48,652 nt of DNA, from contig JACRBX010000013.1 in assembly GCA_016219225.1 (NCBI GenBank), forward strand, positions 1 through 48,652. Direction: 5' to 3'. The notes under the pieces were generated by a model. The model had not been told where the DNA came from. It ran no database searches and saw only the letters and a program-made list of their open reading frames with translations. Each line of letters starts with the position of its first letter. The first letter of the stretch is position 1. This DNA comes from Deltaproteobacteria bacterium. GTDB lineage: Bacteria; Desulfobacterota; RBG-13-43-22. Both the position numbers and the translations under genes were made by a program. Positions 1 to 48,652 of this stretch are shown in pieces.

Positions 1-7
1 ATTTTTT

Positions 8-107
8 ACCACTAAGACACTAAGACACAAAGAAGGTCTTAATTTCATGAGGGTTAAACAAACATGAAAGCTTTATGCATTTCTTTGTGCCTTCGAGTCT
101 TCGTGGT
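8..107. repeat. Imperfect inverted repeat downstream of the truncated res gene
   Basis: The arms are 8-34 and 81-107, 27 bases each, and 23 of 27 positions pair when one arm is reverse-complemented. The arm is built on a period of about 7-9 bases (CACTAAGACAC and similar). This kind of short-period intergenic repeat is common in this window. The last codons of the truncated restriction gene run into the right arm, so the repeat marks the breakpoint. Confidence 0.7.
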
Positions 108-483
108 AAGCTTTTGGTTCCGGCTTGTCCGGGTTAGGGGTGTTCGGGGTGAAATCGGTAATGAGTTTGTTGTAGATGGTCAGATTCGGGGCCAAAACGA
201 AAAAATTGTTCAGGCCGTGGGCCAGATGCAGATAACTGATGAAGGCCCCCATCAACCGGGTCTTGCCGACTCCCGTTGCCAGGGCAAAGCAAAGAGAGGG
301 GAAATCACGCTCAAATTCACTGACCGTTGGAAACTCGCTGCCGATAGCGGCCAGGGCTGATACCAGGTCAGTGCCTTTTCGGGGTGGAACGATTTCGGAG
401 ATCCTATCAAGGATTTCCAAAGAGCGGCGCTGCGGTGGTCGCAGGCTCAGACGTCCGGCAATGGCGTTAACGTGGCGGTTCAT
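73..483 (-). pseudogene. res: Truncated type III restriction enzyme Res subunit (helicase N-terminus only)
   Basis: The 136 residues match the start of a type III Res/DEAD-type restriction subunit. The Walker A-like motif ATGVGKTRLMGAF lies near residue 70, followed by the conserved stretch around LAPNLTIYNKLITDF. After about residue 111 homology stops and a Pro/Asn-rich tail (TPNTPNPDKPEP) runs to a stop inside an inverted repeat. Full Res proteins are roughly 900-1000 residues, so the later helicase motifs and the nuclease domain are missing. The ATG overlaps the upstream rhuM stop by 4 bp (ATGA), showing that the operon was once translationally coupled. It is almost certainly non-functional for restriction. 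Confidence 0.85.
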
Positions 484-1535
484 TGGTTCTTCCTTGTATT
501 CTTTTTGGGTGGTTTTGCCGGCTTTAGCTTTTCTATCTTCTTGATCGACTCCAGGAAATCTATTTCCACCGGGCTCGTTTTCGCCAGTTGTTTCAGGCTG
601 AATTGCTCATATTGTCTCTCAGCTATTTCAATAGCTATTTCATGGCTGATCTTGCCCGCATGGGTGAGGATATCCCGTTCGCTGAGCCGTAGAAAATCGT
701 CGAGCCTGGCAATCCAGTCCTGCATGTACATGGGCTTCCGGTTACGGGCTTGGAGTTCTGCAAATTCCAAGTAGGCCGTCACGATCTGGTTGAGGGCCTC
801 CAGTTCTTCCCCATGCAAATAGTTTCTGGCCACTCCAACATCGGATTTACGGGGTCGGCTGCCCCCCCAACTGGTTAGTCCCATGTGGGGCAACCCGGCA
901 TCGGCCCGTTGTGAAATGACCTCGGCCGCAGTTTGACCATGGGCGGCCCAATGCATTTTATTTTGAACGGTGTCAAAGAACTGTTGGGTTATCTCGGCAC
1001 TGGGATTGTAATCAATGCTGATGGCATAAATATCCAGTACTTTCCGCCAAAATACCTTCTCAGAGGAACGGATGTCGCGGATACGTTCGAGCAATTCTTC
1101 AAAATAGATTCCCCCGCCCGCCTGCTTTAGCCTGTCGTCATCCAGAGTAAACCCTTTGACTATGTATTCCCGTAAGCGTTCGGTAGCCCAAATTCGGAAT
1201 TGGGTGCCCCGCTGGGATTTAATCCTGTAACCTAATGAAATAACTACATCCAAGTTGTAGAAGGAGACTGCCCGTGACACCTTGCGGGTCCCTTCCTGTT
1301 GAACTATTAAGGAATCCTTAATAGTTGCCTCCTGGAGCAGCTCACCTTCTGCAAATATATTGCGGAGATGCATATTAATGTTAGGGACGGAAGTCTGGAA
1401 CAACTCGGCCATTTGGAGATGTGTCAACCAAACAGTCTCCCCCTCGAATCGGACCTCAAGACGTGTTCTTCCGTCTTCTGTTTGGTAGAGAATGAATTAA
1501 GAATCTTTTGGAGGTTTATCGAAAGGTTTTCTCAC
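480..1535 (-). pseudogene. RhuM family protein with a nonsense codon near the N-terminus
   Basis: The open frame from 1427 to 480 encodes a RhuM (virulence-associated) family protein, recognisable from QMAELFQTSVPNINMH and FYNLDVVISLGYRI. Homology continues upstream of 1427 in the same frame (FILYQTEDGRTRLEV) but is interrupted by TAA at 1497-1499. Beyond it the frame stays open to a GTG at 1533-1535 that has a good ribosome site, GGGGAG, at 1544-1549. The stop is therefore codon 13 of the ancestral gene, probably a CAA-to-TAA change. Reinitiation at the TTG at 1427 could still give about 315 residues. RhuM genes often sit inside type III R-M operons, as here between mod and res; their biochemical role is unknown. 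Confidence 0.8.
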
Positions 1536-1588
1536 AATTGTTTCTCCCCTGCGGGTTTGGAATTTACTATCATGGGTTTCCAGGATTC

Positions 1589-1605
1589 GCTACGCGGGGC
1601 GTAGC
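1589..1605. other. Perfect 7-bp hairpin between mod and rhuM
   Basis: GCTACGC and GCGTAGC are separated by GGG and flanked by no T-tract. It lies in the roughly 150-base stretch between the ancestral mod stop and the rhuM start. It could be a small repeat or an mRNA processing element. No gene is recognised in 1536-1682; an ATG overlapping the mod stop (minus strand, 1684-1686) opens a frame that stops after four codons. Confidence 0.45.
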
Positions 1606-1682
1606 CATTTCCCAAAATAAATTAGGAGGTTGAGTTTTCAATTTCCGAGGCAATGCGTCGGAAATCTCTGTCTATTTATCTT

Positions 1683-3308
1683 TCATGGTTCCTCCTCAAA
1701 AAGGGTCAACTGCCCCGGCTTGGGCGGGGCCTTGGGCAGGTTTTCCACCGCAGGCTGTAGTCATCATGGCCCCACTCTCAGCGTTTCAAGACGGCATTGG
1801 GAATTTTTTTGATGGTCAAATTGGGGAACCGGTCAGATTTTCCGCGGAAAGCCGAACAAAGGACCAGCAAGGATCGGCTTTGGCCGACTTCATCATTTAA
1901 GGCCTGAAGCTGGTCATGGTTCAGGTTCTGAGTGGTCACATAGATGAAATCCTGCTCGGTGGAATGGCCGTGCTGCCAATAGATACTGTCGCTCGGGGCA
2001 TAGATAAACCCCTCCAGCTTACAGATGGCCTCGGCCAGCATTGTTGCATTGTATAGTTTATTGATAACCCAGTTGCCCCACTTGTCCTTCTCCAAGAGAG
2101 ACGGCGCCAGCCGGTAATAACGGAACCCTCCCCCGCCTTTCCAGTTGACGGCCTTGGTGATCCCCCCTTGATCCGTCCCGTCGATGACCTTTTTCATCCG
2201 CGGAATAATGTGGGTATGGCAATGCTCTCCCAACTCCACCATAATCCACCGCCGGCCCATCTTATGCGCCACCGCTCCGGTTGTGCCCGACCCGGCGAAG
2301 GAGTCGAGGACGATGTCGCCAGGTGAGGAAGAAACTTCAAGGACCCTCTTGATTAGTTTCTCCGGTTTGGGGGTTATAAGCATTTCGGTATCTGTAATAT
2401 CTGCAAACAAAGCGCGAACTTCAGTCTTAGCCTGTGCGTTTGTACCGCAATCTTCGTGAAACCAAAGAGTGGCTGGAACAACCCCTTGTTTAGCTTCTGA
2501 TAGAAACTTCTTAATGCGCGAAATGCTGCTTCCGACTTTACCCCACCAGACCCGCCCATCCTCATCCAACTCGTCAAAGGTTGGTTTGGAAATTCGCCAG
2601 AATGTACCTTTTGGTGGGTAAAATGACTTTCCTTTTGGTGAACGGATTTCATAGGTTCCTTGGCTGTAATAATTGCGAGCTTGAACGGCATTTGTCGTCC
2701 AGAGCCCACGAGGGTCGTTGTCGGGATTTGAGTATGTCTTGTCTAACTTTTCTGAACGTGGAAGGAGATTCCTCTGCCACTTCGAAGCATCCTTCGCATA
2801 TAGTATGATGTAATCGTGCATGTCTGAAAAGTGACGAGCTGAATTTTTAACGGTAAAGATTTTTTTGCCAAATAATCGTAGCAATGAAATTTTGTCGCCC
2901 AAAAATTTCATCCATCATGACTTTAAAGTAATGATTTTCATTATCATCGATAGACACCCATACACACCCATCTTCAGAAAGAAGCTGGCGAATAATTTCC
3001 ATCCTGTCGCGCATGAGGGTAAGCCAGATCGAATGCTCGATACCATCATCGTAATGCTCAAAAGCGCTGCCCGTATTGTAAGGAGGGTCAATATAGATAC
3101 ATTTGATCTTCCCCGAAAACTCCTGTTCCAGGGTTTTCAATGCCAGCAGGTTATCCCCGAAGACGAGCCGGTTATCAAAGATGTCCTTATCCGTCATCCG
3201 ATGCGGGGCATGGTAGGACCTCTCCGGCTCCTCCAACAGAATCCTCGGCCGATTCTCCTTCCCGATCCATGTGAGTTCGAGTTTTTGGTTTTCTCGTGTC
3301 ATAGCCAA
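1683..3308 (-). pseudogene. mod: Type III-like DNA adenine methyltransferase (Mod), broken by two frameshifts and a stop
   Basis: Two frames together make one beta-class N6-adenine methyltransferase. The first (3308-2847) carries FGDNLLAL and motif IV IYIDPPYNTGS; the second (2911-1778) carries motif I DSFAGSGTTGAVAHKMG. The frames join at a run of seven T (plus strand 2860-2866): six would restore WQKIFTVKNSARHF. A TGA at 1778-1780 interrupts the expected ending KR-C-EWGHDDYSL. After DYSL one base is missing near 1748-1753, and the correct ending (AVENLPKAPPKPGQ then LTLFEEEP) continues in another frame to TGA at 1683-1685. Three separate lesions argue for real decay rather than a single sequencing error. 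It would have protected DNA from the neighbouring Res. Confidence 0.85.
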
Positions 3309-3358
3309 ATATTACAAAAGAAATTATCTCGCTATGTAAAGATTCTCGGATTCATTGT

Positions 3359-5191
3359 TTAATGCCCATCTACAGGAAAAATTCTAATCAAATGCTGATA
3401 ATATTCTTGTATCCAGGCTGCATAATGCATGATACTGATTTTAGACCTAAGAAAATCATCAAAATATTCTTTAGCCTTTGCCTGCTGGTCCAAAAATAGG
3501 GCGTATCTAGCTATCCTAACTATATATTCATTAGAAGCAGGATAATGGCGGAATTTTTCTAGGTCCGTGCAGGCATCATTTAGGTGCCTTTCCATAACCT
3601 CTCTCAAATACGGTATGAGAGAAGATTCTCCGATCGATAGAATAAATCCCATACATTCGTCAACTATGTTTAAATCCGCCTCGATTGCTGTAAATAAATT
3701 TCCATGTTGTAACTGGATATCTTTGATGCTACGGAGGTGTTCGAAAATAACATTATAATGGTCCATCAAATCAATCTTCGTCATTTCTATTTTTTGTATC
3801 TTACGCAAATGCACCTTTTCTTTCTCCCAAAAACAGCGCTCCAACACACAATAATCCGGTAATCCCAAAACATATCGGTCTATTTCTTTTTTTGACTGGC
3901 CCATGAAATCTATCACCTGTCCGAACAGGGCTTCGAATGGCCCCAAATTTTCCATTATTGCTAAGTCTTTTAGAATAATAAAGATTTCTTTAATCGCATA
4001 ATATCGATTAGAGAATTCCAAATTAAGAAATAATGAGAGATTTTGTCTAACCCAAAACAGTTTTTCGTCCCATCCGGATTGGTTGTTCCACCTAATCCGA
4101 AGTTCAGTGATTTCAAAAAAAAGGGCCTCTTGAGTCGAAAGTTTTGGGAGGATTTCGGTCCTTCCTCTGACCAGATTTTCTAAAAAAAGCGGTTTGTTTT
4201 TCAGTTGCCTGGCGTATTCAAGACAATAATTGTTGAATTTCAAAAGATCGTCAACATTTTCCTTGTCGATAAGGCCCGAATATCGTTCCATGAATGAGTG
4301 GGCTTCCTGAGTACCACCCGTTAACAAATGGACATCTATGATATTAGGAAAGACAATGTGGATAAGGCTTTTTATTTTAAACCGTTGTGCTATTTCTGCC
4401 GACTTCTGGTAATAATGGATCGCATTTAGAAAATTCCCAAGTATTCTCTCCATGCGTCCGAGATTATTGTAGATTAATGCCAAGGCTTCTTCCTTGCCCC
4501 CCTTGCAGTCGCCTATGGCAGATAGCAAATTTTGGCTTGCCGATTCGAATTCCCCCTTTCTTTCATTGAAAATAGACTCCAATTGAAGAATTTCAGGGCA
4601 TTTCGGTATGCTTAGTTGCTCAAAAATGGATCTTGCCCTGTTTGTATCCCCCAATTGAAGGAGTGCAAAAACCTGTTTCTGCCTGACATTGCTTATTTCC
4701 TCTTCAAATAAAGGAAGATTAAGTATTTTCTCATATATTGCATATCCTTCCTTTGTTCGACCTTTCAGCACAAGATGATGGGCTTGCAGCATATCCCATT
4801 CCATTTTTCCTGGGACGCTATGTATATAGAAAGGTTTTTTGCCAAAACGACCTTCAGTGGTTCTATAAGCTCCATCATTAATGAGGGTTTTTAAGCGTGA
4901 TATTGGGAAAGACTCTGGAAAGACAATCTTGGCTGGGGCAAGAAAGGTTAGAAGAAAATAGCCTGCGTATAAGGGTATGAGAGCGAATAACGTAGCCAGG
5001 GAGAGAGGCTTCAGGAAATACAGTGTTACCATCACGAGGGGAAAAAAGGCCAACAATATAATGTTGTTCCGATATCTCTTATGATTATATTTGGGGTAAT
5101 ATCGGAAAAAGGCCATCAGCAAACCGATCACTACCATCCACATTAATGGAATATTATGGGTTGAGATGGCCTTAATGAGTTGATCAACCAT
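3359..5191 (-). CDS. Membrane-anchored TPR-repeat protein of unknown function
   Basis: This 610-residue protein has an N-terminal membrane region of about 85 residues with three likely helices (around MWMVVIGLLMAFF, NIILLAFFPLVMVTLYFL and LATLFALIPLYAGYFLL). A long helical part follows with TPR-like pairs, for example YNNLGRMERILGNFLNAIHYYQKSAEIAQ near residue 240. No catalytic domain is recognised. The gene is visibly more AT-rich than its neighbours, with many AAA and ATT codons, which suggests acquisition by transfer. It lies 50 bases upstream of mod in the same direction. TPR regions usually mediate protein contacts; a scaffold or sensor role is inference only. Confidence 0.75.
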   Translation of the reverse strand: MVDQLIKAISTHNIPLMWMVVIGLLMAFFRYYPKYNHKRYRNNIILLAFFPLVMVTLYFLKPLSLATLFALIPLYAGYFLLTFLAPAKIVFPESFPISRLKTLINDGAYRTTEGRFGKKPFYIHSVPGKMEWDMLQAHHLVLKGRTKEGYAIYEKILNLPLFEEEISNVRQKQVFALLQLGDTNRARSIFEQLSIPKCPEILQLESIFNERKGEFESASQNLLSAIGDCKGGKEEALALIYNNLGRMERILGNFLNAIHYYQKSAEIAQRFKIKSLIHIVFPNIIDVHLLTGGTQEAHSFMERYSGLIDKENVDDLLKFNNYCLEYARQLKNKPLFLENLVRGRTEILPKLSTQEALFFEITELRIRWNNQSGWDEKLFWVRQNLSLFLNLEFSNRYYAIKEIFIILKDLAIMENLGPFEALFGQVIDFMGQSKKEIDRYVLGLPDYCVLERCFWEKEKVHLRKIQKIEMTKIDLMDHYNVIFEHLRSIKDIQLQHGNLFTAIEADLNIVDECMGFILSIGESSLIPYLREVMERHLNDACTDLEKFRHYPASNEYIVRIARYALFLDQQAKAKEYFDDFLRSKISIMHYAAWIQEYYQHLIRIFPVDGH

Positions 5192-5397
5192 GTTGTTTTA
5201 TCTGCTGCTATTGCAGCGGTCCCCTGCTTTTTATTTGGCGGGTTGCCTGACAGTCCATAAGACGGGAGCAGGATTTATACATTTCACTGCATCTATTTGC
5301 CAGCCGAACATCCGCCCACTCATCTTCCTATTGACCCCTCCTACAGCTTCCTTTCGATGTCCCCCGGATTTTATTATTCCCAGTTTATCCGCAAAAC

Positions 5398-6828
5398 CTA
5401 TCTTCTCTCCATAACCTCCCAATGCCCACCCTTGGCAGAACCAATGCGGCGTAGGCGACCCTGCCCTTTAAGTTTGTCGATCTGTTTCAATACGGCCCTT
5501 TTGGAAATACCAATGGCTTTCCCCAATTCTTCCGTAGTGATGGTACCATCCTGCCGGAGAAAATCGATTATTTTATCTTCGGTTTTTGGTGAACTTTTTA
5601 GTGAACTTTCTGGTGAACTTTCTCTCGGCGTTTTCCCCGAACTTTTTAGAGAACTAAGCTGCTCCTTCCGATGAACCGTGGCGGTGAACAGACAGCCTTC
5701 CCGATCATCGATAAAGTCGATATCCGGCCATCCTTCCAGTGCCCGTTTAATACCGGAGCCAAGTCCATGATAGGGTAAAAGCCCCTTGGCCACAAACGAA
5801 ACCAGAATCGGATTTCGAATATTGGAAATACCTGTCCGTATTTTTTCTACCGTCAGGTTATTGGGCAAATGGCCAGGGCTGATGATCTCAATGCGGTTGT
5901 CGAAGATGAAAAGGCGAATAGAAGCGCTTACCAGATAGTCCCTGTGGATCAGGGCATTGACCAGAAGCTCTTCAAAAACCGATTCCGGGATCTCCGGCAG
6001 ACCCGGCGCATTGACGCCACGGCCAGCCTGCACTTTATGCAAATTGCGCATGACAAAGGCCAGGGAATCATCAAATACCTTGCGCAGGGGACCGGAAAAA
6101 TCTTCGGTATCCACGTAATCACTGACATGGATTTCGTTGCCGGGATAACGAATGGCCTTGATAATGAACTGGGGTTTGATCCACTCGGGACGTTCGGCAA
6201 AAAGAAGGACGCCTGCAAGATTTAGTTGTCCGTCATCGGTGGCCAGATTCATATTCTGTAAAAGCCGAAGACGCGCGGCGGCCGAGTCGGGATACTCCAG
6301 CTTGTAGACATCGCGAAGGAAATCGCGAAAGCGCAGTTTGTCAAGTTTGTCTATTTTTGCTTTAGTCGGCAATTCATCGGCATGGAATTGATCGGAAATC
6401 TGAAACAATCTGCGCAGTTCTTCCTTGGAATTGACCCGCCGTTTGTCCGCCCCGCATTTCAGCCAGATGACCCCATTTTTATCGAAGTAGGGTTTGTCAA
6501 TTCCTTTAGGCACGGTCAATACGATGATGATCCGCCCATGCGAAATCAGAACGTTTTGGGTCTGCACGGTCAGAGGACTGCGAACCAGATGGCTGGCCGC
6601 ATTGCTGATAAGCTGATTGATTCTGGTCACATCCTCCTTACTCAGACCGGGTATCGAACCGTCATCGGCCACACCAATGAAAATCGTTCCTCCTTCAGAA
6701 TTGGCAAAAGCGGCCATTTCCGAGGCCAGGGAATCGCTGTTCTTTATATTGCCCTTAAACTGGCGGGTACTGTCTTCCCCCGAAGCGATGAGGGAATATA
6801 GCTGTTCTTTTTTCAGGTTATCTTTCAT
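5398..6828 (-). CDS. AlbA/Schlafen-type ATP-binding transcriptional regulator (COG2865-like)
   Basis: The protein has 476 residues. The N-terminal AlbA_2/Schlafen-like domain includes FANSEGGTIFIGVADDG (residues about 42-58). A middle HATPase-like region has ELLVNALIHRDY and GLGSGIKRAL, and the C-terminal winged helix has TITTEELGKAIGISKRAVLKQ. Between the last two is a Ser/Lys/Glu linker made of short repeats (SSLKSS, RESSPESS) encoded by direct DNA repeats at 5589-5657. Proteins of this layout are common in accessory islands as putative regulators. The chosen ATG at 6828 has a purine-rich GAAGG directly against it, so a slightly different start is possible. Regulatory target unknown. Confidence 0.8.
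   Translation of the reverse strand: MKDNLKKEQLYSLIASGEDSTRQFKGNIKNSDSLASEMAAFANSEGGTIFIGVADDGSIPGLSKEDVTRINQLISNAASHLVRSPLTVQTQNVLISHGRIIIVLTVPKGIDKPYFDKNGVIWLKCGADKRRVNSKEELRRLFQISDQFHADELPTKAKIDKLDKLRFRDFLRDVYKLEYPDSAAARLRLLQNMNLATDDGQLNLAGVLLFAERPEWIKPQFIIKAIRYPGNEIHVSDYVDTEDFSGPLRKVFDDSLAFVMRNLHKVQAGRGVNAPGLPEIPESVFEELLVNALIHRDYLVSASIRLFIFDNRIEIISPGHLPNNLTVEKIRTGISNIRNPILVSFVAKGLLPYHGLGSGIKRALEGWPDIDFIDDREGCLFTATVHRKEQLSSLKSSGKTPRESSPESSLKSSPKTEDKIIDFLRQDGTITTEELGKAIGISKRAVLKQIDKLKGQGRLRRIGSAKGGHWEVMERR
5589..5657. repeat. Short direct repeats of GAACTTT inside the AlbA-type gene
   Basis: GAACTTT occurs four times with spacers of 5-23 bases, coding (minus strand) for the Ser-rich linker of the AlbA-type protein. 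The array is in frame and could expand or contract by slippage, changing linker length. Confidence 0.55.
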
Positions 6829-6947
6829 CCTTCACAATTCCATCGATAAGCATTTCGATGCATCTATTTCAGGTCCTACTATCATCATTTTTCCACTTCC
6901 TTCATCGACCAGCCTTTCAATATAAAATCGTCACTAATGGAAAATAA

Positions 6948-7760
6948 TCAAATTTCACTTAATCCCTTAGAATCAGAATAAGGGATGGCTGCCCCGACCG
7001 GTTTATCCTGCCAAATCTTTTCCCGGTGGGCGGCTGCATAAACTTGTCGATCTTCAGGGAAGGCTTTGACGATCTTCCGGATGATCTGCAATTCTTCATT
7101 AATCAGGTGTCCAGCTTGGGTTTCGTCCGCTTTTCTAATTTCCTCAACCAAATCCCGGTAGTTATTGAGCTGCGGCCCTAAAGGCAGGGCGGCATACCCG
7201 GCCCCGGTCATACTGGTGCCCAGGTCGCGAAAGGCCAGCATATCCGCATACCAGAGGTACTTAGCCGCATAAAGCATCTTATCGGTTTTCCGGAGAAGTG
7301 TCCTGCCCAATTTCTTTTCAAAGGTTGTTAAAACCAATTTGATCCGTGGTATGGAAAATGGTCGGTTTCCTGAAAAACTGTCTTTCAATCGGTTTCCCGT
7401 CAGGTGAAGACGAAGGGCATGGTCCAGGGACTTGCTCTGGATCAGCCCGGTTTCCCAACGCTTGATGCTGGCCACGCCGATCTTTAACCGATCCGCCAGT
7501 TCCTGTTGGGTCAGCCCTCTTTTTTTGCGTAACGCTTTAATCTCCTCCCCGGTAAGAAGTCCGGTCCGCTTACGGAAGGTCTCGGCCAATTCCTGTTGAA
7601 TAGCGCCGGTGGAATTAATCGTTCCTCCCTCCAACCCGCATTCCGGGCAGACATAAGCCTCAACCTGGCAGGGAATCTCCATTCCTCGAAAGCTGACGGT
7701 TTTATTTATTTTACGGAGTTTCATTTTTTCATGCCCGCGAGGGCAATTCAAAGCCTTCAT
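6948..7760 (-). CDS. Antitoxin: MqsA-type zinc finger, XRE helix-turn-helix and Panacea (SocA-like) domain
   Basis: There are three parts in 270 residues. An MqsA-like zinc-binding N-terminus has CPRGH near residue 6 and CPEC near 38; the first pair is C-x3-H instead of the usual CxxC. An XRE helix-turn-helix follows (LRKKRGLTQQELADRLKIG, about 85-105). The C-terminus carries the DUF4065/Panacea signature KMLYAAKYLWYADM and LTSM-like LPLGPQL, about 165-200. Panacea domains are known to neutralise many unrelated toxins. The gene starts 8 bases after the toxin gene, and the toxin stop codon TAG is part of this gene's Shine-Dalgarno TAGGAGG, so translation is coupled. The XRE/MqsA part probably binds the palindrome upstream of the toxin. 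Confidence 0.82.
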   Translation of the reverse strand: MKALNCPRGHEKMKLRKINKTVSFRGMEIPCQVEAYVCPECGLEGGTINSTGAIQQELAETFRKRTGLLTGEEIKALRKKRGLTQQELADRLKIGVASIKRWETGLIQSKSLDHALRLHLTGNRLKDSFSGNRPFSIPRIKLVLTTFEKKLGRTLLRKTDKMLYAAKYLWYADMLAFRDLGTSMTGAGYAALPLGPQLNNYRDLVEEIRKADETQAGHLINEELQIIRKIVKAFPEDRQVYAAAHREKIWQDKPVGAAIPYSDSKGLSEI

Positions 7761-7768
7761 ACATCCTC

Positions 7769-8128
7769 CTACGGTTGTCTGCTTTTATGCAGAGAAACCA
7801 GCCACAACACCCCAGTGCTCAAGGCAAACTTAAAATAGATGGGGCACTTAAAACGCAGGCTGATTACTTCAAAAGCAAACAGTTCCAGATCCTTGATGAT
7901 TCGTTCGTAAGACCTTTGGGGTGGTCTGGTGCCCACATAATGGTCTGGAGAAATCAAACCCAATAGTTCGGATAATACCGGCTTCAATTCCTCCTTAACG
8001 AGGTAACCCAGTTCCAGGGCATCAGAAGCGGTGGCTTCCTGATTAAGAATACCTATCCGCCCATCAGCCACAGCCTCCTGGGCCTCTTTGATTCGTTTGA
8101 TGATCTCCTTATCCGATGGTCTTTTCAT
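7769..8128 (-). CDS. Probable MqsR-like toxin of a type II toxin-antitoxin pair
   Basis: This is a 119-residue protein directly upstream of an MqsA/Panacea antitoxin, the toxin-first order of mqsRA. The central part (ALELGYLVKEELKPVLSELL) and the end (IYFKFALSTGVLWLVSLHKS) resemble the MqsR layout, in which a beta strand of the type VYLKITV is followed by VSFK. MqsR is a ribosome-linked mRNA interferase; the same activity here is inferred from context and weak similarity. Catalytic residues cannot be assigned. A palindrome and a TTGACA box lie just upstream. Confidence 0.68.
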   Translation of the reverse strand: MKRPSDKEIIKRIKEAQEAVADGRIGILNQEATASDALELGYLVKEELKPVLSELLGLISPDHYVGTRPPQRSYERIIKDLELFAFEVISLRFKCPIYFKFALSTGVLWLVSLHKSRQP

Positions 8129-8137
8129 GAGGATAAA

Positions 8138-8159
8138 GTATCAATTGATACCTTGTCAA
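8138..8159 (-). promoter_or_regulatory. Promoter -35 box and palindromic operator of the toxin-antitoxin operon
   Basis: GTATCAATTGATAC at 8138-8151 is a perfect 14-base palindrome 10 bases upstream of the toxin ATG. On the minus strand TTGACA (8154-8159) lies 2 bases before it, so a repressor on the palindrome would cover the promoter. The -10 box is unclear: TATCCT at 8130-8135 is 18 bases from TTGACA but almost touches the start codon, which would give a leaderless message. Autorepression by the XRE antitoxin is the likely use. Confidence 0.6.
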
Positions 8160-8295
8160 GTATTATTTGAATCAAAAAAAGTTATCCTTTTTCTAATAAG
8201 CTGGAGCATCCCGGATTCTTTCACGAACTGTGATGATCGAAAAATAAATTCGTCTAGGGGCTTTACTCTGTCTTATTGATATCTCTACAAATCCC

Positions 8296-9248
8296 TCAAT
8301 TAATCTTCCACTGTATCACAAACAATGTTTCTGAGCGTATCTTCTGGGTAAGTTTTCCTTCAATATCCGCAATCAACTGCTCCCTGCGCCGGTCGATCTC
8401 GTCCTGGGCATCGAAGAGGGCGCGCCGTTTGCCGTTTCGGAGGGACTCAAGGGCCTTGATCTGTTTTTGACCGGCCAGTTTTTCCTCCAGACTGAGAGCC
8501 AGGGTAGCTGACCGTTTAGCTTCTTTAATCTGCCGGTCCATGTCCTTGATCTCCCGTTCGAGGGCTACTTTTAGGTCATCGGCCCAGCCATCCAATTTTT
8601 CCGCCTCTATTTCGAAGAATTTGGCGTTTCGTTCTGAGATACTGCGCTGTATGTCCGTCCTTCGTTGTCCAACCTGGACCTGAAGCTTTTCACCTAATGG
8701 TGATGAGGGTAAAGGCGAAACGGATGAGGCCGGAAGGGAAAGGAGACTCCGGGTCGTGTCCTCATCAAGCATTTCCCCAACACCGTTTCTTCCCGGAAGT
8801 AATCTACCAGAGCCGAACGCATGTCCGCAGTACGCGACCCGGTGACCCGGTCCGTGCCCTGGTGGCGGTTTAACCAATCGGTGTATATCCGGCGTGATTG
8901 CTCATCATTATTCGACCCGTTAAAGAGGACAATGCCTTCGGCATAAGGACTGTCGGACAGGATTCGAAGCAGATATTCCTGGGTGCGCCGGGATTCGGTA
9001 AAAACGATAGCCTTGCGGGCCGTCCCCAGCCGGTCGGCCTCTTCGAAGGCGTGATCCAGGGCGACGAGGAGGGCATCCCCTTTGGCATTGTGGGTAATCG
9101 AGACTGCCAGGTTATGAAACGATTCCAGATCGGCCAGTTCTTTGACAATGGCTTCCCTGCCGGCCACTGAGAGAGGCTCCGGATCGGATAGTTCCTCCGT
9201 CCATTCTTCGGATGTTTCATTGAGGGACTCATAATCCTTTAGGGTCAA
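8296..9248 (-). pseudogene. Remnant of a SNF2-type DEAD/DEAH helicase (internal deletion and frameshift)
   Basis: Positions 9248 to about 8790 encode the start of the helicase C-terminal half: KAIVFTESRRTQEYLLRIL, IVLFNGSNNDE, VTGSRTADMRSALVDYFREE. At that point the family continues with the ATEAAAEG and RIGRCHRYGQ regions, but these are absent. Homology resumes in another frame at about 8690 with SISERNAKFFEIEAEKLDGWADDL and runs to the family's normal end (ETLFVIQWKIN, stop at 8296). The whole N-terminal ATPase half is also missing. Helicases of this type accompany type III-like methylase systems and class 1 DISARM. This copy cannot be active. Confidence 0.8.
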
Positions 9249-9752
9249 ATCCTAAATGTACACAAAATTCCCAGTTCATTGTTGTCTAAGATGCTGCTGA
9301 CTAAGTTGCCCCACAAAGAAACCCCCATTTCATTTGAAAAAAGGGAGGCTTGTTGGACTGCTTCATAAACAAACCTTTCGGTTAGAGGTTGCCGGTTTGA
9401 AGAACGCTGACTTTGGGATGAACAAAATAAAAACATATCCATCACTTGAAGTCAAATCAAAAGGAGATTAATTTATGTAGGAAATCCCCTATTAGCAGAA
9501 TAACGCCAAAGGTCATTTCTTCCCGCCATGTTTGTCCCTTTGTTTGGTCTATTGGGGTTTTAGGGTTCGTTGGGTTTCTCGGCTTCGTTGAGTTTGTTGG
9601 GTTCATTGAGCCACCGCTCCAGCCGTTTCCCTGTCCCGATTTTCATTAACCGCCCGAAGGATCCCTTCCTCAGAGACTGGAAGGTTGTCCCAGGAAACTC
9701 CTGGCTTTAAGCCCCTTATGGAGAGTCCCGATGGCGGTCATCCATCGGCTGT
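9249..9752. other. No convincing gene; low-complexity repeat
   Basis: A minus-strand frame at 9245-9445 (66 residues) has no recognisable similarity and is not called. Bases 9544-9604 consist of imperfect GGGTTCGTT/GGGTTTCTC units with a period of about 9, typical of the short-period intergenic repeats in this genome. Nothing else was seen. Confidence 0.5.
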
Positions 9753-10112
9753 TTAGTCTTGCTTTTCATCGACCCCCGCTTCCTTCGCCAGTTTCGCGAT
9801 GAGGTCGCGCCCTTTTGGGGTGAGCCGGCATTTCTGTTTGCTGCTTGTGGGTTTGCCGGAAATGGTCATTTCGATCACACCGGCAGTCAGCGCCGGAACA
9901 AGATAAGCCTCCCGAAAGTAGTCTTCATGCCGGAGGGACAGAGCCTCCTGGATGTCCGCATGTTTCCTCTCCCCAATGAGTACCTTCAGGAGCCTTTGAA
10001 CTTCCCCGGTGACTTCCCCGGCAATTGTCCCGGTAAGTTGGCCTTCGATTGCCCAGGCGAGTCCGTCTCTCACCCCTTCACCTCCCAACGGCCAGCCTTG
10101 GTTGAACAGCAT
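9753..10112 (-). pseudogene. C-terminal winged-helix fragment of a COG2865/Fic-type protein
   Basis: The fragment of 119 residues has the tail shared by AlbA/COG2865 regulators and some Fic proteins: TGEVTGEVQRLLKVL, then ALSLRHEDYFREAYLVPALTAG and VIEMTISGKP, ending RLTPKG. These tails normally follow a catalytic or ATP-binding domain of 250-400 residues, none of which is found upstream. It is therefore a broken remnant of the accessory island. The first 25 residues of the frame are probably not part of the ancestral protein. Confidence 0.65.
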
Positions 10113-10447
10113 GGCGGATGATTCCGGATTTGGTCAGTTTGCCGCGGTGAGTTTGACCATTTCTCTAAAAACGCAACGTCTTCATGATGCCGGATGAGCG
10201 GTAGCTCAGGTTTCTGCATTAGCCAAGGGGACCTTGAAATTGATTGACAATTTGACGATTAAAGTGTAGGTATTTTAATACAAAAGTAGATTTTTGGCAC
10301 GGATTTCACGGATTACACAGTTAAAGCCATGGGGTATCCCTCGATCTCGTTAACTCTGGATTGAGGGTTTAATATGAAAAATTGTTAAAGAATGCGGAGA
10401 ATTCTATGAAGGGTTGCTGTTAATGTTAATTTTTTAAGGGATAAGAA
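10113..10447. other. Intergenic, no gene seen
   Basis: AT-rich stretch. It contains the dispersed-looking unit CGGATTTCACGGATTACACAG around 10300-10320, another short-period motif. TTGACA at about 10242 lacks a convincing -10 partner. No coding sequence is supported. Confidence 0.45.
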
Positions 10448-10654
10448 ATGGCCAAAAAAAACATTAAGGATTATTATTGTAATGTGATCAGTGAACCCGT
10501 TAAGATTTTTTTAAAAAATAAGGTTAACATCGGCCTTAAATATCAAAGAGACTATTTTGTTAAATGCAATCAGGAAGAGTGTCAATATGTAGATAAAAAT
10601 ACATTGCCCTGTCCTTTAGTGATAGAAATGTTTAGTATACCTAACGAAGTCTGA
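10448..10654 (+). CDS. Small Cys-containing protein of unknown function
   Basis: The gene encodes 68 residues starting at ATG after AAGGGATAAGA. The C-terminal half has three cysteines in the order VKC-x4-C and TLPC (residues about 40-56), resembling half of a small metal-binding knuckle, plus one Cys near residue 11. AT-rich codon use matches the flanking accessory DNA. No family is recognised and it stands alone. Confidence 0.55.
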   Translation: MAKKNIKDYYCNVISEPVKIFLKNKVNIGLKYQRDYFVKCNQEECQYVDKNTLPCPLVIEMFSIPNEV

Positions 10655-11001
10655 GCCCGTCCTAATCATCCGGGCCACTTTCTCTCAAGAACAACTAACC
10701 TATCTCCCGGAAAAATTCCGGATCCTCTACCGTTCCAAAGGTAATAAGTCAATTGATCCTCCAAAGAAATCCTGATAAAAATATGCCATTTGTCTGTTTT
10801 TGTCTTGACTCTGAGGAGGGCTTTATAATATAGGATAAAAACCATTAACCCCTTGGAATTTACATCCCCCCATCCGGATTAGGCCCGAATAGCTTAATGG
10901 ATACTGGATGGCAAAAGCAATTCTTCTAATAAAAACAATAAACGACTAAAGGCCTTCAAGGCAAAGGTTGAAGCCATTTCCCGGTTCTGAAAAAAGGCAT
11001 T
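10655..11001. other. Intergenic, no gene seen
   Basis: A possible promoter, TTGACT at 10805-10810 with TAATAT 15 bases downstream, points toward the livF remnant; spacing is short, so confidence is low. No open frame with recognisable similarity is present. Confidence 0.35.
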
Positions 11002-11271
11002 TGGCGCACCTTGATGGGAGATCCTGACTTCATCATGATCGACGAACCGACCGAGAGCCTGGCGCCCATGCTGGTCGATCAGATGGGTAAATTGATGGAG
11101 GAAATTGTCCGGCGGGAGGTCTCGGTATTGCTCGTAGAACAGAAATTGAGCATCGCCTTGAAGATTTCCAAGCGTCTGTACATCATGGGACATGGGCGGA
11201 TTGTTTTTGAGGGCTCGCCGGACGATCTGAAAAACGATCAGGCCATTCGAAAAGAATGGCTGGAAGTCTAA
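11002..11271 (+). pseudogene. livF: livF remnant: C-terminal part of a branched-chain amino acid type ABC ATPase
   Basis: Only the Walker B and following part of a LivF-like ATPase remains: RTLMGDPDFIMIDEPTESLAP, then the H-loop region SVLLVEQ and the C-terminus VFEGSPDDLKN. The Walker A and signature motifs are absent; just upstream of 11002 the frame has no similarity. A full LivF is about 235 residues, so roughly 60% is missing. A clear terminator follows at 11322-11351, suggesting that this was the last gene of a former liv operon. Confidence 0.8.
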
Positions 11272-11321
11272 GCATAAAACCCCGAAGAAAAGGTCTGCCG
11301 ACCCAGGGTAACTTTTCCAGG

Positions 11322-11351
11322 CCGTCCCATTTTACCGTGGGGCGGTTTTTT
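11322..11351 (+). terminator. Rho-independent terminator
   Basis: Stem CCGTCCCA (11322-11329) pairs with TGGGGCGG (11338-11345) with one G-T pair and an 8-base loop, followed by six T (11346-11351). It closes the livF remnant and separates it from the CoA-transferase gene starting 26 bases on. Confidence 0.8.
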
Positions 11352-11376
11352 ATTCTGAAAGGATAGGCGAATAGCG

Positions 11377-12612
11377 ATGATTGAACCAGGAAGAAGCACG
11401 GATAATCCAAAACACCCGCTTCAAGGTATCTTTGTTGTCGAATATGGGGTCTTTCATGCCGGCCCCGGAGCTGGGGCCATCTTGGGGGACCTTGGGGCGG
11501 AGGTGGTTAAAATCGAAGGCCCGGAGGGAGACCCGGAACGATACTGGACCAAGGTGGGCAGCCTGGACCTGGCCATGCCGAACGGCGAGAATGCCATATT
11601 CCAGTTTTCAAACCGGAACAAGCGGTCCCTCTGCCTGGATATCACATCAGACAAAGGCCGCTCGATCCTGGAACGTCTGGTGGCGCGGGCGGATGTCTTC
11701 CTGACGAACGTCCGACGGTCCACCAAGAAGAAATTGGGCATTGACTACGAAACCCTCAAGGCGATTAATTCCCGTATGATTCATGCCAATGTGTCGGGTT
11801 ACGGGCCGGAAGGGGCCTTGTCGGATCTGGGGGCTTTCGATCCTCTGGGCCTGGCCAGATCGGGAATGATGTTTGCCACCGGAGACCCGGAACCCAGACT
11901 CTTGCACATCGGCATCCTGGATCAGGCCACGGCCATCGCCGCCAGTCATGCTATCATAACCGCCCTCTATGCACGGGAACGAAACGGTTCGGGCCAGGAG
12001 GTTCACGTTTCCCTTTACAGCGTAGGACAATGGATTAATGGTGTGAGCCTCATGGTAAACAGCCTTCTTGGGATCGATCCGATCGTCCCGGAAAACCGCG
12101 CCGTTCACTCTCCGCTGCGCAACCGATATCGGTGTAAAGACGGGGAATGGATCATCTGCACCCATCATCCCGAGGAAAAATATTGGACCCTGTTCTGTGA
12201 GGCGATCGAGCAGGGGGCTTGGCTTTCCGACCCACGGTTCGCCGATGCGGAAAGTCGAATAATCAACCGCGCCGCCCTGATCGAGATCCTGGACAGGATA
12301 TTTGAAACCAGAACCAGCGAGGAATGGATGGAGATTTTTGTGGTCAGAGGGCTCATGTTTTGTCCGGTGAAACGGGTCGGGGATATTCGAAACGACCCGC
12401 AGGCCCTGGACAATCGGTATATGGTGGATTTTCAAGATCCGGACCTCGGCCCGCTCAGGATTCCCGGCTACCCCATCCACTTCAGCGCCCAGACCGCAGG
12501 AACCCGTTCTCTGGCCCCGGTTCTGGGCCAGCACACTACGGAAGTCCTTAGGGAGATGGGCTATGGCGACGAAGAAATCGAGGCTCTCAAAGGGGAGGGG
12601 GTCATCCGCTGA
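11377..12612 (+). CDS. CaiB/BaiF family (class III) CoA-transferase
   Basis: The 411-residue length is typical of the family. The N-terminal CoA-binding fold has ILGDLGAEVVKIEGPEGDP, and the catalytic Asp is most likely D182 in the ILDQA segment, where family members have the Asp that forms the acyl intermediate. The enzyme would move CoA between an acyl-CoA and a free acid without using ATP. It lies on the other side of the sigma-54 regulator from the ligase genes, so it may be a separate transcription unit, but its type (as CaiB beside CaiC, acyl-CoA dehydrogenase and hydratase) fits the same pathway. The start has only a weak ribosome site (AAGGA about 13 bases upstream). The acyl substrate is not predictable. 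Confidence 0.88.
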   Translation: MIEPGRSTDNPKHPLQGIFVVEYGVFHAGPGAGAILGDLGAEVVKIEGPEGDPERYWTKVGSLDLAMPNGENAIFQFSNRNKRSLCLDITSDKGRSILERLVARADVFLTNVRRSTKKKLGIDYETLKAINSRMIHANVSGYGPEGALSDLGAFDPLGLARSGMMFATGDPEPRLLHIGILDQATAIAASHAIITALYARERNGSGQEVHVSLYSVGQWINGVSLMVNSLLGIDPIVPENRAVHSPLRNRYRCKDGEWIICTHHPEEKYWTLFCEAIEQGAWLSDPRFADAESRIINRAALIEILDRIFETRTSEEWMEIFVVRGLMFCPVKRVGDIRNDPQALDNRYMVDFQDPDLGPLRIPGYPIHFSAQTAGTRSLAPVLGQHTTEVLREMGYGDEEIEALKGEGVIR

Positions 12613-12716
12613 GATCTGAAAAAGGAAGCACTATCGACAGACTTAAAGGTGGATCACTCAGGGCAGGAGTGCCCGCCTGGACCGAGGGCCTTAACAAACT
12701 GACGCTAATCCTTTAT

Positions 12717-15503
12717 TCAAGAGAGCCCCAGTTTATTGATGCGCTTTTGAAGCGTGGTACGCTTCATTCCTAAGAACTCCGCGGCCCCACCCCGACCGCC
12801 GATCTTCCCGCCGGTCCTTTCCAGCGTGTATTTAATATAACGCCGCTGCAATTCATCCAGCGAGGGTTGACCGTTATAGAATTGTCCTGAGTTTGTCTTC
12901 TTACCGGCGGGCAGATCTAACTCCAGGGTTTCATCATGGGAGAGGATTACGGCCCGTTCAATGATGTTCTGCAATTCCCTGATATTGCCAGGCCAGTGAT
13001 AATCTATCAATCGGCCTTCATCTTCCGATGTCAGCTCGTATAAAGGACGTTTGGATTTTGCCGAATACTTCATCAGAAAATGGCGAGCCAACAACGGCAC
13101 ATCCTCCAATCGTTCACGCAGGGGCGGGAGGGTGATGGGCACTACGTTAAGGCGGTAATATAGGTCTTCCCGGAAGCGGCCGGCAGTGACCTCAACCGCC
13201 AGATCTCGGTTTGTGGCCACCACCAGTCGAAAATCGGAGGAGATGGTCTGCGTCCCTCCTAACCGGACCAGGGTTTTTTCCTGTAAAACACGGAGCAATT
13301 TGACCTGGACAGACTTGGGAATCTCCCCTATTTCATCGATGAACAGGGTTCCGCTATGGGCCAGCTCCAGACGTCCGGCCTTGCGGCGTTCGGCCCCGGT
13401 GAAGGCCCCTTTCTCGTGACCGAACAGTTCACTTTCCACCAGGTTCTCAGGGATGGAGGTGGGGTCGACAATCACAAAGGGCCCTTCGTTCCGGCGGCTC
13501 ATCTGATGGATCCTCTGGGCCAGCAGCTCCTTGCCAACGCCGGTCTCGCCGAGTATCAGAATGGTGCTGTCTGACGAGGCCACGCGGTCCACCTGTCCCA
13601 GGATTTTTTTCATCACCTTACTCTCGGCTACAATATTCAGACCATCCGGGTATTGATCCAGATGGATCTTTTCCGTTGCCGATTGCTCCAGGCGCTGTGA
13701 AAATTCATACAGGCGGTTGATAAAAATACTCAGAGAGCTCCCCAGTCTGGTCAGCATGGGTTTTTCAAGGAAATCAAAACAATCTTTGACATAAGAATTG
13801 TCATGATAGAGAACGCCGCCGGTCTGTCCGGCTATTTCAAGGGGCAGACAGAGGATGGCCCTGACCTTATGGGGCCAATAACCGACCCCTTCCAGTCGAG
13901 CCACATGAGGCTGTTTTTCCCTGAAGGATTTGGCTATCAAGGCCAGATTGGACTTGAACGCTTCCGAAAACACTTCGCTTTGGGTCAAATTGTAAGAGCC
14001 CCGGAAGACCGGCTTTTCTTTGCTCTTTTCCCGGTTGAACCAGAAAAGGCCCCCCCGCTCGGCGCCGAAAAAACGGTTGGTGGCCGCCACGGCCCTGGCC
14101 ATCAGGATGTCCAGGTCGGCAGACGGGGCGAGTTCCTGAATCATGGAGACAAATTTTTCCGTTAATTCTTCGCTGTTTTCCTGATTGACCTGGCCGGATG
14201 GGTGCACTGTCAACAAATGGCGCAGGTCGTCCGGAAAGAAAACATCTCCGTAGCCGGAAAAACCGTACCAGGCCTTTTGGGCATAGGCCCGGGCCTTTTC
14301 TTTTTGGTTCACTTTCAGTTTAAGCCGGGCCAGCTCCAGTCTGGTCTTGGCCAGTTGAATGGAGTCGCCGGATCGGCACAGGAGTTCTTCACTGGCCTGA
14401 AGCTCGGCTTCGATGAAGTTGTGGGATTCCTCCCTGGCGGCGGCATCCATGGCCCGCAGCCGGTGGGCGACCCCGCGCAGATGGATGTTAGGTTCCTGCA
14501 AATGCCTTTCGATCTCTTGATGATAACTGAGGTCGGGAATGGGTTTCATGCCCAGCCGGTTGAATTCATAAAGGTGTTCCAGGGCCAGGGGAGAGGCGTA
14601 TTGCCGGATCAGGCCGGCGGTTTTCCCATGCTTGATATTTTTTGATAAGGTCTCCCAGGCCTCGTGGGGGTGTCCATCCATCAGTTGACAATGAGACAGA
14701 TTTCCAAGAGCAAAGTAATAAGCCAGATCATTTTTGGTTTTTATAGCCTCCTGCCAGGCCCCGTTCAAATGTTGGAAGGCCTCTTCCTTCTTCTTGATCA
14801 TCAGGAGCACAATGCCCAGCACGGCCCGTATGGTGGTGGCTAAAGACCGGTCGGATCTTTCCAGGGCCAGGCGACGGTAATAATCCAGGGTGCCTATGGC
14901 TTGATGGAAACGCCCCAGATAGGCATAACAATAGGCCAGCCAGATGGGACCGGACGGGTTCAGGGCCATCCCCTTGCCGCCGGATTCGTAGATTTGGGCG
15001 GCCCGCTCGAAGTGGGGTAAGGCGTCGTTGAAAAGACCCTGGATGTGATAATAAAACCCCAGGAATTCTGCTGAGCGGCTCAAGATATCCTCGTCACCCA
15101 GGTCTTCCACCTCGGTTTTACCCTCGGCAAAGAGGGCCAGGGCCTCGTGGCGGCGGTGGGCAAAATAATAAAAACGGCCGAGATGCATAATGATCAAGGC
15201 CCGGGAACGCCGGTCGCCCAGGCGTTCGGCAGCGGTTTTAGCGGTTTTTAAATTTGGGGCCGAATCCGTAAAGCCCTTGCCCAGGGCGAAACAGAGATTT
15301 GAAAATTCGAGGGTGATAGAGACCAGCAGATCATCACAGCCCCGGTCCGCAGGACAGGAGGAAAGTCGTGTCAGCACCTGTTTTTGTCGGAGCCAGGCCA
15401 ATTCCAAATCCCCGTCGCTCAAGGCCTTGTGGGCCAAATCCCTTTCCAGATAAGCAGCTTCCTTGATTTGAGCAAGATTCAAAGCAGCAGGATTCGGGTT
15501 CAC
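12717..15503 (-). CDS. Sigma-54-dependent transcriptional activator with TPR, GAF, AAA+ and Fis-type HTH domains
   Basis: The GTG at 15503 was chosen, preceded by GGAGGT (15509-15514) five bases away; a longer frame begins at 15524 but its start would lie upstream of this ribosome site. Layout of about 928 residues: helical TPR-like repeats (about 1-420), a GAF-like sensor (about 450-600), and an AAA+ domain with Walker A GETGVGKE near 651 and the sigma-54 contact loop GAFTGA near 698. Then comes a Fis-type helix-turn-helix at the end (GAAEFLGMKRTTLQKRINKLG). No response-regulator receiver domain is present, so the signal is probably a small molecule or partner protein sensed by TPR/GAF. It is divergent from the ligase operon, whose promoter has a -24/-12 box and upstream palindromes, its probable targets. 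Confidence 0.92.
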   Translation of the reverse strand: MNPNPAALNLAQIKEAAYLERDLAHKALSDGDLELAWLRQKQVLTRLSSCPADRGCDDLLVSITLEFSNLCFALGKGFTDSAPNLKTAKTAAERLGDRRSRALIIMHLGRFYYFAHRRHEALALFAEGKTEVEDLGDEDILSRSAEFLGFYYHIQGLFNDALPHFERAAQIYESGGKGMALNPSGPIWLAYCYAYLGRFHQAIGTLDYYRRLALERSDRSLATTIRAVLGIVLLMIKKKEEAFQHLNGAWQEAIKTKNDLAYYFALGNLSHCQLMDGHPHEAWETLSKNIKHGKTAGLIRQYASPLALEHLYEFNRLGMKPIPDLSYHQEIERHLQEPNIHLRGVAHRLRAMDAAAREESHNFIEAELQASEELLCRSGDSIQLAKTRLELARLKLKVNQKEKARAYAQKAWYGFSGYGDVFFPDDLRHLLTVHPSGQVNQENSEELTEKFVSMIQELAPSADLDILMARAVAATNRFFGAERGGLFWFNREKSKEKPVFRGSYNLTQSEVFSEAFKSNLALIAKSFREKQPHVARLEGVGYWPHKVRAILCLPLEIAGQTGGVLYHDNSYVKDCFDFLEKPMLTRLGSSLSIFINRLYEFSQRLEQSATEKIHLDQYPDGLNIVAESKVMKKILGQVDRVASSDSTILILGETGVGKELLAQRIHQMSRRNEGPFVIVDPTSIPENLVESELFGHEKGAFTGAERRKAGRLELAHSGTLFIDEIGEIPKSVQVKLLRVLQEKTLVRLGGTQTISSDFRLVVATNRDLAVEVTAGRFREDLYYRLNVVPITLPPLRERLEDVPLLARHFLMKYSAKSKRPLYELTSEDEGRLIDYHWPGNIRELQNIIERAVILSHDETLELDLPAGKKTNSGQFYNGQPSLDELQRRYIKYTLERTGGKIGGRGGAAEFLGMKRTTLQKRINKLGLS

Positions 15504-15583
15504 CGAGCACCTCCAATTATTCAAAAAATGAAAAGAATGTCAGCCTTTCATAGCATAATAATAAACATAAAACCAGAATGATT

Positions 15584-15664
15584 TGTCACTATAGCGGCAA
15601 CCTATTTTGGGTGATATGCTATTTGAATGCCCTTATAGGGTCATAATTTGCCCCCATAGTGGCC
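15584..15664 (+). promoter_or_regulatory. Three palindromic activator sites upstream of the sigma-54 promoter
   Basis: Sites are at 15584-15599 (TGTCACTATAGCGGCA), 15628-15643 (TGCCCTTATAGGGTCA) and 15649-15664 (TGCCCCCATAGTGGCC). They share TGYCMYYATAGNGKCM, a near-palindrome with 9 of 16 columns invariant. Centre distances are 44 and 21 bases, about four and two helical turns, so all three face one side of the DNA. The last site is about 60 bases upstream of the -24 box, as for enhancer sites of sigma-54 activators. The likely binder is the divergent Fis-type regulator. Confidence 0.72.
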
Positions 15665-15726
15665 ATTATGAATAGTAATAAAATTTTTTATTTTAATTTT
15701 CATATAGTTAACTAATAAAAAAGATT

Positions 15727-15742
15727 TGGCATAAGTTTTGCT
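15727..15742 (+). promoter_or_regulatory. Sigma-54 (-24/-12) promoter of the catabolic operon
   Basis: TGGCAT-AAGTT-TTGCT fits the consensus TGGCAC-N5-TTGCW with one mismatch, and GG (15728-15729) and GC (15740-15741) are exactly 10 bases apart. Transcription would begin near 15753, about 45 bases before the first ligase ATG. Confidence 0.82.
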
Positions 15743-15797
15743 CTGAATAGCCTAAAGAATTTAAAATCTAAATTATCAAAGAATTTTTCTGCAGAAA

Positions 15798-17399
15798 ATG
15801 GGCAACAATCTTTCAGGATCTTTAGCCATTGATCTCATAGCCAAAGCCGAGAGTCACCCTGACTTCCCGGTTGTCACCTTTGAAAACCATCCCTGGCCGG
15901 ATGAGGTGCTGACCTACGCGGATATTGTTATCAAGGGAAACAAACTGGCCCGGGCCATTGGAAAAATGGGTTTATGCAGGGGAGACGTTTTCTCCATCAT
16001 CATGCGCAACCATCCGGAAACGGTGATCGCCATGTATGCGGCTTCGGTTTTGAATGCCGTCCTTATGCCTATCGACCACCAAATGAAAGGGGACCAGCTC
16101 TATGGGCAGATCAAGGACTCCGGTTCCAAAGGAATAATCGCAGATGGTGAATTCATGGATTCTGTCGAAGAGATCCTGAAAAACGGAGCGGATGTCCGGC
16201 TGATCGGATGTCTGCACCAGACAGTCGAACAGAGAGGGCCTGTTGCTGCGGATTATCCCGATTTAAGGGAAATCCTGGAAGGTCCGGAAGTTCCTATGCT
16301 GGCGCCCCGGGCCGGGTCAGTCACTGAACCCTTTCAGATCAATTACAATTGGGAACCCGGCGTTAATCCGAGAAGCATCCCCATAGGCTACGATCGTATC
16401 CGGCAGGCCTGTTTCCTGGCTGAGAATGCCTGGCGATATGTTCCTCAGGACAGGCTTTATACCGGCATTTCATTGTCCCACTGGAATGCCCAGATGATCA
16501 CCCTTTTTCCGGCCCTGTATCAAAAAATCCCGGCGGTCATAAGCCGCCAATTCTCCAAGAATCGTATTTGGGAATTCTGCCATCATCACCGATGCACCAC
16601 CTTCTCTCTTTTGGGGGGAATGCTGTTGAGTATTTACGCCGAGCCGCCCAGGCCGGATGACCGGGACCATTCCGTCGGGGTGGTCCTGAGCACCGGTACA
16701 CCCCGGGGGCTCCGGGAGGCCTTCCAGAACCGCTTCGGGGTGGTCATCCATGAATGGTACGGTTCGGGTGAGGGGGGATTTGCTCATAATCCGCCCGGTG
16801 CAGGTCCGGCCGGTTCTTTCGGCAAGCCGATGCCTGGCATGATTGAGATGAAGGTAATCCAGGAAGACGGCGCCGAGTGTGCGCCTTATGAGATCGGTGA
16901 ATTGATCCTGCGCAATGGATGCGGTGCAACCGGGAGGATGTGCCAGGCTGTACCGGCGGCCCCGGGGGCCAAGACGCCGAAAGGATGGCTTCGCAGCGGA
17001 GACATGGGCCACCAGGATGCCAAGGGATGGTTTTATTTTGATTTCGCCAAGGGTGACGGCCTGAGGCGTAAAGGGGAATTTATTCTGCCTGAACAGGTGG
17101 AAGGGGTGATGGCCGGGCACCCGGATGTGATTGACGTCTGTGTCTATGGGATAAGCCTTCCCTCCGGGGAACCCGGTGATAGCGAACTGGTGGCCGCCAT
17201 CGTCCCGACCCCGGACAGGATTCCGGATATAAAAAATATCTTTCATTACTCTCTGGCTAGGCTGGAGCGGAATCAGGTCCCTGCTTACATTCAAATCGTT
17301 CCTGAAATTCCCAAATCGGCTTCCGAAAAAAATCTGAGCCAATACCTGAAAAAAAAATTCGGTACAAAGGCTGAAAATGTGTACCGTTTCGAGGAATAG
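15798..17399 (+). CDS. CaiC-like acyl-CoA ligase homologue lacking the ATP-binding P-loop
   Basis: The protein (533 residues) has the ANL (acyl/aryl-CoA ligase) fold, close to the next gene over its whole length. It retains HEWYGSGEGG (motif around 315), GWLRSGDMG and the C-terminal SASEKN with the Lys used for adenylation in active homologues. The P-loop, however, reads YNWEPGVNPRS (residues 183-193), where the neighbour has YTSGTTGDPKG at the equivalent place with no gap in the alignment. The Arg of the hinge motif is also changed (FDFAKGDG against FDYRKGGG). Loss of the P-loop predicts no or poor ATP use, so it may be a non-catalytic partner of the next ligase or a CoA thioester binding protein. 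It is the first gene behind the sigma-54 promoter. Confidence 0.85.
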   Translation: MGNNLSGSLAIDLIAKAESHPDFPVVTFENHPWPDEVLTYADIVIKGNKLARAIGKMGLCRGDVFSIIMRNHPETVIAMYAASVLNAVLMPIDHQMKGDQLYGQIKDSGSKGIIADGEFMDSVEEILKNGADVRLIGCLHQTVEQRGPVAADYPDLREILEGPEVPMLAPRAGSVTEPFQINYNWEPGVNPRSIPIGYDRIRQACFLAENAWRYVPQDRLYTGISLSHWNAQMITLFPALYQKIPAVISRQFSKNRIWEFCHHHRCTTFSLLGGMLLSIYAEPPRPDDRDHSVGVVLSTGTPRGLREAFQNRFGVVIHEWYGSGEGGFAHNPPGAGPAGSFGKPMPGMIEMKVIQEDGAECAPYEIGELILRNGCGATGRMCQAVPAAPGAKTPKGWLRSGDMGHQDAKGWFYFDFAKGDGLRRKGEFILPEQVEGVMAGHPDVIDVCVYGISLPSGEPGDSELVAAIVPTPDRIPDIKNIFHYSLARLERNQVPAYIQIVPEIPKSASEKNLSQYLKKKFGTKAENVYRFEE

Positions 17400-17436
17400 A
17401 ACAGGTTATAAAGCGAGTCATTACGAGGATCAATAG

Positions 17437-19050
17437 ATGGATATGTCACAGACCAGAATACCGGATTTTTTTCCCCGTGAATTAGAAGCCAAGGCGGAAG
17501 AAAACCCCGATTTCAAAATTATGACTTTTGAAAACGGAGATTATCCCGATGAAGTGCTGACCTATGCGGATATAGTCATCAAGGGCAGGAAGATGGCCGG
17601 CTTATTGAAGGACAGGGGCATAAAGAAAGGCGACACCTTTATTCTCCTGATGAGAAATCACCCGGAGTTCGTTTATTGTCTTTATGCCGCCACGGCCCTG
17701 GGGGCGATCATGGTGCCTGTCGATCCCCGCATAAAAGCGGAGAGACTTCAATTCCTGATAAAAGATTCCAAATCCCGGGGGATCATCCTGTCCAGCGAGT
17801 TTATAGACCATATCCAGGGGCTTCTTCAAGGCCTCCCGCAGGTCCCGGTGATCGGTGTGGCCTGTAAGCAGGGCTTCGAGGCGCTCGGGATGGGGGAATA
17901 CCCTGATCTTAACGAAATCCTGAAGGGACCGGAAGTCCCTCCCCCTGATCAAAGGAACCAGACTCCTGATGCCCCGATTCAGATCATGTATACCTCCGGA
18001 ACTACCGGGGACCCCAAGGGGATTGTCATCAGGGGAAGCCGTTTTACGAACTTTTCCATAATGGCCCAGCTCGTCTGGCAATACGGCCCCGAGGATAAAC
18101 TTTATACCGGACTTTCGCTGACCCACGGCAACGCCCAGGGTGTGACTTTGATCCCTTCCTTATTTCATTCGATTCCTTCAGTCATCAGCCGGAAATTCAC
18201 CAAAAGCCGTATATGGGACCTCTGCAGAAAATACGGGTGCACGAATTTCTCCCTGTTGGGAGGGATGATGATGGGAATTTACAGTGAAGTGCCGAGATCG
18301 GACGATGCCGATAACCCGGTGCGCGTGGTCCTGAGCGCCGGCACCCCCCGGGCTATATGGGAGGCCTTTGAAATGCGTTTCCAGGTGGTTATCCATGAAT
18401 GGTACGGGGCCATGGAAGGGGGATTCGCCCACAGGCCGCCCGGTGTCGGACCGATAGGCTCTTTCGGCAAACCCGTCGAAGGGCTGGCGGAGATGAAGGT
18501 GGTCCGGGAGGATGACCGTGAATGCCTTCCCGGCGAAATCGGCGAGCTGATCAGCCGCGAGACAGGCCGGACTGTGGAAGTGGAATATTTCGGAAACCAG
18601 GAGGCCTCGGAGAAGAAAACCCGTGGAGGCTGGCTCCGTTCCGGAGACATGTGCCATCGGGACGAAGAGGGCTATTTTTTCTTCGATTACCGCAAAGGTG
18701 GGGGACTGCGAAGGGCGGGAGATTTCATCATGCCAGAACATGTAGAGGCCATTATCGCCAGACATCCGGATGTGGACGACGTCTGCGTCTACGGCATTCC
18801 GGCGGCATCGGGGGCCCCCGGGGAGAGCGATGTCGTGGCCGCTGTGGTCGCGGTCGAAACAGGTACCCTGAACATCCGATCGGTCTTCAGGCTTTGTGAC
18901 GAAAATCTGGAAAGAAACGCCGTGCCTTCTTTTATTCAAGTCATCGGCGAAATTCCCAAAACGGCCTCGGAGAAAAACCTCGATCGGGTGCTGAGGGAAC
19001 AATTCAGGAAGGATGGGGAGGATGTATACCATCTGGGGGATTATCTATAG
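17437..19050 (+). CDS. CaiC-like acyl-CoA ligase (AMP-forming), complete motifs
   Basis: The enzyme has 537 residues with intact ANL motifs: P-loop MYTSGTTGDPKG (184-195), EWYGAMEGG, GWLRSGDMC, the hinge FDYRKGGG and the catalytic Lys in KTASEKN near the C-terminus. It would convert a carboxylate, CoA and ATP into acyl-CoA, AMP and pyrophosphate. It resembles crotonobetaine/carnitine-CoA ligases more than medium-chain ligases, judged by the EWYG motif, but the substrate is unknown. It starts 37 bases after the P-loop-less paralogue and is surely co-transcribed. Confidence 0.88.
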   Translation: MDMSQTRIPDFFPRELEAKAEENPDFKIMTFENGDYPDEVLTYADIVIKGRKMAGLLKDRGIKKGDTFILLMRNHPEFVYCLYAATALGAIMVPVDPRIKAERLQFLIKDSKSRGIILSSEFIDHIQGLLQGLPQVPVIGVACKQGFEALGMGEYPDLNEILKGPEVPPPDQRNQTPDAPIQIMYTSGTTGDPKGIVIRGSRFTNFSIMAQLVWQYGPEDKLYTGLSLTHGNAQGVTLIPSLFHSIPSVISRKFTKSRIWDLCRKYGCTNFSLLGGMMMGIYSEVPRSDDADNPVRVVLSAGTPRAIWEAFEMRFQVVIHEWYGAMEGGFAHRPPGVGPIGSFGKPVEGLAEMKVVREDDRECLPGEIGELISRETGRTVEVEYFGNQEASEKKTRGGWLRSGDMCHRDEEGYFFFDYRKGGGLRRAGDFIMPEHVEAIIARHPDVDDVCVYGIPAASGAPGESDVVAAVVAVETGTLNIRSVFRLCDENLERNAVPSFIQVIGEIPKTASEKNLDRVLREQFRKDGEDVYHLGDYL

Positions 19051-19071
19051 AGTTCGGAGTTCGGAGTGAGC

Positions 19072-19217
19072 CAGTTTCATGCTTCGTCGGTGCCCAAACA
19101 GGCATGAGGATTTAATACGATAATAGAATTTGTTTAATGTAGCACAGCCGCCCTCGGCTGTTTCCACTAATGCCTCATTTTCATATTTCATGGTGTCCTT
19201 TGAGGCATAAGGGTTTA
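19072..19217. repeat. Intergenic repeats: two copies of a ~42-base unit and a 24-base hairpin unit
   Basis: Copies at about 19072-19113 and 19176-19217 follow the pattern TTTCATG-TTCGTGG-GCCC-GGCATAAGGGTTTA with differences. Between them, 19137-19160 holds a 24-base sequence repeated exactly at 29020-29043, with the hairpin CAGCCG-CCCT-CGGCTG. They fill the gap between ligase and thiolase. Confidence 0.65.
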
Positions 19218-19235
19218 AAAAGGAGAATGGATCGT

Positions 19236-20489
19236 ATGCGCAAAGTCAAGATTATCGGGGGGGCCATGACTAAATTCGGACGTCACCTGGACCGTAATTT
19301 AAAATCACTGGTTGAAGAAGCGGTCAGCGGCGCCTTGAAAGATGCCGGAGTGTCCAAAGATCAGCTTGAAGGGGTCTGGGTGGGCAATGCCTCCCAAGGC
19401 ATCCTGCAGGGGCAGGAATCTATCAGGGGTCAGGTGGTCATGAGGGCCATGGGCATCGGCGGTATTCCGGTTATCAACGTTGAAAATGCCTGCGCCTCCT
19501 CGGCCACAGCCCTCCACGGGGCCAGGGCCATGGTGGCCCTGGGGGACATGGATGTGGCCCTGGTGGTGGGTATGGAAAAGATGTACTCGGAAGACCGAAG
19601 CAAAGTCCTGCCGGCCTTTACGGGGTGCATGGATGTGGAGATTCTGCCTCAGCTTATGCAGGCCTTCGCCGAGCAGGAGGAAAGGATCAAGAAGGAACAG
19701 ATGATCCGGGGGGAAGGCCGGAAGCAGAAGTCCGGGCAGCGTTCCGTGTTTATGGATGTCTATGCCCTGAATGCCCGGAGCCACATGAAAGAGTACGGCA
19801 CCACCCAACGGCAGTTGGCCGTCATCGCCTCGAAAAATCATTATCACTCCTCCATGAATCCCCTGGCCCAATATCAAAATACCTTTACCGTGGAAGAGGT
19901 CCTAGAATCCCCGGAAGTCACCTGGCCTCTAACCCGGCCCATGTGCTCACCCATCGGAGACGGTGCGGCTGCCCTGATCATCTGCTCGGAAGCCTTTGCC
20001 AGGAAGATAGGGGCTGCCTATGGTATCGAAGTGGCCGCCTGTATGTTGGCCAGTGGAGAGGACCCGGACCAGGAAAAAGGCGCCAGCACCCTTTCCCGTC
20101 TATCCAGGAAGTCTTATGAGAAAGCCGGCCTAGGGCCGGAAGATATCGACCTGGCCGAGGTCCACGATGCCACGGCCTTCGGGGAGTTGTATGCCAGCGA
20201 GGAATTGGGTTTTTGCCCTCTGGGCGAGGGCGGGGCCTTTGCCGAGGCCGGTCACAGCACCCTGGGCGGAAAGCTTCCCATCAATGTCTCCGGCGGCCTG
20301 GAATCTCAAGGCCATCCCATCGGGGCCACCGGTGTGCGGCAGGTGGTGGAGCTTTATTGGCACCTGGCCGGGAAAGGGCAGGCCGGCCAAAGGCAGGTCG
20401 AGGGGGCCAAGGCCGGACTGGCCCAAAATGCCGGTGGAACCGTCAATGGATCGGAGGGGGCCCTGTCCGTGACCATTTTGAAGAGATAA
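19236..20489 (+). CDS. Thiolase family protein (SCP-x/acetyl-CoA acetyltransferase-like)
   Basis: Start chosen at the ATG at 19236 because AGGAG (19221-19225) is 10 bases upstream; the in-frame ATG at 19227 lies only one base from it. In 417 residues the nucleophilic Cys86 sits in NACASS and His360 in GHPIGATG, both hallmarks of thiolases. The second Cys of classical degradative thiolases is not visible: the equivalent end reads LAQNAGG, as in SCP-x-like thiolases. Expected role: CoA-dependent cleavage of a 3-oxoacyl-CoA at the end of the oxidation cycle. It is co-directional with ligase and dehydrogenase genes. Confidence 0.85.
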   Translation: MRKVKIIGGAMTKFGRHLDRNLKSLVEEAVSGALKDAGVSKDQLEGVWVGNASQGILQGQESIRGQVVMRAMGIGGIPVINVENACASSATALHGARAMVALGDMDVALVVGMEKMYSEDRSKVLPAFTGCMDVEILPQLMQAFAEQEERIKKEQMIRGEGRKQKSGQRSVFMDVYALNARSHMKEYGTTQRQLAVIASKNHYHSSMNPLAQYQNTFTVEEVLESPEVTWPLTRPMCSPIGDGAAALIICSEAFARKIGAAYGIEVAACMLASGEDPDQEKGASTLSRLSRKSYEKAGLGPEDIDLAEVHDATAFGELYASEELGFCPLGEGGAFAEAGHSTLGGKLPINVSGGLESQGHPIGATGVRQVVELYWHLAGKGQAGQRQVEGAKAGLAQNAGGTVNGSEGALSVTILKR

Positions 20490-20531
20490 GGATCAAAAAA
20501 CATTTTTACCGATTCAGAAAGGAAGAAGACC

Positions 20532-21515
20532 ATGCCTCGAAGCTTCGAAGAACTCAAGCCCATGCTCCGACCTACGGGGGTCCATATGGGCGTGATGCGA
20601 GTGGATGCGGAAAAGTGCACCGCCTGCGGCCTGTGCCTCAGGAACTGTCCTTTCAAGTGCTGGGAGATGGGTGAAAAGGGGTTTCCCGTCATGAAGGCGG
20701 ATAATGCCTGCTTTTCCTGTTTCAACTGCCTGGTAGCCTGTCCGACGGAGGCCGTTTCCATCGTTGAATCATACCATGTGGATGAAGGCTTTTTTGACAC
20801 CTGGCTCCCCGTACTCAAAATGCCTCTCGAACCCAGGGATGCTGAAGACCGACCCGATGACTGGAACAAGGTGGAGCGGACCATCCTGGAGCGGCGCAGT
20901 GTGCGTAATTTCAAAGAAAATCCCATTCCCGAATCGCTGATACGGCGGGTCCTGGAAGCGGGACGTTTCGCCCCCAGCGCCGGCAACCATCAACCCTGGA
21001 AGTTCACCGTGGTCACGGACAAGGCCTTCATCGATCAGCTTGAGGAGGCCTGTTATGCTGTCTGGAACGGGATGTACCCCATGTTCCAGGATGACCAGAC
21101 GGTCATGAACCTGGTAGATACTGTGCCGGTTGGGGCCTTCGATCCCCGGGTCCAGGGGGGAATAAGGTGCGTGATCCGAAAGGAGCTGCCCATCTTTAAT
21201 AATGCCCCGGTGGTTATCTTCCTGGGTTGTCACGAAAATATGGCCTTTCCGGAGCAACATTCCGGCATCTGCGGACAGAACATGAACCTGTCTGCCAAGT
21301 CCCTGGGACTGGGTTTCTGCTGGAGTAATTTCGGATCGGCCGTCAATTTCATCCCGGAGTTGAAGTCCAGACTGGGCTTCGATGACCCCTGGCGGGTTTA
21401 TTCGTCCCTGTGTCTCGGGTTCCCCAAATTCAAACAGGAAGGTCTGGTCCCCCGCTATTTCAGGCCCATAACCTGGTTTCGCCCCGGGACCGAGGGACCC
21501 CAGGTGGAGGGATAG
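20532..21515 (+). CDS. Nitroreductase family protein with N-terminal 2x[4Fe-4S] ferredoxin domain
   Basis: This gene encodes 327 residues. Two cluster motifs lie in the first 75 residues: CTACGLCLRNCP and CFSCFNCLVACP. A nitroreductase/FMN fold follows with RRSVRNFKENPIP and GRFAPSAGNHQPW (about 120-155). Such fusions pass ferredoxin electrons to FMN and reduce flavin-accessible substrates; the in vivo substrate is unknown. A good ribosome site (GGAAGA) precedes it, 42 bases after the thiolase stop. In a fatty-acid type operon it may provide a low-potential entry or exit for electrons, which is inference. Confidence 0.85.
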   Translation: MPRSFEELKPMLRPTGVHMGVMRVDAEKCTACGLCLRNCPFKCWEMGEKGFPVMKADNACFSCFNCLVACPTEAVSIVESYHVDEGFFDTWLPVLKMPLEPRDAEDRPDDWNKVERTILERRSVRNFKENPIPESLIRRVLEAGRFAPSAGNHQPWKFTVVTDKAFIDQLEEACYAVWNGMYPMFQDDQTVMNLVDTVPVGAFDPRVQGGIRCVIRKELPIFNNAPVVIFLGCHENMAFPEQHSGICGQNMNLSAKSLGLGFCWSNFGSAVNFIPELKSRLGFDDPWRVYSSLCLGFPKFKQEGLVPRYFRPITWFRPGTEGPQVEG

Positions 21516-21524
21516 TTCTATCAA

Positions 21525-21660
21525 AATGCAAGTTTCAAGATGCAAGATGCAGGTTTCAAAGCAGAGATGAACAGTGAACCGTATTTTCGAACTAAATTGC
21601 GAATCATTTTTTCCAATTAATCATACTTGCAACTTGGGACTTGAGACTTGAAACTATTTT
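21525..21660. repeat. Intergenic short-period inverted repeat (CAAGATGCAAG type)
   Basis: Bases 21527-21558 contain repeated GCAAGTTTCAAGAT units and 21624-21655 contain ACTTGCAACTTGGGACTTG units, which are complementary in character. The space between could fold into a long hairpin. It lies between the nitroreductase and the acyl-CoA dehydrogenase. Confidence 0.55.
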
Positions 21661-21685
21661 TTCTTATTAAGAAAGGAGAAAGCCC

Positions 21686-22930
21686 ATGGAATATTTAGAT
21701 CTGGATCTCAATTTGACCGACAAGGATAGGGCCATCCGGCAAAGCGCCCATGAATTCGCCAAAGAGGTCATGCGTCCCATTGCCAAGCAGTTGGACGAGA
21801 TGAAACCGGAGGAGGCCATCGCCCCCGGCTCACCCTACTGGGATTTTTTAAAACAGGCATATGAACTGGGATACCACAAATTCGGCCTTCCGGAACAATA
21901 CTCGGGTATGAACACTTCATTGCTGCAAACCATGCTGATCGTGGAAGAACTGGCCTGGGGTAGCGCCGGTCTGGCCGTGGCCCTGGGCGTGGCCGGCATG
22001 CCGGCCCAGTTGGCTGCCCTGGCTCCGAATGATGACCTGGTAAAAAATATCATCGTTCCTTTTTGCGAATGCCGTGACGGCAGCATGCGGGGCTGTTGGG
22101 GCATTACCGAACCCGACCATGGCTCGGACACCCTGATGCCCGGTTATCCCAGTTTCCGGGACCCTAAAATCGAGGCCAACTGTCGGGCCCGGCTGGACGG
22201 CAATGAATGGGTGATCAACGGCCAGAAATCTTCCTGGGTGTCCTGCGGGACTGTTTCCACTCACTGTCTTCTGTACTGTCAGATCGATTCTTCCATGGGG
22301 CATGCCGGCAGCGGAATCTTTATCGTGCCGGCCGATCGCCCCGGTGTCTCCAAGGGCAAACCCCTGAACAAGCTCGGCCAGAGGGATGAGAATCAGGGAG
22401 AGATCTTCTTTGATGAGGTTCGTATTCCGAAATCGTACCAGATCTGCGGGCCGGAGGCCTATGAAGCCTTTTTGGAAGGCACCCTGGCCGGGACGATGTG
22501 TATGATGGGCATCATCGGAACAGCCATAGGCCGGGCGGCTTATGAAGAATCCCTGGCCTACGCCAAGAAACGGGTCCAGGGGGGGAGAACCCTGATCGAT
22601 TATACCCACGTCAAAATGACCCTCTTCAATATGCTCCGGCGGGTCGAAGCCAGCCGTTATTTGACCCGGAACGCCTTCATCTATAACCAGACCGTGGCTC
22701 CACCGGCCCTGGAATATTCCCAAATGTCCAAGATCCAGGGGACTGAAACGGCCTTTAAGAACACTCATGAAGCCATCCAGATTTTTGGCGGGAACGGGCT
22801 GGCCAAAGAATTTCTGATCGAAAAACTTTTCCGGGATGCCCGGGCGACCCTGATCGAGGACGGATCCAATCAGATTATAGCCATCGCCGGAGGACACACA
22901 TTAGCAGAAACGTATCCAAGAAGAAAATAA
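21686..22930 (+). CDS. Acyl-CoA dehydrogenase
   Basis: The enzyme has 414 residues and starts after AAAGGAG. The flavin and substrate region WGITEPDHGSDT sits near residue 140, and the C-terminal QIFGGNGLAKEF is followed by the catalytic position IEDGSNQ, where Glu is kept. It would oxidise an acyl-CoA to the 2-enoyl-CoA, passing electrons to ETF encoded downstream. An unusually acidic and proline-rich loop (LMPGYPSFRDPKIEANCR) follows the SDT motif. The presence of a second, longer dehydrogenase suggests a two-subunit or two-step system. Confidence 0.88.
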   Translation: MEYLDLDLNLTDKDRAIRQSAHEFAKEVMRPIAKQLDEMKPEEAIAPGSPYWDFLKQAYELGYHKFGLPEQYSGMNTSLLQTMLIVEELAWGSAGLAVALGVAGMPAQLAALAPNDDLVKNIIVPFCECRDGSMRGCWGITEPDHGSDTLMPGYPSFRDPKIEANCRARLDGNEWVINGQKSSWVSCGTVSTHCLLYCQIDSSMGHAGSGIFIVPADRPGVSKGKPLNKLGQRDENQGEIFFDEVRIPKSYQICGPEAYEAFLEGTLAGTMCMMGIIGTAIGRAAYEESLAYAKKRVQGGRTLIDYTHVKMTLFNMLRRVEASRYLTRNAFIYNQTVAPPALEYSQMSKIQGTETAFKNTHEAIQIFGGNGLAKEFLIEKLFRDARATLIEDGSNQIIAIAGGHTLAETYPRRK

Positions 22931-23034
22931 ATTTGCAATTCGGATTTCGGAATAAACCGTTTTCATAAATCGTGGTGACTTAAACAATGTTCCGACATTC
23001 GTTTAAAAAATATTCATCAATTGTGGTGTAGTAA

Positions 23035-23092
23035 TGCAGTTTCAAGGTTCACGCATGACGAACCTTGCACCTTGCACCTTGAACCTTTTTTC
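23035..23092. repeat. Intergenic TTCAAGG/CCTTGAA inverted repeat
   Basis: Sequence with CAAGGTTCACGCATGACGAACCTTG is followed by CACCTTG units. It is a palindromic cluster in the gap between the two acyl-CoA dehydrogenases, of the same short-period type as at 34240-34292. Confidence 0.5.
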
Positions 23093-23110
23093 CCGAAAGT
23101 GTGAACAACC

Positions 23111-24892
23111 ATGGCTGAGACGATCATTAAAGGGGGAAATTTTTTGTTCGATTCCGTTCATTCGGAGGATGTTTTCACCCCCGAGGACATGGACGGGGAA
23201 CAGAAACTGCTTTCCCAGGTGACCGATGAATTTTTGCAGGGCGAGGTGGAACCCCGCATCAAGGAACTGGAGGCCGGGGATGAAGGACTGATGGTGGCCC
23301 TTTTCAAAAAGTCCGCCCCCCTGGGATTGCAGGGACTGGATATCCCGGAAGAGTTCGGCGGTATGGAACTGAAGGCCACCAGTTCTCTGATCGTTACGGA
23401 AAAGACGGCCTTAGGCGGTCCCTTCGGTGTGGCCAGCCTGGATCATACGACCTTTGCCACTTTGCCGATCCTTTATTTCGGGACAAAGGAACAGAAGAAG
23501 AAATATCTGAAGGCCCTGGCCGAGGCCGTTAAAATCGGGGCCTTTGCCTTGACCGAACCAAATTCAGGATCGGATGCCCTGAATGCCGGCACCACGGCCA
23601 CCCTTTCTGAAGACGGCGACTATTACCTCCTCAATGGTGAAAAACAGTTTATCAGTAATAGTGCCTATGCCGGTCTTTTCATTCTCTTTGCCAAAATTGA
23701 TGACAGAGATTTTTCGGCCTTTATCGTCGACCGGGATTCCGAGGGGCTGTCTCTGGGGGAAGAGGAGGACAAGATGGGTATCAAGGGCACTTCCACCCGA
23801 AGCGTCTTAATGCAGAATGTCCGGGTGCCCTGTCAAAACCTCCTCCTGGGGCCGGGGAAAGGGGCCCAGGTGGCCTTCAGCACCTTAAACCTGGGCCGTT
23901 ACAAAATGGCCGGTCTGTGCCTTGGAAACGCCAAGCTGGCCTTGAAGGATTCCATCGGTTATGCCCGGAACCGGCTCCAGTTCGGCCGGCCTATTGCCGA
24001 TTTCGGCCTCATCAGGGAAAAGATAGCGGAGATGGCGGTTCGTATATTTGCCGCTGAAAGCATGCTTTACCGGACGGCCGGGCTGATTCAGGAAGGACTT
24101 GAGGGAATGGATTTTTCCCTTGATCAGCCCGGGCCGGATCAGTCCGCAAGGCTCCAGAAATACGCTATGGAATGCTCCATCAATAAGATCTATGCCTCGG
24201 AGATGCTCCATTATGTGACCCATGAGGCGGTCCAGATCCATGGGGGCTATGGCTATATTAAAGACTACCCGGTGGAGCGGTATTACCGGGATGCCCGTAT
24301 CAATTTGATTTATGGGGGGACCAACGAGATCAACCGCCTGTTGATTGCCCGCCTCCTTTTTAAGAAGGCCCTATCCGACGGCCTTTCTCTGACCGATGAC
24401 CTGGTGCAGGCCCTTTCGGAAAAGAGAGGCCTGTCTGCCCCTTCCGGTTCCGATGGCCTCGGGTTGGAGGAAATGGCCTTTCGAGTGGAAAAGGCCAAGG
24501 GGGCGACCCTGCAGGCTGTTAAGGCGGTTTATGATGCCTATCCCGAAGACCTGGAAGAACAGCAGGAGGTGGGGGGAATGATTGCCAACATCCTCATCGA
24601 AATCTTTGCTATGGAAAGCAGCCTGCTCAGAATCCTGAAGATCACAGAAAAACGAAAAGGGGAGGGGGCTGAAATTCCAGAGGCCATCTCCGGGGTGATC
24701 GTCAGCGAGGGCTTAATGAAGGTGCGCCAATATTTTAAGAGCCTTTTCAGCAATCTTTTTCAGGGAGATGAACTCAAAGACCGTTTGACGGCCTTAAGGA
24801 TCCTGAGCGAACCTTTACCGGCTGATTTAATCGGCCTTCGACGGAAGATCGCCGAGGCCATGATCAAGACCGGGAGATATTTTATTGTTTGA
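23111..24892 (+). CDS. Long acyl-CoA dehydrogenase family protein (FadE-like) without the canonical catalytic Glu
   Basis: With 593 residues, the dehydrogenase core (residues about 1-420) has ALTEPNSGSDA and QIHGGYGYIKDYPVE and is followed by a C-terminal helical extension of about 170 residues, as in very-long-chain/FadE types. Where family members have Tyr/Phe-Glu-Gly-Thr-Asn, this protein has YGGTNEIN: Gly402 (GGG at 24314-24316) replaces the catalytic base. The alternative Glu position used by isovaleryl-CoA dehydrogenases is also Gly (LNLGRYKMAG). Thus it may use another base, act on a different bond, or be a structural partner of the shorter dehydrogenase. Electron acceptor would be ETF. 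Confidence 0.85.
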   Translation: MAETIIKGGNFLFDSVHSEDVFTPEDMDGEQKLLSQVTDEFLQGEVEPRIKELEAGDEGLMVALFKKSAPLGLQGLDIPEEFGGMELKATSSLIVTEKTALGGPFGVASLDHTTFATLPILYFGTKEQKKKYLKALAEAVKIGAFALTEPNSGSDALNAGTTATLSEDGDYYLLNGEKQFISNSAYAGLFILFAKIDDRDFSAFIVDRDSEGLSLGEEEDKMGIKGTSTRSVLMQNVRVPCQNLLLGPGKGAQVAFSTLNLGRYKMAGLCLGNAKLALKDSIGYARNRLQFGRPIADFGLIREKIAEMAVRIFAAESMLYRTAGLIQEGLEGMDFSLDQPGPDQSARLQKYAMECSINKIYASEMLHYVTHEAVQIHGGYGYIKDYPVERYYRDARINLIYGGTNEINRLLIARLLFKKALSDGLSLTDDLVQALSEKRGLSAPSGSDGLGLEEMAFRVEKAKGATLQAVKAVYDAYPEDLEEQQEVGGMIANILIEIFAMESSLLRILKITEKRKGEGAEIPEAISGVIVSEGLMKVRQYFKSLFSNLFQGDELKDRLTALRILSEPLPADLIGLRRKIAEAMIKTGRYFIV

Positions 24893-24966
24893 AACGAAAA
24901 GACGGTTCAAGGTTCAAAGTCCGGAAAATCAAGTTCGGAGTTTAGAGTTCGGAGTTCGGAGTAAAT

Positions 24967-25010
24967 CATTTTCATGTTTCGTGTCGCCCCGGTGGGGAAT
25001 AAGGGTTTGG
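24967..25010. repeat. Copy of the dispersed TTTCATG-TTCGTG unit
   Basis: ATTTTCATGTTTCGTGTCGC continues into CCC-GGTGGGGAATAAGGGTTT. It is related to copies near 19072, 19176 and 28959. It lies between the long dehydrogenase and etfB and is preceded by GTTCGGAGT-type tandem units (24935-24962). Confidence 0.55.
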
Positions 25011-25059
25011 AAATAAAAAGCATAAAAATAGATTCAATCTCGTTAAAAGAGGGAAACCG

Positions 25060-25842
25060 ATGCACATCATCGTCTGTTTAAAACAAATCATCGACCCGGA
25101 GACCCCGGCAGAAGACTTTAGGGTGGATCCTGCAGCCAGGCGGGCCATTTTACCTCAGGACCGGGGATATGTCATCAGCGATTATGATGCCAATGCCCTG
25201 GAAGGGGCACTCAGGCTCAAAGACCGGGGAGATTCGAAGGTAACAGTATTCAGCCTGGGGGAAGAACGGACCAAGGAAGCCCTGCGCAAGGCCCTGGGTA
25301 TGGGGGCCGATGAGGCTATTCTTTTGAGTGATCCTCTGTACGATGATGCCGACAGCTTTGCCGTGGCCCATGTCCTGAGTCAGGCCATCAAGAAGGCCGA
25401 TCCCTTTGACCTTATTTTGTGCGGGAGACAGGAAGGGGACTGGGACGCCGGCCAGGTGGGCTCAGGAATGGCCGAGCTTCTGGGCCTTCCCAGCGCCACC
25501 TGTGTAGGCGGTATAGAAGTCCAAGACGGAAGCATCATAGTTGAAAGAATAGTTGCCGATGGGCGGGAAACTATCGAACTCCCTTTGCCGGCTGTGCTGA
25601 CTATCAGCAGTGAAATCGGTGTTCCCCGGTATGCGCCTTTAAAGGGCGTCATGGCCGCCTTTGAAAAAAACATTCCTGTCTGGAATGCCGAGGTGATCCC
25701 TCCGGCTGAATCCCGGAACCGTATGCTCGATTTGTTTATTCCGGTCCGGAAAGAAGAGGAGTGCCTGTTTATAGAAGGCGATACTCCGGAGGAGGCCGGG
25801 ATCAATCTGGCCCTGCGGCTCAGGAATGCCAAGCTTATCTGA
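25060..25842 (+). CDS. etfB: Electron transfer flavoprotein, beta subunit
   Basis: The 260-residue protein starts at ATG after GAGGGAAACC. It has the N-terminal MHIIVCLKQIIDPE typical of EtfB and the nucleotide-binding middle part LILCGRQEGDWDAGQVG. It pairs with the EtfA encoded next. The pair accepts electrons from the two acyl-CoA dehydrogenases encoded immediately upstream and probably passes them to the membrane FeS oxidoreductase downstream. Whether it bifurcates cannot be decided by inspection. Confidence 0.93.
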   Translation: MHIIVCLKQIIDPETPAEDFRVDPAARRAILPQDRGYVISDYDANALEGALRLKDRGDSKVTVFSLGEERTKEALRKALGMGADEAILLSDPLYDDADSFAVAHVLSQAIKKADPFDLILCGRQEGDWDAGQVGSGMAELLGLPSATCVGGIEVQDGSIIVERIVADGRETIELPLPAVLTISSEIGVPRYAPLKGVMAAFEKNIPVWNAEVIPPAESRNRMLDLFIPVRKEEECLFIEGDTPEEAGINLALRLRNAKLI

Positions 25843-25915
25843 TTTCGAATTTCGGAATGCGGATTTCGGAATTGAAATACCTTGAACCTTAAACCTGTTT
25901 TTATGAGAGGTTGAG

Positions 25916-26911
25916 ATGAAACAAGGGGTCTTTATTGTAGGTGAGATGAGGGATGGGAAGATGGCTTCCATAACCGCTGAACTATTAGGTGTCGGTCGGA
26001 AGCTGTCCGATGAACTGAACCAGGAACTTTCAGCCCTGTTCATAGGATTGGGTATTACCGATGCCGCCGGGGAGGCCATCGCCTTCGGGGCGGACAGGGT
26101 GTACGTCATGGATAATCCCCTGTTCAAGGATTATTTGACGGAATCCTATGTGGCGGCTTTGGAAAATTTGTGCCAACAGGCAGGACCTGGGATTTTACTT
26201 CTGGGACAAACATCGATGGGCAAGGATCTGGCCCCGTCATTGGCCTTCCGAATGAAGACCGGCCTGACCATGGATTGTGTGGACCTGACCATTGATCCGG
26301 AAACCAGGCACCTTAGAAAAACCAAGCCGGTTTATGGCGGCAATGCTTTGGCTGTATTTGTGTGTGAATCAGGGCGGCCTCAAATGGCGACCATAAGGCC
26401 AAAGGCCATGTCTCCCCTGCTCCCGGATCCTTCCCGGAAGGGTGAGGTCGTCCCCTTCGATCCGAAGATAAACCCTTCGGCCCTGCGGACCCGCTTGATT
26501 GGCAGAAAGAAAACCGAGATTGAAGGGATAAAACTGTGCGAGGCCGAGGTTGTCGTCTCCGGAGGAAGAGGCCTGGGCGGCCCGGAACCCTTCCAAAAAC
26601 TGGAGACCCTGGCCAAAATACTCCATGGTACGGTCGGTGCTTCCAGACCGCCCTGTGATGACGGGTGGGTCCCTTCCCACTACCAGGTGGGCCTGACCGG
26701 TGAACTGGTCGCCCCCAATTTATATATAGCGGTGGCCATATCCGGGGCCTCCCAGCATCTGGCCGGCATGCAGGGTTCCAAAAATATCGTGGCCATCAAC
26801 AAAAACCCCAAGGCCGGTATCTTCAGATTGGCCAAGTTCGGCATTGTCGGTGACTACCAAACCATATTACCGGCCTTTACTGAAAAATGCAGGGAACTTC
26901 TGGCGGATTAA
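25916..26911 (+). CDS. etfA: Electron transfer flavoprotein, alpha subunit
   Basis: The gene encodes 331 residues. The C-terminal FAD domain is clear: [34 protein letters not shown] and [12 protein letters not shown]. It differs from the second EtfA in this window at several FAD-loop positions (SGASQH and KAGIF here, SGAFQH and KAPIF there). Ribosome site GAGAGGTTG precedes the ATG. The adjacent membrane FeS protein starts within or just after its end, pointing to a matched pair. Confidence 0.93.
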
Positions 26912-26916
26912 AAATC

Positions 26917-28923
26917 ATGCCCTTCGTCCACCCCTCCGCTGAAACCTATTTCGGGATTCCGGGTTATGTTCTGTCCTGGGTTATTCTTATTGCAGCCCTG
27001 GCCTTATTTTCCTGTACCCTTTACCAACGGATTTTATTGCTCCGTTCCGGACAGCCGGACCCCCGCTTTTCCCAATTGGACCGAAGATTCCTGGGGTTGA
27101 TCCGTTACGGTCTGATTCAAAAAAAACAACTGCGCTATTTTGGGGCCGGTATAATTCATTATCTGATTTTTACCGGATTCATCATCCTGAGCCTCCGATC
27201 CCTGGACCTGATCATCCAGGGGCTGGGAGGCGGCTATGAGCTGTACTGGTTGAAAGGGTCTTTCGGGGGTTTTTACAACAGCTTGAAGGACGTCTTTGAA
27301 CTGCTGGTCCTGGCCGCCGGTCTCTGGGCCATCCTGAGACGGCTCCTGCTTCAGCCAGAACGCTACCGGCGCAATGGAGATCCAGGCCATCAGTCAGAGG
27401 CTTATCTGGTATTGGGCCTGATCGTTTTTCTGATGATCACGGATATCCTTTTTGAAGCCGGTCGCCTGGCTTCCACTTCCCAGGTTTCCCGGGGCTGGCT
27501 TCCGGCGGCTGCTTTGGGGGCCTGGACCCTTTCCGGATCTCTTCCGTCTACAGGGGCGGTTCTTTCCAGCACCGTCTATTGGCTGCACCTGCTGGCCTTT
27601 TTTTTCTTTTTAAACTTCCTCCCCCTGGCCAAGCATTTTCACATCATCACGGCCCTGCCCAATGTCTTTTTCCGCAAGCTTGAAAAAGGAGGGATCAAAC
27701 CGGCCCGATGGGGAATCGAAAATCCGGAAGACCTGGACAGCCTGGGGGTGGGCCGACTGACGGATTTTACCTGGAAGCACCTGCTAGACTTTTTTAGTTG
27801 CACGGAATGCGGCCGCTGTTCCGATCAATGTCCGGCCAGGGCCGTAGGCCGGCCTTTGTCTCCTAAAATGTTCACCATCAAGTTAAGGGATTACGGGTAT
27901 TCGAAGGAGGAAAACAAAATCGCGATGACCGGCGGCCTGATCACCACCGATGAAATCTGGTCCTGCACGACCTGCGGGGCCTGTGAGGAGGAATGCCCGG
28001 TCTGTATCGAGTATATTGACAAGATGATTGACCTGCGCCGTCATCTCATCGAGACCTCGCAAACTCCCAAATCATTTAATTCCGTTTTGATGCAGATCGA
28101 AAAGACCGGAAATCCCTTCGGCAAACCGGCTTCCAAAAGGGCTGACTGGACCAAAGAGGTGCCGGGACTCCTCGTCCCGATTCTGAAAGCGGGAGATGAG
28201 GCCGAGGTTCTTTACTTTGTTGACGGCTATGCTTCCTATGACCCCAGGGTCCAGATCATAGCCCAGGCTATCGTTCAGGGGCTTCACCGTTCTAACATCC
28301 AATTCGGCATCCTGGGGGCTAGAGAAAAAGATTCCGGCCATCAGGTCCGCCGTCTGGGGGAGGAAGGCCTTTTCCAAAACCTGTTGGAAGAAAATATGGA
28401 GACCCTGGGCAGCCGCCGGTTTAAACAGATTGTCACCACCGATCCCCATGCCTTCAACACCCTTAAAAAGGATTATCCCGGAGATCTTCCGGTCATGCAC
28501 TATAGCCAATTCTTTTTGCCCCTCATTCAGGACGGCCGGCTCAAACCGGCAAAGGCCCTGGCTCCCGGGGATGTCTATACCTATCATGACCCCTGTTATT
28601 TAGGCCGGCATAACGGCCTTTATGATCCGCCCCGGCAGATCCTCAAGACCTTGCCGGGCATGAACTTAGTGGAGATGCAGCGCTGCCGGGACCGGAGTTT
28701 TTGCTGCGGCGGCGGAGATGTCAATCTCTGGCATGAGATCGAAGGAGAGGAAATGCGTATGGCCGGAAAAAGGGTCCGGATGGCCCGGGATGCCGGGGCG
28801 AACGTCATCGTCACCGCCTGCCTCTTTTGCCTGCTTAATTTGGAAGATGCGGTCAAGACCGCCGGTCTGGATAAGGAAATGCGGGTAACGGATCTGATGG
28901 AATTGGTGGTTTCTACGATCTAA
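26917..28923 (+). CDS. Membrane FeS oxidoreductase, EMO-type (ETF:menaquinone oxidoreductase candidate)
   Basis: ATG at 26917 was preferred because MPFVHPSAETYFG begins the family's usual N-terminus; a longer frame begins at 26887 inside etfA. Of about 668 residues, the first 260 contain five or six membrane helices (around WVILIAALALFSC, LIFTGFIILS, LLVLAAGLWAI, LVLGLIVFLMI and WLHLLAFFFFLNF). Two [4Fe-4S] motifs follow, CTECGRCSDQCP (from residue 295) and CTTCGACEEECPVC. The C-terminal CCG domains have HDPCYLGRHN and CCGGGDVN. Membrane proteins of this layout next to etfBA are the EMO enzymes that link ETF to menaquinone in Desulfobacterota and other anaerobes. It would let acyl-CoA oxidation feed the quinone pool. 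Confidence 0.88.
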   Translation: MPFVHPSAETYFGIPGYVLSWVILIAALALFSCTLYQRILLLRSGQPDPRFSQLDRRFLGLIRYGLIQKKQLRYFGAGIIHYLIFTGFIILSLRSLDLIIQGLGGGYELYWLKGSFGGFYNSLKDVFELLVLAAGLWAILRRLLLQPERYRRNGDPGHQSEAYLVLGLIVFLMITDILFEAGRLASTSQVSRGWLPAAALGAWTLSGSLPSTGAVLSSTVYWLHLLAFFFFLNFLPLAKHFHIITALPNVFFRKLEKGGIKPARWGIENPEDLDSLGVGRLTDFTWKHLLDFFSCTECGRCSDQCPARAVGRPLSPKMFTIKLRDYGYSKEENKIAMTGGLITTDEIWSCTTCGACEEECPVCIEYIDKMIDLRRHLIETSQTPKSFNSVLMQIEKTGNPFGKPASKRADWTKEVPGLLVPILKAGDEAEVLYFVDGYASYDPRVQIIAQAIVQGLHRSNIQFGILGAREKDSGHQVRRLGEEGLFQNLLEENMETLGSRRFKQIVTTDPHAFNTLKKDYPGDLPVMHYSQFFLPLIQDGRLKPAKALAPGDVYTYHDPCYLGRHNGLYDPPRQILKTLPGMNLVEMQRCRDRSFCCGGGDVNLWHEIEGEEMRMAGKRVRMARDAGANVIVTACLFCLLNLEDAVKTAGLDKEMRVTDLMELVVSTI

Positions 28924-28958
28924 AAAATAGCCTTCAGGGATCGGGGATTGGCGAAAGA

Positions 28959-29043
28959 CATTTTCATGATTCGTGGCGCCCCATGGGTATGAAGGTTTAG
29001 TTCGAAAATAGATTTAAATATGTAGCACAGCCGCCCTCGGCTG
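28959..29043. repeat. Dispersed intergenic repeat plus exact 24-base hairpin unit
   Basis: 28959-29000 repeats the TTTCATG-TTCGTGGCGCCCC-GGTATGAAGGTTTA unit, and 29020-29043 is identical to 19137-19160 (contains CAGCCG-CCCT-CGGCTG). The order and spacing match the 19072-19160 copy, so the whole block of about 85 bases is one duplicated intergenic element. Confidence 0.7.
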
Positions 29044-29088
29044 GGAACCGCTAAAGACAGCCTTAAACCTTCTCAGGAGGTATGTTTT

Positions 29089-29868
29089 GTGGACATCATT
29101 GTCTGTGTAAAAAGGGTCCCTTTTACCCAAGAGGTGGACCTGGAGATTGGTCAGGACAAAAAGGATATCGACCGGTCCCCGCTGGTTTATGCCTTGAACG
29201 ATTGGGATGGTTATGCCATAGAAGAGGCCGTTCTGATCAAAGAGCAATTCGGCGGGACCATCACGGCCATCACCCTGGGCAGCGAAGACGATGAAGAGGT
29301 CTTAAGAAGATGCCTGGCCGTGGGGACTGACAAGGCCATGCGCATCGATCCCGGGAGCAGGGAATTGGACGGCTATGGGATTTCCAGGGTCCTTTCGGAG
29401 GTCATCAGAGGACTTTCTTTTGACCTGATTCTCACCGGTGTCCAGGCCGAAGACGACAACCAGGCCATGATCGGGATCATGACGGCCGAACAACTGGGCC
29501 TGGCCCATGCCGCCGTGGTGACCGGGATCGAGGTAAAGGATCAATCGGCCCTGATTCGCTGCGAACTGGAAGACGGGCTGGAAGAACGATCCATCCTCAG
29601 CCTCCCGGCCCTGCTGACCATCCAGAGCGGGATCAATGAACCCCGCTATGTGTCCCTCATGGGCATAAAAAAAGCGGCTAAAAAAGGGATCGAAACGGTC
29701 CTTTTGACTGATTTGAATCTGACCGAAGAGGACCTGGCCCCGAGAACGCACATCGAAGAAGTCTATCTGCCGCCGGATACCGAAGGGGCCGATATGATCA
29801 TCGGTGAGCCTTCCCGGATCGCCGAAGAGATTTTACGCCTATTGAAAGAAAAGGGGGTGAGGACCTGA
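29089..29868 (+). CDS. etfB: Electron transfer flavoprotein, beta subunit (second copy)
   Basis: GTG start seven bases after AGGAGGT. The 259-residue protein begins VDIIVCVKRVPFTQEVDLE and contains LILTGVQAEDDNQA, both EtfB features. It is clearly diverged from the first EtfB, so it is an old paralogue and not a recent duplication. Its stop overlaps the ATG of the second etfA (TGATG). A different redox partner or a different step is plausible. Confidence 0.92.
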   Translation: MDIIVCVKRVPFTQEVDLEIGQDKKDIDRSPLVYALNDWDGYAIEEAVLIKEQFGGTITAITLGSEDDEEVLRRCLAVGTDKAMRIDPGSRELDGYGISRVLSEVIRGLSFDLILTGVQAEDDNQAMIGIMTAEQLGLAHAAVVTGIEVKDQSALIRCELEDGLEERSILSLPALLTIQSGINEPRYVSLMGIKKAAKKGIETVLLTDLNLTEEDLAPRTHIEEVYLPPDTEGADMIIGEPSRIAEEILRLLKEKGVRT

Positions 29869-30830
29869 TGAATCCGATCTTTGTCCTGGTGGAGCACCGT
29901 CGCGGAAAGATCCGGGATATAACTTTTGAAATGCTCGGGAAGGCCGGGGACTTGAGCCATTGGCAGGGCTGCCCCCTGACCGTGGTTTTAATCGGCTGGG
30001 AAGTAACCCCTTTTTTGCAGGAGCTTTCCGGCTGGGCCGATACCATCCTGGTGGTGGAAAAGGAAGAATTGAAAAACTTTGATGCCGGGTTATACCAGGA
30101 GGTCCTCCATCAACTCATTCAGGAATACCGGCCTTGTATTACTCTTATGGGCCAGACCTCCTGGGGGTTGGATCTGGCCCCGGCCCTGGCTGTTAAAACC
30201 GGGTTTCCATTGGCCACAGATTGCCTGGATATCCTCACGGACGGGGATCAGGTGAAAGCCATCCGCCAGGCCTATGGCGGCAAGGTCTTCACCCGGGTCG
30301 CTTTAAAGAAGTCTGCCGGATACCTGATGACCGTACGGGCCGGGGCTTTCTCCCCAGAGAAGACCGAAGAACGGAAGGGAGAGATCATTAAACAGGAGCT
30401 TAAGGCCGATCTGCCAGAACCGCGCCGGCGCTTTGTGGAATTTGTGGAAAATGGGGCCGGTGAGATCGATATCGCCCAGGCGGAGTTCCTGATCTCCGTG
30501 GGCCGGGGCATCGGTGAGGAAGAAAACCTGACCCTGGTAAAAGACCTGGCCCAGTCCCTGGGCGGGGTCCTGTCCTGTTCCCGGCCGATTGTGGACAAGA
30601 AGTGGCTGCCCAAATTTCACCAGGTGGGCACCTCCGGCAAATCGGTCAAGCCCAAGGTCTATCTGGCCCTGGGGATCAGCGGGGCCTTTCAGCATCTGGC
30701 CGGGATCAGCGGGGCCGGCACGGTTATCGCCGTCAACAAGGATCCCAAGGCCCCTATCTTCCGGGTGGCCGATTACGGTGTGGTGGAAGATCTTTTCAAG
30801 ATCCTCCCGGCGTTGATGGAAAAGGTATGA
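29868..30830 (+). CDS. etfA: Electron transfer flavoprotein, alpha subunit (second copy)
   Basis: The gene encodes 320 residues with a canonical FAD domain: RPIVDKKW, FHQVGTSG, LALGISGAFQHLAGISG and VNKDPKAPIFRVADYG. It overlaps etfB by one base, showing coupling. It is followed by ATATCGA-type tandem repeats and then the livH gene. The two ETF pairs differ enough that they probably serve two dehydrogenases or two electron routes. Confidence 0.93.
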   Translation: MNPIFVLVEHRRGKIRDITFEMLGKAGDLSHWQGCPLTVVLIGWEVTPFLQELSGWADTILVVEKEELKNFDAGLYQEVLHQLIQEYRPCITLMGQTSWGLDLAPALAVKTGFPLATDCLDILTDGDQVKAIRQAYGGKVFTRVALKKSAGYLMTVRAGAFSPEKTEERKGEIIKQELKADLPEPRRRFVEFVENGAGEIDIAQAEFLISVGRGIGEEENLTLVKDLAQSLGGVLSCSRPIVDKKWLPKFHQVGTSGKSVKPKVYLALGISGAFQHLAGISGAGTVIAVNKDPKAPIFRVADYGVVEDLFKILPALMEKV

Positions 30831-30837
30831 AAAACCT

Positions 30838-30880
30838 AATATCGAATATCGAATAATGAATATCGAATGTCGAAGGAAGG
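30838..30880. repeat. Tandem ATATCGAAT repeats
   Basis: Four to five imperfect units of ATATCGAAT/AATGTCGAA between etfA and livH. Same class of short-period intergenic repeats as elsewhere in this window; it could form weak secondary structure. Confidence 0.55.
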
Positions 30881-30929
30881 AAAAAACTTCATGTTTCGAA
30901 TCTCAATATTTTCAGATTAAGGAGAAGCT

Positions 30930-31790
30930 ATGGAAGGATTGGTAGGGGCCGTGGTCGATGCCTTAATGCTATCGTCCATATACATCCTGGTCTCCCTGGG
31001 TTTCGCCCTGATCCTGAGCATCATCGGGATCCTGAATTTCGCCCATGGGGCCCTCTATATGATCGGGGGGTATATCTGCTATTGGCTTTCCACACAGTTG
31101 GGCTTGAATCAATGGCTATCGCTACTCATGGCGGCAATCATACTCGGGTTGATCGGTTTATTTCTGGAAAGATTTTGTTTTCGTCCCTTCGTCGGTGACG
31201 CAAACCGCACCATCATCATGGCCATAGCTTTGATTCTCATCCTTGAGACCACCATCAATGTGCTGGCCGGCGGCGTTACCCGGACCATCTCCTCTTTTGT
31301 CCCTGGAATTCTAAAAGCCGGGGCTGTTTCCGTGAGCCTGGAAAGGGTGGCCACCTTTTTCATGGCCGGAATTCTGCTGCTCATCCTGACCTTGTTCATT
31401 GGGAAAACCAGGGCCGGCCAACAGATGCTGGCTGTTTCCCAGGAACCGGAAGGGGCTATCTTACAGGGAATTCGCATCCACCGCATTTCGGCCCTGGCAG
31501 TGGTCATGAGTTGTGCTTTGGCGGCGGTAGCCGGATCTTTTATGGGTGCTATTTTCGATCTTAAACCGTTTATGGGTGGGCCCATGCTGGTCAAGGCCAT
31601 TCAAGTGGTCGTTTTGAGCGGAATAGGCAATATAGGCGGCATATTGGCCGGAGGATTGATCATCGGCACCTTGGATGCAATTCTGCCGCTTTTGGCCGAC
31701 GGAGCGGTTACCCAGGCCGTCGGTCTGGGCATCATTATCGTGCTTTTGCTTTTCAAACCCCAGGGGCTGTTCGGCCGGGAGGTAGCCTGA
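30930..31790 (+). CDS. livH: Branched-chain amino acid type ABC transporter permease (LivH family)
   Basis: This polytopic protein has 286 residues. It carries the LivH signature ILNFAHGALYMIGGY near residue 35 and a C-terminal VLLLFKPQGLFG. Ribosome site AAGGAGAAGC precedes the ATG. With LivM it forms the membrane channel of an ABC importer. These importers take up branched-chain amino acids but also many other organic acids, and here the catabolic neighbours suggest that the cargo is the pathway substrate. Confidence 0.9.
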   Translation: MEGLVGAVVDALMLSSIYILVSLGFALILSIIGILNFAHGALYMIGGYICYWLSTQLGLNQWLSLLMAAIILGLIGLFLERFCFRPFVGDANRTIIMAIALILILETTINVLAGGVTRTISSFVPGILKAGAVSVSLERVATFFMAGILLLILTLFIGKTRAGQQMLAVSQEPEGAILQGIRIHRISALAVVMSCALAAVAGSFMGAIFDLKPFMGGPMLVKAIQVVVLSGIGNIGGILAGGLIIGTLDAILPLLADGAVTQAVGLGIIIVLLLFKPQGLFGREVA

Positions 31791-31793
31791 ACC

Positions 31794-32789
31794 ATGGCGA
31801 AAAAGCAATCCATGGGAATGAAAACAACCCACAGATACGGATGGATAAAGGCCTTCCTGCTGACGGGGCTGGTGGCCATTCTGGCCATGATTCCGCTGAT
31901 GATTAAGTCTGTTTATCTTTTGCACATCTTTATCCTGGTTTTAGTCTATGTCATTGCTGCCAGCAGCCTGCGGACCATCGCCATTTCCGGCCAAATGTCT
32001 CTTGGCCATGCCGGTTTCATGGGCATCGGGGCTTACACCTCGGCTATCCTGGCCAAGCAATTGGAATGGACCCCCTGGGTCACCATGCCCTTGGGGGCAT
32101 TGGCTGCCATGGTGGTGGCCATAATGGTCGGCTACCCCTTTTCGAGATTACGGACTTTCTATTTTTCCATGGTCAGTCTTTTTTTCGGCATAGGCATTTT
32201 GGCGATTAACACCATTTTCAGCCGTTTTACCGGAGGTTACTATGGCTTGGCCGGGATCCCGCCGTTGTTTGTGGCCTCCAAGGTTCCATTCTTTTTCTTC
32301 TTCTTGGGGCTAACCGTTTTTTGTCTGCTCATACTTTACAGATTTGAAACTTGTCGGATTGGCACGAGTCTGAAGGCCGTGGCCCAATCTCATGCTGTAG
32401 CCGCCAGTGTGGGGATTAATGAATCCGGATACCGGGTACTGGCCTTGGCTGCGGGTTCCTTCGTGGTCGGGTTGGCTGGTGCCGGATATGGGCACTATAA
32501 TCTGGTTTTGTCCCACAGTACCTTTGATCTGGTAGCCAGCATTAACCTCATGGTCTATATGATCGTTGGTGGCATGAGCAGCTTTGCCGGACCGATTGTC
32601 GGCGCGGCTATTTTGGTTATTATTCCAGAGATGTTTCGTGATCTGAAGATGTACACACCTTACGTCTTCGCCGGAGTGGTCATCCTGATTATTTTTCTGG
32701 TGCCTCAAGGGCTTGTCGGCCTGTATGAAAAGACCGGATTTCTAATTAAGAAGTCGGATGACGGAGGTCAAGACGGCCGTGTTGCTTAA
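31794..32789 (+). CDS. livM: Branched-chain amino acid type ABC transporter permease (LivM family)
   Basis: The protein has 331 residues, and the motif MSLGHAGFMGIGAYTSA near residue 70 and about eight hydrophobic segments identify the LivM family. The N-terminus has a basic stretch (MAKKQSMGMKTTHRYG). It starts 3 bases after livH stops, and its end overlaps the start of livG by 32 bases, so the four liv genes are one translationally coupled unit. Confidence 0.9.
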   Translation: MAKKQSMGMKTTHRYGWIKAFLLTGLVAILAMIPLMIKSVYLLHIFILVLVYVIAASSLRTIAISGQMSLGHAGFMGIGAYTSAILAKQLEWTPWVTMPLGALAAMVVAIMVGYPFSRLRTFYFSMVSLFFGIGILAINTIFSRFTGGYYGLAGIPPLFVASKVPFFFFFLGLTVFCLLILYRFETCRIGTSLKAVAQSHAVAASVGINESGYRVLALAAGSFVVGLAGAGYGHYNLVLSHSTFDLVASINLMVYMIVGGMSSFAGPIVGAAILVIIPEMFRDLKMYTPYVFAGVVILIIFLVPQGLVGLYEKTGFLIKKSDDGGQDGRVA

Positions 32790-33540
32790 AATTAAAAAAT
32801 TATCAAAATTCTTCGGCGGCTTGACGGCTGTGGCCAACCTGGACATGGTGGTCAGGGAAGGGGAGATGGTCGGGCTCATCGGTCCTAACGGGGCCGGTAA
32901 AACGACCCTGTTTAACCTGATCACGGGTTTTTTGCGTCCCACCGCAGGAAGAGTTTTGTTCGAAGAAAAGGATATCACTGGCCTGAAACCCCACACGGTG
33001 GCCAGGCTGGGCATAGGCCGTACCTTTCAACTGAATCCGCTTTTCGCCGACTTTACGGTTTTGCAGAACATCATCGCTTCTTTCTTTCTTCACCCGAAAT
33101 CGAGTTTGTGGGCGGCCTATTTCAACACCTCCACCTACCGTCATAACGAATACCAAATTGGAGAACAGGCTCTGGAGATTCTGGAATTATTAGGATTAGA
33201 TCGGGTGAAGGACAACTTGGCCAGGAATCTGCCCCATGGATACCAGAAGATGCTGGGTATCGCCAGAGCCCTGGCCACCAGGCCGAAACTGTTGTTACTC
33301 GACGAGCCGTTAGGAGGGATGAATGAGGATGAGATCGCCTTTGCCATGGGCATTATCGAAAAGACCCGGCAGCAAGGGATCTCCATTCTGCTAGTCGAGC
33401 ATAACATGCAGATCATGGACATCGTGGATCGGGTGGTGGTGATGAACTTCGGCCAGAAAGTCTGCGAAGGCACGATCGAGGAAGTCAGAGAAAACCAGCA
33501 AGTCGTGGAGGCCTATTTTGGCATCGAAGAACCTGCTTGA
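32758..33540 (+). CDS. livG: Branched-chain amino acid type ABC transporter ATPase (LivG family)
   Basis: The ATPase (260 residues) has Walker A GPNGAGKTT (residues about 41-49), Walker B LLLLDEPLGGM and the H-loop LLVEHNMQ. The signature motif is unusual, LPHGYQ in place of LSxGQQ, yet typical helicity around it is kept. The ATG lies inside livM; a later start would remove the first beta strand, so the overlap is accepted. It energises import with LivF. Confidence 0.9.
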   Translation: MTEVKTAVLLKIKKLSKFFGGLTAVANLDMVVREGEMVGLIGPNGAGKTTLFNLITGFLRPTAGRVLFEEKDITGLKPHTVARLGIGRTFQLNPLFADFTVLQNIIASFFLHPKSSLWAAYFNTSTYRHNEYQIGEQALEILELLGLDRVKDNLARNLPHGYQKMLGIARALATRPKLLLLDEPLGGMNEDEIAFAMGIIEKTRQQGISILLVEHNMQIMDIVDRVVVMNFGQKVCEGTIEEVRENQQVVEAYFGIEEPA

Positions 33541-34234
33541 AGTAAAAGAGATAAAGATCCAATACGGCAAGGCGGTGGCCATAGAGGACGTAACACTCAC
33601 CGTTGCCGAGGAAAGCATCGTCAGTATCATCGGTGCCAACGGAGCGGGCAAGACCACCCTTTTGAGGGCCATTTCCGGTTTGACGCGCCTGCGCTCGGGG
33701 GAGATCTGGTTTGATGATAAGAGGATAGACCGGATGGATCCTGCCGATATCGTCAAGATGGGCCTGATCCACATTCCCGAAGGCCGGAAGCTTTTCCCCT
33801 ATCTCACTGTCCTCAGCAACCTTAATCTGGGCGCCAGTCTGCGCCGGGATAAGGACGGCATCAAGAAGGAAATGGACGAGATCTTTGAGTACTTCCCAAG
33901 GTTGCACGAGAGACGGAACCAAAAGGCCGGCACCTTGAGCGGTGGGGAACAGGAGATGCTGGCTATTGGCCGGGGTCTGATGGCTAGACCAAAGCTCCTG
34001 TTGATGGATGAGCCTTCCTTGGGATTGGCACCAAAAGTGGTTCTTGATCTGGCTCCGGTGATCCGGAACATTAACAGCCGTGGGGTGTCTGTTCTTTTGG
34101 TGGAACAAAGCATCCCCTTGGTCCTTCGAGTGGCCCAGTGGGGTTACGCCTTGAAAGTCGGCAAGGTGGTCATGGATGCCGAGATAACCCACTTCAAAGC
34201 CGGACTAATCAAGAAGGCCTACTTGGGGGGATGA
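33518..34234 (+). CDS. livF: Branched-chain amino acid type ABC transporter ATPase (LivF family)
   Basis: TTG start, with GGAG seven bases before it, overlapping livG by 23 bases. The 238 residues have Walker A GANGAGKTT, signature LSGGEQEM and Walker B LLLMDEPSLGLAP. It is full-length, in contrast to the livF remnant at 11002-11271. Second ATPase of the importer. Confidence 0.9.
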   Translation: MASKNLLEVKEIKIQYGKAVAIEDVTLTVAEESIVSIIGANGAGKTTLLRAISGLTRLRSGEIWFDDKRIDRMDPADIVKMGLIHIPEGRKLFPYLTVLSNLNLGASLRRDKDGIKKEMDEIFEYFPRLHERRNQKAGTLSGGEQEMLAIGRGLMARPKLLLMDEPSLGLAPKVVLDLAPVIRNINSRGVSVLLVEQSIPLVLRVAQWGYALKVGKVVMDAEITHFKAGLIKKAYLGG

Positions 34235-34239
34235 TGACC

Positions 34240-34292
34240 CATGAAGATCGGTTCAAGGTTCAAGGGTCAGGGTGCAGGGTTCAAGGTTCAAG
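34240..34292. repeat. Short-period repeat TTCAAGGTTCAAGG
   Basis: Seven-base units (TTCAAGG, with GTGCAGG variants) repeat about six times between livF and the SDR-tail remnant. It marks the left edge of the duplicated segment described at 34300. Confidence 0.6.
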
Positions 34293-34299
34293 AAAAACC

Positions 34300-34353
34300 T
34301 CTTTCATTAATGATGCGGCCATACCCATCGACAATGCCTGTACGGCCCAATAA
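34300..34353 (+). pseudogene. Remnant of an SDR dehydrogenase C-terminus
   Basis: The 17 codons before TAA read SFINDAAIPIDNACTAQ, almost the same as the end of the SDR at 37759-38520 (SFMSGAAVPIDNGCTAQ). The following spacer (34395-34423) matches 38614-38642 at 27 of 29 bases, and both spacers lead into paralogous binding-protein genes. The remnant is therefore the edge of a segmental duplication, not a gene of its own. Confidence 0.85.
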
Positions 34354-34498
34354 GGTCAGGTCAGATAAATGAAAAGTATTCTGCCCAGTAATGGCAGGGA
34401 AAGGAGGCTGGATCAAAAAGCCCTTAAAACCGAGGGAAGGGTCTGATGCGTAGATTGAAATTTGTCAATCTTAATTCGAAAAAAGAGGAGGACCAAGA

Positions 34499-35731
34499 AT
34501 GAGAGCAAAAAGGTCATTATTGTCTGTTGGCAGCGCAGGTGCAGTTCTGCTTATAGTATTGCTGCTTTTTTCTTCTATTGGGCTTAGTGCGGAAAAGACC
34601 CAACAAGAGAAAGGACACCCCAAGATATTAAACATCGGCTGCATCGGCGCCCTGACGGGGTTTGCGGCACCCGGAGAGATGCCCATGGTGCAAGGAAGTC
34701 AAGTGGCCGAGGATTGGATCAACGAAAAGGGCGGGATTACCATTAAGGGAGAAAAATACCGCGTAAAGCTGGTCACCGAGGACCATAAGAGCACTGCCGA
34801 GGGCGCGGCCTCTGCGGCCACCAAACTGGTTCATGACCAAAAAGTGAAGTTTATCATCGGCGGGGTCATGCCATTCACCAATATCGCCATACGCAGCGTG
34901 ACGGAACCGGCCAAAGTTCTTAACGCCGGGATCTACAACGTCGGTACCCCGGATGAGTACGGGCTGAAAACACCGTATACCTTCGTTACTATGAACGGCA
35001 CTATCGAAGGTATGTATACTATGCTCGATTATATAAGTCAGGCTCACCGCGAGGTTAAAAAAATTGCCGTCCTTATTCCAGAAGATGGCAGTATTCCTCA
35101 CCTTCAGCCGAGAATCGTGCAGATTGCCAAGGACCGCGGAATGATTGTGGCGGACGTGATCGGTTGGGCCCTCGATACGGTGGATTTTACCCCCATCGCG
35201 AAAAAAGCTCTTGCCCGCAACCCGGACGGGATATGTATGATAAACGGATGGCCGTCCATGACGGGCGGCATCCTTAAAGTCGCTCGTCAGTTAGGCTATA
35301 CGAAGCCTATTTGGGTAACCAGCTATCAGCCTGCTGACGATACGCTCAAGGTGTCGGGTAAGGAAGCATCAACGGGATTCTATCTTCAGGGTCTTTTAGC
35401 CAACGACCCCAAGAACCCGCCACTCGTTACCGAAATATTTCGCCGGCTCAAAGCCAAATTTGGACACGAGAACATATACTACTCAAGCGTTGGATTTGAT
35501 AACCTCTGGATGATGGTGCAGGCCATCGAAGCAGCTCAGAGCTTCGACCCCACGGTGGTAAAGAACAAATGGGAAAAGATGAGCGCCATGAAAAGCGTCT
35601 GGGGAGCCGCACACTTAGGAGGGCTGAAGACCTACGGGATCAAGCATACCATGTCCCATCCCATACCGGTAATAAGCTACGTAAACGCTGAACCGAAGAC
35701 CATGAAATGGATGGACATCATAACCCCTTAA
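34499..35731 (+). CDS. Periplasmic substrate-binding protein, LivK-type ABC importer (paralogue 1)
   Basis: The protein has 410 residues with a signal peptide: basic start MRAKRS, hydrophobic AVLLIVLLLFSS, likely cleavage after GLSA. The mature part is the type I periplasmic binding fold with IGCIGALTGFAA, DWINEKGG and KLVTEDHKSTAEGAA. It would capture the substrate for LivHMGF encoded upstream. It is about two-thirds identical by eye to the gene at 38721-39956, from a duplication that included an SDR tail. Good ribosome site GAGGAGG. Ligand not predictable. Confidence 0.9.
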   Translation: MRAKRSLLSVGSAGAVLLIVLLLFSSIGLSAEKTQQEKGHPKILNIGCIGALTGFAAPGEMPMVQGSQVAEDWINEKGGITIKGEKYRVKLVTEDHKSTAEGAASAATKLVHDQKVKFIIGGVMPFTNIAIRSVTEPAKVLNAGIYNVGTPDEYGLKTPYTFVTMNGTIEGMYTMLDYISQAHREVKKIAVLIPEDGSIPHLQPRIVQIAKDRGMIVADVIGWALDTVDFTPIAKKALARNPDGICMINGWPSMTGGILKVARQLGYTKPIWVTSYQPADDTLKVSGKEASTGFYLQGLLANDPKNPPLVTEIFRRLKAKFGHENIYYSSVGFDNLWMMVQAIEAAQSFDPTVVKNKWEKMSAMKSVWGAAHLGGLKTYGIKHTMSHPIPVISYVNAEPKTMKWMDIITP

Positions 35732-35948
35732 GGGGGTAACAAAGTTCATTTTTCATCGGGGCAGTGCGGGCCGCCTGCCCTGGATTTTTCAGGGAGAAGG
35801 AGTCTGTGCGGATTTGCTGTCGGGGTGTTATGAAACCAGGAAATCCTAGCGCGTAGCGGGTTATTAAATGCCTCGGAGAATGGATAGCGCGTAGGCGGGA
35901 CTTGATGTTAGGTAATAAGATCTAAACAGTTAACAAGGGGATTAACGT

Positions 35949-36782
35949 ATGAAGCTGAACAACAGAGTTGCCTTGGTTACCGGCGCGGGCAGTGGTATTG
36001 GGAGGGCCATCGCGGTTGAATTAGCGCAGGAAGGGGCTAAGATTGGTGTAAATGACATCAATGAGAAGGCTATTGATGAGACTCTCAGGATACTTCAGGA
36101 TCTGGGTGCCTCCGGCATCGCTTTGAAGGCCGACATAGGGAACGTATCCGAGGTGAAAGGAATGTTTAAGAAACTGAAAGAGACCTACGGCACGATCGAC
36201 ATCCTGGTCAATAATGCCGGTATTGCCATGCCGCCATCCTGGGTCGTTTATAAAGAAAGGTCCAATAATGCCGCCTTAAAGGCGATGGGTGAGGTGATGG
36301 AGACAGGGAAAATGCAGGAATCCATGAAAATAACCTCCTCCTTTGAAGACGAATGGTGGCTGATTACGTTGAATGTCCATCTCAACGGGACTTTTTATTG
36401 CACCCGGGAGGCCCTGAAAATCATGGAGGAAAAAAGGAAAGGGAAGATCATTAATCTGTCCTCCGTCACGGCCCTGCATGGCGAACCAATTGTACCTGCT
36501 TACTCCGCCGCGAAGGCCGGTATCATCGGATTTACCAAGGCCGTGGCCCAGGAGGTCATTGGCTCCGGCATCATTGTGAATGCCTTGGCGCCGGGATACA
36601 TTGATACGCCGTTGCTCGACGGCATGGACGACCGGGTCAAACAGATGATCATCGCCCGTACACCTGCCGGACGACTAGGCAACGCCAAGGAAATTGCCTC
36701 GCTGGTAGCCTATCTGGCTACGGACGATGCCAATTATATTGTTGGGCAGGTTATCAGTCCCAATGGGGGGATGGTTATTTAA
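35949..36782 (+). CDS. Short-chain dehydrogenase/reductase
   Basis: This is an SDR of 277 residues: cofactor motif TGAGSGIG (residues 10-17), NNAG, and catalytic YSAAK. An insertion of about 25-30 residues after NNAG (WVVYKERSNNAALKAMG) is longer than in usual FabG-type SDRs and may shape the substrate pocket. Expected role: NAD(P)-dependent oxidation of a hydroxy-acyl intermediate or a hydroxy acid. The next gene begins 16 bases later. Confidence 0.88.
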   Translation: MKLNNRVALVTGAGSGIGRAIAVELAQEGAKIGVNDINEKAIDETLRILQDLGASGIALKADIGNVSEVKGMFKKLKETYGTIDILVNNAGIAMPPSWVVYKERSNNAALKAMGEVMETGKMQESMKITSSFEDEWWLITLNVHLNGTFYCTREALKIMEEKRKGKIINLSSVTALHGEPIVPAYSAAKAGIIGFTKAVAQEVIGSGIIVNALAPGYIDTPLLDGMDDRVKQMIIARTPAGRLGNAKEIASLVAYLATDDANYIVGQVISPNGGMVI

Positions 36783-36798
36783 TTCGAAGGAGAAATCC

Positions 36799-37635
36799 AT
36801 GAGCTATAACAACTTCCAATTTCTCAAGTTTCGGATAGAACGGGGGGTTCTGTTCGTGACCATCGACCATCCACCGATTAATATCCTCACACTGGACATG
36901 GCTGCGGAATTCCTCCGTCTTTCCGTGGAAGTGACGGCCGACAAGGATATCCGAGTCGTGGTATTCGACAGCGCCAATCCCGATTATTTTATAGCCCATT
37001 TTGACGTGGGCACCCTGGTGCAGTTTCCTGATTCTCCGGCCGCCGCCCGATCGGTAGACCTTCATGACCTAAATCGGGCCTGCGAAGCCCTTCGCCGAAT
37101 GCCCAAACCGACAATCGCCAAAGTCGAAGGACGGGCCCGGGGTGGCGGGAGCGAGCTTTTGATGGCCCTGGATATGAGGTTCGGGGCCATCGGACGGGCA
37201 TTCATCGGCCAACCCGAAGTGCCTTTGGGTATCATTCCCGGAGCCGGTGGTACCCAAAGGCTGCCTCGTCTCATCGGCGTTTGCAGGGCTTTTGAAGTCA
37301 TCCTGGGTGCTGATGATCTCTCAGCTGATCTGGGCGAGCGTTATGGCTATTTTAACCGGGCCTTGCCAGAGAATGAACTAACAAAGTTTGTTGAGGCCCT
37401 GGCCTTTCGGATGGCTACTTTTCCACCGGCCGCGGTTTCGGCAGCCAAGGCGGCGATATTATCTGCAACGGAATTACCCCTGATAGAAGGAATCATGGAG
37501 GAATCAAGACTTTTCAGCACCATCCTACCCTCTGCAAAAAAGCGCATGAAAAAGTTTTTGGAATCAGATGGTCAAATCCATTCGATGGAACTGGATTGGA
37601 CGAATATGTGGGATGTGCTGGCGAAGGTCGAATAG
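36799..37635 (+). CDS. Enoyl-CoA hydratase/isomerase family protein
   Basis: Start at ATG 36799 with GAAGGAGA upstream; a longer frame to 36727 lies inside the SDR. In 278 residues both catalytic glutamates of crotonase-type hydratases can be placed: Glu119 in GGGSELLMALD and Glu140 in GQPEVPLGIIPGAGGTQ. So water addition to a 2-enoyl-CoA is chemically likely. It would follow the acyl-CoA dehydrogenases and precede an SDR oxidation. Confidence 0.9.
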   Translation: MSYNNFQFLKFRIERGVLFVTIDHPPINILTLDMAAEFLRLSVEVTADKDIRVVVFDSANPDYFIAHFDVGTLVQFPDSPAAARSVDLHDLNRACEALRRMPKPTIAKVEGRARGGGSELLMALDMRFGAIGRAFIGQPEVPLGIIPGAGGTQRLPRLIGVCRAFEVILGADDLSADLGERYGYFNRALPENELTKFVEALAFRMATFPPAAVSAAKAAILSATELPLIEGIMEESRLFSTILPSAKKRMKKFLESDGQIHSMELDWTNMWDVLAKVE

Positions 37636-37758
37636 GTATTATGTCCGGGGCGAATGAGGAGGAAATTGGACTGGCGACTCGAAAATGGGTAAAAGGATCA
37701 GATGGGTGACAGCCAGACCAATGAGTTGATCAATAAAAATCGGAAGGAGAAGAAAGAA

Positions 37759-38520
37759 ATGCGCTTACAGGACAAAGTGGCTTTGGTAACCGGAGCAGGA
37801 AGAGGTATTGGCCGGGCAATAGCCGAGCGGTTCGCCGTAGAGGGGGCCCGGGTGGTAGTCAACGATGTAAACGGGGAGAGCGCTCAAGAAACGGTTGAGA
37901 TGATTAAGACCCAGGGAGGGACCGCTGCTCCCATTGAAGGCGACACAAGCCAAGAAACCCATGTGGAAAGGATGGTGCAATTCGTCGTTGATACTTATGG
38001 AGGGCTGGACATCCTGGTCAATAATGCCGGGGTCGAAATATGGAAACCGATTCACGAAATGACCGCCCAGGAATGGGACCGGATTATGGGCATAAATCTC
38101 CGGGGGGTCTTTCTCGTGTCCAAGCATGCCGTTCGGCAGATGCTGTCCCGGAACCGGGCCGGACAAATCGTCAATATGGCTTCAGTCGCCGGTTTAGTCT
38201 CTTTTCCTGGACTGGGCGCCTATAGCACTTCGAAGCATGGCGTCATCGGACTGACCAAGACCATGGCCTTGGAATTGAGGCCGCACAATATCCGGGTTAA
38301 TGCCGTTTGCCCGGCATTCATCGATACCGACATGGCCGGACGGTTGCTCGAACTTCTTAAAAGCCAAGGCCTTCCTCAGGATGACCTCTTGATGCAGAAT
38401 CAGGGACGTCTGGGCCATCCGGGTGAAGTGGCCAATCTGGCGCTCTTTCTGGCCAGCGACGAATCCTCCTTTATGTCCGGCGCGGCCGTACCCATAGACA
38501 ATGGCTGTACGGCCCAGTAG
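37759..38520 (+). CDS. Short-chain dehydrogenase/reductase (FabG-like)
   Basis: Start at 37759 (MRLQDKVALVTGAG) with GGAAGGAG nine bases upstream; the upstream in-frame ATG at 37702 has no family similarity. The 254-residue protein has TGAGRGIG, NNAG and YSTSK. Its last 18 codons are the parent of the remnant at 34300-34353. It is probably an NAD(P)-dependent 3-hydroxyacyl or secondary-alcohol dehydrogenase. Confidence 0.88.
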   Translation: MRLQDKVALVTGAGRGIGRAIAERFAVEGARVVVNDVNGESAQETVEMIKTQGGTAAPIEGDTSQETHVERMVQFVVDTYGGLDILVNNAGVEIWKPIHEMTAQEWDRIMGINLRGVFLVSKHAVRQMLSRNRAGQIVNMASVAGLVSFPGLGAYSTSKHGVIGLTKTMALELRPHNIRVNAVCPAFIDTDMAGRLLELLKSQGLPQDDLLMQNQGRLGHPGEVANLALFLASDESSFMSGAAVPIDNGCTAQ

Positions 38521-38720
38521 AGTTTGTCCGGTCGTCGAGTCAATGTCCTTCATGTTGTTATCGATGCGGAACAAATAAAGGGTAATCAGGCCTACCGATT
38601 ACTGCCGAAAGAACAGGGAAAGGAAGCCGGATCAAAAAGCCCATTACAATCGACAGGCGCGGTGGAGAGGTAAATTAAAGTTTACAAATCTTATATCTTA
38701 AGAAAAGGGGAGGAGCGAAA

Positions 38721-39956
38721 ATGAACACAAGAAGGGTGTTATTTTTTAAGGCCAGTATCGTCACAGTCTTGTTTTTTGAACTAATGCTTTCACCCTCTTT
38801 GGGACTCTGTGTGGAAAAGACTCAAAAGGGAAAAGGTCAACCCAAGACCTTGACCATAGGATATATCGCCGGTATGACCGGGTTTTCGGCCGGTTCGGAA
38901 AGAGTCATTGAGCAGGGAGGCCATTTGGCCGTGGACTGGATCAATGAGAAGGGCGGGATCGATATCAAGGGGGAGAAATACCTGATCAAACTGGTCACCG
39001 AGGACCATAAGAGCACGGCCGAGGGTGCAGCCGGTGCGGCAATGAAACTCATTTATGATCAAAAAGTAAAGTTCATCGTCGGAGGTATCATGCCCTTCAC
39101 CAATGTGGCCATAAACAGCGTGGCGGAACCGGCCAAGATTCTACGGGCGGCTATCTACAACGTGGTCACACCCGACGAATACGGACCGAAGACCCCTTAT
39201 ACCTTTGTCACCTGCAACGGCACCGTGGAAGGCATGATCACCATGCTGACCTTTCTGGCCCAGGCCCATCCTGAGGTCAAAACCATAGCGGTTTCCCATC
39301 CGGATGACGGCGCCATACCCTTTATCCAACCTTGGATCGTGAAGATCGCCAAGGAACGGGGGATCACGGTATTAGGGGACGTCGTCGGCTTTGCCTTGGA
39401 TACAGTAGATTTCACCCCCCTCGCCAAAAAGATGCTGGCCCGTAATCCGGATGCCATAGGGATGATTAACGGCTGGCCTTCCATGACGGGGGGCGTTCTT
39501 AAAGTGGCCCGGCAGTCTGGTTACACCAAACCCATTTTCATTACCACCTATCAGCCGGCAGAGGATACGCTGAAGGTGGCAGGCAAAGAGGCGTCAACCC
39601 TTTTCTATCAGCACAGTCTTCTTCCGGGCGACTCTCACAATCCGCAGATTGTTGATGAGCTGATGCGCCGGTGCCAGACCAAGTTCAACCATAGCCATAT
39701 TTACTACATCATCGTTGGGTTCAATAATCTCTGGATGCTGGCCCAGGCCATCGAAGCGGCCCAGAGTCTTGATTCCACGACGGTGAGGGATAAATGGGAA
39801 AAGATGAACACCATGAAGAGTGTTTTGGGAACCGCACACCTGGGCGGGCTGAAGACATACGGGATCAAACACACCATGTCCTATCCCATACCGATAATCA
39901 GTTATGTAAATGGCGTTCCGAAAACCATGAAATTGATGGATGTCACGGCTCCCTAA
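38721..39956 (+). CDS. Periplasmic substrate-binding protein, LivK-type ABC importer (paralogue 2)
   Basis: This 411-residue protein has a signal peptide (MNTRRVLFFKASIVTVLFFELML) and a mature fold nearly collinear with the protein at 34499. Both contain KLVTEDHKSTAEGAA and MINGWPSMTGG. Differences cluster where the ligand may sit (for example TVEGMITMLTF against TIEGMYTMLDY). No permease or ATPase gene adjoins it, so it probably shares LivHMGF and widens the importer's range. Confidence 0.9.
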   Translation: MNTRRVLFFKASIVTVLFFELMLSPSLGLCVEKTQKGKGQPKTLTIGYIAGMTGFSAGSERVIEQGGHLAVDWINEKGGIDIKGEKYLIKLVTEDHKSTAEGAAGAAMKLIYDQKVKFIVGGIMPFTNVAINSVAEPAKILRAAIYNVVTPDEYGPKTPYTFVTCNGTVEGMITMLTFLAQAHPEVKTIAVSHPDDGAIPFIQPWIVKIAKERGITVLGDVVGFALDTVDFTPLAKKMLARNPDAIGMINGWPSMTGGVLKVARQSGYTKPIFITTYQPAEDTLKVAGKEASTLFYQHSLLPGDSHNPQIVDELMRRCQTKFNHSHIYYIIVGFNNLWMLAQAIEAAQSLDSTTVRDKWEKMNTMKSVLGTAHLGGLKTYGIKHTMSYPIPIISYVNGVPKTMKLMDVTAP

Positions 39957-40027
39957 AGGAGGGAAGTCAGGATCCAGGAGACGGGATTCAGGATGTTTAA
40001 GGTAATCCAAGCTATGAGGAGTCAACA

Positions 40028-41080
40028 ATGGGCAAAGACAAAGTAAATTGGGAGTATATAAACGAGTGGAAGAAGGATGTTAATCCCCTTGGGAAAAAGG
40101 AAGACTTCAAGGCCATCGGGTTTTCTTTCGGTCTTCCGGAGATCATCGATCCCATAGGCACAAGATACGGTGTTGAGGTTGAGGTGCAGCCTCAATGGCA
40201 AATTCCACGGAAGGCCCTTATATGCCAGACGATCGTCGGCGCCCTTTACAGCCGAAGGGGGAATCCCCATCAGCCTATTGAACCGGAAAAAACCAGGGAA
40301 CAGGCCCTTGCCTGCCTTGAAGCCGGCGCTCCCAACGTGCATATTCATGTGAGGGATCAGAACGGTTACAACACGCTCGACCCGGAACTTTTTCACTTTG
40401 TTATCGATCCCATCAGAAAGGCCTATCCCGACAGAATCGTGTGCGGCTGCATGGTCCCGAACATCGACGGCGACTGGGAGAAATTTATCGAATGTTGCCA
40501 GGATGGATTGTTTGATCAAACCCCGATAAATACAACGGCAACGTTTTTAGGGGATACGGCTTTCGTCAAGCCCCCTCATGTCATCATTGAAAAAACGCGG
40601 ATATGCCAGGAATTAGGAGTTAAGCCGCAGATTGCCGTGTACAGCGATGGGGATATCGATAATGCGGACCGGTATCTTATCAAGACAGGGGTTCTTGAGA
40701 AACCCTACTACTGGATAGTCCTGCCCGCGCTCCCCGGCGGGTCCCCTATGCATAGTCCCAAAGCCATGGTGGAAGTGCTGATGCATTACTGCAACCGAAT
40801 AAAGGAGATCGATGAAGATTCGCAGATTGTCGTGTGCGCCTCAGGCAGGGCATCATCCTACCTGTCCACTTTTGCCCTGCTTCTGGGTCACCACATTCGT
40901 ATAGGCATGGAAGATACCGTATGGCGATGGCCACACAGAAATGAGATGATCACGCATAACCTTGAAACGTTCAAGGCTGCGAGGACGATGTTGAATTTAC
41001 TCGGCAGAGAATTGGTGACGCCGGATGAGTGGAGAGAGCTCCTGGGCATGCGAAAACCGGGAGGCACGCTGAAACGCTGA
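40028..41080 (+). CDS. BKACE (DUF849) family beta-keto acid cleavage enzyme
   Basis: The family converts a beta-keto acid plus acetyl-CoA into acetoacetate and a new CoA thioester, using a metal held by an HxH motif. Here H105 and H107 are in the segment VHIHVRD; a Glu-containing region HIRIGMED lies near residue 295. The N-terminus carries about 50 extra residues before the usual barrel start. Activity on a beta-keto acid made by the neighbouring SDRs is plausible; the exact acid is unknown. The stretch EVEVQPQWQIPRKAL precedes the barrel. Confidence 0.85.
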   Translation: MGKDKVNWEYINEWKKDVNPLGKKEDFKAIGFSFGLPEIIDPIGTRYGVEVEVQPQWQIPRKALICQTIVGALYSRRGNPHQPIEPEKTREQALACLEAGAPNVHIHVRDQNGYNTLDPELFHFVIDPIRKAYPDRIVCGCMVPNIDGDWEKFIECCQDGLFDQTPINTTATFLGDTAFVKPPHVIIEKTRICQELGVKPQIAVYSDGDIDNADRYLIKTGVLEKPYYWIVLPALPGGSPMHSPKAMVEVLMHYCNRIKEIDEDSQIVVCASGRASSYLSTFALLLGHHIRIGMEDTVWRWPHRNEMITHNLETFKAARTMLNLLGRELVTPDEWRELLGMRKPGGTLKR

Positions 41081-41132
41081 TCATGGGCGCAGAGGAAGAA
41101 AAACGGTTTAATTCGGGTAAAGGAGGGATCGA

Positions 41133-41903
41133 ATGACCGGACCAATGACGGGGAAAGTCGCCCTGGTAACCGGGGCGACCTCGGGAATCGGCAGGGCCAC
41201 AGCCCTGGCCTTCGCCAAAGAAGGCGCCTGGGTTGTGGCCGTAGGGGATTCCAATGTTGCGGGGGGGAAGGAAACGGTTGCATTAGTTGAAGGGGCAGGC
41301 AGCCAGGGCCTATTCGTAAAGTGTAACGTATCGAAGAAAGAAGAAGTTCAACACTTGATTCTAACAACCCTCAAGGAGTTCGGACGTCTTGATTATGCCT
41401 GTAATAATGCGGGCGTTCAGCAACAGATGGCACTTCTGGCTGAAATCGATGAGGCCGAATGGGACCGGATTATTGCCATCAATCTGAGAGGAGTGTTCCT
41501 TTGCATGAAATATGAGATTCAGCAGATGGTGAAGCAGGGGAATGGTGTTATTGTCAATATTTCCTCTATGGGGGGGCTTGCTGCTCCGTCGCCGGGTCTT
41601 TCCAGCTATATCGCTTCAAAACACGGTGTAATCGGTCTGACCAAGGCGGCGGCCATCGAGTATGCCAGAACAGGGATTAGGGTCAATACCGTATGCCCTG
41701 GGGTCATTGAGACCGGGATGACTGCCCAGTTTGCCGCGAAAGCCTCGGAGGAAATGATGCAACTTCTGGTGAATATGCATCCTGTCGGAAGATTCGGGAA
41801 ACCGGAAGAGGTGGCCTGCGCGGTAATCTGGCTCTGCTCGGATCTGGCAGCCTTTGTGACGGGCTCCAGTGTGGTCGTGGATGGAGGGGTGACGGCGCAA
41901 TAA
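41133..41903 (+). CDS. Short-chain dehydrogenase/reductase (third copy)
   Basis: The protein (256 residues) has TGATSGIGRAT, NNAG and YIASKHG, the catalytic Tyr-Lys pair. Its end (VVDGGVTAQ) is like that of the SDR at 37759. It starts 52 bases after the BKACE gene with AAAGGAGG before ATG and closes the plus-strand catabolic series. The likely role is oxidation of a 3-hydroxy acid to the 3-keto acid used by BKACE. Confidence 0.87.
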   Translation: MTGPMTGKVALVTGATSGIGRATALAFAKEGAWVVAVGDSNVAGGKETVALVEGAGSQGLFVKCNVSKKEEVQHLILTTLKEFGRLDYACNNAGVQQQMALLAEIDEAEWDRIIAINLRGVFLCMKYEIQQMVKQGNGVIVNISSMGGLAAPSPGLSSYIASKHGVIGLTKAAAIEYARTGIRVNTVCPGVIETGMTAQFAAKASEEMMQLLVNMHPVGRFGKPEEVACAVIWLCSDLAAFVTGSSVVVDGGVTAQ

Positions 41904-42003
41904 GAGGAGTTCCCGTCACAATAATTTAAGGGAAAGGAGGACCGATCAACCAGCTTTTGAGATCAAAGGGGTGCCCCGATATTCTTTTTGAACCCGGGTA
42001 AGT

Positions 42004-42042
42004 CCGGCCCCCTGCCCTGGCCTTCACCAGGGAAGGGGCCGG
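42004..42042 (+). terminator. Long GC-rich hairpin after the last catabolic gene
   Basis: Left arm 42004-42020 and right arm 42027-42042 pair over about 16 bp with one bulge and one mismatch (GGCCCC and GGGGCC at the base, CCCTGG and CCAGGG near the 6-base loop). No T-tract follows, so it may work with Rho or stabilise the mRNA end. A weaker relative (CCCTG-7-CAGGG) lies after the first binding-protein gene at 35778-35794. Confidence 0.5.
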
Positions 42043-42316
42043 GTCGGAGGTCTGACGGCAAAATAGGGCGGGTATCGGCGAAACTCTGCGCCCAATTTAA
42101 TCCAAGACGAATGTTCCTCAGGAGATCTGGCCCATTGCTAATCTCCTTGACAAAAAGTTAAGATAACATATATGTGGGTAAGTTAAGAATACGTAGTGCT
42201 TCTCTACCCCAAGAGATAACCGTCCGGGCATTGTGGCATTAGGGCGGACCAGCGTCACATATATTCCGAGATTTTCCGGCAATCGGGGTTGAATCTTTTC
42301 TTTTTCCGAGAAACCG
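42043..42316. other. Intergenic, no gene seen
   Basis: There is no recognisable gene between the hairpin and the UDG start. The gap from the last SDR stop to the UDG ATG is about 413 bases in all; the part before the hairpin (41904-42003) holds a lone AAAGGAGG at about 41933 with no gene behind it. Confidence 0.5.
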
Positions 42317-42886
42317 ATGAAGAATGAATCCAGGGAATCGCAATTACTGAAAATTGCCGAAGAGATCGAGGCCTGTGCCCTGTGCCGGCAGGGGAAAGTG
42401 GGCCTGGCAGTGGTCGGTGAAGGAAACCCTGACGCGGAAATCGCCTTTATCGGAGAGGCCCCGGGCAAAGAGGAAGCCAAGGTCGGCCGGCCGTTCATTG
42501 GAAGATCGGGGAGGTTTTTACGGTCGCTGATCCGGGAGATCGGACTGGAAGAAAAAGAGGTCTACATCACCAGTCCGGTCAAATATCTGCCCCAACGGGG
42601 GACCCCAACCAGGGCGGATATCGCCCACGGCCGCACCCATCTTCTCCGGCAATTGGCGGTCATCGATCCTAAAATCATCGTTCTTTTAGGCCACGTAGCC
42701 GCACTCGCCGTCCTGGACCGGGAGGTGGCCGTCAGCCGGGAACATGGAAAAATGATTAAAAAGGGGGATAAGACCTATTTGATTACCTTTCATCCGGCGG
42801 CGGCCATGCGTTTTCCCAAGATCAGGAAAGCATTTTACGAGGACTTTGAGAAATTGAAAGGATTAATTGAAGAAGAGTCAGTTTAA
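42317..42886 (+). CDS. Uracil-DNA glycosylase superfamily protein (family 4-like) lacking two FeS cysteines
   Basis: The protein is 189 residues long. It has GEAPGKEEAKVGRPFIG (the catalytic water motif region) and FHPAAAMR near the C-terminus, so the UDG fold is clear. Family 4 enzymes bind [4Fe-4S] through four Cys; here the first two are present (C20, C23 in CALC), but the third, normally in VVKC, is Tyr in SPVKY, and the fourth is replaced in PTRADIAHG. The cluster is therefore doubtful. It is expected to remove uracil from DNA. It sits on its own, convergent with the ligase gene 41 bases away. Confidence 0.8.
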   Translation: MKNESRESQLLKIAEEIEACALCRQGKVGLAVVGEGNPDAEIAFIGEAPGKEEAKVGRPFIGRSGRFLRSLIREIGLEEKEVYITSPVKYLPQRGTPTRADIAHGRTHLLRQLAVIDPKIIVLLGHVAALAVLDREVAVSREHGKMIKKGDKTYLITFHPAAAMRFPKIRKAFYEDFEKLKGLIEEESV

Positions 42887-42927
42887 ACACCCTATTTCAA
42901 ATAGCTTTGGTCAGGTCTTCGGGAAAA

Positions 42928-44499
42928 TTAAATCATCCGCTCCCGCCCTTCCCAGTATTTCTTCCTGACCGCCTTCTTATCCAGCTTTCCGTAAGCCGTC
43001 CGGGGGATGGCCTCGTAGAACTCGATCCGTTTCGGCCTCTTATAGGCAGTCAGATTCTCCCGGCAGAATTCCAGGAGTTCGGTTTCGCTGACTTTTTTCC
43101 CTGCGGCCTTGACCACGATAGCCAGAACCATCTCTCCCCATTTTTCATCGGGAATGCCGATAACGATCACCTCACTCAAAGCCGGATGCATGGCCAGGCA
43201 ATACTCGACCTCCGTCGAGTAGACATTCATCCCCCCGGAGATGATCATGTCGTGCTTGCGGTCCACGAGATAGAGGTAGCCGTTTTCGTCCCGGTAGGCG
43301 ATGTCCCCGGTATGGAGCCAGCCGCCCACGATCGCCTTGCCCGTTTCCTTTTCCTTGCCCCAGTAGCCCTTCATCATGTGAGGGCCCCGGGTGATGATCT
43401 CCCCGGTTTTTCCTGTCTCCACATCCTGATCGTCCTCGTCGACGATACGCACCTGGGACATGATGATCGGCATACCGCAGGATTTCAGCCTTTCCTTCCT
43501 GCCCTTTTCAATGGCTTCCAGGTGCTGGCGTTTGGTGAAGGAAGCGGTCTGGTTGGCCACCTCCATCTGGGAATAGGCCTGCATGAATATGGGCCCCATG
43601 GCCTTCATGGCCTCTTCCAGCCGTCTGGGGGAAATCGGCGCGGCGCCGTACATGATGGTTTTCAGGCTCGACAGGTCGTAGTCATTTCTTTTCGGATGGT
43701 CGAGGAAACCATAGATCATGGTGGGCACCATAAAGGTGCAGGTGATTTTCTCTTCCTGAATCAGGCGGAAGGTCTCTTCCGGGTTAAAGCCATTGGTTAT
43801 AACGACCCTGCCGCCCTTTAACAGGCAGGGGGGGATCATGAAACCGGCGGCATGAGGCAGCGGTGCGGTTTGCAACATGATCTCCCCCTCGGAAATATCC
43901 ATTTCGACAATAGAGCTGAAAATGATGCTTACATACGATTTATGAGTATGCATGACCCCTTTGGATTCCCCGGTGGTGCCGCCGGTATACATAATGGCCC
44001 GAAGGTCGTCCTGCTCTACCCCCACATCCAGGGGGGTGGACGGGGAACTTTCCAACAACCGGTAAAAACCGATCACCCCCTGGGAGAGAATCTCCTCCCG
44101 GTCGGTAACGGCGATGACGGTCTGGACAAAATCATAGTCCTTGAAAAACAGCCCCACCTTCTGGTAAAAGAATTCATCCAGGAGTATGGTCCGGGCCCCG
44201 GAGTCTTTTATCCGATAATCGATGTCCTTAAAGGTCAACATGACATTCAAAGGGATCATCACCAGGCCGGCCTTGGCCGCGGCATAATCGGCATAGAGAT
44301 ATTCTATGCAGTTGGTGGTCATGATGACGATCCGGTCGCCTTTTTTCAGGCCCAGGCCGATAAAGGCGTTGGCCAGTTTATTGACGGCCGACTCGACTTC
44401 CCTGTAGGTATAGACCTGACCGTTTATCTTGAAGGCCACCCGGTCTTTATACTTTATAAACGCTTTGTCCAAAATATTGCCGAAACTGGTTTCCAGCAT
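42928..44499 (-). CDS. Acyl-CoA ligase (AMP-forming), long/medium-chain or aromatic acid type
   Basis: This ANL enzyme of 523 residues has P-loop MYTGGTTGESKG, GWLHTGDIAY, the hinge YLVDRKHDMIISGG and the catalytic Lys in RTAYGKLD. All motifs needed for adenylation and thioester formation are present. Ribosome site GGGAGGT is five bases before ATG. It is the last gene of a minus-strand unit with LivKHMGF, so import and CoA activation of one acid are probably linked. The chain length or ring type of the substrate cannot be told from sequence. Confidence 0.9.
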   Translation of the reverse strand: MLETSFGNILDKAFIKYKDRVAFKINGQVYTYREVESAVNKLANAFIGLGLKKGDRIVIMTTNCIEYLYADYAAAKAGLVMIPLNVMLTFKDIDYRIKDSGARTILLDEFFYQKVGLFFKDYDFVQTVIAVTDREEILSQGVIGFYRLLESSPSTPLDVGVEQDDLRAIMYTGGTTGESKGVMHTHKSYVSIIFSSIVEMDISEGEIMLQTAPLPHAAGFMIPPCLLKGGRVVITNGFNPEETFRLIQEEKITCTFMVPTMIYGFLDHPKRNDYDLSSLKTIMYGAAPISPRRLEEAMKAMGPIFMQAYSQMEVANQTASFTKRQHLEAIEKGRKERLKSCGMPIIMSQVRIVDEDDQDVETGKTGEIITRGPHMMKGYWGKEKETGKAIVGGWLHTGDIAYRDENGYLYLVDRKHDMIISGGMNVYSTEVEYCLAMHPALSEVIVIGIPDEKWGEMVLAIVVKAAGKKVSETELLEFCRENLTAYKRPKRIEFYEAIPRTAYGKLDKKAVRKKYWEGRERMI

Positions 44500-44575
44500 A
44501 GTTACCTCCCGTAAATAGAATAGTTATCTGCGTATATCGGCGAAAATCTGCGTTCTGATTAAGAATTCGGCCTTT

Positions 44576-45337
44576 TCAGCCGCCGATATACCCCTTGATG
44601 ATCTCAGGGGTGTTCTGAAGTTCCCGGGCCGTGCCTTGCATGAAGATCTCGCCGTTCCGCAGGACGTATCCGCGATGGGAAAGGGCCAGGGCCAGGGTAG
44701 CCGCCTGTTCGACCAGGAGTATGGTGATCCCGGTCTTATGAAGGTGCCAGATGGCCTTCATGATCTGTTCGACCACCAGAGGGGCCAATCCTATGGATGG
44801 CTCATCCATCATGATGAATTTCGGCTCCATCATGATGGCCCTGGATATGGCCAGCATCTGCTGCTCCCCCCCGCTCAGGGAAGAGGCGATCTGATTCCTG
44901 CGCTCCCCAAGGATGGGGAAACGCTCGAATTCCTGTTCCATGAGCCGTAGCACCTTGTTTCGGTCCCTCCTCTGGAATCGATAGGCCCCCAACTCCAGAT
45001 TTCCCTTGACGGTTAAATCAGGGACGATCCGTTTGCCCTGAGGCACATGGGCGATGCCGAGTCCGGCGATCTGGTGGGGCTTGAATGTTCCAAGATCATG
45101 GCCTTCAAAGAGGATCTGACCTTCGACAATGGGGGCCAGACCGGAGACGGCCATGACCAGCGTTGTCTTGCCGGCCCCGTTGGCCCCGATCAGGCTGACC
45201 ACTTCCCCCTGACCAACCTCGACATCAATCCCTTTGAGTGCTTGGACTTTATCATAACGGACGGAAAGTCCCTTGACGCTGACCACCGATTGCTGAGCAA
45301 TGGTCAACGTATTCTGTTTGACTGGATTAGACATCAT
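44576..45337 (-). CDS. livF: Branched-chain amino acid type ABC transporter ATPase (LivF family)
   Basis: The 253-residue protein has Walker A GANGAGKTT, signature LSGGEQQM and Walker B FIMMDEPSIGLAP. It begins with about 20 extra residues (MMSNPVKQNTL) before the first strand. AAGGA lies 8 bases upstream of the ATG, and the preceding livM-livG fusion ends 5 bases before it. Gap to the ligase is about 76 bases; this includes the units TATCTGCG and AATCTGCG, which recur in intergenic DNA. Confidence 0.92.
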   Translation of the reverse strand: MMSNPVKQNTLTIAQQSVVSVKGLSVRYDKVQALKGIDVEVGQGEVVSLIGANGAGKTTLVMAVSGLAPIVEGQILFEGHDLGTFKPHQIAGLGIAHVPQGKRIVPDLTVKGNLELGAYRFQRRDRNKVLRLMEQEFERFPILGERRNQIASSLSGGEQQMLAISRAIMMEPKFIMMDEPSIGLAPLVVEQIMKAIWHLHKTGITILLVEQAATLALALSHRGYVLRNGEIFMQGTARELQNTPEIIKGYIGG

Positions 45338-45342
45338 GCTTC

Positions 45343-47223
45343 TTATCCTTCTTTCCGGCGAATATTTTCAAGGGTCTTGGCCAGGTCGCCCCGTCCCAGA
45401 TAGGCTTCGATCACCTTCGGATCCCTGCGGATTTCCTGAGGGGTCCCCTCGGCGATTTTAATCCCGAAGTTGTGCACGGAAATCCGATCCGAGATGCGCA
45501 TCACGAAATCCATGTTATGTTCGATAAGTAGAATAGTCATCCCCATGGCCCGGAGCTTTGAGAGGAGGCTAAAGACCTCTTCGACCTCTGAACGGTTTAG
45601 ACCGGCTACTGGCTCATCCAGCAAAAGGAGATCCGGTTTCAAGGCCAGTGCCCGGGCAATCTCCAAGAGTTTTTGATGCCCGTAAGACAGGTCACCGGCA
45701 CTTTTCGAGGCCAGATGGCTGATCCCGACGAACCGGAGGAGATTGAGGGCACTGTCCTTGAAACCGGCCTCTTCTTTCCGGGAGGCCGGCAGAGAAAGGG
45801 CATAAGAAACAGATCCACTGCTGAAGTGCCGGTAAAAACCCACCAGGACATTATCCAGGACGCTGATCTCACTGAAGAGCTTGAGATTCTGAAAGGTGCG
45901 GGCCATGCCGAGGCTGCCCCGGCGGTGGGCTTTTAGACCGTTCAGGTTCAGGTTGTTGAAAATGATGGTTCCCTGATGAGAGTTCAGACTGCCGGTGATG
46001 AGATTGATCAGGGTGGTCTTGCCGGCCCCATTGGGTCCGATAATGGCGTGGACCTGTCCATTCCGGACCGAAAGGTCCAATCCATTGACAGCCATCAGAC
46101 CGCCGAAGGAGCGGGAAAGTTGCTTGATGGTCAGGATGGTGCTGCCCGGATCTTTTGGCTCCCGCCTTTCAAATAAAGCGCTGATATCCTGTGCTGAATC
46201 TTCATCCCTGCTCTCCGGGAGTACTTTTGCCTTGAGAACCCTTCGGATTCTTTTTTCTGCCAGGCCCACGACCCCTTCCGGTAGCAGGGTCAAAACGGCC
46301 AGGAAGGTTCCTCCGTAAAGGAAAAACCGGTATTCATAGAGTCCGGCCAGGACCTGATTGATGAAGGTTAACAGGGCGGCACCGACCAGGGGACCCCAGC
46401 GGCTTCCGGAACCTCCGATGACCAGGGCGACCAGAAGAAACATGGAAATGTGAACGGTGAAGCTGTCGGAGTTCAGATAGCCGGTCTGGTGAGCCAGAAA
46501 AAATCCGGCAATACCGGCATAGGCCGCGCTGATGACAAAGGCGATCACCTTCTGTTTGGTTATGGATATGCCCATGCTTTTGGCCGCGTCTTCGCTGTGT
46601 TTCAGGGCAATGAGCGTCTTCCCCCAGCGGGATTCCACCAGATTATCGGCCATCCATTGCAGTAAGGCCCAGGTGATGGCTACCAGATAGAAATACCCCC
46701 AGGGGCCGAGTTCCTTTCCGGACAGGCTGGGAGTGGGCACTCCGTAAATGCCCATGGTCCCCCCGGTCAGGGAAATCCATCTCTGGCTCAATATCTCCAC
46801 TACAAAACCGAAGGCTATGGTGATCATGGCCAGATAAAGGCCGCGGGTCCGTATGGCCGGAAGGGCCACGATCAATCCGACCAGGCCGCTGGACAGGGCG
46901 GCCAAAGGCAAGGTCAACCAGAGCGGCCAGCCCAGTTTCGTAGCCAGCAGGGCGGAGGTATAGGCACCGACGGCCATAAATCCCGAATGCCCGATGGATA
47001 TCTGATTGGTGTACCCCACCAGAAGGTTCAGGCCGATCACCGCTATGGCGTAATAACCTATGGTTTGACCCAGGCTCAGGACGTAGTCCCCCCGGAAGAA
47101 AAGGGGAAAGACCATAAATAAGCCTATGGGACCGAATCGATAAAGACCATCAACCCAATTGGTAAGAAAATACCGTTCAGCGTTAAGTCCCGCAAGGCGG
47201 GATTCGTCAAAATTTTTTTTCAT
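45343..47223 (-). CDS. Fused ABC permease and ATPase (LivM-LivG)
   Basis: One 626-residue protein joins a LivM permease (about 30-335, motif ISIGHSGFMAVGAYTSA) and a LivG ATPase (about 360-615, Walker A GPNGAGKTT near 395, signature LSYGHQK, Walker B LLLLDEPVAGL). The linker contains a charged stretch (RDEDSAQD). Such fusions are known in liv-type operons and keep permease and ATPase at equal amounts. The start ATG follows GAGGCGCC, a weak ribosome site; the MKKNF start is the only one that fits the N-terminus. Confidence 0.92.
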   Translation of the reverse strand: MKKNFDESRLAGLNAERYFLTNWVDGLYRFGPIGLFMVFPLFFRGDYVLSLGQTIGYYAIAVIGLNLLVGYTNQISIGHSGFMAVGAYTSALLATKLGWPLWLTLPLAALSSGLVGLIVALPAIRTRGLYLAMITIAFGFVVEILSQRWISLTGGTMGIYGVPTPSLSGKELGPWGYFYLVAITWALLQWMADNLVESRWGKTLIALKHSEDAAKSMGISITKQKVIAFVISAAYAGIAGFFLAHQTGYLNSDSFTVHISMFLLVALVIGGSGSRWGPLVGAALLTFINQVLAGLYEYRFFLYGGTFLAVLTLLPEGVVGLAEKRIRRVLKAKVLPESRDEDSAQDISALFERREPKDPGSTILTIKQLSRSFGGLMAVNGLDLSVRNGQVHAIIGPNGAGKTTLINLITGSLNSHQGTIIFNNLNLNGLKAHRRGSLGMARTFQNLKLFSEISVLDNVLVGFYRHFSSGSVSYALSLPASRKEEAGFKDSALNLLRFVGISHLASKSAGDLSYGHQKLLEIARALALKPDLLLLDEPVAGLNRSEVEEVFSLLSKLRAMGMTILLIEHNMDFVMRISDRISVHNFGIKIAEGTPQEIRRDPKVIEAYLGRGDLAKTLENIRRKEG

Positions 47224-47261
47224 AATTTGCGGCGCCTCCTCGGGGGCCTGTGTTCAGTAGT

Positions 47262-48137
47262 CTAATAAATTTCCTGTTCCTTAAATAGACCGGAAGGCCG
47301 GAAAATAAGAACGGCAATAATCAACAAGAAAGCGATCATATCCCCGAATTCGGAGGTCATCAAACAGGCAAAGTTTTCAATCAACCCGAGGAGTAAGGAC
47401 CCCACCAGTACGCCGACCGGGTTCATAAAACCGCCCAGGATGGCTGCGGCAAAGCCCTTAATAGTCAGCTTGAAGCCCATAAAGGGTTCGACCGTGGCCA
47501 CCGGGCCGACCAGGAACCCGCTGATCCCGGCCAGGATGGAGGCGATGATATAGGCGGCCACTTTTATCCGGATCACATTGATCCCGAAAAGAAAGGCCGT
47601 ATCCGCATTGTAGGCCACGGCCGAAAAGGCCTTGCCGATGAGGGTCTTCTTTAAAAGGAGGAAGAAACAGATCATCACGGCCAGTGAGGCCAGGATGATG
47701 AATATCTCTTCGGGGAAAAACCCTATTCCGCAAAGATGCACCGCCTCTGCCCGGCTGCCACCGAAAAGGGAGGGGAAGGGCCGGGCATGGTTGCCCCAGA
47801 GGACGATGACCGCATTCTGAACGATCATGGCAAAGCCCATGCCGGTCAGAACATAGGAAAGTCCGGCATGGGCTACGGGCCTTATGGCCACCCTTTCCAG
47901 CACAATTCCCGCCAAGGCCAGGAAAACGACCACCAACACAAAAACCAGCAGATAGGGGAAGTTTAAATGAATGAACAGGAGGGCAATGAAGCAACCCAAC
48001 ATCAGGAAATCACCCTGACCGAAATTGAGGGTGTTGGTAATCCGATGGGCGATGTAGAAGCCTTCGGCAATGAGGGCATAAATGGCCCCCATGGCCAAGC
48101 CGGAGATGGAAATTTGCAAGATTGTTGTGTAATCCAT
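47262..48137 (-). CDS. livH: Branched-chain amino acid type ABC transporter permease (LivH family)
   Basis: The permease has 291 residues and shows the LivH signature NTLNFGQGDFLMLG near residue 40 and the final FRPSGLFKEQEI. Ribosome site GAAAGGAACC lies upstream. It forms the channel with the LivM half of the next gene; 38 bases separate them. Confidence 0.92.
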   Translation of the reverse strand: MDYTTILQISISGLAMGAIYALIAEGFYIAHRITNTLNFGQGDFLMLGCFIALLFIHLNFPYLLVFVLVVVFLALAGIVLERVAIRPVAHAGLSYVLTGMGFAMIVQNAVIVLWGNHARPFPSLFGGSRAEAVHLCGIGFFPEEIFIILASLAVMICFFLLLKKTLIGKAFSAVAYNADTAFLFGINVIRIKVAAYIIASILAGISGFLVGPVATVEPFMGFKLTIKGFAAAILGGFMNPVGVLVGSLLLGLIENFACLMTSEFGDMIAFLLIIAVLIFRPSGLFKEQEIY

Positions 48138-48163
48138 TTGGTTCCTTTCTCTTTTTGGAACAT

Positions 48164-48308
48164 TCAGCGATCAGCTGTCAGCAGCCAGCCAACCCCATGA
48201 TGGAAAAGATTTTACGTATCCATATGATTCAGGTTCAGCTTCAGATTTTTCAAAAGGCTGAAGTGTTACGATTTTACTGAAAGCTGACAGATGATTGCTG
48301 ATCGCTGA
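48164..48308. repeat. Imperfect inverted repeat between livK and livH
   Basis: TCAGCGATCAGC-TGTCAGC (48164-48182) pairs with the complement of 48283-48308, which has seven extra bases in the middle. It is an intergenic short-period element like others in this window; it could fold in the transcript and lower expression of downstream genes relative to the binding protein. Confidence 0.6.
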
Positions 48309-48314
48309 CCGCTG

Positions 48315-48652
48315 CTAATGCGTTGCCCTGACCACAATGTCATCCTTCCAGACCCCGAGAAAAACCCCTTTCGGATCCAGGATTTCATGATCCTCTTTAC
48401 TGAAGGGTTTTTTAGGGACCGCGGTAGTGGCCGCCTCAAAATTGTCGATCTTCTCCAGGGCGTCCCGAATTGCCTCGGGATTGGGACCGGCCATATCCAG
48501 GGCCTTGAGAAGGATGCGGGCCCCGTCATAATGAAGGATGGTGACTGCCGGCCAATCATATTTGGACCCGTACTCGGCCCGTAATTTTTTGTCCGCAGCG
48601 GCCGCTCTGGGTTCGGAGACATCCACGGTCTGGCCCATCATAATCCCCTGCA
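48315..48652 (-). CDS. Periplasmic substrate-binding protein (LivK-type), C-terminal part; cut by window edge
   Basis: The frame is open from the window end. About 112 C-terminal residues of a type I periplasmic binding protein are visible, with YDGARILLKALDMAG and FLGVWKDDIVVRATH. The start lies outside the window, so length and signal peptide cannot be judged. It precedes livH in the same direction and would supply the importer's binding component. Confidence 0.8.
   Translation of the reverse strand, partial: QGIMMGQTVDVSEPRAAAADKKLRAEYGSKYDWPAVTILHYDGARILLKALDMAGPNPEAIRDALEKIDNFEAATTAVPKKPFSKEDHEILDPKGVFLGVWKDDIVVRATH

What the first reader, a model, noticed from the sequence alone, without database searches (positions are those of the whole stretch)
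15798..17399. Tandem ligase paralogue with its ATP-binding loop erased
Gap-free comparison with the next gene shows YTSGTTGDPKG replaced by YNWEPGVNPRS while flanking and later motifs, including the C-terminal Lys, are kept. The gene is long, open and first in the operon, so it is maintained. It may be a non-catalytic partner forming a heteromer with the active ligase, or a CoA-thioester binding or sensing protein. I know of no described role for such a pair.
Basis: partly seen in the sequence, partly recalled or inferred. Interest (0 to 1): 0.75.

Follow-up and report, generated by a model that had tools for sequence, protein, structure and literature searches.

The report
Disabled, fast-evolving acyl-CoA ligase copy
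One of two side-by-side copies of a fat-activating enzyme gene has lost its ATP-gripping loop and other parts of its ATP site; the loss is found only in this genome and looks more like a copy losing its job after a working replacement arrived next door than a new kind of two-part enzyme.

Summary
LIG1 (15798-17399) is an intact 533-aa acyl-CoA ligase homologue reading YNWEPGVNPRS where LIG2 (17437-19050) reads YTSGTTGDPKG. The damage is wider than reported: eight P-loop residues, both A2-motif residues (P94, R95) and the A8 arginine (R417), each invariant in 56/56 relatives, are gone. A5 Glu, A7 Asp and A10 Lys remain. In all, 25 of 111 near-invariant positions are lost; LIG2 loses none.

It is not a local tandem duplicate. 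LIG1's sister is the loop-intact ligase of a same-genus genome (support 100/97) and its branch is about four times longer; LIG2 groups with another class's ligase. In searches of 395 and 291 genomes of the phylum, no other tandem pair appeared and every relative read keeps the loop. LIG1 changes are spread nearly evenly over conserved and variable sites, and it has no Shine-Dalgarno. Yet the frame is open, and fully neutral drift is disfavoured.

Best reading: an adenylation-dead, lineage-specific relic made redundant by LIG2, its frame kept by recency or operon polarity. A heteromeric partner role is not excluded. A conserved ligase subfamily lacking the standard loop and A10 Lys, noticed in the same genome, is the better lead.

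The parts
15798..17399 (+). LIG1: acyl-CoA ligase homologue (ANL superfamily) with degenerate ATP site
16344..16376 (+). A3/P-loop site of LIG1 (aa 183-193, YNWEPGVNPRS); DNA still shows homology to the ancestral loop
16077..16082 (+). A2-motif loss: P94H, R95Q (56/56 Pro and Arg in relatives)
16482..16484 (+). G229W beside the conserved A4 His228
17046..17048 (+). A8 arginine loss: R417A (56/56 Arg in relatives)
17328..17330 (+). Retained A10 catalytic lysine K511
17437..19050 (+). LIG2: intact acyl-CoA ligase; 0 of 111 near-invariant positions lost
15727..15742 (+). Putative sigma-54 promoter TGGCATAAGTTTTGCT, 10 of 12 consensus letters (6 of 190 background windows score this well)
15778..15797 (+). 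LIG1 start region without a recognisable Shine-Dalgarno (AAAGAATTTTTCTGCAGAAA), unlike LIG2, most operon genes and most relatives
12717..15524 (-). Divergent sigma-54 activator (TPR + AAA + HTH_8); a homologue flanks the single ligase in four other genomes
19230..20489 (+). Thiolase / lipid-transfer-like protein; 83% identical to the thiolase beside the LIG2 sister (L051)
20532..30830 (+). Downstream beta-oxidation and electron-transfer genes (ferredoxin-nitroreductase, two acyl-CoA dehydrogenases, two EtfBA pairs, Fe-S membrane protein)

Best explanation
LIG1 is an adenylation-dead, lineage-specific relic of a once-active acyl-CoA ligase. Shown: its closest relative is a loop-intact ligase in the same genus; the neighbouring LIG2 is intact and belongs to a different branch of the family; LIG1 has lost its P-loop, A2 Pro-Arg and A8 Arg and evolves far faster. 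Inferred: once LIG2 (probably arriving or retained together with the thiolase beside it) supplied the activity, constraint on LIG1 collapsed, first or most completely in the ATP site. The reading frame stays open because the loss is fairly recent and/or because, as the promoter-proximal gene of a sigma-54-driven operon, a stop or frameshift there would be polar on LIG2 and the beta-oxidation genes. At most it retains a minor non-catalytic role. LIG2 performs the ATP-dependent CoA activation for the operon.
For: Loop intact in every relative read from searches of 395 and 291 genomes, and absent only here. Always a single ligase elsewhere, closer to LIG2 (45-72%) than to LIG1 (38-56%). LIG1 + same-genus ligase clade 100/97, branch 1.38 versus 0.36. 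25/111 near-invariant sites lost against 0 for LIG2 and 4 for the sister. Changes nearly flat across conservation bins, 17/20/30/35%, against 4/7/23/59% in the sister. Extra A2 and A8 losses. No Shine-Dalgarno. Published single substitutions in the same loop of 4-chlorobenzoate:CoA ligase cut activity 1000-2000-fold (Thr161, Gly163) and A8 Arg400 about 100-fold (PMC8388817).
Against: The frame is intact over 533 codons; neutral drift producing as many amino-acid changes would have met about 7 stops. Omega = 1 on the LIG1 branch is rejected (2dlnL about 12-13). Changes are more conservative than in neutral simulation (mean BLOSUM -0.09 versus -0.70, p 0.0025). A5 Glu, A7 Asp, the RR..G after the A8 Arg, and A10 Lys remain. 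Codon composition and CAI are normal. The near-invariant losses are concentrated in the loop (8/8 versus 17/103, p 2e-6), as selective inactivation would also give.
Confidence: 0.62

Rival explanations
1. LIG1 is a maintained non-catalytic subunit that forms a heteromer with LIG2 and tunes its stability, substrate range or regulation.
For: Co-directional, 37-bp spacing, frame intact, some protein-level constraint remains; losses concentrate in the ATP site. ANL ligases are often dimers (PMC8388817). Precedents: heteromeric steroid acyl-CoA dehydrogenases from adjacent genes with only one catalytic subunit (PMC8399759) and a 4CL3-4CL5 heterotetramer (PMC8527181).
Against: No second genome has the pair; the sister and all relatives stand as single genes. 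Strong relaxation, including losses outside the named ATP motifs (W306R, V380R, Y382C). No Shine-Dalgarno for stoichiometric synthesis.
Confidence: 0.18
2. LIG1 binds CoA thioesters or acyl-AMP, as a sensor, a buffer, or a thioesterification/hydrolysis-only enzyme, having dropped the pyrophosphate loop.
For: A5 Glu, A7 Asp and A10 Lys, used for nucleotide or adenylate handling, are kept; the P-loop acts mainly in the adenylation half-reaction (PMC6122825).
Against: A8 Arg, which contacts the ribose, is lost, and G229W crowds the A4 His region. The change is confined to one sequence.
Confidence: 0.07
3. LIG1 is still an active ligase with an unusual phosphate loop.
For: With a one-residue shift the loop keeps G, N(D), P, R(K) in order (PG-VNPR versus TGDPK). 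FadD13 K172A keeps about a third of Vmax with about 10-fold higher ATP Km (PMC2793005). A different altered loop (TAAVxGRPRG) is conserved in another subfamily of this genome.
Against: Simultaneous loss of Thr184, Gly186, Thr188, A2 Pro-Arg and A8 Arg; single changes at equivalents of Thr184, Gly186 and the A8 Arg cost 100- to 2000-fold (PMC8388817).
Confidence: 0.08
4. Sequencing or assembly error produced the odd loop.
For: Draft genome in 353 contigs; a micro-indel reading of the loop is possible.
Against: Many unrelated substitutions elsewhere (A2, A8 and others); frame intact on both sides; no other copy of the segment in the genome.
Confidence: 0.03

Closest known systems
Class I adenylate-forming (ANL) acyl-CoA ligases; nearest curated models PRK06155 / PRK06187 / CaiC, all far below cut-off
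   Same: Two-domain architecture, A5/A7/A10 motifs, operon with beta-oxidation genes
   Different: A3 loop, A2 Pro-Arg and A8 Arg lost; no curated equivalog reached
Ligase of the same-genus genome (L041 9588-11183)
   Same: Sister of LIG1 in the tree, beside a thiolase 74% identical to this window's
   Different: All motifs intact, normal branch length, strong Shine-Dalgarno, no tandem partner
Heteromeric steroid acyl-CoA dehydrogenases (ChsE4/5, ChsE1/2 type; PMC8399759)
   Same: Adjacent paralogues, one lacking the catalytic machinery
   Different: There the heteromer was shown and is essential for activity, and similar pairs occur in several bacteria; here neither
Ptr4CL3-Ptr4CL5 heterotetramer (PMC8527181)
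   Same: Two paralogous CoA ligases proposed to act together
   Different: Plant proteins; the paper describes it as a complex with novel enzymatic specificity and not as a pair with a loop-less subunit

Membership tests
ANL acyl-CoA ligase | AMP-binding and AMP-binding_C domains above Pfam cut-off | tested here: met
ANL acyl-CoA ligase | A3 phosphate loop [ST]SG[ST]TGxPKG | tested here: not met
ANL acyl-CoA ligase | A5 Glu, A7 Asp, A10 Lys | tested here: met
   E325, D402, K511
ANL acyl-CoA ligase | A8 Arg (ribose contact) | tested here: not met
   R417A; role from PMC8388817
ANL acyl-CoA ligase | ATP-dependent CoA-thioester formation | not testable with these tools
   needs enzyme assay
CaiC crotonobetaine/carnitine-CoA ligase | NCBIfam equivalog cut-off (651 bits) | tested here: not met
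   131.5 bits for LIG1, 195.9 for LIG2
Obligate non-catalytic partner of a heteromeric enzyme | Pair with the same loss conserved in more than one lineage | tested here: not met
Obligate non-catalytic partner of a heteromeric enzyme | Physical complex with the active subunit | not testable with these tools
Pseudogene | Stop codon or frameshift | tested here: not met
Pseudogene or relaxed gene | Changes independent of site conservation / omega near 1 | tested here: inconclusive
   Flat bins (chi2 p 0.066) but omega = 1 rejected; the K test also flagged LIG2 and L022, so it is unreliable

The most novel reading that the evidence does not exclude
LIG1 and LIG2 form a heteromeric acyl-CoA ligase in which one subunit has given up ATP binding and serves as a structural or regulatory half, which would be the first such ligase pair known to me.
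Probability: 0.12. Interest if true: 0.6.

Novelty: new member of a known kind. Interest (0 to 1): 0.24.

Why it matters
It is a clean example of a promoter-proximal operon gene losing its catalytic site while its frame stays open, and a caution that an open frame at the head of an operon does not by itself show a maintained function. If a partner role were shown, it would add ligases to the enzyme classes with dead-subunit heteromers.

Tried and rejected
Recent tandem duplication of LIG2: rejected by the tree. Import of the loop from elsewhere in the genome: no other match beyond 14 bases. Compensated frameshift as sole cause: gapped and ungapped loop alignments both beat shuffles and similar gains occur in control pairs, so undecided. 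RELAX-like K test: K = 0.50 for LIG1, but LIG2 (0.53) and L022 (0.58) also deviate, probably because synonymous sites are saturated, so it is not used as evidence. Structure prediction from four sequences: mean pLDDT 66, loop region below 50, not used for a fold search. Literature searches for dead acyl-CoA ligase partners found nothing direct.

Full report
Observation. The open frame at 15798-17399 encodes a 533-aa protein with both ANL domains above Pfam's cut-offs. Aligned with the next gene (LIG2, 17437-19050) it reads YNWEPGVNPRS in place of YTSGTTGDPKG, without gaps. In an alignment of 57 proteins, all 56 others carry T-S-G-T-T-G-x-P-K-G; LIG1 keeps only the Pro. A5 Glu325, A7 Asp402 and A10 Lys511 are kept.

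How the loop was lost. The loop DNA is still more similar to the relatives' loop DNA than shuffled versions are (p about 0.002), so it mutated in place. It can be read as about 13 point changes in 30 bases or as -1/-2/+3 indels with fewer changes; control scans do not separate the two. No donor segment exists elsewhere in the genome.

Ancestry. The pair is not a recent local duplication. LIG1's sister is the ligase at C193 in a same-genus genome (L041, 55.5% identity, loop intact), support 100/97; LIG2's sister is a ligase in a genome of another class (L022/L051, 72%), support 100/100. In that genome the order ligase-thiolase-nitroreductase matches LIG2-thiolase-nitroreductase at 72/83/74% identity, higher than the same-genus thiolase (74%). 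I infer that LIG2 and its neighbours came as a block, or were retained as one, next to an older LIG1. In every other locus read there is a single ligase of this type, in four of them beside a homologue of the divergent sigma-54 activator. Searches of 395 and 291 genomes of the phylum (partly overlapping; three to five best candidates scored per genome) found no second pair. A scan of genome contigs with LIG1-specific peptides returned only a 42%-identical relative with an intact loop; near copies of this genome may be left out of that scan.

Selection. LIG1's branch is 1.38 changes per site against 0.36 for its sister. It loses 25 of 111 near-invariant positions; LIG2 loses none and the sister four. 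Where the ancestral residue is known, LIG1 changed at 17, 20, 30 and 35% of sites from most to least conserved, nearly flat, against 4, 7, 23 and 59% in the sister. This is strong relaxation. It is not complete: omega = 1 is rejected on this branch, changes are more conservative than neutral simulation, and about seven stops would be expected under neutrality. The first two facts also fit a branch that was constrained first and relaxed later. The near-invariant losses are concentrated in the loop (8/8 versus 17/103, p 2e-6). A RELAX-like K of 0.50 is not used, because LIG2 and L022 also deviated in controls.

Expression. A sigma-54-like promoter lies at 15727-15742 (10 of 12 letters; 6 of 190 background windows score as well), upstream of LIG1 and divergent from the sigma-54 activator. 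LIG1 has no Shine-Dalgarno, unlike LIG2 and most relatives. Codon usage is ordinary. As first gene of the operon, LIG1's frame may be kept to avoid polar effects downstream; this is inference.

Mechanism. Single changes at the corresponding Thr, Gly and A8 Arg cut 4-chlorobenzoate:CoA ligase activity about 2000-, 1000- and 100-fold (PMC8388817); FadD13 K172A raises ATP Km about ten-fold (PMC2793005). LIG1 combines many such changes, so adenylation is very probably lost. LIG2 is the working ligase of the operon. The most economical history is redundancy followed by decay of LIG1. A heteromer with LIG2 has precedents in other enzyme classes and in plant ligases (PMC8399759; PMC8527181) but no comparative support here.

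Base rate. Of 61 ANL open frames examined in this genome, 59 have a recognisable A3 loop. The exceptions are LIG1 and P0003 on contig 319. P0003 belongs to a subfamily found in 23 of 198 genomes whose members share [HY]TAAVxG[RKH]PRGA and lack the A10 Lys.

Noticed in passing
G000:C319:21582-23105 (P0003; L162 9583-11109), same genome, not in the window: ANL protein with A3 = HTAAVAGRPRGA and the A10 Lys replaced (LPKTREGEVDR). The variant is conserved: the 22 relatives aligned (matches in 23 of 198 genomes of the phylum) share [HY]TAAVxG[RKH]PRGA and lack the A10 Lys while keeping A5 and A7; a conserved apparent pseudo-ligase or non-canonical ligase subfamily.
   Followed up: partly
L162 8118-9566 (G000 contig 319): Gene directly upstream of P0003 is a fusion of DUF169 with dephospho-CoA kinase (CoaE); a CoA-synthesis enzyme beside an apparent pseudo-ligase. 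Not found within the about 1.5 kb flanks of the other loci.
   Followed up: partly
window 25060-30830: Two EtfBA pairs flank a membrane Fe-S protein of the HdrD / TfrB-like type (26917-28923) within one operon, suggesting two electron-transfer routes for the two acyl-CoA dehydrogenases.
   Followed up: no
window 19230-21515: Thiolase and ferredoxin-nitroreductase are 83% and 74% identical to those of a genome from another class, while the same-genus thiolase is 74% identical, hinting at horizontal transfer of the LIG2 block.
   Followed up: partly
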